Below are positions 1 through 35,939 of a stretch of DNA of 35,939 bases, piece after piece. Below the pieces are notes generated by a model. That model did not search any database and was not told where the DNA came from. It saw nothing but the letters and a program-made list of their open reading frames with translations. Origin of the DNA: Chloroflexota bacterium (GTDB lineage: Bacteria > Chloroflexota > Dormibacteria > CF-121). Location of the stretch: NCBI GenBank assembly GCA_005882045.1, contig VBHO01000015.1, forward strand, positions 2,050 to 37,988, in the 5' to 3' direction. Both the position numbers and the translations under genes were made by a program. The first letter of the stretch is position 1. Each line of letters starts with the position of its first letter.

Positions 1-471
1 TTCGCCGCGGCTGCGGTGATACGCCTGGATCATGCGAAGTCCCGTCCATTCGCCGTGAGCGCCCGCGGCCGGCTGCAGGCTCATCCGGTCCATTGCGGTG
101 AGTGCCAGCAGCGCTCGTTCGAGCTCCCACATCAACCGCAGCGCCCCTTGTGCCCGGGCCGGTGGGTGGTAGGGATGGAGGTCGGCGAAGTCATCGAGTC
201 GAGCCAGCGCTTCGTTGACAGCAGGGTTGTACTTCATGGTGCAGGAGCCGAGGGGGTAGAGCCCCTGATGGAGGTTGAAATTGAGACGGCCGAGCCGTCC
301 GTAATGACGGGCGACCTCCGGCTCACTAAGTGACGCGATCGGAAGTGGAGAGCGGCGCCTGAGCGCCGGCGGTACGATCTCGTCCAGCGGTCGCGTCTTG
401 ACACCTACCGCGGGGAGCCGCGGGCTCGGCCGCTGCTGGCTGCCCAGCTCGAACAGCAACGGCTCGCTCAT
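1..471 (-). CDS. gcvPB: Glycine dehydrogenase (decarboxylating) subunit 2, 5' part, cut by window edge
   Basis: This is one half of the two-subunit P-protein of the glycine cleavage system, which decarboxylates glycine with pyridoxal phosphate and passes the aminomethyl group to the lipoyl arm of GcvH. Only the first 157 codons lie in the window; the reading frame is open to base 1. The protein starts MSEPLLFELG and contains the family block YPLGSCTMKYNPAVNE followed by GALRLMWELE and AGAHGEWTGL, all typical of GcvPB. The pyridoxal-phosphate lysine lies in the missing C-terminal part. The ATG overlaps the gcvPA stop codon as ATGA, so translation is probably coupled. The identification is secure; whether the rest of the gene is intact cannot be judged here. 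Confidence 0.95.
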   Translation of the reverse strand, partial: MSEPLLFELGSQQRPSPRLPAVGVKTRPLDEIVPPALRRRSPLPIASLSEPEVARHYGRLGRLNFNLHQGLYPLGSCTMKYNPAVNEALARLDDFADLHPYHPPARAQGALRLMWELERALLALTAMDRMSLQPAAGAHGEWTGLRMIQAYHRSRGE

Positions 472-1799
472 GCGAGGACCTCGAGGTAGCGCTCTATGGC
501 GCGCGGCTGGTTGAGCTCGGTGGTGGAAACGAGCAGCGCATCCGAGAGCTCCGGGAAGAACCGGCCGAGCGGCAGGCCCGGAAGGACGCCGCGCTCGAGC
601 ATGAAGCCTTGCGTTTGCTCGGCGGGGTAGGGGGTGTGCACCACGAACTCCCAGAGAAACGGGCCGTCGAAAGCCAGGCGATAGCCCTTACGTTCGACCA
701 GCTGCGCCGCCAGGTGATGGGCACGCTGCGCGCTCAGCTCGGCGAGCTGCTTCAGGCCTTCGCCACCCATGTGGGCGAGGTAGACGGTGGCGGCGATGGC
801 CATCAATGCGTGGTTGGTCGTGATGTTGGAGGTCGCGTGCTCGCGCCGAATGTGCTGCTCGCGGGCCTGGAGCGTGAGCACGTAGCCGCGGCGGCCCTGC
901 GCATCGATGGTGGCACCGACCAGGCGTCCCGGCATGCGACGCATCAGCGCTTCCTTGCAGGCAATGAAGCCGACATAGGGACCGCCGAACGACAAAGGAA
1001 TCCCGAGTGGTTGGCCATCGCCGACCGCCAGGTCGGCGCCATATTCTCCCGGCGCTGCCAGCACGCCGAGCGAGATCGGATCGACGCACGCGATCAGCAA
1101 CGCGCCGGCACGATGGGCAATATCACTGATGGACTGCGGTTCCTCGAGAACGCCGAAGAAGTTGGGTTGCTGCAGGATGACCGCGGCGGTCGAGGCGCTG
1201 ACCGCCTGCTCAAGTTTTGCGGTGTCGATGCGTCCATCCGCGCCGGGCGCCACTCGGATGATTTCGTATTGCTGCGCGTCCGAATAGGTCTGCAACACCT
1301 GCGCGTATTCCGGGTGCAGGGCGCCTGCCACCACCACGTTCTGGCGAGCCGTATGCGCGACCGCCATCGCCGTCGCTTCCGCCAGCGCCGTCGCCCCGTC
1401 ATAGAGCGAGGCGTTGGCAACGTCGAGGCCGGTGAGGAGCGTGATCATGGTCTGGAACTCGTAGGTCGCCTGCAGGGTCCCCTGGCTGGCCTCGGGCTGG
1501 TAGGGCGTGTAGGTCGTATAGAAGTCGGGCCGGGAGATGACCTGATTAACGATCGCCGGACTGAACCGACGCGAGGCCCCGGCACCTAGGAAGTTGTGCG
1601 AGGGCGGGATGCGCGTGTTGAGGCGACCCAACTCGCGGAAGTACTGGACGAGCTCCACCTCCGAGAGCGGCTCGGGAAGCTCGATCCGATCGAGGCGCAG
1701 CGCGGCCGGCAGATGCTTGAACAGGCCTTCGGTGCTGTCGAGCTCGAGGGCCTTCAGCATCTCGGTGCGTTCGGCCTCGGCGTTGGGAAGGTACGTCAC
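468..1799 (-). CDS. gcvPA: Glycine dehydrogenase (decarboxylating) subunit 1
   Basis: GcvPA forms the N-terminal half of the split P-protein and works with GcvPB to decarboxylate glycine in the cytoplasm. The 443-residue product has the normal length for the family and recognisable blocks such as RIPPSHNFLGAGASRRF near residue 65, YQPEASQGTLQATYEFQTM near 100 and ASLYDGATALAEA near 130. The start is GTG at 1799, overlapping the gcvH stop as GTGA; at the other end its TGA overlaps the gcvPB ATG as ATGA. These overlaps on both sides argue for one transcript with coupled translation. The frame is intact, in contrast to gcvT upstream. A long open frame on the opposite strand (609-1589) is taken as a high-GC shadow. 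Confidence 0.97.
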   Translation of the reverse strand: MTYLPNAEAERTEMLKALELDSTEGLFKHLPAALRLDRIELPEPLSEVELVQYFRELGRLNTRIPPSHNFLGAGASRRFSPAIVNQVISRPDFYTTYTPYQPEASQGTLQATYEFQTMITLLTGLDVANASLYDGATALAEATAMAVAHTARQNVVVAGALHPEYAQVLQTYSDAQQYEIIRVAPGADGRIDTAKLEQAVSASTAAVILQQPNFFGVLEEPQSISDIAHRAGALLIACVDPISLGVLAAPGEYGADLAVGDGQPLGIPLSFGGPYVGFIACKEALMRRMPGRLVGATIDAQGRRGYVLTLQAREQHIRREHATSNITTNHALMAIAATVYLAHMGGEGLKQLAELSAQRAHHLAAQLVERKGYRLAFDGPFLWEFVVHTPYPAEQTQGFMLERGVLPGLPLGRFFPELSDALLVSTTELNQPRAIERYLEVLA

Positions 1800-2182
1800 G
1801 ACCCGGCTTGACCTTGTACGAACGTGTCGTAGGCGTTCTGGTCGAGCAGTTTCGGGTTGTCCTTCACGCCGCGAAGCTTGACCACCCAGCCTTTGCCGTA
1901 CGGATCCGCATTGACATACTCGGGGTGATCCTTGAGGTCCTGGTTGACCTCAGAGACTTCGCCAGTCACCGGACTGTAGAGATCCGAGGCCGCCTTCACG
2001 GATTCGATCACGCCCAGCCGTGCCCCGGCATCGAGTTGCTGGCCGACCGCGGGCAGCTCGAGGTAGATGACGTCGCCAAGTTGCGACTGGGCATATTCGC
2101 TAATCCCTACGGTCGCCGAGTCGCCATCTTTCTTCACCCACTCGTGGGTTTCGGCAAATCGCAGCCCGCTCTGGTCTGGCAT
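1796..2182 (-). CDS. gcvH: Glycine cleavage system H protein
   Basis: GcvH is the lipoyl carrier that shuttles the aminomethyl group from P-protein to T-protein and then electrons to L-protein. The 128-residue product starts MPDQSGLRF and contains the lipoylation motif VIESVKAASDLYSPV, with Lys63 as the attachment site, followed by SGEV-like turns and a C-terminal GKGWVVKL strand. An ATG at 2182 preceded by a purine-rich GGAAAGGGAG sequence is chosen. A longer open frame reaches back to 2338, but that extension lies inside gcvT and does not resemble GcvH. The gene lies 16 bases downstream of the gcvT stop and overlaps gcvPA by four bases. Confidence 0.96.
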   Translation of the reverse strand: MPDQSGLRFAETHEWVKKDGDSATVGISEYAQSQLGDVIYLELPAVGQQLDAGARLGVIESVKAASDLYSPVTGEVSEVNQDLKDHPEYVNADPYGKGWVVKLRGVKDNPKLLDQNAYDTFVQGQAGS

Positions 2183-2198
2183 CGTTACTCCCTTTCCT

Positions 2199-3273
2199 TC
2201 ATTTCGGATGAGGCCGCTTGTAGAAGGGCAGCGCAACCACCTCCGCCGGGGCAGCGGTGCCGCGAACGTCCACGCCAAAGCGGGTCCCCGGCTCGGCCAG
2301 GGTCGGCGGCACGTACGCCATCCCGATGTTGTAGCCAAGTGTGAAGGAGACGTTGCCCGAGGTCACCGTGCCGACCGCCGCGCCGCCGTCGACCACCTCG
2401 TAGCCGTGGCGCGGGATGCTCCGGTCGAGCATCCGCAGGCCGGCCAGCTTGCGGCTGAGTCCGCTCTGCCGCACGGCCAGCAGCGCCTGCCTGCCGATGA
2501 AGTCCTTGCCCAGGCTGACGGTCCACTCCAGGCCCGCCTCCAGGGGATTGGTCCCCTCGTCGATGTCGTTCCCGTAGAGCCGCATGCCGGCCTCGAGCCG
2601 CAGGGTGTCGCGGGCTCCGAGGCCCGCCGGCTTGAGTCCGTGCCGGGCGCCCTCCTCCAGGAACAGGCGCCACACGCCCGGCGCGTCGTGGTTCAAAACA
2701 GCTCGAAGCCGTCTTCGCCGGTGTAGCCGGTCCGCGAGATCATGCATGCGACGTCGGCGACCTTACCCTCGATGAAGGCGTAGTACTTCAGGCTGCCAAG
2801 CTCCGATGGTGTGAGTCGCTGCACCAGGCCGACGGCTCGCGGACCCTGCACGCCGATCAGCGACCAATCGCGCCCGACATTAACAACGGGGTCCGCACCC
2901 TTCGACGAGTGCGCTGCGATCCAGTCGAAGTCGCCGTCCTGGTTGCCGGCATTGACCACCAGGCAACCGCGTAGGCCAGGACATCGTCGATGATGCCACC
3001 CGCCTCGTTGCAGAGCATGGCGTACTGGATCCGGCCGGGCCTGAGCCGAGTGAGGTCGCGCGTGACCACCTGCTGGGCCAGGCTCTCGTCTTTGACACGC
3101 AGCTCGCCCATGTGCGAGAGGTCGAACAGCCCGACCGCCTCACGCACCGTGCGATGTTCCTCGCGGATGCTGCCGTATTGGAGCGGCATGACCCAGCCAC
3201 CGAAGTTGGTCATCTGGGCGCCGAGGTGGACGTGTTCCTCGTAGAGCGGTGTCCGCTCGGCCGTCACGACCAA
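2199..3273 (-). pseudogene. gcvT: Glycine cleavage T protein (aminomethyltransferase), broken by two frame changes
   Basis: T-protein transfers the one-carbon unit from GcvH to tetrahydrofolate and releases ammonia. Clear GcvT sequence is present across the whole span but in three successive frames. The first part, from a TTG at 3273 with GAGG eight bases upstream, reads RTPLYEEHVHLGAQMTNFGG to AGGIIDDVLAYA. The second reads VVNAGNQDGDFDWIAAHS to TGYTGEDGFELF. The third reads NHDAPGVWRLFLEEG to the C-terminus YKRPHPK. Breaks fall near 2960-2970 and near 2693-2702, the second beside a run of four T in the sense strand. Each break needs a loss of 3n+1 bases; the first also seems to lack a few residues compared with known GcvT proteins. 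It may be a real pseudogene or assembly error; no slippery heptamer suggests programmed shifting. GTG at 3267 is an alternative start. Confidence 0.85.
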
Positions 3274-3295
3274 ACGTTACGCCTCGGCTGCGTCG

Positions 3296-3889
3296 CTATT
3301 CCTCTTGGTCTTCCTGGTCGTCAAGATCGTCGAGGTAGTCGAGCAGCTCCTGGTCGTGCGTGGTGCGCGCTTCGCTCAGCATGGCGAGGATGACGTTGAC
3401 GCGCGCTTCCTCCCACTGCAACAACTTCGCCAGCTCGGCAGGGGTGGCCGGACGGTCCAGCCGTTCGGAAAGGAGGCGCTGCGCCGACTCCAGCAGGCGG
3501 CAGGCGATGACAAAGGCTTCGTCGTTGCGCTGGGCCTCCTCCGTCTGCGCGAGCACGTCATCCATGGTCACCGTAATGACGTGAACCAGGCGAGCATGGA
3601 AGGCCCCATCGGCCGGCTTGTAGTGCTCGACCGCCGAGATCAGCCCCACCGTCCCTTCCTGGAAGAGGTCGCCGAAGGCGACGCCCCGTCCCTTGCGTGC
3701 CTGCGCGGCCTCCAGCACCAGGTGGAGGTTGTGCTCGATCAGCACGCGGTTGGCCGCATCGCGATCGGCGCCGTGGGTTGACAGGAGGCGGCGCTCTTCC
3801 TCGGTGGACAGCCGCGGGTAGCTGGCGAGCTGCGCCTGGATCTCAGCCTCCTCACCCTTCGGAGGTCGTTGCTCGATGCGTTGGGCCAC
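3296..3889 (-). CDS. Sigma-70-like protein with degenerate region 2.4 and no region 4
   Basis: The 197-residue product resembles sigma-70 family proteins around residues 45-90: LIEHNLHLVLEAAQARKGRG and DLFQEGTVGLISAVEHYKP match regions 2.1-2.2, which bind the core RNA polymerase clamp. The part that should melt and read the -10 element (about 91-115) is unlike the usual aromatic-rich helix. Residues 137-175 look like region 3 (LSERLDRPATPAELAKLLQW). There is no region 4, and the protein ends in a run of Asp and Glu. It may bind polymerase without ordinary promoter recognition, for example as a regulator or anti-sigma-like decoy; that is inference. It is the first gene of the gcv operon, 22 bases before gcvT. 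The start is GTG at 3889 with TAGAAT six bases upstream. Confidence 0.75.
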   Translation of the reverse strand: MAQRIEQRPPKGEEAEIQAQLASYPRLSTEEERRLLSTHGADRDAANRVLIEHNLHLVLEAAQARKGRGVAFGDLFQEGTVGLISAVEHYKPADGAFHARLVHVITVTMDDVLAQTEEAQRNDEAFVIACRLLESAQRLLSERLDRPATPAELAKLLQWEEARVNVILAMLSEARTTHDQELLDYLDDLDDQEDQEE

Positions 3890-3895
3890 GTTCTC

Positions 3896-3901
3896 ATTCT
3901 A
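3896..3901 (-). promoter_or_regulatory. -10 box of the sigma-like/gcv operon
   Basis: TAGAAT on the minus strand ends seven bases before the first base of the GTG at 3889, where transcription would be expected to begin. This predicts a leaderless mRNA. No convincing -35 element was seen. Confidence 0.5.
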
Positions 3902-3927
3902 CGAACGACGGGTCCTCGAACTGGGCC

Positions 3928-3933
3928 TATGAT
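3928..3933 (+). promoter_or_regulatory. -10 box of the nfeD operon
   Basis: TATGAT is separated by six bases from the GTG start of nfeD at 3940, the same geometry as the divergent -10 box at 3896-3901. A leaderless transcript is predicted; there is no Shine-Dalgarno sequence in front of the GTG. Confidence 0.5.
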
Positions 3934-3939
3934 CAGGTG

Positions 3940-5328
3940 GTGAAGAGGGCCACACGGCTCTTTCTCGCGGCCGTCATGCTGGCCGCTCTCGTGCCGGCGG
4001 TTTCCGCCCGCGCCGCCGAGCCCCATGTGCTGGTTGCGACCCTGAACGGGGTCATCAACCCGATCACGGACAGCTACATTTCGAAAGCGGTCGACCGCGC
4101 CGTCGCCGGCCACGCCAACGCGTTGATCATTCAGATGGACACCCCGGGCGGGCTCGACACCTCGATGCGGGACATCATCAAGAAGATCCTCGCCGCACCC
4201 CTGCCGGTCGTGGTGTTCGTCTCCCCCTCCGGGGCGCGTGCCGCCTCCGCGGGGCTTTACATCACCGAGGCCGCCGACATCGCCGCGATGGCACCGGGCA
4301 CCAACATCGGGTCGGCCCATCCGGTGAGCCTCGGCGGCAGTAATCCCGCCGCCAGCCCGGCGGCGAGTCCGAGCGCGAGCGGCAGCACCTCGACGGCCCC
4401 GGACATCGAATCACAGAAGATCGAGAACGACGCGGCGGCCTACATTCGAGCCCTGGCTACGCTGCATCATCGCAACGCCGACTGGGCGGAGCAGGCCGTC
4501 CGCCAGAGCATCAACGCGCCGGTCGACGAGGCCGTGAAGCTGGGCGTGGTCGACTTCGAAAGCCGCGACCTCGACACGCTGCTGCAGGACCTCGACGGCC
4601 GCCAGGTGGCAAAGGGCGGTCACACGTACTCGCTCCAAACCGCGCGGGCCGGCATCGAGCGGTACGACATGAGCGGCTTCGACCAATTCTTGCAGGCCGT
4701 CGCCGACCCGAACCTCGTCTACCTCCTCTTCCTGCTGGCCATCATCGGCATCGGCTTCTGGGTCACCCATCCCGGGCTCTTCCTGCCCGGCGTGATCGGG
4801 GTGATCGCCGGCGTCCTGGCCGCACTGTCGTTGTTCGACCTCCCGATCAACATCGCAGGGGTCCTCCTCATCTTGATCGCGGTGGTCCTCTTCGTCGTCG
4901 ACTTGAAAGCGGTGACCCACGGCGTACTGACCACCGGTGGCATCGTGGCGATGACGCTGGGCGGTCTACTGTTAATCAACACCAGTTTTCTGGCGGAGGG
5001 CGTCAACATCCCGCTGCTCATCATCACCGTGCTCGTCATCGCCGGGATCTTCCTCTTCATCCTGCGCAAGCTGATCGAGGCGCGGCGCCGTCCGTACGAG
5101 GCGGGTGAAGAATCGATGATCGGTGCGATCGCCACCGTCCGCGAGCCGCTCAACCCGAGCGGCATGGTCTTCGTCAACGGCGCACTGTGGCAGGCGACAT
5201 CGACGAGTGGGTCGGTCGAGACCGGGACGACGGTGCGCGTTGTTGCCGTCGACGGACTTCGTCTGCGCGTCGAAGCCCTGCAACAGCAGCAACCTCTGCA
5301 GGCGCAGGGGCCACAGCCCGCGTCATAA
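3940..5328 (+). CDS. nfeD: NfeD-type membrane-bound serine protease (ClpP-fold)
   Basis: The product is a membrane-anchored protease of the NfeD1b class, which in known cases cleaves hydrophobic stomatin-family tails. From GTG at 3940 it has 462 residues. There is a signal peptide at 1-26 (KR then a hydrophobic core ending SARAAEP), then a ClpP-like domain with MDTPGGLDTSM near 67 and the nucleophile Ser103 in SGARAASAGLYI. The likely partner Lys160 is in QKIENDAAAYIRAL. A Ser/Ala/Pro-rich loop (about 134-152) lies within the protease domain. Several membrane helices occupy about 250-380 and a C-terminal OB-fold NfeD domain follows. An open frame extends upstream to 3697, but it overlaps the divergent gene and lacks a signal sequence. 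The slipin gene follows 43 bases downstream, the usual partnership. Confidence 0.92.
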   Translation: MKRATRLFLAAVMLAALVPAVSARAAEPHVLVATLNGVINPITDSYISKAVDRAVAGHANALIIQMDTPGGLDTSMRDIIKKILAAPLPVVVFVSPSGARAASAGLYITEAADIAAMAPGTNIGSAHPVSLGGSNPAASPAASPSASGSTSTAPDIESQKIENDAAAYIRALATLHHRNADWAEQAVRQSINAPVDEAVKLGVVDFESRDLDTLLQDLDGRQVAKGGHTYSLQTARAGIERYDMSGFDQFLQAVADPNLVYLLFLLAIIGIGFWVTHPGLFLPGVIGVIAGVLAALSLFDLPINIAGVLLILIAVVLFVVDLKAVTHGVLTTGGIVAMTLGGLLLINTSFLAEGVNIPLLIITVLVIAGIFLFILRKLIEARRRPYEAGEESMIGAIATVREPLNPSGMVFVNGALWQATSTSGSVETGTTVRVVAVDGLRLRVEALQQQQPLQAQGPQPAS

Positions 5329-5371
5329 AGTGGACCCGTAACATGAGAAGCGCATTACCGAGGAGGGAACC

Positions 5372-6169
5372 GTGGGCATTTTCGCGCTGATCGTTCTCGG
5401 CATCATCGTTCTCGTCGTCCTGATCGGCCTGAGCTCGGCGATCCGGATCATCAACGAGTACGAGCGGGGCGTGCTCTTTCGGCTTGGCCGCTTGATGGCC
5501 CTGAAGGGCCCGGGGCTTAGGCTCATCATTCCGTTCGGCATCGACCGCCTGGTCAAGATCGACCTGCGCACCGTCACCCTGGAGGTACCACCCCAGGAGG
5601 TGATCACGCTCGACAACGTGACCATCAAGGTCAACGCCGTCATCTATTTCATGGTGGTGGATCCCCGCAACGCCGTGACCAAGGTGGCCAATTTCATCAA
5701 CGCAACATCACAGATAGCGCAAACTACATTACGCAGCGTGCTCGGCCAGTCTTCGCTGGATGAGCTGCTCGCCAACCGGGAAAAGATCAATACCAGGCTG
5801 CAGCACATCATCGATGAGCAAACCGAGCCCTGGGGCATCAAGGTTTCGACCGTCGAGATCAAGGACGTGGAGCTGCCGCAGACGATGCAGCGCGCCATGG
5901 CGAAACAGGCCGAGGCCGAGCGCGAAAAGCGAGCGAAGATCATCCATGCGGAGGGCGAGTTCGAAGCGGCGCAGAAGCTGACCGATGCGGCCGGCGTGAT
6001 TGCCACCCAACCGAGCGCGCTGCAGCTCCGCTACCTGCAGACCCTGACCGAGATCGGGGTCGAACGGAATACGGTAATCGTCTTCCCGGTGCCGATCGAC
6101 CTCGTGCAGCAGCTCATCGACCTCCGGGAACGCAAACCCCAAGGGTCGGCGCCACCCGCAAAGACCTGA
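5372..6169 (+). CDS. Slipin / stomatin-like SPFH (band 7) membrane protein
   Basis: This 265-residue protein has one N-terminal membrane segment (about 3-25), then the band-7/SPFH domain with [14 protein letters not shown] near 27-40, [20 protein letters not shown], and [20 protein letters not shown] charged helical region [24 protein letters not shown] follows (in pieces near 170-195). This is the bacterial slipin pattern. Slipins form oligomeric membrane scaffolds and are usually encoded beside NfeD proteases, as here. The start is GTG at 5372 with a strong GAGGAGGGA sequence upstream. Its TGA at 6167-6169 overlaps a CTG that is the probable start of the next gene. Confidence 0.93.
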
Positions 6170-7152
6170 CCCGGCTGATCGCCCCGCTCGACCTGCAGAC
6201 CGACCTCTTCATCGTCGCCTTCGTCGGCATCATCATCGCGCTCTACGTACTTGCCAATTTCGGCGAGCGGTACGCGACGCCGCGCATCCTTACCCTGATC
6301 GCCGGCGGCGTCCTGGCGGGAGTCTCGCTGCTGGTTGGGTTGGCGGGATCGTTACTCCACCTCCTGACCTACGCCGCGGGCGGCGAGTCCGCCAGCAAAT
6401 TCTGGCAGGCGGAGCAGACCCTGCTTCCGTTCGCGGCCGCCGGCCTTTGCGGACTGCTCTTTCTCTGGCCCGCGGTGCAGCGGGGGGTGGCGCGGATCTT
6501 ACCGATCCGGCCCGGGTCGCCGGTCATCTACCTGACGGTCATCCTCGGACTACTGCTGGTGGCCCAGCAATTGAGCACCCAGGTCCAATCGCAGCCTCCC
6601 CTGACCTATGGCGAGCTTCTGGCGCAGGACATTCCCTTTGTGATCCTGGCATTTGTTGGGGTCGGCATCTTCATCCGGCGGTCACCGCGCGATACGGTCG
6701 AGCGGCTTGGACTCCTGCCGCCCCGCGAGAAACGCTGGTGGCTGGTGTCGATCGTTGGAATCGGCGTCTTCATGGCGGTTGCCTTCGGCATCGAAGCGCT
6801 CGCCAATGTGGTGGCCCCGAGCCAGCAGAAGCAAGTCACCGACGTCACGACCGTCCTCTTCAGCCACTTCAACAACCCGGCCGCCATCATCTTTCTTGGT
6901 GTGCTCGCCGGCGTGGTCGAGGAAACGCTTTTTCGCGGGGCGCTGCTGCCTCGGTTCGGCATCGTGGTCACGGCGATTCTCTTCGCCGCCCTGCACATCC
7001 AATATGCGGTGAGCTTCGCTACGCTCGAGGTCTTCGTCCTCGGCCTGGGGCTGGGATGGCTTCGGGTTCGCTCCGGCAGCACCCTCACCTGCATGGTCAC
7101 CCATGCCGGCTACGACATCGCGGTCGGCTTCCTCTCTCTCATCGCGAAGTAG
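6166..7152 (+). CDS. CPBP family intramembrane metalloprotease (CAAX-protease-like), CTG start
   Basis: This is a multi-helix membrane protein with the CPBP (Abi/CAAX protease) motifs: [10 protein letters not shown], with the Glu pair at about 252-253 and Arg257, then ALHIQYA with His277. The family includes intramembrane proteases; the substrate here is unknown. The first ordinary start in frame is TTG at 6340, but the same frame is open upstream and encodes another clear membrane segment ([18 protein letters not shown]). The only plausible start that includes it is CTG at 6166, which overlaps the slipin stop as CTGA, just as other genes here overlap as ATGA or GTGA. That gives 328 residues. 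The family and frame are secure; the start is inferred. Confidence 0.85.
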
Positions 7153-7174
7153 GCCCCTGCGCGCTCACCTTGAT

Positions 7175-7183
7175 TTATCCACA
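7175..7183 (+). promoter_or_regulatory. DnaA box upstream of parA
   Basis: TTATCCACA matches the DnaA box consensus TTATNCACA perfectly. It lies 52 bases before a TATAAT box and 92 bases before the parA start, about 7 kb from dnaA. DnaA could regulate parAB here, or the site could be a minor initiator-binding locus. Confidence 0.6.
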
Positions 7184-7226
7184 CGGCTTGCACACCTGAC
7201 AAACGTGCGTACGCGACTTATGCCCG

Positions 7227-7232
7227 TATAAT
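7227..7232 (+). promoter_or_regulatory. -10 box of parAB
   Basis: TATAAT is a perfect -10 hexamer 35 bases upstream of the parA TTG. No good -35 hexamer is seen at 16-18 bases upstream. Transcription would start near 7239, leaving a leader of about 28 bases. Confidence 0.55.
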
Positions 7233-7266
7233 CCGGGCAGGATCCGTCCGCGTCCAGCCAGCAAAA

Positions 7267-8025
7267 TTGCCAAGAGTCTACGCAGTCGTCAACCAAAAGG
7301 GCGGCGTGGGGAAGACCACAACCGCTATCAACGTGGCGGCCAACCTTCCCGGGCTCGGCCTGAGCGGGCTCATCGTCGATATGGATCCGCAGGGCAATAC
7401 CACCAGTGGGCTTGGCATCGTGCGAAGCGAGCTCAGCCGTAGCATCTATGACGTCATCGTCGACGCCCACGACATCAATGAGGTGGTGCGCCCGACGGCG
7501 GTCACCGGTCTCGACATCCTTCCCTCGCATCGATCGCTCGCCGGCGCCGAGATCGAGCTGATCAACCTCCCGCGCCGCGAACGGCGGCTCCTGTATGCGC
7601 TCGAGTCGCTGCGCACCAGCTACGACTACATCATCATCGACTGCCCGCCGTCGCTCGGCTTGCTTACCGTCAACTGCCTCGTGGCGGCGGAGTACATGCT
7701 GATCCCGATCCAGTGTGAGTACTACGCACTGGAGGGGCTCGGTGCGCTGACCCACACGACACAGTTGATTCAGCGCGAGCTCAATCCCCGACTGAAGATC
7801 GGTGGCATCGTGCTCACGCTGTTCGACCCGCGCACCACGCTCACGCTCCAGGTTGCCGAGCAGGTGCGCGCCCAGTTCCCGGAAAAGACGTTCCGTACCG
7901 TGATCCCACGCAACGTGCGCCTCAGCGAGGCGCCCAGTCATGGCATGCCGATCACTCAGTACGACCCCACGTCGCGCGGCGGCGTCGCCTACCAGGAACT
8001 CACGAAGGAGTTGATCGCCAGATGA
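7267..8025 (+). CDS. parA: Chromosome-partitioning ATPase ParA/Soj
   Basis: ParA is a deviant Walker-type ATPase that binds DNA nonspecifically and moves ParB-bound origins apart. The 252-residue product begins with RVYAVVNQKGGVGKTT (P-loop at about 10-18), then IVDMDPQGNTTSGLG near 38, YIIIDCPPSLGLLT near 120 and VRLSEAPSHG near 218, all standard for chromosomal ParA. The TTG at 7267 is the only start next to the conserved N-terminus; no strong ribosome site is visible. The stop overlaps the parB ATG as ATGA. The position near dnaA matches the usual location of parAB close to the origin. Confidence 0.96.
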   Translation: MPRVYAVVNQKGGVGKTTTAINVAANLPGLGLSGLIVDMDPQGNTTSGLGIVRSELSRSIYDVIVDAHDINEVVRPTAVTGLDILPSHRSLAGAEIELINLPRRERRLLYALESLRTSYDYIIIDCPPSLGLLTVNCLVAAEYMLIPIQCEYYALEGLGALTHTTQLIQRELNPRLKIGGIVLTLFDPRTTLTLQVAEQVRAQFPEKTFRTVIPRNVRLSEAPSHGMPITQYDPTSRGGVAYQELTKELIAR

Positions 8026-8909
8026 ACAAACGGCGAGGCCTGGGGCGGGGTCTCGAGGCCCTGATCCCATCCGGTGAGTACGTCGAGGAGTTGGGCACCG
8101 AAAGCGGTGCGCGGCGGCGCTACGCGCTGCAGATCCCGATCGCCGACATCAAGCCGAACCCGGAGCAGCCGCGTCGGGCGTTCGATCCGACGACCCTCCG
8201 TGAGCTCGCCGATTCGATCCGGATGCACGGCATTCTGCAGCCCCTGCTGGTCCGCGAAGGCCTGGCCGGCTACGAGCTGATCGCCGGTGAGCGCCGGCTC
8301 CGCGCCGCCGAAATCGCCGGACTTCACGAGGTACCGGTCATCGTCCACCCTGGCAGCGGCGGGCGTCTCGAGGAGCGGCTCGAGCTGGCGCTGGTCGAAA
8401 ACCTGCAACGCACCGATCTCAATGCCATCGAGGAGGCCCGCGCGATCCAGCGGCTGCTCCGCGATTTCGGCCTGACCCAGGAGGCACTCGGCGAGCGGAT
8501 TGGCAAGAACCGGGTGACCATCGCGCAGAGCGTCCGGTTGCTCGGCTTACCAGAACCGGTCGTCAAGGCGATCGAGTCGGGGGCCGTCACCGCCGGGCAC
8601 GGGATTGCGCTCCTCGGCCTACCCAGCGCCGCCCAGCAACTGGTCGGCCTGGAGCGGATCATTCGCGAGCACTGGAGCGTGCGCCAGACGGAAGAGTGGG
8701 CGCGGGCCCGCGCCACTGAGGCGGGCGCGAGGACGCCGCGGCGGGTCGTATCGGGCGATCCCGAGACGCGGGCGATCGAGGAGGAGCTTCGCCGCGCGCT
8801 GGGCACGAAGGTCGTGCTTTCGCGGCTCAGGCACGGCGGTCGGTTGACGATCGAGTTCTACAGCAACGAGGAGTTCGAGGCGCTTCGGCGCCGCCTTACC
8901 CGCAGCTAG
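8022..8909 (+). CDS. parB: Chromosome-partitioning protein ParB/Spo0J
   Basis: ParB binds parS sites near the origin, spreads as a CTP-dependent clamp and recruits ParA and SMC. The 295-residue product starts MNKRRGLGRGLEALIPSG, the usual ParA-interacting N-terminus. It has IPIADIKPNPEQPRRAF near 40, the CTP-binding block ELIAGERRLRAA near 85, and a helix-turn-helix around LTQEALGERIGKNRVTIAQS near 150-170. A C-terminal dimer domain ends TIEFYSNEEFEALRRRL. The ATG overlaps the parA stop as ATGA and a GGAG lies a suitable distance upstream. I did not find a clear parS palindrome in the window by eye. Confidence 0.96.
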   Translation: MNKRRGLGRGLEALIPSGEYVEELGTESGARRRYALQIPIADIKPNPEQPRRAFDPTTLRELADSIRMHGILQPLLVREGLAGYELIAGERRLRAAEIAGLHEVPVIVHPGSGGRLEERLELALVENLQRTDLNAIEEARAIQRLLRDFGLTQEALGERIGKNRVTIAQSVRLLGLPEPVVKAIESGAVTAGHGIALLGLPSAAQQLVGLERIIREHWSVRQTEEWARARATEAGARTPRRVVSGDPETRAIEEELRRALGTKVVLSRLRHGGRLTIEFYSNEEFEALRRRLTRS

Positions 8910-8935
8910 TCGCCCAGATTGGGCTGGCTTGTGAT

Positions 8936-8964
8936 GTTAGACGTGTAACGAACCGGCGTCTGAC
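8936..8964. terminator. Hairpin between convergent parB and ndk
   Basis: GTTAGACG (8936-8943) pairs with CGTCTGAC (8957-8964) across a 13-base loop with one G-T pair. A second small hairpin, GCCCA-GAT-TGGGC, lies at 8912-8924. Neither is followed by a clean T run, so a bidirectional terminator role is only suggested by their place between two converging genes. Confidence 0.35.
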
Positions 8965-8977
8965 TCAGCCGAGATGG

Positions 8978-9433
8978 CTATTCGCGGATCCAGCGGTCTA
9001 TGGTGCGATCGTAGTCGTGCAGCTCGCCGTGGCTGAAGAAAAGAACGATCTCGGTCTCGGCGCGGGCCGGCGAATCGGATCCGTGGATCAGGTTCATGCC
9101 GAGGTCGAGGGCCAGGTCGCCGCGAATCGTGCCGGGCGCCGCCTTGAGGGGATCGGTCGTGCCCATCAGGCTACGCACCACGCTGACCGCCTCGCGGCCT
9201 TCCCAGATCATGGCGACCACCGGGCCTGAGGTGATGAACGCAAGCAGGCCGTCGTAGAACGGTTTGCCCTGGTGCTCGGCGTAATGCCGGGCGGCGACCT
9301 CGTTCGAAATTTGCATCATCTTCAGTCCCACCAGCTTGAGGCCGCGCTGCTCGAGCCGCCGCAGGATCTCGCCCACGAGCCCTCGCTGGACGCCGTCAGG
9401 CTTGACCAGGACCAGCGTGCGCTGCACGGTCAC
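8978..9433 (-). CDS. ndk: Nucleoside diphosphate kinase
   Basis: Ndk moves the gamma-phosphate of ATP onto nucleoside diphosphates through a phosphohistidine. The 151-residue protein begins [20 protein letters not shown] and contains the active-site block [16 protein letters not shown], with His117 as the phosphate carrier. The length is normal. The GTG at 9433 starts two bases after the lepB stop, so ndk is probably translated with lepB. A second GTG two codons later (9427) would also serve. It converges on parB, leaving 68 bases between the two stops. Confidence 0.96.
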
Positions 9434-9435
9434 CG

Positions 9436-10035
9436 CTACTGGCTCGCGGCGAGGGTCGGCTTCGCGCCTAAAAGCCCGACCTGGCCGAGCGGCCAGATTC
9501 GGATCTCGGCTTTTCCAAGGATCGCGTCGAGCTCGACCGGGCCGAAACTCCGCGAATCGCTCGAATGATTTCGATTATCGCCCATGACGAAGTACTGATC
9601 CGGAGGGATCAGCTGGTCCTGGCCGGAGGGCGGCCAGTTGTTGTTGTAGGTCCACTTCTCGGGCAGGTAGGGCTCGCGTAGCACCTGGCCATTGATGTAG
9701 ACGACGCTGTTCGTTATGTGGATCCGCTCGCCGGGCAAGGCGATGATGCGCTTGATGAAGTCGCGGCTCGCTTCGTCCGGCGGCTTGAAGACGATGATGT
9801 CGCCGCGCTGCGGTTGGTGAAGCTTGTAGGAGATCTTCGACGCCACCAGCAGGTCGTTGTCGTGCAGCGTGGCATACATGCTCGAGCCCAGTACGTGCAC
9901 CGTCTGCACGGCGTACTGGATGACGACATACAGCACCAGTGCGAGGAACACGATCTCGAGCGTGTCCCTGAGAAAAGACTTCTGGCGCGGTGGTTGCGCC
10001 GGCGCCGTCGGTTGCGCCATGTGCGGCTGCGCCAT
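9436..10035 (-). CDS. lepB: Signal peptidase I
   Basis: Type I signal peptidase removes signal peptides from secreted proteins outside the membrane. The 199-residue protein has a Pro/Gln-rich cytoplasmic N-terminus, one membrane segment (about 26-46), the nucleophile Ser52 in [10 protein letters not shown] and the general base Lys95 in [15 protein letters not shown]. The box [14 protein letters not shown] near 155 completes the family set. The normal SxMxPT motif is SSMYATL here, with Ala for Pro, a common small change. A TAGAAT box on the minus strand at 10070-10075 may provide a promoter. The gene lies downstream of the M16 peptidase and upstream of ndk on the same strand. Confidence 0.95.
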
Positions 10036-10108
10036 CCTTTAGCTGTTCAACTTCATCCGAGGGCGACTCATTCTAGCGTCCCATTCTGCGCATGCGCCTG
10101 GATCGGGC

Positions 10109-11389
10109 TCAGGCGATCTGTTTGAGGAAAGGTGCCTCACTCCGGAACGGACCGATCACGGCCAGCTGCAGCGCCTGGCCAAAGAGGTCCTTGGCGATCC
10201 GCATCACGTCGTCGGCGGTGACGGCATCGATCTCCGCGACCGTCTCGTCGACGTCCTCGATGCGCCCGGTCAGCGCCTCCTGACCTCCATACCAGGTGGC
10301 CACGGAGTTGGTGCTTTCCATCTGCAGCAGCAGGCGGCCCTTGTAGAACTCCTTGGCCTTGGTGAGCTCCGCCTGGTTGACCGGCTCGTCGCACAGGCGG
10401 CGCAGCTGGCCGACGATGGCGCCAACCGCACGCGCGGCCTGACGCGGCTCGGTGCCGGCGTAGACGCCGAGCACGCCCGTGTCGTACATCTTGTTGACGT
10501 AGGAGTGAACGTCGTAGGCGAGCCCCAGCTTCTCGCGAACCTCGAGGAACAGCCGCGAGCTCATCCCCTCGCCAAGCACGCAGTTGAGGATGTCGATCAC
10601 GTGGCGGTCGCGGTCCATGTAGGAGGGGGCATGGACGCCGAGGCACACATGCGCCTGCTCGGTCTTCTTCGACTTGAGCAGGACGGTGGGCTTGAGCCCA
10701 TTGGCAGCCGACGGCAGGAACGATGGCGGCGCCGATCCGTTGCCGCGGACTTTGAGGTAGGGCTCGATCAACCCGATCGCCTCCTCATGCGTTACGGGTC
10801 CGGCGATCGTGACCACCAGGTTACGCAGCAGGTAATGCTCGTCGAGGTAGCGCATCAGGTCGTCGCGCGTCAGGGCGCGGACGGACGCCTCGGTGCCGGC
10901 CACATCGCGGCCCAACGGATGGTTGGGCCAGCTGATCTGCTCGAACAGACTATGGACGTACTCCTGCGGTGAGTCCTGGTACATCCGCAGCTCCTCGAGG
11001 ACGACGAGGCGCTCCTTCTCCAGCTCCCTCGGGTCGAGCAACGGTTGGAAGAGCATGTCGCCCAGGACGTCGATTGCGAGCTTCGCCTTGTTCTTGGGCA
11101 CGCGGGCCCAGTACATCGTCAGCTCTTTGTCGGTCCCGGCATTGAGCACGCCGCCGACGCCCTCGATGGCCTCGGCGATTTCCTTGGCGCCGCCGTAGTG
11201 TGCGGAGCCTTTGAAGAACATATGTTCGAGGAAGTGCGAGATGCCGGCTTCCTGGTCCGACTCGTAGCGCGAGCCAACCTTGAACATGATCGCCATGGTG
11301 GTGGAGGGGCGGTCCGCCAGCTCGGTCGATACCACCCGGGCCCCGGTCGGCAAGGTGGACAGACGATAGGGAGACCGAGACAGGGGCAC
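10109..11389 (-). CDS. M16 family zinc peptidase (processing-peptidase/PqqL-like)
   Basis: This is a pitrilysin-family metallopeptidase. The 426-residue product has the inverted zinc motif HFLEH (His52, Glu55, His56), with the third ligand in RLVVLEELRMYQ near 132, and the C-terminal M16 half with REKLGLAYDVHSYV near 303. The length matches the bacterial single-chain form that resembles mitochondrial processing peptidase. The start is GTG at 11389: TATACT lies six bases upstream and the protein then begins MPLSRSPYRLSTLPTGARVV, as in relatives. A longer open frame to 11530 crosses that promoter and the divergent gene, so it is rejected. The substrate is unknown. Confidence 0.92.
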   Translation of the reverse strand: MPLSRSPYRLSTLPTGARVVSTELADRPSTTMAIMFKVGSRYESDQEAGISHFLEHMFFKGSAHYGGAKEIAEAIEGVGGVLNAGTDKELTMYWARVPKNKAKLAIDVLGDMLFQPLLDPRELEKERLVVLEELRMYQDSPQEYVHSLFEQISWPNHPLGRDVAGTEASVRALTRDDLMRYLDEHYLLRNLVVTIAGPVTHEEAIGLIEPYLKVRGNGSAPPSFLPSAANGLKPTVLLKSKKTEQAHVCLGVHAPSYMDRDRHVIDILNCVLGEGMSSRLFLEVREKLGLAYDVHSYVNKMYDTGVLGVYAGTEPRQAARAVGAIVGQLRRLCDEPVNQAELTKAKEFYKGRLLLQMESTNSVATWYGGQEALTGRIEDVDETVAEIDAVTADDVMRIAKDLFGQALQLAVIGPFRSEAPFLKQIA

Positions 11390-11395
11390 GATCAG

Positions 11396-11401
11396 AGTAT
11401 A
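11396..11401 (-). promoter_or_regulatory. -10 box of the M16 peptidase gene
   Basis: TATACT on the minus strand is six bases from the GTG at 11389. Spacing is identical to the boxes at 3896 and 3928, so a leaderless mRNA is likely. Confidence 0.5.
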
Positions 11402-11466
11402 TCGTAGGGTTGCTCGCGGATCGCTGCATTCTGGGGGCAGACCGGGGCAACTTGTGAGTGCCTGGA

Positions 11467-11472
11467 TATCAT
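11467..11472 (+). promoter_or_regulatory. -10 box of the small gene at 11478
   Basis: TATCAT stands five bases before the ATG at 11478, facing away from the M16 promoter. The 88 bases between the two start codons thus hold a divergent promoter pair. Confidence 0.4.
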
Positions 11473-11477
11473 TGAAG

Positions 11478-11837
11478 ATGGGCGGAGTGAAGAGCCAATC
11501 TGAATTCGTGGACCGCCTGAACATGCTCATCGGCCGGGTTGAGGCCTGGAGCTACGGGGACTCCGACGCCGGGGCCGGCATGCCGGTTGAGCTGGCCAAG
11601 GACCTCAAGCGGCTGGCGTCGAAAGTGCCGGCGGGGACGCTACGAGAGGGAATCCGCCGTGCCCAGGACGCGCTCGACGACGGCCTGTCGGCGGAAACCG
11701 TCGCGGCCGCCCTCTATCGGGTGCGGGCCGAATGGCTGAACGGGCCTCAGCCCTCGCCGCCCCGCTCGCCTTCGGGCGCGTCCGTTCGGGGCTCACCGAA
11801 GCGCGGGCGTTCTCCAAATCGCGGCCGGTCGCCGTAG
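11478..11837 (+). CDS. Small protein of unknown function
   Basis: I do not recognise this family. From ATG at 11478 the product has 119 residues: a helical, charged part (about 1-88; GGVKSQSEFVDRLNMLIGRV, LAKDLKRLASKVPAGTLREG, AETVAAALYRVRAEWLNG) and a basic Ser/Pro/Arg tail. It has no membrane segment or signal peptide. The last 91 bases overlap the 3' end of jag on the other strand, and the tail is the reverse reading of the jag repeat, so it may carry little information. In-frame codons continue to 11454, but the ATG has a -10 box directly upstream. It is flanked by the divergent M16 peptidase and the convergent jag. It is likely real, because codon use in the first 88 residues looks coding and no other gene covers that stretch. 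Confidence 0.6.
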   Translation: MGGVKSQSEFVDRLNMLIGRVEAWSYGDSDAGAGMPVELAKDLKRLASKVPAGTLREGIRRAQDALDDGLSAETVAAALYRVRAEWLNGPQPSPPRSPSGASVRGSPKRGRSPNRGRSP

Positions 11838-12529
11838 CGGGGTCGGTCCCCGTAGCCGCTGCCCTGCCGCGTCAATGGCGGAGAGGGAGCCGGCAGCGGG
11901 CGTTCCGCCGGTCGACGGCTGGCGCTCACGCCGTCCGGCAGGATGGCGACCCGCCGGTTCGGCTCCTCGCCCTGGCTCTCGGTGCGTATCCCGGGCTCCT
12001 TCTCGAGCGTGATGTGCACGATGCGGCGCTCGTACGACTGCATCGGGTCCATCATCACGCGCTCGCCGCTGCGCCGGACGCGGTCCGCCAGGCGTAGGGC
12101 CATCTCCTTCACCGTTTCCTCTCGCCGGTTGCGATAGTGCTCGACGTCGACCACGAGCCGACGGCGGTCGGCGCGACCTTCATTGAGAATCAGGTTGACG
12201 ACGGTCTGGAAGGCACGGAGCGTCTCGCCGCGCCAGCCGATCAACAGGCCAAGATTGTCGCCGGCGACATCGATCATGACCGGCTCGTCGGCCTTCTTGA
12301 TGGTCACCTGGGCGGTGATCCCCATCTTGTAAAGCAGCTCGGCCACGACTTCTCGCGCCTTGACCGCATAGGTCTCGCGCAGGGTGACCCGGACGCGAGC
12401 CTCCTGCGGAGACTGCTCGAGCACCTCAACCTCGACGTTCTCGCGCGCCTCGTCGAGGTCTTCGAGCGCCTGGTCGACGGCCTCATCGACGGTTTTCCCC
12501 GTGGTTTCGACGCTGTTGCTGCTGCTCAT
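11747..12529 (-). CDS. jag: Jag/KhpB-like RNA-binding protein
   Basis: Jag (KhpB/EloR) is an RNA-binding protein usually encoded after yidC and linked to cell elongation and division. The 260-residue protein has a Jag N-domain (KTVDEAVDQALEDL, residues 12-25), a KH domain with LLIGWRGETL (GWRG at 98-101), and an R3H domain with SYERRIVHITL (168-173). A proline- and arginine-rich tail from about 205 contains four imperfect copies of a YGDRPR/FGERPR unit (226-247). The ATG at 12529 overlaps the yidC stop as ATGA; the longer open frame through yidC is not used. The repeat tail is unusual for the family and overlaps the opposite gene at 11478-11837. Confidence 0.95.
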   Translation of the reverse strand: MSSSNSVETTGKTVDEAVDQALEDLDEARENVEVEVLEQSPQEARVRVTLRETYAVKAREVVAELLYKMGITAQVTIKKADEPVMIDVAGDNLGLLIGWRGETLRAFQTVVNLILNEGRADRRRLVVDVEHYRNRREETVKEMALRLADRVRRSGERVMMDPMQSYERRIVHITLEKEPGIRTESQGEEPNRRVAILPDGVSASRRPAERPLPAPSPPLTRQGSGYGDRPRYGDRPRFGERPRFGEPRTDAPEGERGGEG

Positions 12530-13323
12530 GCGGCTCTCCCCCTCCGTAGGACCGGCGGGATGGACAGGGATCCCCAGCCGGTAATGAAGTACTGCTGGCC
12601 GATGCTGAAAAGGTTGCTCACCACCCAGTAGAGCGCGAGGGCGGCCGCGAATTGAAGCGAGATGAAGCCAATGAACACCGGCATGATCAGGGTCATGTTC
12701 TGCGTCATGGCGGCCTGGGTCGCGTCCTGGGAGGCCGCCCCGCCGGGAGGCGTCATCATCTTGGTCTGCACAAAGGTCGTGAGTCCGGCCAGGAGGGGCA
12801 GCAGGATGGCGAGCGCCACCAATTGGCCCGGCTGGAGTGCCGTGTGGTCCAGGGAAATGCCGAGGAACTTGAAGTCGTGGATCGGGAGCGTCTTGTGGGC
12901 ATCCCGGATGACGTAGAAGAGCGCGATCAGGATCGGCGACTGCAGCAGCGCCGGCAGGCAACCGCTCATCTGGGCGAGCGGGTTGATGTTGTGCTCCTTG
13001 TAGAGCGCCATCGTCTCCTGGTTCAAGCGCTGGGGATCTTTCTTGTACTTCTTACGGACGGCGGCCAGCTGCGGGGCGATGCGGCGCTGCTCCGCCTGCA
13101 CGCGCCGTGAGGTGGTCAGCTGGTACTGGAAAACCGGGGACAGGATCAGCTTGATGATGATGGTCAGGATGACGATGGCGACGCCGAACGGACCAACGGC
13201 GTCGGCAATTGGGTTGCCGTTCAGGGTCGACAGCAGCCATGACAGGATGGCGTGGATCGGGACGCCGACAATCGTCCACCACAGCAGCCAGATCGGGTGC
13301 CAGAGCTGACCGATGGTGTTCAC
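12526..13323 (-). CDS. yidC: Membrane protein insertase YidC/Oxa1
   Basis: YidC inserts proteins into the cytoplasmic membrane alone or with SecYEG. From GTG at 13323 it has 265 residues, the short form without the large periplasmic domain. Segments include [20 protein letters not shown] (about 44-63), a charged hairpin [20 protein letters not shown], and later helices [17 protein letters not shown] and [18 protein letters not shown]. The conserved groove arginine of the first core helix is Lys58 here, a conservative change. The GTG overlaps the yidD stop as GTGA and the stop overlaps jag. There is no lipoprotein signal, unlike the Bacillus forms. Confidence 0.95.
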
Positions 13324-13535
13324 GGCACCGGGTCCCAGCCACCGGTGTGGAACGGGTGGCAGCGGGCGATCCGGGCGAGCGCCATGCCCCAGCCGCGCCA
13401 CCAGCCGTAACGCTGGATGGCCTCGTAGCCATACTGCGAGCAGGTCGGCGTGTAGCGGCAACCGGATACCGCCCCGAAAATCGGGCCGAGCGTCACCCGG
13501 TAGACCCGGATGAGGGCAAGCGAGATCGCCGTCAC
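13320..13535 (-). CDS. yidD: Membrane protein insertion efficiency factor YidD
   Basis: YidD is a small protein that helps insertion of membrane proteins. The core is [20 protein letters not shown] then [18 protein letters not shown] and [18 protein letters not shown], the family signature with its conserved cysteines. The start is taken at GTG 13535, which overlaps the rnpA stop as GTGA and gives 71 residues; the open frame allows GTG at 13556 with seven more residues. It is in the usual rpmH-rnpA-yidD-yidC-jag order. Confidence 0.93.
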
Positions 13536-13864
13536 CGCCCCCACCCCTTCGCCCACAACATTTCTATCTCCTGGCGCAGCCGGGTAAATTCCGCGTCGAC
13601 AGCCCGCGCCCGTGCCACGATTACAACGTCGCGGCCGCCTTCGGTTTGTGTCAGCAACGGCTTGACCAGTTCCCGCAGGCGCCGCTTGATTCTATTCCGG
13701 ACCACGGCGTTGCCTAGCTTCCGACTGACCGCCAGGCCGACGCGAGGCCGGCCGACATCATTATCGCTTACGAATAGAGCCAGGTACTCGGAGGCAGCCC
13801 GCCGCCCGGAACGGAGCGTCCGGTCGAAGTCGGCTGAGCGAAGCAGCCGAACGCGCCGCTTCAC
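13532..13864 (-). CDS. rnpA: Ribonuclease P protein component
   Basis: RnpA is the protein subunit of RNase P, which trims the 5' ends of tRNA precursors together with the catalytic RNA. The 110-residue basic protein starts [20 protein letters not shown] and carries the RNR-type signature [17 protein letters not shown] at about 52-68. The start is GTG at 13864, 19 bases after the rpmH stop. The stop overlaps yidD by four bases. The RNase P RNA gene is not in this window. Confidence 0.95.
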
Positions 13865-13883
13865 CCGCCCGGGGACGTAAGGG

Positions 13884-14039
13884 TTACCGCGCCCGCCGGC
13901 TGGAGGTTGGCGTCAGACGGCGACGGCCCTTGAGGCGGCGAGCCTTGATCACCTTGACACCGCCGGTCGATGACATACGGGCACGGAAGCCGTGGACTTT
14001 GACTCGCTGGCGCTTCTTGGGCTGATGGGTACGCTTCAT
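13884..14039 (-). CDS. rpmH: Ribosomal protein L34
   Basis: L34 is a small basic protein of the large ribosomal subunit. The 51-residue product reads [20 protein letters not shown] followed by [20 protein letters not shown] and a short C-terminal extension ending SSRRAR; the first two blocks are the L34 signature. The ATG is at 14039 and TAA at 13886-13884. It is the first gene of the leftward rpmH-jag cluster and faces away from dnaA. A TATGGT hexamer on the minus strand at 14052-14057 may be its -10 box, leaving only a few bases of leader. Confidence 0.96.
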
Positions 14040-14093
14040 TTGCGGGGCCTAACCATACCATGTGCGGCTTCGACGTTCGTACGTAGTTTCGGA

Positions 14094-14122
14094 TTGCGCC
14101 GGCAGAAACCGTTTGCTATTAT
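14094..14122 (+). promoter_or_regulatory. dnaA promoter
   Basis: TTGCGC (14094-14099) and TATTAT (14117-14122) are separated by 17 bases, a good sigma-70-type arrangement. Transcription would start near 14129, giving dnaA a leader of about 210 bases that contains the DnaA boxes at 14164-14227. Confidence 0.55.
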
Positions 14123-14163
14123 TCCGCTGCCCTGGAGAGCTACGGTAACTAACCATCAACAAC

Positions 14164-14227
14164 TTATGCACACGAGGTTGGGGAGACCTCGATAGACTTG
14201 TCCACCTTTGTGGGAAGCTTGTGCAAA
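14164..14227 (+). other. DnaA-box cluster in the rpmH-dnaA region (candidate oriC part or autoregulatory site)
   Basis: The 300 bases between rpmH and dnaA hold one perfect DnaA box, TTATGCACA (14164-14172), and three weaker ones: TTGTCCACC (14198-14206), TGTGGGAAG in reverse (14209-14217) and TTGTGCAAA (14219-14227). DnaA could bind here to repress its own gene or to open the origin. No strong AT-rich unwinding element sits beside them, so the functional origin may lie partly in the dnaA-dnaN gap. The rest of the 14040-14339 stretch holds the rpmH and dnaA promoters and the dnaA ribosome site. Confidence 0.5.
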
Positions 14228-14339
14228 AGTCGCGTCCTCGCTAACGCCGTCCATGGGCCTCGTTTCCGTCTTCGCGGCCTGACGCGCAGCACCGGCTCTG
14301 CTCTCCAACGAAACAGTCGCGTCTTGGTTGGAGGACCGT

Positions 14340-15698
14340 ATGAACGGAGAACAGATCTGGCAGGCGGCGCAGGAGGAACTTCGGTTCCAGCTCAGTAAGC
14401 CAAGCTACGAGACCTGGCTGAAAAATGCGTCGTTGGTGGGTCGCGAGAAGAATGCCTTCAAAATTGGGGTGCCCACCAAGCTTGCCAAAGATTGGCTCGA
14501 GGATCGCTACTCGGCCATGATCAAGGAGACGCTGTCGGCGATCGTCTCCGGTGATGTCAGCGTCGCCTTCGAGGTTGTGCCCGGCCAGCCTGAGGCGGCC
14601 GCGGGCCGGACCGCGGTGGCGGTCGCCGAGCCGCCGCCGCCCGAAGTCGAGGAGGAGCCGGTTCTCCACGAAGCCTCGCAGCTCAATCCGAAATTCCAAT
14701 TCCAACATTTCGTGGTGGGCAACAATTCGCGCTTTGCCCATGCCGCGTGCCGGGCGGTGGCGGAAACGCCCGCCAAGGCCTACAACCCGCTGTTCCTCTA
14801 CGGCGGCGTCGGATTGGGCAAGACCCACCTGATGCATGCCATCGGTCATGCGGTGCTCGAGAAGCACCACCGCAAGCGGGTCGCTTATGTGACCAGCGAG
14901 AAGTTCATGAATGAAATGATTTCCTCCATTCAGGAAGGGCGGATGAATGATTTCCGCACCCGTTACCGAACCGTCGACGTTCTCCTCGTCGACGACATCC
15001 AATTCCTGGCTGGAAAGGACCGCACCCAGGAGGAGTTCTTCCATACATTCAACTCGCTCCACGAGCTCAACCGGCAGATCGTGATTTCGTCCGACCGGCC
15101 CCCCAAGGAAATTCCCACGCTTGAAGACCGGTTGCGCTCACGGTTCTCATGGGGGCTGATCGCCGATATCCAGGCGGCCGACTTCGAAACCCGGGTCGCC
15201 ATCCTCAAATCAAAGGTCGGGCCCTACGCCAAGCTGGTGCCGGAGGATGTCCTCTCCTTCATCGCCCACAAGATTCAGAAAAACATCCGCGAACTGGAGG
15301 GAGCGCTGATCAGGGTGATCGCGCATGCATCACTGAACCGCAGCGCGGTCAACGTCGACATGGCCGCCAAGCTGCTCCAGGATGTCATCCCGTCGGCTGA
15401 CACGCGTACCCTCACCATCGACACGATCTCGCGCGCAGTCGCCAACTTCTATCACATCAGCCTTGAGGAGATGAAGGGCAAGCGGCGCGACAAGCACATC
15501 GTCTTCCCGCGACAGGTGGCGATGTTCTTGATTCGTGAGGAGACGGCTTCATCGCTGCCGGCGATCGGCCAGGCTTTTGGAGGAAGAGACCACACGACAG
15601 TCCTTCATTCCTACGAGAAGATCAACACCGAGTCCCGGGAAGACCAGCGGCTCCAGTCGGACCTGCGGAAAATCCGCGAGCTCCTTTATTCCCACTAG
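14340..15698 (+). CDS. dnaA: Chromosomal replication initiator DnaA
   Basis: DnaA binds DnaA boxes and melts the origin. The 452-residue protein has domain I (IWQAAQEELRFQLSKPSYET, about 6-25), a Pro/Glu-rich linker (about 83-112), and the AAA+ domain with Walker A GGVGLGKTH (155-163) and Walker B LLVDDIQF (215-222). Domain IV has the DNA-binding signature GGRDHTTVLHSYEK (414-427). The ATG at 14340 is chosen because GGAGGA lies four bases upstream; an in-frame TTG four codons earlier (14328) overlaps that site. It is divergent from rpmH, as at many bacterial origins. Confidence 0.98.
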   Translation: MNGEQIWQAAQEELRFQLSKPSYETWLKNASLVGREKNAFKIGVPTKLAKDWLEDRYSAMIKETLSAIVSGDVSVAFEVVPGQPEAAAGRTAVAVAEPPPPEVEEEPVLHEASQLNPKFQFQHFVVGNNSRFAHAACRAVAETPAKAYNPLFLYGGVGLGKTHLMHAIGHAVLEKHHRKRVAYVTSEKFMNEMISSIQEGRMNDFRTRYRTVDVLLVDDIQFLAGKDRTQEEFFHTFNSLHELNRQIVISSDRPPKEIPTLEDRLRSRFSWGLIADIQAADFETRVAILKSKVGPYAKLVPEDVLSFIAHKIQKNIRELEGALIRVIAHASLNRSAVNVDMAAKLLQDVIPSADTRTLTIDTISRAVANFYHISLEEMKGKRRDKHIVFPRQVAMFLIREETASSLPAIGQAFGGRDHTTVLHSYEKINTESREDQRLQSDLRKIRELLYSH

Positions 15699-15910
15699 AC
15701 CTGTGGATGACTGCCGCATGGGACGTGGATGGTGTTGGAATGGTCACCAGCTGGGGAAATCGGCGGCGGAACACACAGTTTATGAAGCCTATAATTGGCC
15801 CGATTCGAACGTATAGAAGGGGTTTTTCCCTGTTGTGCACCGCCCTACGACTTCGTCTCTTCTCTCAATTAGGCTTTCTTATTGACGGGGTCGTGTAGAC
15901 AAGGAGCATC
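15699..15910 (+). other. dnaA-dnaN intergenic region with DnaA-like boxes and dnaN leader
   Basis: This 212-base gap contains TGTGGATGA (15702-15710) and TTGTGCACC (15833-15841), each close to a DnaA box, and relatively AT-rich patches around 15771-15800 and 15860-15890. TATAAT at 15790-15795 could be a -10 box, without a clear -35. AAGGAG (15900-15905) is the dnaN ribosome site. Many bacteria have their origin in this gap, so it is a second candidate origin segment. Confidence 0.4.
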
Positions 15911-17026
15911 ATGAAGGTCACTGTCACCGCCGGAAGCCTCGGTCAGGGGTTGCAGGTCGTTTCTCGCGCGGTCTCGTCGCGCACCACGTTGCCGATTCTC
16001 AACAACATCCTGCTGCAAACCACCGACACCGGCTTGCAGCTGACGGCGACCAACCTCGAGATCGGGATTCGCCAGGTCATCCCCGCCGAGGTTGCGGAAG
16101 AGGGCGGGATCACCGTTCCGGCGCGACTGCTGACCGACTTTGTGACCTCCCACCCGGACGAGCCGCTCTCCATAACGCTGGACAAAAAAACCCAGTCTCT
16201 GGCGCTGAAGAGCAACCGGTTCGATGCCAGCATTCGGGGGATCGACCCGGCCGACTTCCCGCCCGTGCCCTCGGGCCTCGAAGGTCGCAAGGTCAAAGTG
16301 GATCCGGCGGAGCTCAAGGATGCGATCGAGCAGACCGTGATCGCCGCCTCCAGCGATGAGGGACGGCCGGTCCTCACCGGCGTATATGTCCACCTGAACG
16401 GCGGCAAGGCGACCTTCGCCGCGACCGACGGCCATCGGCTGGCGGTCAAAACCATGGCGGTCCAGGCCGATCCGGGCGAAGGCGACACCATCGTGATCCC
16501 GGCGCGAGCACTCAGCGAGCTCAGCCGTATCCTGAAGGGCGGTGAGGACGGCATCGAAGTGACGGTTGGCGCGCAGAAGAACCAGGTCTTCTTCAAAACT
16601 CGGGACGTCGAACTGATGAGCCGGCTGATCGAAGGCACCTACCCCAACTACCAGCAGGTCATTCCTGCGCAAAGCACGACCACCATCACGGCCAAGACCG
16701 CGGATCTGCTCTTCACGACCAAGATGGTCTCGCTCTTCTCGAAAGACGCCGCCAACGTCATCAAATTCAAGGCGGAGGGCGGGAAGTTGACCCTGACCGC
16801 CAATACCAGCGAGGTTGGTCAGAACATCGCGGAGGTCGAGGCCAAGATCGAGGGCCAGGATCTCCAGGTCGCCTTCAATTCGAAGTATCTCCTCGATGTG
16901 CTGGCCATCATTGGCAGTGAGGAGGTGCAGCTCGGCTTCACCGGTCCCCTCAATCCCGGTTTGATCAAGCCGGTGGGAAAGGACAACTATCTCTACATCA
17001 TCATGCCGGTTAGAGTGGCGATGTAA
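15911..17026 (+). CDS. dnaN: DNA polymerase III beta subunit (sliding clamp)
   Basis: The beta clamp encircles DNA and tethers polymerase III and repair proteins. The 371-residue protein starts MKVTVTAGSLGQGLQVVSRA and contains SRTTLPILNNILL (22-35), VYVHLNGGKATFAATDGHRL near 160-180 and the C-terminus NYLYIIMPVRVAM. The last block is the normal clamp ending that forms part of the partner-binding pocket. The ATG has AAGGAG five bases upstream. The length is normal and the frame intact; recF follows 18 bases later. Confidence 0.98.
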   Translation: MKVTVTAGSLGQGLQVVSRAVSSRTTLPILNNILLQTTDTGLQLTATNLEIGIRQVIPAEVAEEGGITVPARLLTDFVTSHPDEPLSITLDKKTQSLALKSNRFDASIRGIDPADFPPVPSGLEGRKVKVDPAELKDAIEQTVIAASSDEGRPVLTGVYVHLNGGKATFAATDGHRLAVKTMAVQADPGEGDTIVIPARALSELSRILKGGEDGIEVTVGAQKNQVFFKTRDVELMSRLIEGTYPNYQQVIPAQSTTTITAKTADLLFTTKMVSLFSKDAANVIKFKAEGGKLTLTANTSEVGQNIAEVEAKIEGQDLQVAFNSKYLLDVLAIIGSEEVQLGFTGPLNPGLIKPVGKDNYLYIIMPVRVAM

Positions 17027-17044
17027 TCGGTCGCCCAAAACGGC

Positions 17045-18172
17045 GTGTTCCTGGCTAACGTCTCACTCTTCGATTTTCGAAACTATGCGGAGCTCGAGCT
17101 GGCGCTGGAACGTTCGGCCACTATCTTTTTTGGTGGCAACGCACAGGGCAAGACCAACCTCCTGGAGGCGGTCGCGCTCACAGCCCTGACCCGTTCCCCC
17201 CGGACCCAGCAGGCCGGCGAGCTGGTGCGCTTTGGTCAACCAACGGCGCGCGTGACCTGCGGCGTCCAGAGCGACGCTGGCCTCAAGGAGCTGGAGGTGC
17301 GGATCAGCGTCAGTCCGTCCACAACGTCACGAGCCTCCCGCCGGTTCACGCTCAACGGCATCCCCAAGCGTTCGACGGACATGATGGGCTCCTTGCGCGT
17401 CGTGCTCTTCTGGCCGGACGACCTCCAACTGGTCAAAGGACCGGGTGAGGGGCGGCGCCGCTTTCTCAATACGCTGGTCTCGCAGATCGATCCCGAGCAT
17501 GCCCGGCAACTGACCCGCTACGGCCACCTGCTGGAACAGCGCAACGCCTTGCTACGCGCGATCCGCGAGGGCCGGCAGCCGATGGAGGGGCTCGACTACT
17601 GGACCAACGCCCTGGCCGACTCCGGGGCGGCCATCATGGTCGAGCGTCAGCGCCGCCTGCTCGAGTTGCAACCAATTGCCGCCGCCTTCCACCGCGAGCT
17701 GAGCGACGATCGAGAGCGGCTCGACCTCCGGTACCGGCCCGCCGGCGTTCGGATCGGCGAGGCGCCCCAGGAGCTCGTCAGCGAGCAGCTCAAGGTAGCC
17801 ATGCGCGACGCGCGCGATGAAGAGATCGGGCGCGGACAGACAGCTGTCGGACCGCAGCGCGACGATATCGAGGTGTGGCTCGATGACCACGAGGCCCGGC
17901 TCTTCGCCAGCCAGGGGCAGCAGCGGAGTGCCGTGCTGAGCCTGAAGCTGGCCGAGCTGCACTATCTGGCAGAGGTCACCGGCGAGCAACCCGTGCTCTT
18001 GCTCGATGATGTGATGTCCGAGCTCGACCCGGCCCGACGCGAACGTCTGCTGGCGGCGCTGCAGCCCGGGCCGCAGGCACTGATAACGGCTGCCGACCTC
18101 AATGACCTTCCGAAAAGCATCCTGGAGCGCGCCGCGGTCTTCCGCGTCGATCAAGGAGCCATCCATGCGTAG
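17045..18172 (+). CDS. recF: DNA replication and repair protein RecF
   Basis: RecF is an SMC-like ATPase that loads RecA at gaps with RecO and RecR. The 375-residue product has the start VSLFDFRNYAELEL, Walker A GGNAQGKTN (30-38), the ABC-type signature ASQGQQRSAVLSLKLAEL near 298 and Walker B LLLDDVMSELD near 318-328. The start is GTG at 17045; there is no obvious Shine-Dalgarno sequence in the 18-base gap after dnaN, so coupling or a leaderless internal transcript is possible. The stop overlaps the next gene by eight bases. Confidence 0.97.
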   Translation: MFLANVSLFDFRNYAELELALERSATIFFGGNAQGKTNLLEAVALTALTRSPRTQQAGELVRFGQPTARVTCGVQSDAGLKELEVRISVSPSTTSRASRRFTLNGIPKRSTDMMGSLRVVLFWPDDLQLVKGPGEGRRRFLNTLVSQIDPEHARQLTRYGHLLEQRNALLRAIREGRQPMEGLDYWTNALADSGAAIMVERQRRLLELQPIAAAFHRELSDDRERLDLRYRPAGVRIGEAPQELVSEQLKVAMRDARDEEIGRGQTAVGPQRDDIEVWLDDHEARLFASQGQQRSAVLSLKLAELHYLAEVTGEQPVLLLDDVMSELDPARRERLLAALQPGPQALITAADLNDLPKSILERAAVFRVDQGAIHA

Positions 18173-18500
18173 CATCGGTGAGGCCCTGCCGCGCGCGCTC
18201 AAGTCGCTCGGTATCTCGCGCCGTACCCGGGAGGCACAGGCCCTCTGGTTGTGGCCGAAGGTGATCGGCGCGGACCTCGCTCGAGAAAGCCAGGCGCTCA
18301 AGCTGACCGGTGGCACGCTCCTGGTCACCGCCAGTAGTCCGGCGCTAGCACATCAACTTCATCTCGAGCGGACGATGTTGATCGAACGGCTGAACGAGGG
18401 AATCGGCGCACCCGCCGTGCGCGAGATCCGATTCCGGCAACAAGGGACCGGGGCTCCCGCGGGGTCCGGCAGAGGATCCGCGAGGCGGTTCGTCCGGTGA
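18165..18500 (+). CDS. dciA: DciA-like replication protein (DUF721)
   Basis: DciA is the ancestral loader or operator of the replicative helicase DnaB in bacteria that lack DnaC/DnaI. The 111-residue product has the DUF721 core: ALWLWPKVIGADLARESQAL near 25-45, then KLTGGTLLVTASSPALAHQL and LERTMLIERLN, with a flexible Gly/Arg tail. The ATG at 18165 has AAGGAG six bases upstream and overlaps the recF stop by eight bases. A longer frame back to 18102 lies inside recF. The gene after recF is a common site for dciA in several phyla. Its stop overlaps the following helicase start as GTGA. Confidence 0.85.
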   Translation: MRSIGEALPRALKSLGISRRTREAQALWLWPKVIGADLARESQALKLTGGTLLVTASSPALAHQLHLERTMLIERLNEGIGAPAVREIRFRQQGTGAPAGSGRGSARRFVR

Positions 18501-21292
18501 TCGCGACCGGCCCGGCGCTGACCGACGCCCAGCGGGCCGCGGTCGATCACACCCACGGGCCGTTGTTGATCGTCGCCGGAGCCGGCACTGGAAAAACCCG
18601 GGTGCTGGTCGAGCGCTACCGGCGGCTTCGGCAGGAAGGGATCCCCGCCGAGCGCATCCTGCTGCTGACCTTCACCGAAAAGGCTGCGCGCGAGGTGCTC
18701 GACCGGGTCGAGCAGGAAGACTATCTCCCGGCGGGCGAGCGATTCATTCTCACCTACCATGCCTTCGCCCAGCGGTTCCTACAGGAAGACGGCTGGCTGT
18801 GCGGCATCCCCAGGGCGTTTCGCATCGTCTCGGAAGTTCGCAAGTGGGAGCTCATGCGCGACGTCCTGCTGACGCAGCGCCCCGCACACCTCTTCCACGC
18901 GCAACGTCCGTTCGAACGGATCGGCGAGCTCCTCAAGCTGGTGGAGCGCGCTAAGCAGGAGCTGATCTCGCCGGCGGAATTCCGCGCCTGGGCCGAGGCC
19001 AACGCGGGGGTCGACGACCCGGTAGTGGGCGCCCAGCGCGAGGCGGCGCTCGTCTACACGGAATACCAGCAGCGGATGCTCGCCGAGGACCGCCTGGACT
19101 TCGATGACACCATTTATTTCAGCGTGCAACTACTGGCTGCGGAGCCATCGGTTGCCATGCGGCAGTCGCAGCGGTTTGCTCAGGTGATGGTCGACGAGTT
19201 CCAGGACACCAACTTCGCGCAGAGCCGGCTCCTCGAGCTGCTCGCCGGCGCCGACCGCAATCTCTGCGTCGTCGGCGACGACGACCAGAGCATCTACAAA
19301 TTCCGGGGCGCGTCGGTTGCCAACCTGGCCCGCTTTCGCGCCGTTTACCCCGACGCTACGGTGGTCCGGCTCGAGGAAAACTACCGGAGCCGCGGACCAA
19401 TTCTGCGTGCGGCTGCCCGGCTCATCCGCGAAGACCCCGACCGGCTGGAGAAGCGGCTCACGGCGACGCGGGGCGAGGGCACGCCGGTCAGCGTGCTGAC
19501 GGCCAACAGCGTAACCGATGAGGCCGATGCCGTCGCCGCATTCGTCAAGCGGGCGATCGAAGAGGGACGCCATCGGCCCAATGCCATCGCCGTCCTGCTG
19601 CGCGCCAACGCGCACCTGCACAATTTCGCCCGGGCGCTGCAGCGCAGCAGTGTCGCTTACCAGGTGAGCGGCGGCCGCGGTTTTTATCAGCAGCCCGAGA
19701 TCAAAGACTGCCTCGCGTATCTACGCGCCATCGATGGCCCAGATGACACCGTCTACCTGATGCGGCTGCTGAGCCTCCCACGGTACGCGGTCGATGCGGT
19801 GGAGGCGGGCCGCTGGGCGCGCCGGGCGAGAGACGATGGCCGGCGTTTCTTCGACATCCTTCAGGAGGCGGAGGATGACGGCGCCCGTCGAGTCTGCGCG
19901 GACCTGCGCCACTTCGCGGAGCAAGCGCTGCGGCTGGGGGTGGACGACCTCTTTTACGAGGTGATGGAACACACCCGCTATCTCGACCTGGAGCGGCTCC
20001 TGGGGCCGATCGAACGGCTGCAGGTCAGCGCCAACGTGCAAAAACTCGCCGAGCTGATCGCCGCCTACTGCGACGAGCACGCCGACCACCACCTGTCCGC
20101 GTATCTCAAACACCTCGATGCCACTGAAGCCGCGCACGCGGACGAAGAGATCGCGCCGTTGGACGAGACCGTTAACGCCGTCCACCTGATGACGGTGCAC
20201 CAGGCCAAGGGGTTGGAGTTCGGGCTCGTCATCGTTCCGCATCTGGTGGAGGGTCGCTTTCCCGCGAGCCGCCGTAGCGAGGGGCTGGCCCTGCCCGACG
20301 AGCTCTTGAAGGAGGACCTCCCGGCCGCCGAACTGCATCTTGCCGAAGAGCGCCGGCTCGCTTACGTTGCCATCACCCGGGCTCGAGAGGAACTCGTCGG
20401 CACGCTCGCCGGCCGCTATGAGGGCGTTAAGGATTGGCGGCCGTCCCGGTTCCTGACCCCGATCCGCGGTGCGGAGGCGCGCGAGCTGGCCGCGGGGTCG
20501 CTCCTCGTCCCCTCGGCCGGCGGGCTGATCGAAGTGGCCCGCCAGGTCGAGCTGCCGCTCAACGATGCCCCTCCGATCGCGGCACTCTCCTACACCCAGG
20601 TCGATACCTACCTGCGCTGCCCGCAGATGTACCAGTACCGGTTCGTTTTCCGCTTACCCACCCGCCCGAAGCCGCAGATGCAGTTCGGCCGCATTCTCCA
20701 CGAGGCACTCAAGGATGCGCTCGGCAGCATCGAGCGCGAGAAACCACTCACCTGGGCGATGGTGGACTCGGCGTACGTGGCGGCCTGGGCGAGGGAGCGG
20801 TTCTGCGCGCCGGAGCAGGCGCCGTCCTTGCAGGACCTCGGCCGCACCTACCTGCGCCGGGCGTTCGACGCCGGAGATCTGAGCAAGCCACTGCTGCTGG
20901 AGCAGCCGTTCAGCTTGCGCGTCGACGGGCTGCGGCTCACCGGTCGCATCGATCGCGTGGACCGCCATCGCGACGGCAGTTACGAGGTCATCGATTACAA
21001 GACGGGCTCTGCCAAGCGGGCCGCGGACCTCCAGCGTGACCTGCAGCTCGGCGTCTACGCGCTGGCTGCCCGCGAGGTTTTTCATTTCGACCCGCTCAGT
21101 CTTTCCTACTACTATCTCGAGACCAGCGAGCGGGTGACGGTCGACAAACCACAGGAACGGCTTGAGGACGACCGCCAGACCATCGTCAAGGTGGCGGAGG
21201 GTATCCGCGCCGAGCTCTTCCCCGCCAGGCCCGACCGGATGAAATGCTCCGGCTGCGACTTTCGTCTGCTCTGCCCCAGCGCGGCCGTCTAG
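18497..21292 (+). CDS. UvrD/PcrA-like helicase fused to a RecB-family Fe-S nuclease
   Basis: This 931-residue protein joins an SF1A helicase to a C-terminal PD-(D/E)XK nuclease, like the AdnAB/AddAB recombination enzymes that resect DNA ends. Helicase motifs are AGAGTGKTR (27-35), VMVDEFQDT (230-238), VVGDDDQSIYKFRGA (258-272), the later VHQAKGLEF, and RRLAYVAITRARE. The nuclease has FGRILHEAL, RIDRVDRHRDG and EVIDYKTGSAK (Asp833, Lys835). Cys708 and the cluster Cys917, Cys920 and Cys926 fit an AddB-type iron-sulfur staple. The GTG overlaps the dciA stop as GTGA. It is a single-chain helicase-nuclease by itself; a partner subunit could be elsewhere. It ends with no gap against the opposing glycosyltransferase. 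Confidence 0.93.
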   Translation: MIATGPALTDAQRAAVDHTHGPLLIVAGAGTGKTRVLVERYRRLRQEGIPAERILLLTFTEKAAREVLDRVEQEDYLPAGERFILTYHAFAQRFLQEDGWLCGIPRAFRIVSEVRKWELMRDVLLTQRPAHLFHAQRPFERIGELLKLVERAKQELISPAEFRAWAEANAGVDDPVVGAQREAALVYTEYQQRMLAEDRLDFDDTIYFSVQLLAAEPSVAMRQSQRFAQVMVDEFQDTNFAQSRLLELLAGADRNLCVVGDDDQSIYKFRGASVANLARFRAVYPDATVVRLEENYRSRGPILRAAARLIREDPDRLEKRLTATRGEGTPVSVLTANSVTDEADAVAAFVKRAIEEGRHRPNAIAVLLRANAHLHNFARALQRSSVAYQVSGGRGFYQQPEIKDCLAYLRAIDGPDDTVYLMRLLSLPRYAVDAVEAGRWARRARDDGRRFFDILQEAEDDGARRVCADLRHFAEQALRLGVDDLFYEVMEHTRYLDLERLLGPIERLQVSANVQKLAELIAAYCDEHADHHLSAYLKHLDATEAAHADEEIAPLDETVNAVHLMTVHQAKGLEFGLVIVPHLVEGRFPASRRSEGLALPDELLKEDLPAAELHLAEERRLAYVAITRAREELVGTLAGRYEGVKDWRPSRFLTPIRGAEARELAAGSLLVPSAGGLIEVARQVELPLNDAPPIAALSYTQVDTYLRCPQMYQYRFVFRLPTRPKPQMQFGRILHEALKDALGSIEREKPLTWAMVDSAYVAAWARERFCAPEQAPSLQDLGRTYLRRAFDAGDLSKPLLLEQPFSLRVDGLRLTGRIDRVDRHRDGSYEVIDYKTGSAKRAADLQRDLQLGVYALAAREVFHFDPLSLSYYYLETSERVTVDKPQERLEDDRQTIVKVAEGIRAELFPARPDRMKCSGCDFRLLCPSAAV

Positions 21293-22417
21293 TCAGACGC
21301 TGAGCTTCACCATCACGTCGGCAATCTGAAAGGCAGCCGCGGGGTCGGCCGCCGCGCGCGCCCGGCTCGCGTCGTCGAGCCGCTCCGACTCCAGTTTCGC
21401 AAACCAGGCGGTGACCGCCTCGACCAGGTCCTCGGGCCGCGGCACGAAGCGGCCGAGGTCGCGGCTCACCACCTCCTTCACGTTGCCTGCTTCCTGGCCG
21501 GGGAGATAGCCCGTCAACAACAGCGGGCAGCCGCAGGCCAGGCCTTCGGCGATCATCCCCGGGCCGGCGCGCGTTACCAGTAGGTCGGAGGCGAGCAAGA
21601 GCTCGGGCATGTTATCGACGAACCCGAAGACATGAACGCCGGCATGGTTGTCCTCGCGGATACGCTCCGCCAGGGCCTTGTTACGGCCGCAGACCGCCAG
21701 CACCTGGATGTCGAGCGGTGAGCGGGCGAGCGCCGCCGCGTATTTGCGCAGTGGCTCGGTGCCGTCACCGCCGCCGGCCAGGAGAACCGTGGGCGCGTGC
21801 GGCCGGAGCCGGAGCTTGAGGCGCATCGATCGCTTGTCGGTGAAGCCGCGGATGGCGTCCTGAAAGCGTGGGTGGATGGGGAGGCCGGCGGTGACCAGTC
21901 GATCGGCCGGCACGCCGCGGCGGCGGCACAGCTGATACGCCGCATCCGAAGGACAGATGATGCAGTCCGCCTCGAGGTCGGTCCATGCCTGGTGAAAGTC
22001 GACCCAGTCGGTGATGACGGTGACGCGCGGCACTCCATACGGAACCGTCTCGGCCGCGACGTGATTGAGCAGGGGATGAAAGCTCGCCACCAGCGCGGGA
22101 CGCGGTTCGAGGGCACCCGCGACCCGGCGCCGGACCCCTCGGCCGATGGCGTGCTGGAACAGACGGACGGTGGGCCGCATGTTGGTGACCCGGTAGGCGG
22201 CCCCCCACAGGAACGGGACCCGGCGGGTGACCGGTCCGTAGAGCGCGGTGAGCCGGCCGGCAATGACGCGCCGGTCTGCCATCGGGTCCTTACAGTCCAC
22301 CATGAACTGGTTGGGATAGCGCCGGCGGATGGCCTCGGCCACGGCCTCGGCGGCGGCGCGATGGCCGGCGCCCGTGTCCGAGAAAAGAAAGACGAAGCGC
22401 TTGGGGACGGACACCAA
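21293..22417 (-). CDS. MGDG-synthase-like glycosyltransferase (GT28 family)
   Basis: The 374-residue protein resembles diacylglycerol glycosyltransferases and MurG. The N-terminus FLFSDTGAGHRAAAEAVAEA matches the MGDG_synth domain, and the C-terminal half has VLLAGGGDGTEPLRKY near 211 and DLLVTRAGPGMIAEGLACGC near 279, the UDP-sugar-binding region. It probably adds a sugar to a membrane lipid on the cytoplasmic side. The start is TTG at 22417 or GTG at 22414; TAGGCT on the minus strand at 22423-22428 is five bases from the TTG. Its stop directly abuts the helicase stop. It is divergent from the GT4 glycosyltransferase, with an 11-base inverted repeat between them. Confidence 0.88.
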   Translation of the reverse strand: MVSVPKRFVFLFSDTGAGHRAAAEAVAEAIRRRYPNQFMVDCKDPMADRRVIAGRLTALYGPVTRRVPFLWGAAYRVTNMRPTVRLFQHAIGRGVRRRVAGALEPRPALVASFHPLLNHVAAETVPYGVPRVTVITDWVDFHQAWTDLEADCIICPSDAAYQLCRRRGVPADRLVTAGLPIHPRFQDAIRGFTDKRSMRLKLRLRPHAPTVLLAGGGDGTEPLRKYAAALARSPLDIQVLAVCGRNKALAERIREDNHAGVHVFGFVDNMPELLLASDLLVTRAGPGMIAEGLACGCPLLLTGYLPGQEAGNVKEVVSRDLGRFVPRPEDLVEAVTAWFAKLESERLDDASRARAAADPAAAFQIADVMVKLSV

Positions 22418-22427
22418 CCGAAAGCCT

Positions 22428-22527
22428 AGCGGCTAACGTGTCCTTTGATAGTTTGGGTTCATTCCAGGCTGGCTAAGAATCTAGGAACGGTAGTTCAGGG
22501 CGCCCTCATCGACCGCCGTTAGCCGCT
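22428..22527. repeat. 11-base inverted repeat bracketing the divergent glycosyltransferase promoters
   Basis: AGCGGCTAACG (22428-22438) recurs as its exact reverse complement CGTTAGCCGCT (22517-22527), with 78 bases between. The left copy starts 11 bases upstream of the minus-strand gene. A smaller hairpin, GCAGC-TTT-GCTGC, lies just outside at 22532-22544. The repeat could be a pair of operator sites or a long stem in RNA. Confidence 0.45.
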
Positions 22528-22618
22528 CGACGCAGCTTTGCTGCCCGTCTCATGCTGATTTGAAGTTGACCGGGCGGAGACGAAACGGCGACGATGAGGT
22601 GTCAGTCGGTTCGGATTT

Positions 22619-22625
22619 AAGGAGG
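22619..22625 (+). promoter_or_regulatory. Ribosome binding site that fixes a CTG start
   Basis: AAGGAGG, a perfect Shine-Dalgarno sequence, lies seven bases before the CTG at 22633. An in-frame TAA at 22618-22620 closes the frame just upstream, and the next normal start codon (TTG 22657) is 31 bases away, too far for this site. Confidence 0.7.
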
Positions 22626-22632
22626 CACGTCG

Positions 22633-23901
22633 CTGAAACCCCTCGCCATCGTCAGTTTGCACGCGTCGCCCGTCGCCTCCCTCGGGGCGGGCGAAAACGG
22701 CGGGATGAACGTCTACATCCGGGCGGTCTGCGAAGAGCTCAGCCGTCGCGGCATCCCGACCGAAGTCTTCACCCGCCGGACGAGCCCGGACGGGGGGGAC
22801 CGGGTCCGGCTGGCCGAGAAGAGCTGGGTCACGCGCCTTGCCGTTGGACCCCCGGACGACATCGATAAGGCGCGCCTCTTCGATCTGCTTCCCGACTTCA
22901 GCGAAGCCGTCTTGAGCGAGCAGCGTCGCCGCCGCGGCGGCTATAGCCTGATCCACAGCCACTACTGGCTCTCGGGGTGGGTAGCCAGCCGCCTGCGCGA
23001 CGAGTGGAACGTGCCCTGGTTCCACACCTTCCACACCCTGGCCCGCGTGAAAAACGAACGCGCCGCCGAAGGGGCGCTGGTGGAGCCGGAGCATCGGATC
23101 GCGGTCGAGCAGGCGATCGTCCGGCATTGCGACCGGTTGATCGCCTCGAGCACGCAGGAAGCCGATGACCTGGTTCGCCTCTATGGCGCCGCCCGGACCC
23201 GGCTCAGCGTCGTGGCCCCCGGCGTGGACCTGCAGGTCTTCAACGAACGGCCCACCGCGGCGCTTCGGAAGCGCCTCGGCCTGGGCGACGCCAAGGTCGT
23301 CGTCTTTGCGGGGCGCCTCGAGCGGCTCAAGGGCGCCGAAACTGTCATCCGCGCCATGGCGATTCTGGTGCGGGACGGAGCCCGGTCCGAACCTCCCGTG
23401 CTGCTGGTCATCGGCGACGACAGCCACAACGGTGCGAGCGAGAGCCGCTCGAGTGGTGGCGAGCGCGCCCGCCTCGAAGCGCTGGCAGCCTCCCTCGGCA
23501 TTGCCGGCCAGGTTCGTTTCATCGGTCCCGTCGATCAGCCGGCGCTGGCCGGCTACTTGAGCTTGGCCGCGGTCTGTGTCGTCCCCTCGTACAGCGAGTC
23601 CTTCGGCCTGGTCGCGCTCGAGGCGGCGGCCAGCGGGACGCCGGTGGTCGCGGCCCGAGTCGGTGGCCTCCCCACCATCGTCAAGGACGGCCTGACCGGC
23701 TTCACCCTCGTTTCCCACGATCCGGCGCAGTACGCGGAGCGGATCGGTCGGCTGCTCGCCGACGAGGAGCTGCGGGCCTGCTTCAGCCGCCGCAGCCATC
23801 TGGTGGCTACCCAGTTCACCTGGAAGGAAACGGTCGACCGGCTGGTGGCCGAGTACCGAGCCCACCGGCTCTCCGAGCTCCGTCCCGCGGTCGCCGGCTA
23901 A
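22633..23901 (+). CDS. GT4 family glycosyltransferase, MshA-like, CTG start
   Basis: The protein is a retaining GT-B glycosyltransferase. The N-terminus LAIVSLHASPVASLGAGENG continuing GGMNVYIRAV is very like MshA and sucrose-phosphate synthase enzymes. The C-terminal domain has VVFAGRLERLKGAETVIRAM and SYSESFGLVALEAAASGTPV, which holds the E-x7-E sugar-nucleotide motif. The acceptor is uncertain; MshA makes the mycothiol precursor, but no other mycothiol gene is here. The frame opens after TAA at 22618, and the family's first beta strand (KPLAIVSLH) is only included if translation starts at CTG 22633, seven bases after AAGGAGG. That gives 422 residues; a TTG at 22657 would cut the strand off. 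Confidence 0.9.
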   Translation: MKPLAIVSLHASPVASLGAGENGGMNVYIRAVCEELSRRGIPTEVFTRRTSPDGGDRVRLAEKSWVTRLAVGPPDDIDKARLFDLLPDFSEAVLSEQRRRRGGYSLIHSHYWLSGWVASRLRDEWNVPWFHTFHTLARVKNERAAEGALVEPEHRIAVEQAIVRHCDRLIASSTQEADDLVRLYGAARTRLSVVAPGVDLQVFNERPTAALRKRLGLGDAKVVVFAGRLERLKGAETVIRAMAILVRDGARSEPPVLLVIGDDSHNGASESRSSGGERARLEALAASLGIAGQVRFIGPVDQPALAGYLSLAAVCVVPSYSESFGLVALEAAASGTPVVAARVGGLPTIVKDGLTGFTLVSHDPAQYAERIGRLLADEELRACFSRRSHLVATQFTWKETVDRLVAEYRAHRLSELRPAVAG

Positions 23902-23923
23902 ACAGCCTCTTAGGCGGCGACGG

Positions 23924-23952
23924 TTGACATCGGCGCCAATCTTTGATTGAAT
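23924..23952 (+). promoter_or_regulatory. Promoter of the tetR-MMPL operon
   Basis: TTGACA (23924-23929), a perfect -35, is followed after 17 bases by TTGAAT (23947-23952). The -10 lies inside the palindrome 23942-23980, so a bound repressor would block polymerase. Confidence 0.65.
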
Positions 23953-23980
23953 GACCAAACAATTTGGTTGCCCAATCAAA
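23942..23980. promoter_or_regulatory. Palindromic operator, probably bound by the adjacent TetR protein
   Basis: This 39-base dyad has outer arms TTTGATTG and CAATCAAA and inner arms ACCAAA and TTTGGT around a central CAA. Fourteen of 18 arm positions pair. Its AT-rich sequence stands out from the GC-rich surroundings and it overlaps the promoter, as expected for autoregulation by a TetR repressor; the long dyad could hold two dimers. Confidence 0.7.
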
Positions 23981-24003
23981 CTCGGCCGTGGAGAGGTAGC
24001 TGA

Positions 24004-24630
24004 ATGCCGGACCAGACAAAGGAACGGATCGTCGATGCCGCCTACCGCACGCTCGTTCGGCGGGGTTACCACGAGACGGCTATGAAGGACATCGCCGCCG
24101 AAGCCGGGGTCGCGCCGGGGCTGGCGCACTACTACTTCGAGACCAAGGAAGACCTGCTGGTGGCAGCCATCGAGCACGCGTGCGAGCCCCTGATGAAGGC
24201 CTGGGAAGAAGCCGGCGTCAGCCTCAGTGGGCCGATGCCGGAGGACGCCGACCCGATGATGTTCGCGCGAATGGGATTCGAACTGGCCAAAGCGGAGCTC
24301 AAGTCCTACGGCGGCCTCTTCCTCTTGACCTTCGACATGTTTGGCGTGGGCCTGCACAACCCGAAGATCGCCTCCGCGGTCCGGACCTTCATCGAGGAGC
24401 GGCGGGCCTTCGTCGCCCGCATCACGCGCGCTGTCATCGCCGGCATGGCCGAGCCTCCGCTTGCCTCGGCGGACGCGATCGCGGCCGCCATCTGGGGCAG
24501 CCTCCACGGCATCTACCTGCAGAAAGTGATGAATCCCGCGTTCGACGCCGAAGCGGCCATCGATGCGCTGGGCGAGATGACGATGGCCTTCGCCACACGA
24601 CCACGAACCACCTCCCGGGAGGGGGGCTAG
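24004..24630 (+). CDS. TetR/AcrR family transcriptional regulator
   Basis: The 208-residue protein has the TetR N-terminal DNA-binding domain: RIVDAAYRTLVRRGYHETAM, then KDIAAEAGVAPGLAHYYFET at about 28-47, which includes the recognition helix. A helical ligand and dimer domain follows, of a type common in regulators of efflux pumps. It most likely represses its own operon, which continues two bases later with an MMPL exporter, through the palindrome at 23942-23980. The ATG is at 24004, 23 bases after the dyad. The inducing ligand cannot be told from sequence. Confidence 0.93.
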   Translation: MPDQTKERIVDAAYRTLVRRGYHETAMKDIAAEAGVAPGLAHYYFETKEDLLVAAIEHACEPLMKAWEEAGVSLSGPMPEDADPMMFARMGFELAKAELKSYGGLFLLTFDMFGVGLHNPKIASAVRTFIEERRAFVARITRAVIAGMAEPPLASADAIAAAIWGSLHGIYLQKVMNPAFDAEAAIDALGEMTMAFATRPRTTSREGG

Positions 24631-24632
24631 AC

Positions 24633-26861
24633 ATGTTTGCCTGGTGGGGTCAATTCGTCTACCGCTTCCGCTGGCCGGTGCTTGGCGTTTCCCTGCTCCT
24701 GCTGGCCGGGTCCATCCTGGCGTTCCGCAACGGCGGCACCCTGAAGAACAGCGGTGGCGAGAACACCGAGTCCGGGCGGGCGATCACGCTGATGCACGAG
24801 CAGCTGCCCCAGAGCGGGCCGGGCGCGGGATCCACCTTCGTCCTCGTCTTCGGCAGCCAGACGATGGGGGTGCAGGACCCCGCCTTCAAACAAGCGGTGC
24901 TTGCCGCCCTGCAGCCGCTCAAGGATGACGCGAGGGTGAAGAGCATCGACACGCCCTTTGACGTTCCGGCCGAGCAAGCCAAGGCGATGACCTCGACCGA
25001 CGGTCACCACGTCTTCGCCCAGGTCAGCCTCAAGGACGACTACCCGACGGCTCGCGGGTTCTACAAGCAGATGCGAACGGAAGTCCACTCGGACCAGCTC
25101 CAGGTGCTAGGAACCGGCGCCGTCGCCATTGGTTCCGACTTCGATAAATACCTGCAATCGGACCTGCAGCGGGCCGAAGTCGTTTCGCTGATCGTGATTC
25201 TCCCCTTGCTCTTGATCGTCTTCGCAACCGTCGTGAGCGCCGTTCTGCCGCTCGGTGTGGGCGGCTTCGCCGTCCTGGGCGGCCTCGCCGGCGTTGGCCT
25301 GCTGGCTCGCGTGACCGACGTCTCGACCTACGCCACCAACATCGTTACCCTGATCGGCCTCGGTGTCGCGATCGATTATTCGCTCTTTATCGTCAACCGC
25401 TTCCGGGAGGAGCTAGCCGCCGGCGCGAGCGCTGAGCAAGCCCTGATCGCCAGCATGCGGACCTCGGGCCGGGCGGTGACGTTCTCGGGGATCACCGTGG
25501 CCATTGGGCTGAGCGCCATGCTCTTCTTCCAGGGGACCTTCCTGGCCTCGATGGGATTCGCCGGCGCCATCGTGGTCGCGATCGCGGTGCTCTACGCGCT
25601 GACCTTTCTTGCCTCGCTGCTGGCGATCCTCGGTCCTCGCGTGAACCGGCTCCGCCTCCCATTTCCGCGGCGGGCGGCCGGCCGCGGCCTGTGGCACGCC
25701 GTCGCGATTCGCGTGATGCAGCGGCCGCTGCTGGTGCTGGTGCCCATCGTCCTATTGCTCGTGTTGATGGCCTCGCCGATCTTTCAGATCCGGATCGCGA
25801 ACGGCGACGTCGGGATGCTGCCGCCGAATGCCGAGACGCGGCGTGGCTATGACCAGTTGCAACGGTTTCCCGGGCAGGGCCAGACCTTCTTCAACGTGGT
25901 GGTTCGGTATCCGAACGGCGGGCCACTGACGCGTGACCATGTGGGAGATCTGTACGACCTGGCGCAGAAGATCAAGCTGATCCGAGGCGTCGAGTCGGTC
26001 GAGAGCATGGTGAGCTTCGACCCCTCGCTCAGTCGCTCGGACTACCAGGCGCTGCTCACGCAGCCGGCTTCGACGCAGACGGCCCGCGTCCAGTCGATCG
26101 TTCACGGGACGACCGGCTCACAGATCGCGGTGCTCTCGGTCGTCACCAGGTACGGACAGGAAAGTGATGCCTCCCGTGCCATCGTGCATTCGCTGCGAAC
26201 CATCGACGTCCCGCCGGGCAGCAGCGTGTTGGTCGACGCCTTCTCGCTCGACTTCACCGACTTCATCCTGCAACGGATTCCGCTCGCGATCGCCTACGTG
26301 ATGATCGTCACCTATCTCGTCCTGTTCCTCCTGACCGGGTCCGTGGTGCTCCCGCTCAAGGCGGTCATCATGAACATCCTTTCGATCGGGGCCTCCTTCG
26401 GCGCCCTGGTGTGGGTCTTCCAGCAAGGCCATCTCAGCTCCCTGCTGAACTTCACCGCGGCGCCCCTCGATCCCTCGGTTCCCGTCCTCCTCTTCTGCCT
26501 GGTCTTCGGGCTGTCGATGGACTACGAGGTACTCCTGATCAGCCGGATCCAGGAGGAATATCGAAAGACAGGCGACACCACGCAGGCGGTCGCCCAGGGC
26601 CTGGAGAAGAGCGGCCGCCTGATCACCGGGGCCGCCGCCATCATGGTGGCAGTCTTCCTCGCCTTCGGCCTGGCGGACGTGGTCCTGATCAAGTCGATCG
26701 GCCTCGGGCTGGCGCTGGCGGTCGCCATCGACGCCACGTTGGTGCGGGCACTGATCGTGCCGGCGGTGATGCGGCTGCTGGGACGAGCCAACTGGTGGGC
26801 GCCGCGGGGCCTCAAGCGCCTGCACCGGCGCATCAGCCTGGGCGAACAGCAGGCAGCGTAG
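24633..26861 (+). CDS. MMPL/RND family membrane exporter
   Basis: The 742-residue protein has one N-terminal helix, an extracytoplasmic domain, a bundle with VSLIVILPLLLIVFATVVSA and GLGVAIDYSLFIVNRFREEL, a second soluble domain, and a second bundle with LVFGLSMDYEVLLISRIQEE. The paired D-Y motifs in the GxxxDY segments are the proton-relay positions of MMPL proteins. These pumps export lipids or drugs. The ATG at 24633 follows the tetR stop by two bases and has GGAGGGGGG upstream; a longer open frame covers tetR and is not used. Control by the TetR protein is likely; the substrate is unknown. Confidence 0.92.
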   Translation: MFAWWGQFVYRFRWPVLGVSLLLLAGSILAFRNGGTLKNSGGENTESGRAITLMHEQLPQSGPGAGSTFVLVFGSQTMGVQDPAFKQAVLAALQPLKDDARVKSIDTPFDVPAEQAKAMTSTDGHHVFAQVSLKDDYPTARGFYKQMRTEVHSDQLQVLGTGAVAIGSDFDKYLQSDLQRAEVVSLIVILPLLLIVFATVVSAVLPLGVGGFAVLGGLAGVGLLARVTDVSTYATNIVTLIGLGVAIDYSLFIVNRFREELAAGASAEQALIASMRTSGRAVTFSGITVAIGLSAMLFFQGTFLASMGFAGAIVVAIAVLYALTFLASLLAILGPRVNRLRLPFPRRAAGRGLWHAVAIRVMQRPLLVLVPIVLLLVLMASPIFQIRIANGDVGMLPPNAETRRGYDQLQRFPGQGQTFFNVVVRYPNGGPLTRDHVGDLYDLAQKIKLIRGVESVESMVSFDPSLSRSDYQALLTQPASTQTARVQSIVHGTTGSQIAVLSVVTRYGQESDASRAIVHSLRTIDVPPGSSVLVDAFSLDFTDFILQRIPLAIAYVMIVTYLVLFLLTGSVVLPLKAVIMNILSIGASFGALVWVFQQGHLSSLLNFTAAPLDPSVPVLLFCLVFGLSMDYEVLLISRIQEEYRKTGDTTQAVAQGLEKSGRLITGAAAIMVAVFLAFGLADVVLIKSIGLGLALAVAIDATLVRALIVPAVMRLLGRANWWAPRGLKRLHRRISLGEQQAA

Positions 26862-26890
26862 CCCTGCGGCCGGCGTAGCGCTGCGGTCCG
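26856..26890 (+). repeat. Short tandem direct repeat at the MMPL stop codon
   Basis: GCGTAGCCCTGCGGCCG (26856-26872) is followed at once by GCGTAGCGCTGCGGTCCG (26873-26890), a near-identical second copy. The first copy contains the MMPL stop codon. It looks like a small local duplication; no function is evident. Confidence 0.5.
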
Positions 26891-26958
26891 GCGGCGCGCT
26901 TCACCGGTTCGTCGCCGACGGTGTCGATGGGTCGACTCGGTCGGCGCGATATATCGGT

Positions 26959-28221
26959 GTGCTTCCCGCCCGCGCGCATCGCTTCCGGTCATCGGGGTTG
27001 GGCCACCAACCCGAGACGCACGTCCGAATCGACCGGGGCGGCTGGCTGCTCTTCTTCGCCCACGGGCTGTCCGGCCTCGGCGCCGGGCCCTTTATCGCCT
27101 TCGGTGTCATCTACCAGCGGCAGCTCGGCGCGAGCGCCTTTGAAATCGGGGTGCTGGCCGCCATCGGCATGTTGGTGGCAACCCTCGTGATGCTGCCCGG
27201 AACCCGCCTGGCCGAGCGCCGCGACCTGCGCAAGACGGTAATCGCGGGCTGGGTGCTCGGTGTGCCGGCGCCCCTCTGCTACGCGGTCGCGCCCCACTGG
27301 GGTTGGACGGCCGTCGGCATCCTCTTCCTGCAACTCTCCGTCTTCAATACCCCGGCGATCAGCGTCTACCTCTCACTGGGCGTGCCGCGCGATCGGATCG
27401 CTGCGGTGATGACCACCGTCTTCTCGGCGTATTCGCTGGGGCTGATCGCCTCCAGCGTGCTCTGCGGCTGGCTGGCCCAGGTCATCCCGCTGAGCACGCT
27501 CTTCTGGGTGTCGTTTGCCTTCTTCTTCCTGGCGGCGGTCTGCATCGCGTTCCTCCCGGCCAAACGGTCGCCCACGTTCACGGTGCCGTCGATCCGGTAC
27601 CGAGACCTGATGCGCTTCCCCGCTTACCGCGTCATGCTCGCGCTATTCACGGTCGTGACCGGCATCATCTTCATCCCCTGGACCTTCACCGCGCTCTACG
27701 CCCACGAGGCGGCCCACGTCAGCAACTTCTGGATCGGGGTCTTGATGAGCGTCCTCTACCTGGGCTCGGTGATCATGGGCCTGAGCCTTGGGCGGCTGCG
27801 CCGGACGCTCGGCAGCGTGACCATCGTCCTCTGCTTCGAGGCAGCCTACGTCGCCTCCGCGATCCTGCTCCTTTCCTCGATGGCCCTGCCGATCCTGGGG
27901 TTCGCCTTCTTCCTGCGGGGGGCGTTCTGGTCCTTCCGCCAGGTCATGACCGCCGTGATCGGCGAGGTACTACCTGACTACGCCATGGCCAAGGGGTACG
28001 GGCTCTTCGCGCTGGTCACCGGCGCGGTGGTCATCGTCGCCTACCCGATCGCCGGCTGGATGTACGGCCTGCAGGTGAGCATGCCCTTCTGGTCATCGGC
28101 CCTCTTGATGGCGATCGCGATGCTGGCCACGGTCTGGGTGCGCGCCTACTTCCACGCTAACTACCTGAAGCCGCCCCAGGTCGAGGTCGTGCCCGATGAC
28201 GTGCTTCCCCGGGCCGCTTAG
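26959..28221 (+). CDS. Major facilitator superfamily transporter
   Basis: A 12-helix MFS protein of up to 420 residues. The first helix is WLLFFAHGLSGLGAGPFIAF at about 29-48, followed by the loop PGTRLAERRDLRKTVIAGW with the charged motif between helices 2 and 3. Other helices include FWVSFAFFFLAAVCIAFL and GYGLFALVTGAVVIVAYPIA. GTG at 26959 is the first start, but the first 25 residues are not typical and a TTG near 26999 is also possible. It lies 97 bases after MMPL and may be part of that operon. Its TAG shares four bases with the stop of the opposing lipoprotein gene. The substrate cannot be assigned. Confidence 0.88.
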   Translation: MLPARAHRFRSSGLGHQPETHVRIDRGGWLLFFAHGLSGLGAGPFIAFGVIYQRQLGASAFEIGVLAAIGMLVATLVMLPGTRLAERRDLRKTVIAGWVLGVPAPLCYAVAPHWGWTAVGILFLQLSVFNTPAISVYLSLGVPRDRIAAVMTTVFSAYSLGLIASSVLCGWLAQVIPLSTLFWVSFAFFFLAAVCIAFLPAKRSPTFTVPSIRYRDLMRFPAYRVMLALFTVVTGIIFIPWTFTALYAHEAAHVSNFWIGVLMSVLYLGSVIMGLSLGRLRRTLGSVTIVLCFEAAYVASAILLLSSMALPILGFAFFLRGAFWSFRQVMTAVIGEVLPDYAMAKGYGLFALVTGAVVIVAYPIAGWMYGLQVSMPFWSSALLMAIAMLATVWVRAYFHANYLKPPQVEVVPDDVLPRAA

Positions 28222-29900
28222 CCGGTCGGTGTCCAGTTGGGCGCCTGGCCCGTATAGGGGTAGTCCGCCTCCCACCCGGTCAGTTGCTGCGGCCGAGACC
28301 CGTCGCCGTTCATCACGTAGATCTGGGGCAAGCCGTCCAAAAGGCCGACGAAAGCGACGCGGCGATCGTATGCCGGTGCGTTCGGCGCCGACCCGTTCGG
28401 CGCGTCCTTGCCGCCCGTGACCTGCACCACGCCGCCGGCCTCGCTGGCGGAAAAGATATTGACCCGATACAGGACGGCGGAGCTGCCGCCGCCCGTCGCG
28501 ACGAACAGCGTGCTGTTGTCGTTCAACCAGGCAGTGCCAGTGATGTCGAGCGCGCCACCTCGCCGGGAGAGGTCGTAGACCCAGAGCTCTGGACCGGCCG
28601 CGGTCAGCCGTCGAAAGGCCAGCTTGGTGCCGTTGGGCGACCATGAGGGCTGGTCGGCCGGGTCGTCGAGGCCGATCGGCCGGTAGCGGGTCCGCAGGTC
28701 CAGGTTCAGGATCCACAGGTGGGCGCTTCCCTGCGCATCGATGGTGCTGTAGGCGACCGATTTGGCGTCGGGACTGAGGGCGACAGGACCGATCACCCGG
28801 CCGTCGACGGGATCGGTGAGCGCCACGTCCTCGAGGGTCGTCGGCCGGAAGCGTCGCAGGCTCCCATCGACGAGATAGATGATGGTGCCGTCTGCCGACC
28901 AGTAGGCGGCCGAGCCGCTGATGCCCGGGCGAATGGCCGTCCCGGAGGCAAGGTCGACGATCTGGATGGGGCCGCGATCGGCGCCGCGGGGCGCCTCGAC
29001 CACCACCAGGCGCTGTCCGTCGGGTGACCAATCGAAGGACAGGAGACCGTCCTGTAACTGGCTCTGGGCGCTCAGCTGGTAGATCAGCTTGGGCGTCGAG
29101 CGGCCGAGGAAGCTGTCGGCGTGCGGGTCAACGATGCCGACCCCGAAGGCAGGCTGACCTCGCTGGCCGACCAGGTATCCGATCTTGCGCGAGAGCGAAA
29201 GCGGGCCGGTTCGAAAGCGGGTCTGCACCACTCCATTGATCGCGTTCTCGTGGACATCGACCGGCCGGTCGACCGTCACGGTGTAGCTCTGGTTCGGCTG
29301 GAGAATGGCGGTCGGAATGATTTCAAACTGCGAGCCGTCGCCCCCAGGCTTCGAGCGCAGCAAGAAGGGCACGTCTGGGCTCAGTTGGATGGCGCCCGGC
29401 AGGGAGTCGGCCCGCATCGGGCGGCTGAAGGTGAGGACGATATTGCGATCAGGGGCAATGCCGGACGCGTTGTCGGAGGGGTCGACCGAAGTCATGGCCG
29501 GCGGTCCTTCGGTTTTGAACCGCCACGAGTGGTCGAGCGTGTTCTGCTGGCCGCTGGCGTCCGCGTAGCCAGCGTGCATCGACACGGTGTACTGGGTAGA
29601 GAGCGCGAAGTTGACGTGGGTATGGATGAACATCAGGGTGTTGCCGGTCCAGGCAAAGCGGCAACTCTTAGATCCGCTGCAGCTGGAAAGCGCCGGTGCG
29701 AGATCGAAGCGCTGCTCCACGGACTCATGGTTCATGGGCCGATCGAAGCCGATGCTGATCGTCTGGTTAGACGGCACGTCCGTCACCTCGCGGCTGGGCG
29801 TAATGCTGACGATGCGCGGCGGATTCAGGGCGCAGGAGGCCAGGGCCGGTGCCAACACGGCCAGGAGGAGGAGTCGCCGAACGAGGCTGGACGCGGCTAG
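28218..29900 (-). CDS. Lipoprotein with Ig-like (Big_5/SbsA) domains and a beta-propeller; unusual start
   Basis: The protein has a lipoprotein signal (RR, a Leu-rich core, and the lipobox ending LASC), then two SbsA-type Ig-like repeats: IVSITPSREVTDVPSNQTIS and MTSVDPSDNASGIAPDRNIV with IVLTFSRPM. A TolB-like propeller follows (FDWSPDGQRLVVVE, PVALSPDAKSVAYS, PSWSPNGTKLAFRR). It is probably anchored outside the membrane and binds protein or wall polymer. There is no ATG, GTG or TTG in frame between 29858 (inside the signal core) and 30116 (deep in the upstream gene). CTA at 29900 overlaps the upstream TAG as CTAG, in the same geometry as ATGA overlaps here, and would give a perfect signal peptide and 560 residues. 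The product is secure; the start is speculative. GTG 29858 or TTG 30116 are alternatives. Confidence 0.8.
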   Translation of the reverse strand, partial: LAASSLVRRLLLLAVLAPALASCALNPPRIVSITPSREVTDVPSNQTISIGFDRPMNHESVEQRFDLAPALSSCSGSKSCRFAWTGNTLMFIHTHVNFALSTQYTVSMHAGYADASGQQNTLDHSWRFKTEGPPAMTSVDPSDNASGIAPDRNIVLTFSRPMRADSLPGAIQLSPDVPFLLRSKPGGDGSQFEIIPTAILQPNQSYTVTVDRPVDVHENAINGVVQTRFRTGPLSLSRKIGYLVGQRGQPAFGVGIVDPHADSFLGRSTPKLIYQLSAQSQLQDGLLSFDWSPDGQRLVVVEAPRGADRGPIQIVDLASGTAIRPGISGSAAYWSADGTIIYLVDGSLRRFRPTTLEDVALTDPVDGRVIGPVALSPDAKSVAYSTIDAQGSAHLWILNLDLRTRYRPIGLDDPADQPSWSPNGTKLAFRRLTAAGPELWVYDLSRRGGALDITGTAWLNDNSTLFVATGGGSSAVLYRVNIFSASEAGGVVQVTGGKDAPNGSAPNAPAYDRRVAFVGLLDGLPQIYVMNGDGSRPQQLTGWEADYPYTGQAPNWTPTG

Positions 29901-31390
29901 CGCTGTTCTTCGACCAACTGGCGCATCTCGTTCGCCAGGTTGGTCAGGCGGGCCGGATCGACGAACATGATCGAGGTCTGCGAGATCCGGTCGATCGTCC
30001 GGTCGAGCCCGTCGAGATTGTGCTCGGTGGACGCGAGCATCTCCTTGACCTTCTTCGAGCGGTTCTGGAGGGCGGCGTCCGCCATCTGGTTCAGCTGGCT
30101 CATCAGTGCCGGCCAATCGATATCAGGCTCGTTGCTGGCCGGTGCGGCCGGTGCCGGCGCCGGCTGGTAGTTTTGGGCACGTGGGGCGCTGGGCGCGGCG
30201 GGCGCGGGAGCAGCGGCGGGCTGCGCCGGGGCTGGCCGGTAGGTGGTCGCCGGCACGGATGGCGTCATCGCCAGCATCTCTTCGAGGCTCACCGACTCCG
30301 GTTCCTCGAGGTCAGCCACGGCTTTGACCTCGATCCGGGTCTTGGCATCGGCACAGAGGCGCGTCACGATCTCGGGGTCCTGCATCAGCTGCGGCTGCCC
30401 GCGAGTGAAAGCGCCCAGCAGCGCGCCGTCACGGAGCAGGACAATCCCCATCTCGTCGGGCGCCCGGACCAGCAGGCTCCCGTGGATTTTCTCCTCCTGG
30501 AGGTACGCAAGCAGCGCCCGCACGTCGACAAAGCGCGCCAGCAGACCCTGGAGGATGGTCGGGGCCGTCAGCAGCTGATAGATGGCGGTCACGACCTCGG
30601 CCGACAGCTCGATCACGTCCATGCTGCCCTCGCCGCGATCGACATCGTTCTTGAAGAGCGAGAAGGCGGTCCGGCCGGTGGACACCACCGCGCCGCCGTC
30701 GTAAAAGCTCTCGATCAGGCTGCCCTGGTAGAAGAGGATCATGCCGCGAGATGCCGCGCCGGTCAGCCGAAGATAACCCGTCAGGTGATCGGAACTCAGC
30801 GAGCGCAGCAGTTTGGGGAAATCGACGAAGGCGGTCTTGAGTGACTCGTAGACGAGCTTGCCCACCGGTAGCGGGTAGAGCTCGGTGGCCGGCGGTCCAT
30901 CCTCCGGCGTGGGCTGCGCTTGCGCGGTGGGCGCCGGCTGCTGCTGCTGGCTCACGACGGGTCGCTCATTGACCTGGGGTTGGGGTGCTGGTTGCGCGGC
31001 CGGCGCCGGTGCGGGACGGGTGGCGGCGGCGACGGTCCCGTTATCCGACGCTCCGGGCACGCCGCGGCGCTTGGCCTCGGCGAGGATGTCCGCGGTTGGC
31101 GCGGTAATGGTTTCCTCCGTCGGCAGCTTGGACTTGGGGTCAAAGGTGTAGTCGCCTTGCCGCCAGGCCAGCGGTTCAAAGACCGCCTCTTCGCCCTGGC
31201 TTCCGTTCCCGTAGGCATGAAAGAGGTGGCCGAAGAGGAAAAACAGCGAGAACGCCTCGCCGCCGTTCCGAACCTGAAGCGTCCCTGTGGCGCGCTGGGC
31301 TTGCATGGACTGCAAAAGAGACAACAGGGGGGTCGAGTCTAACGATCCTTTGTAGTCCACAAGTCTCGGCGCCTGCTCGATGGAACTCAC
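29897..31390 (-). CDS. DUF4388 (PATAN-like) multi-domain protein
   Basis: The 497-residue cytoplasmic protein has an N-terminal DUF4388 domain (about 11-90): YKGSLDSTPLLSLLQSMQAQ, ATGTLQVRNGGEAFSLFFLF, and EAVFEPLAWRQGDYTFDP. A second region of the same general type (about 175-330) contains DHLTGYLRLTGAASRGMILF and HGSLLVRAPDEMGIVLLRDG. Two Pro/Ala/Gln-rich linkers (about 121-168 and 379-422) and a C-terminal helical part (about 425-497) complete it. PATAN domains occur in regulators of motility and polarity; the role here is unknown. GTG at 31390 has GGGAGG six bases upstream and is preferred to the longer frame from 31465. A TAGCAT at 31425-31430 may be its -10 box. Confidence 0.85.
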   Translation of the reverse strand: MSSIEQAPRLVDYKGSLDSTPLLSLLQSMQAQRATGTLQVRNGGEAFSLFFLFGHLFHAYGNGSQGEEAVFEPLAWRQGDYTFDPKSKLPTEETITAPTADILAEAKRRGVPGASDNGTVAAATRPAPAPAAQPAPQPQVNERPVVSQQQQPAPTAQAQPTPEDGPPATELYPLPVGKLVYESLKTAFVDFPKLLRSLSSDHLTGYLRLTGAASRGMILFYQGSLIESFYDGGAVVSTGRTAFSLFKNDVDRGEGSMDVIELSAEVVTAIYQLLTAPTILQGLLARFVDVRALLAYLQEEKIHGSLLVRAPDEMGIVLLRDGALLGAFTRGQPQLMQDPEIVTRLCADAKTRIEVKAVADLEEPESVSLEEMLAMTPSVPATTYRPAPAQPAAAPAPAAPSAPRAQNYQPAPAPAAPASNEPDIDWPALMSQLNQMADAALQNRSKKVKEMLASTEHNLDGLDRTIDRISQTSIMFVDPARLTNLANEMRQLVEEQR

Positions 31391-31513
31391 GAAAAGCCTC
31401 CCACCGCCCCGAGATTTGTCTCCAATGCTAGCACAGCCCAAATACGATAACCCAACTGTCAGCAACGCGGGGTGGCGGGCCCCTCGGGCGGCCGGCGGCT
31501 AAGCTGTGGAGGC

Positions 31514-32533
31514 ATGCCCGAATTGAGGATCTGCGAGGACCCCTCCAGCTGGGACGGGTTTGTCTCGCAGGCGGAGGACGCCTCCGTACTGCAGGCCTGG
31601 GCCTGGGGCAGCCTCAAATCGCGCCACGGCTGGCGCGTTCAGCGCTACTTCTGGGTCGATCACGGCACGCCGACGGCAGCGGCCGCCGTGCTCCGGCGGA
31701 GCCTTCCCGGTGGACTGGCCCTGAACTATGCGCCGCGCGGTCCCATCCTCGATGGCCACCTCGACCAATGGCCGGCCTTCTGGCAGGCCCTGCGCGAGCG
31801 CCTCGCCCAGGAGGGCGGCACGGTCCTCAAAGTCGACCCGGAGTGGACAACTGATGCGCAGCGGGCGGTGCTGACGCAGACCGGCGCGCTGCCGAGCCGG
31901 CATCCGATCCAGCACCAGGCAAGCTGGCTGGTCGACATCAGCGGCGGCGATCAGGCGATGGCGCGCCTCAAGGAGTCGACCCGCCGAAACATTCGGGCGG
32001 GCATCAAGCAGGGGATCACGGTCGAGGCCTCGGACGCATCGGCCGCCCTGGACAGCTTCTACGAGCTGCTCCAGGAGACCGCCGCGCGAGAGCAATTCAC
32101 GGTTCGCAGCCGGGCCTATTACCAGGATCTGCTGAGTCTCTTCCGCGAGCGCGGCCAGGTGGCCGTCTACCTCGCCCGCCACGAGGAACGATTGCTGGCC
32201 GGGGCCGTCATGCTGTTCTTCGGCTCGAAGCTGGTGTACCTGTACGGCGGTACACGAACGGCGGCCAAGGACTTGAAGCCGGGCTACCTCTTGCACTGGC
32301 GCGCGATCGAGGACGCGCAACGACGGGGCTGCACCACCTACGACATGTGGGGGGTGCCGCTCGATCCGCAACCCGGCCAGCGCGGCTACGGCTATTACGT
32401 CTTCAAGTCACGCTTCAATGGGCAGATGATCAAGTTCATCGGCCTCTACGACCTGCCGGTCAATCGTGCCGCAACGTTGACGATCCGCCTGGCGGAGCGA
32501 TTCGCGCGGGCCGGCCAGCCTGAGTTTGTCTGA
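31514..32533 (+). CDS. FemX/FemAB-like peptidoglycan peptidyltransferase, first copy
   Basis: Fem proteins use aminoacyl-tRNA to add residues to the peptidoglycan stem peptide on lipid II. The 339-residue protein has the twin GNAT-like fold with SVLQAWAWGSLKSRHGWRVQ near 25-44, STRRNIRAGIKQGITVEASD, and the C-terminal block LVYLYGGTRTAAKDLKPGYL then HWRAIEDAQRRGCTTYDMWG and YVFKSRFNGQMIKFIGLYD. The ATG is at 31514; TAAGCT (31500-31505) lies eight bases upstream and a GGAGG sits too close to be a normal ribosome site. Its stop overlaps the second fem gene by eight bases. It is divergent from the DUF4388 gene. Confidence 0.9.
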   Translation: MPELRICEDPSSWDGFVSQAEDASVLQAWAWGSLKSRHGWRVQRYFWVDHGTPTAAAAVLRRSLPGGLALNYAPRGPILDGHLDQWPAFWQALRERLAQEGGTVLKVDPEWTTDAQRAVLTQTGALPSRHPIQHQASWLVDISGGDQAMARLKESTRRNIRAGIKQGITVEASDASAALDSFYELLQETAAREQFTVRSRAYYQDLLSLFRERGQVAVYLARHEERLLAGAVMLFFGSKLVYLYGGTRTAAKDLKPGYLLHWRAIEDAQRRGCTTYDMWGVPLDPQPGQRGYGYYVFKSRFNGQMIKFIGLYDLPVNRAATLTIRLAERFARAGQPEFV

Positions 32534-33551
32534 GGCCGGGCTGGCGGTCACGCCGGGCGAGCAGCTCGGCGCCCAGAGCTGGGACCAGTTCCTGCTGGCG
32601 CAACCGGAGGGCAACCTGCTGCAGAGCTGGAAGTGGGGCGAGCTGCAATCGCGCTTCGGCTGGAGGGTGGAGCGCCTCGCCTTCCACGGGGGACGGTCCG
32701 GGGTCTGTTCGCTGCAGCGCACCGCCGCGCTTTTCCCGGGCGGGGCCACCTACTACGTCGCGCGCGGCCCCGCGGTCGCCGAGCGCGAGCGGTTGCTCGT
32801 CCTCGATACACTCGAGCAGCGGGCGGCGGCCGGCGGTGGGCTGGTGCTCCGCGTCGAGCCGAATGCCCTCGTCGGCGACGAGTGGCCGGCCTTCTTCGAG
32901 GGGCGCGGATTCGTCAAGGGCAAGGCCGTCCAGCCCGAGGCGACCCGCCTGTTACGGATCGACGTCGATCCCGAGTCGCTGAAAGCCGGTCTCAAGCCGA
33001 AGACCCGGTACAACCTGAACCTCGCGGAAAAGAAGGGTGTCCGGGTGCACAGCTCGCGCGATGTCGCCACCTTCGCCCGGCTGGCGAGCGAGACCGGAAA
33101 GCGCCAGGGCGTCCACCTCCCCGGGGTCGCCTATTACCAGGCGGCGCTCGAGATCTTCGGTGCCTCCGACGAGGTGAGGCTCTACTTCGCCGACCACGAG
33201 GGCGACACCCTCGGCGGGATCATGGTCTTCCGCTTCGGCAAAACCGCCTACTACCTGTTCGGCGGATCCAGTGATCGCAAGCGCGAGATGATGCCCAACT
33301 ACCTGCTGCACTGGCACGCCATGCTCGATTTCCGCGCCATGGGCTGCGATACCTACGACTGGTGGGGGATCCCGGAAGAGCCAGCCCCGGACCACCCATG
33401 GTTCGGGCTGTATCGCTTCAAGACCGGCTTCGGCGGCGAAACGGTGCGCTACGTCGGACTCTACGAGCACGTGCTGCGCTCCGGTCCATTAAAGCTCGAG
33501 CGGCGCCTGCAGCAATTGAAGGCGAAAGTACGCGGTCCTATACTGCGGTGA
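32526..33551 (+). CDS. FemX/FemAB-like peptidoglycan peptidyltransferase, second copy
   Basis: The 341-residue protein is a paralogue of the gene before it: NLLQSWKWGELQSRFGWRVE, PKTRYNLNLAEKKGVRVHSS, AYYLFGGSSDRKREMMPNYL, and GCDTYDWWGIPEE followed by YRFKTGFGGETVRYVGLYEH. It probably adds another residue of the cross-bridge or acts on a different position. The start is TTG at 32526, overlapping the stop of the first copy by eight bases; no other start precedes the conserved part. The tandem pair suggests an inter-peptide bridge of at least two residues, which is inference. Confidence 0.9.
   Translation: MSEAGLAVTPGEQLGAQSWDQFLLAQPEGNLLQSWKWGELQSRFGWRVERLAFHGGRSGVCSLQRTAALFPGGATYYVARGPAVAERERLLVLDTLEQRAAAGGGLVLRVEPNALVGDEWPAFFEGRGFVKGKAVQPEATRLLRIDVDPESLKAGLKPKTRYNLNLAEKKGVRVHSSRDVATFARLASETGKRQGVHLPGVAYYQAALEIFGASDEVRLYFADHEGDTLGGIMVFRFGKTAYYLFGGSSDRKREMMPNYLLHWHAMLDFRAMGCDTYDWWGIPEEPAPDHPWFGLYRFKTGFGGETVRYVGLYEHVLRSGPLKLERRLQQLKAKVRGPILR
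33539..33544 (+). promoter_or_regulatory. -10 box of the histidine kinase operon
   Basis: TATACT ends eight bases before the ATG at 33553, inside the 3' end of the second fem gene. The transcript would have at most a few leader bases, so the kinase may be leaderless. Confidence 0.4.
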
Positions 33552-33552
33552 C

Positions 33553-34665
33553 ATGGCGAGGGAGCGAACGCTCTCCGAGCAGGCCTTCGAGCAGTTCCCC
33601 CAGGCGCTGGTCATCGTGGATCGCGAAGCGACCGTCATTTCCCTGAACGAGGTCGCCGAGCGCCTGACTGGATGGGCCCAGCGGGACGCCGCAGGCCGGC
33701 CGGCGGCTGACATCCTGGAGGTGCGCACCGAGACCGGAGTCAATCTGTGCGCGCCGAACGGGGCGCTGCGGCGCGCCCTGCGCCTCGGCACCGGCATCAA
33801 CACGCACTTTGCCTACCTGTTCCGCTTACGGACCAGCGACGACCCCGTGCGTGTCTCCTACTCCGTGTCACCCCTGCGTCTCAAGGGCAAAACGCCGGAC
33901 GGCGCCGTGATCGCCATCCACGACGTGACGCCCGAGCTCGAGACGATCGAGGCCCGCGACGCGCTGATGCTGGCGGCATCGCACGAGCTGAAAACGCCGC
34001 TGACCACGCTCAAGGGCTTGAGTGAGCTGCTGCTCGACTTCGATCTGACCGAAGCCCAGCGCCGTGAGTTGCTCCAGGATCTCCACGGCCAGGCCGACCG
34101 GATGGAGAAGTTGATCGGCGACATCCTCGCCGTGAGCCGCATCGACTCCGGTCGAATCTCGGTCGACTTAGCCCGCGTCGACGCGGATGATGTCATCAAG
34201 CATGTGTGTGATGAGGTGCGACCAATGCTCAAGGGGCGGACGCTGACGTGCCGCGTTCCCGAAAACCTACCGGCGATAATGGGGGAGGCGCGCAAGCTCC
34301 ACCAGATCCTCGTGAACTTGCTGACCAATGCCATCAAATATTCCGAACCCGGTACCCAGATCACCCTCAGCGCGCATAGCGAGCCGTCGGCCGTGAGGTT
34401 CGAGGTCTCCGACCAGGGGGTTGGAATCCGCAGAGAACATATGCCCCGCCTCTTCGAAAAGTTCTACCGCGCCGACGACCCGGCGGTCCGGCGCACCTCC
34501 GGCACCGGGCTCGGCCTCTACATCGTCCGCAGTCTCGTCGCCATGCTGGGCGGCCAGGTCCATGTCAGGAGCCGGCACGGCAAGGGTTCGGTCTTTATCG
34601 TCACGCTGCCGCGCGCGGAAACAACCGCCCGGCCCCGAGCGCGGGTGGCCGCGGTGGCGCACTGA
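33553..34665 (+). CDS. PAS-domain sensor histidine kinase
   Basis: The 370-residue kinase has an N-terminal PAS domain (about 10-125; QALVIVDREATVISLNEVAE, RLTGW), then HisKA with His144 in LAASHELKTPLTTLKG, and an HATPase with HQILVNLLTNAIKYSEPG, DQGVGI, and RTSGTGLGLYIVRSLVAMLG. There is no membrane segment or signal peptide, so it senses a cytoplasmic cue. Its stop shares a base with the start of the response regulator (TGATG), so the two are translated together. TATACT lies eight bases before the ATG. The signal is unknown. Confidence 0.93.
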   Translation: MARERTLSEQAFEQFPQALVIVDREATVISLNEVAERLTGWAQRDAAGRPAADILEVRTETGVNLCAPNGALRRALRLGTGINTHFAYLFRLRTSDDPVRVSYSVSPLRLKGKTPDGAVIAIHDVTPELETIEARDALMLAASHELKTPLTTLKGLSELLLDFDLTEAQRRELLQDLHGQADRMEKLIGDILAVSRIDSGRISVDLARVDADDVIKHVCDEVRPMLKGRTLTCRVPENLPAIMGEARKLHQILVNLLTNAIKYSEPGTQITLSAHSEPSAVRFEVSDQGVGIRREHMPRLFEKFYRADDPAVRRTSGTGLGLYIVRSLVAMLGGQVHVRSRHGKGSVFIVTLPRAETTARPRARVAAVAH

Positions 34666-35375
34666 TGCCTCCCGCGAAGAAGATCCTCATCGTCGACGAC
34701 GAGGCCATGATCCGCAAGGCCATCCACCTCGCCCTGGAGAAGGAGGGCTACGAGGTGGTCGAGGCGGAGACCGGCGGCGAGGCCCTCCGGCGGATCGAGC
34801 TGAGCAAGCCCGATCTGATTCTGCTCGACATCATGCTGCCCGACGTTTCCGGCTTCGACGTTTGCCGCGATATCCGCAAGGCCGGCTTGCGAGTGCCGAT
34901 CATCATCCTCAGCGCCAAGACCGAAGAGATCGATGTGGTGGTGGGCCTCGAAATCGGGGCCGACGATTACATCACCAAGCCCTTCCGTACCCGCGAGCTG
35001 CTGGCCCGGATCGCCGCCCACCTGCGCAAGGCGCGCCAGGAGGAAGAGGCGGTCAACCAGGGACGGTTGGAATTCAAGGACCTCGTCATCGACCTCAATG
35101 AGCGGCGTGTCTTCCACGATTCGAGCGAGGTGATGCTGACCCACACCGAGTTCGACCTGCTGGCCTTCCTGGCGTCGAACGCAGGCAAGGTGCTATCGCG
35201 CGAAAAGATCCTGAACCACGTCTGGGGCTATGAGTATCCGATCGAGACACGTGTGATCGACGTCCACATCCGCAACCTGCGGCGGAAGATCGAGCAGGAC
35301 CCCTCCCACCCGTTCTTCATCCTGGCCGTGCCGGGCATCGGCTACCGCTTCACGAGCGCCGGCAAGCTTGGCTAA
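34665..35375 (+). CDS. OmpR/PhoB family response regulator
   Basis: The 236-residue regulator has a receiver domain with acidic pocket DDE (11-13), phospho-accepting Asp55 in DLILLDIMLPD, Ser83 in IIILSAKT and Lys105 in GADDYITKPF. A winged-helix DNA-binding domain follows: LTHTEFDLLAFLASNAGKVL, then TRVIDVHIRNLRRKIEQDPS and VPGIGYRF. The ATG overlaps the kinase stop as TGATG. The TAA is shared in part with the stop of the opposing phosphatase gene. The target genes are unknown; the adjoining fem genes are one possibility, not shown. Confidence 0.94.
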   Translation: MPPAKKILIVDDEAMIRKAIHLALEKEGYEVVEAETGGEALRRIELSKPDLILLDIMLPDVSGFDVCRDIRKAGLRVPIIILSAKTEEIDVVVGLEIGADDYITKPFRTRELLARIAAHLRKARQEEEAVNQGRLEFKDLVIDLNERRVFHDSSEVMLTHTEFDLLAFLASNAGKVLSREKILNHVWGYEYPIETRVIDVHIRNLRRKIEQDPSHPFFILAVPGIGYRFTSAGKLG

Positions 35376-35932
35376 CCGACCGGGTTCGCGCGCAGCCTGC
35401 TAACCACATACTCCCAGCCAGGTTGCCAATTGAATGGCGCATCGACAAGGTCCTCGAGCGCAGTGCCGTTGACGAGGTGTTCGAGCGACCACCGGTTTGC
35501 CGAGTGGCCGATCACGACGATCCTCTTGTCCTCGTAACTCGGATTGATGTCACGAAGAAAGCTTCGGGTTCTCTCGACCACCTCACGATAGCTCTCGCCG
35601 CCCGGAAATGGCGTGGCGATGTGCCCTAATCGTTTGCCCGCGAACTGGGCAACCGGCATGCCGTTCATAGCTCCGTAATTGCATTCGCGAAGTCGGGCAT
35701 CCTTGTAGATCGGGATCTTGGTTTCGCTGAAGGCGATCTCTGCCGTTTCCACAGCGCGGCGGAGGTCGGAGGAGAACACCGCAGCAATCTGGTCGTATCG
35801 TCGCCGTTCTCCAAGTTCGTGCGCCTCCCGCCGGCCGGCCTCCGACAGGGATCCCGCAAGCCATCCAGTTGCGATCCCGCGTTCATTGTCCGTGGTGGTC
35901 GTATGCGTCTCGTAGACAACCGTCACGCCCAT
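35372..35932 (-). CDS. Histidine phosphatase family protein lacking the RHG motif
   Basis: The 186-residue product has the phosphoglycerate-mutase-like fold: GIATGWLAGSLSEAGRREAH, VFSSDLRRAVETAEI (Arg58/Arg59), RECNYGAMNGMP (Glu83) and VVIGHSANRWSLEHL (His143). In this family the N-terminal nucleophile lies in an RHG motif; here the matching block is YETHTTTT, which keeps His10 but lacks the arginine and glycine. It may still be a phosphatase with a changed pocket. ATG at 35932 lies seven bases from the window edge, so a longer form cannot be excluded. It converges on the response regulator with a four-base stop overlap. Confidence 0.85.
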   Translation of the reverse strand: MGVTVVYETHTTTTDNERGIATGWLAGSLSEAGRREAHELGERRRYDQIAAVFSSDLRRAVETAEIAFSETKIPIYKDARLRECNYGAMNGMPVAQFAGKRLGHIATPFPGGESYREVVERTRSFLRDINPSYEDKRIVVIGHSANRWSLEHLVNGTALEDLVDAPFNWQPGWEYVVSRLRANPVG

Positions 35933-35939
35933 GGTCGTC

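Follow-up and report, generated by a model that had tools for sequence, protein, structure and literature searches.

We analysed a window of 35,939 nucleotides of Chloroflexota DNA. Toward its left end lies a block of minus-strand genes headed by an open reading frame at 3296–3889, here called sigL (the name is unrelated to SigL of B. subtilis). As the first-pass annotation had it, this gene ends 22 bases before gcvT and shares its strand with gcvT, gcvH, gcvPA and gcvPB. The gcvT frame begins with TTG at 3273, and gcvPB runs off the left end of the window. The features discussed below are as follows.

3296–3889, minus strand: sigL, a sigma-like gene with a GTG start, 197 aa, homologous to sigma-70
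3755–3832, minus strand: region 1.2-like segment (residues 20–45); sigma alignments start at residue 20 or earlier, and the profile alignment is colinear
3617–3754, minus strand: regions 2.1–2.2 (residues 46–91); of 19 positions invariant in sigmas, 11 persist in at least 80% of the family
3653–3670, minus strand: DLFQEG core-binding motif (residues 74–79), near-invariant in 51 orthologues
3497–3616, minus strand: rebuilt regions 2.3–2.4–3.0 (residues 92–131), acidic, lacking the WW pair and lying within one continuous predicted helix; 1 of 21 sigma-invariant positions kept
3374–3496, minus strand: region 3.0/3.1 (residues 132–172), matching Sigma70_r3
3299–3373, minus strand: C-terminal helix with an HDxELLxYLD-like motif, plus an acidic tail (residues 173–197), in the position of the sigma finger
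2199–3273, minus strand: gcvT, broken into an N-terminal part (2962–3273) and a C-terminal part (2199–2693) in different frames
1796–2182, minus strand: gcvH; this frame, used as a query, recovered the same block in relatives
468–1799, minus strand: gcvPA (GDC-P, E = 1.1e-120)
1–470 (inner end approximate), minus strand: gcvPB, incomplete at the window edge; identity of 94% with the frame that follows gcvPA in relative G006
3896–3901, minus strand: TAGAAT, a -10-like element 12 nt before the sigL GTG; probable leaderless promoter
3928–3933, plus strand: TATGAT, -10-like and 12 nt upstream of a GTG belonging to nfeD, the divergent gene

The gcvT frame reads through in G006, and the break seen here may be an assembly error or real.

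Several profile methods relate sigL to sigma factors. In Pfam, Sigma70_r2 matches residues 50–109 (E = 8.4e-9; 35.5 bits against a curated cut-off of 24) and Sigma70_r3 matches residues 133–172 slightly under its curated cut-off (E = 4.6e-5). The best PDB matches by phmmer are RpoS and SigA (E about 5e-11 to 1e-10), and these fall within residues 20–179. Hence the similarity claimed initially, of residues 45–90 to regions 2.1–2.2, holds and extends further, into the region 1.2-like and 3.0/3.1 parts. For family-level comparisons we aligned 51 of 56 orthologues, leaving out four near-copies (G058, G042, G034 and G044) and one partial sequence (G024). By hhalign, the family matches a set of 23 Chloroflexota primary-type sigmas with a probability of 99.8 over 194 columns, from region 1.2 to past region 3.1. 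When each of the 51 proteins was searched separately in Pfam at E ≤ 0.01, Sigma70_r3 was found in 46 and Sigma70_r2 in 41, with 10 giving no Sigma70_r2 match at this threshold. Complete copies are 187–220 aa long, with similar lengths in all four families (f1–f4). Judged by sequence, sigL is a genuine sigma-70 homologue, colinear with regions 1.2, 2, 3.0 and 3.1 and without region 4.

The absence of region 4, also asserted in the first-pass annotation, bears up at each level searched. Pfam finds no region 4 in the sigL protein or in any of the 51 orthologues. Nor did a region 4 frame appear in 59 loci around sigL (664 kb), searched with a profile that was built from primary-type sigmas, could miss the ECF type, and recovered both RpoD controls. 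In 47 of the 56 orthologues, the distance from the sigL stop to the first aligned gcvT residues is -11 to +22 nt. This immediate gcvT start, together with the lack of a region 4 frame in the 59 loci, rules out a frame error concealing region 4. A Pfam search for region 4 across four whole genomes returned some frames that possibly lack region 2 and no clear partner candidate.

To describe what sigL keeps and loses, we use E. coli sigma70 numbering, taking DLIQEG to be residues 403–408. We take Q406 and E407 to be core-binding residues in sigma and N409 to be a further core-contact position. The DLxQEG motif is kept almost throughout the 51 orthologues (D403, L404 and Q406 in 50 each, E407 in 49, G408 in all), so the core-gripping element noted earlier is indeed retained; the N409 position is S or T in 47. 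We called a position sigma-invariant when it was the same in at least 21 of the 23 sigmas, and kept when it was found in at least 80% of the sigL family. Regions 2.1–2.2 keep far more such positions than regions 2.3–3.0 (11/19 versus 1/21; Fisher P = 3e-4), and at 16 of the 21 positions in 2.3–3.0, at least 80% of members have lost the sigma residue.

Many of the lost positions belong to the segment that reads the -10 region. According to the relevant excerpts of PMC4496690 and PMC10911233, Y425, Y430, W433 and W434 act in melting, the -12 position involves Q437 and T440, and the extended -10 element involves H455 and E458. The W433/W434 pair is found in 0/51 sigL members versus 23/23 sigmas, and Q437, T440 and H455 are likewise kept in none. 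T429 is kept in 4/51, E458 in 9/51 and Y430 in 6/51, with another aromatic residue at the Y430 position in 22 more. DNA-side loss is nonetheless incomplete, since F427 (42/51) and R451 (35/51) are often kept. The charge of this part has also changed, with a mean net charge over positions 418–458 of -3.5 in sigL (range -8 to 1), compared to +4.6 in the sigmas (4 to 6). The linker proline P453, present in 23/23 sigmas, occurs in 0/51 members, and the finger tip positions 507–513 are absent in 51/51. In the C-terminal helix that takes the place of the finger, A174 and D179 are invariant in the orthologue alignment.

An AlphaFold2 model of sigL, built on an alignment of modest depth, has a mean pLDDT of 88.5, and a Foldseek search with it gives sigma chains in the best 50 rows listed. 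Residues 12–116 superpose on sigma70 regions 1.2 and 2 (7mki) at 1.6 Å over 105 residues, with a Z score of 15.5. Longer superpositions reach only ∼10 Å because the domains are differently placed. The model predicts an unbroken helix at 97–144, in which region 2.4 is fused with 3.0, and another at 161–195. The corresponding regions of the host RpoD, modelled as a control, have helices at 87–106 and 114–134 with a break between them, and no helix at 162–178. One caveat here is that the control has a lower mean pLDDT (74.9), with 19 of the 23 sigmas in its alignment.

A first search covered 61 genomes (the source genome and 60 relatives). Of the 18 that belong to the same family, 17 gave close matches to sigL, and more distant ones turned up across the class. 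We then used a profile of the 51 aligned orthologues against 400 Chloroflexota genomes, scoring up to eight candidates per genome within this one phylum. Orthologues were found in 51 of the 55 genomes of the class at E ≤ 2.6e-36; in the remaining 345 genomes of the phylum, the best E value was 3.1e-28, the level of ordinary sigmas. Many of the genomes searched are fragmented assemblies, and those named here are metagenome-assembled. In G052, which has no match, a run of N falls precisely at the expected gene position; in G014 a contig end falls inside gcvT; and G038 and G056, also without a match, are 84–85% complete with short contigs. This leaves G018 (98% complete, 80 contigs, 1.5 Mb) as the sole genome that may have truly lost the gene, so sigL is perhaps dispensable.

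In a tree of 55 of the 56 orthologues and 14 of the 23 sigmas, the sigL family lies on one side of a branch with 100/100 support, although the program warns of long branches. Families f1, f2 and f4 form supported clades, and f3 is weak (31/58). These relationships fit vertical descent from a single origin, most likely at the root of this class of Chloroflexota. The source genome itself, a 3.2-Mb assembly, has a large sigma repertoire, with 29 Pfam Sigma70_r2 matches including sigL.

A phage origin was also considered and tentatively set aside. All 35 sigL relatives on viral contigs look like ordinary phage sigmas, and for each the sigma profile gave a better score than the family profile did. 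Phage records gave 45 weak matches, the best at 33.5% identity. By eye, sigma-like frames on two of the viral contigs (L214 and L216) seem to be interrupted after FSTYA/FSTYS by CVPLTTEI, which resembles the start of an intein.

Among 14 members of the genus (91 pairs), the median dN/dS of sigL is 0.146, which indicates that the gene is under purifying selection within the genus. Median pN/pS by segment is 0.47 for the N-terminal 19 residues, 0.19 for regions 1.2–2.2, 0.126 for 2.3–3.0, 0.136 for 3.0/3.1 and 0.41 for the tail. The first-pass annotation had called the -10 reading segment degenerate. This is apt insofar as the -10 readers are lost, but the segment is also the most constrained part of the protein; its low pN/pS argues that it was repurposed rather than left to decay and that it probably has a new job. 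The acidic tail described at the outset is real, albeit under less constraint than the core (0.41 versus 0.13–0.19). Purifying selection and class-wide conservation rule out decay, and the description of sigL as truncated does not stand: it belongs to a conserved family that keeps region 3 as well.

The linkage to gcv noted in the first-pass annotation recurs across families, but not in all of them. In 47 of the 56 orthologues, sigL is followed directly by gcvT in the same orientation (f1, 17/17; f3, 21/21; f4, 9/10; f2, 0/8). In four further genomes, gcvT abuts sigL (G401), lies ∼0.2 kb away (G383), or is not adjacent (G396 and G406). In G060, G396 and G406, sigL sits away from gcvT with other neighbours. 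Both G060 and G396 belong to f4, and in each sigL is divergent from what by eye is a glucose-6-phosphate dehydrogenase-like ORF. Directly after sigL, where gcvT would be, G396 has a same-strand gene (L180:6687–7694) that by eye resembles a D-2-hydroxyacid dehydrogenase. Among the f2 loci listed, sigL comes after a gene of the SRPBCC type and faces dinB, and in 7 of the 9 f2 genomes with the gene, gcvPA lies on the same contig, 8–13 kb away. sigL overlaps the end of this SRPBCC (Polyketide_cyc2) gene at L070:5669–6127, L075:6632–7087 and other f2 loci; this gene would be a second operon partner of sigL, and the Pfam assignment covers L070 and L075. Because the gcv link is missing from one whole family and two genomes of another, control of gcv is not the defining role of sigL, and its function is probably not confined to glycine cleavage. 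In short, sigL heads the gcv operon in most orthologues, and its function seems independent of gcv.

Upstream of sigL, an element of the form TAnnnT occurs 11–16 nt before an in-frame start in 48/48 orthologues from families f1, f3 and f4, G060 among them, and in 0/8 from f2, compared to about 3.2/48 in a shuffled control. In the window, with a looser start search, such placement was seen at 6 of 30 chosen main ORFs. The placement fits leaderless transcription of sigL from a promoter of its own. The divergent gap between sigL and nfeD (3890–3939) is only about 50 bases. Each of the two genes has a -10-like hexamer placed 12 nt ahead of its GTG, which makes a pair of leaderless promoters, back to back, likely. 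Beside the gcv cluster, nfeD, SPFH, CPBP and parAB remain in many f1 and f3 loci. The genes parA, parB, rnpA, yidC, dnaA, dnaN and recF, identified by eye at 7267–18500, place the cluster apparently near the chromosome origin. Rfam shows no glycine riboswitch at gathering score within the window.

How might such a protein act? We lean, tentatively and just short of an even balance, towards sigL being a sigma-70 paralogue (regions 1.2–2–3.1) that arose once at the base of the class and is now a polymerase-binding regulator blind to promoters. From the alignments and the predicted model, we infer that sigL binds core and is unable to read promoters; we likewise infer competition with sigma, cotranscription with gcv and a regulatory purpose. 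Region 2.2 would dock, the way it does in sigma, on the clamp helices of beta-prime and would block the main sigma docking site while sigL is bound. The rebuilt 2.3–3.0 helix would be unable to flip -11A or to touch -10 or extended -10 DNA, and sigL would offer no region 4 to the beta flap or the -35 element. Bound sigL would thus keep sigma from part of the core enzyme, making it a sigma competitor, or an anti-sigma by mimicry. The conserved acidic 2.3–3.0 face and the tail may repel nucleic acid or hold a partner. Where sigL is the first gcv cistron, as in most orthologues, we propose that its dose follows expression of the operon. The more specific version, a class-wide blind sigma that serves as an anti-sigma or polymerase-occupancy factor and whose gene, in most of the class, comes first in a central metabolic operon, strikes us as possible but doubtful.

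A partner is central to one alternative, in which sigL is half of a split sigma like RsoA: it would bind core while its 2.3-like segment holds a separate protein carrying a -35-reading region 4. RsoA–SigO offers a precedent (PMC8103513, in excerpt), and the conserved 2.3–3.0 face would suit a partner. Even with one, however, promoter opening would be hard for a protein with an acidic face and most -10 readers lost, and none of the 59 loci around sigL has a region 4 frame detectable with the primary-type profile, which could miss an ECF-type one. We consider this reading unlikely.

Two others seem to us improbable. The first is partner switching, with sigL as a PhyR-like decoy that binds an anti-sigma and so frees a true sigma; such a decoy could keep the same residues. 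PhyR sets the precedent of a sigma-like domain unable to act in initiation, and a host with 29 region 2 matches, sigL included, possibly has many anti-sigmas. Against this, the core-binding parts that are degenerate in PhyR (by the excerpt of PMC8103513) are the best kept part of sigL, and Pfam finds no receiver domain in sigL or among the families matched by the 51 orthologues. The second, to which we give the same low weight, is reuse of the fold for a protein contact outside polymerase, perhaps connected with glycine cleavage or one-carbon metabolism. It would account for the tight coupling to gcvT in 47/56 orthologues and for gcvPA on the same contig, 8–13 kb off, in 7/9 f2 genomes, but leaves the near-invariant core-binding motif without a ready reason and fits poorly with a gene that lies away from gcvT in one family (0/8) and in G060, G396 and G406. 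A decaying sigma gene, or a complete sigma factor with a broken frame, has only the missing region 4 in its favour and is very nearly out of the question given the similar length in four families, the presence in 51/55 genomes, a dN/dS of 0.15, the immediate gcvT start and the lack of a nearby region 4 frame.

Returning to sigL as a promoter-blind, polymerase-binding protein, these data suggest an undescribed transcription regulator kept across a whole class of uncultured soil bacteria. If sigL binds core, it is a natural separation-of-function sigma, class-wide, that still docks on core and has lost the reading of DNA. If true, this would be control of polymerase by sigma mimicry, unlike known anti-sigmas, which bind sigma, and unlike split sigmas. 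The family also carries a warning for annotation, because automatic pipelines would probably label sigL a sigma factor. Our literature search, from which subscription journals were mostly out of reach, returned no description of a sigma paralogue that lacks region 4, occurs throughout a class and is linked to gcv.

Compared to the group 1/2 sigma-70 factors RpoD/SigA and RpoS, sigL has colinear regions 1.2, 2.1–2.2 and 3.0–3.1 and a predicted region 2 fold within ∼2 Å. It differs in having no region 4, finger tip or WW pair and few of the other -10 readers, in its acidic 2.3–3.0 segment, and in the long fused helices of the model. Phage T4 gp55, a sigma of the region 2 type, lacks region 4 and binds core polymerase; by description, it invites comparison with sigL and differs from it in reading a -10-type element. 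The 35 viral-contig relatives of sigL all look like ordinary phage sigmas.

In RsoA–SigO of Bacillus subtilis, regions 2 and 4 are carried by separate proteins (PMC8103513, in excerpt). The masses given for SigO–RsoA in the excerpt of PMC10141391 are 22.54 and 9.00 kDa, with the domain assignment reversed relative to PMC8103513. Like sigL, RsoA as described in the latter excerpt has sigma region 2 and lacks region 4; by these descriptions, sigL differs in being far larger (197 aa, with region 3), in showing no region 4 partner in the 59 loci searched around it and in having mostly lost the -10 readers. The sigma-like domain of PhyR titrates an anti-sigma, and its contacts to promoter and core are degenerate (PMC8103513, same excerpt). 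PhyR and, presumably, sigL share a sigma fold that does not initiate transcription. As described there, PhyR is ECF-like and has a receiver domain and degenerate core-binding parts, whereas sigL keeps the core-binding part and has no receiver that we could find. The sigL family thus has features in common with RsoA and PhyR, with core motif and region 3 retained and most -10 readers lost, and by description it is distinct from both and from gp55.
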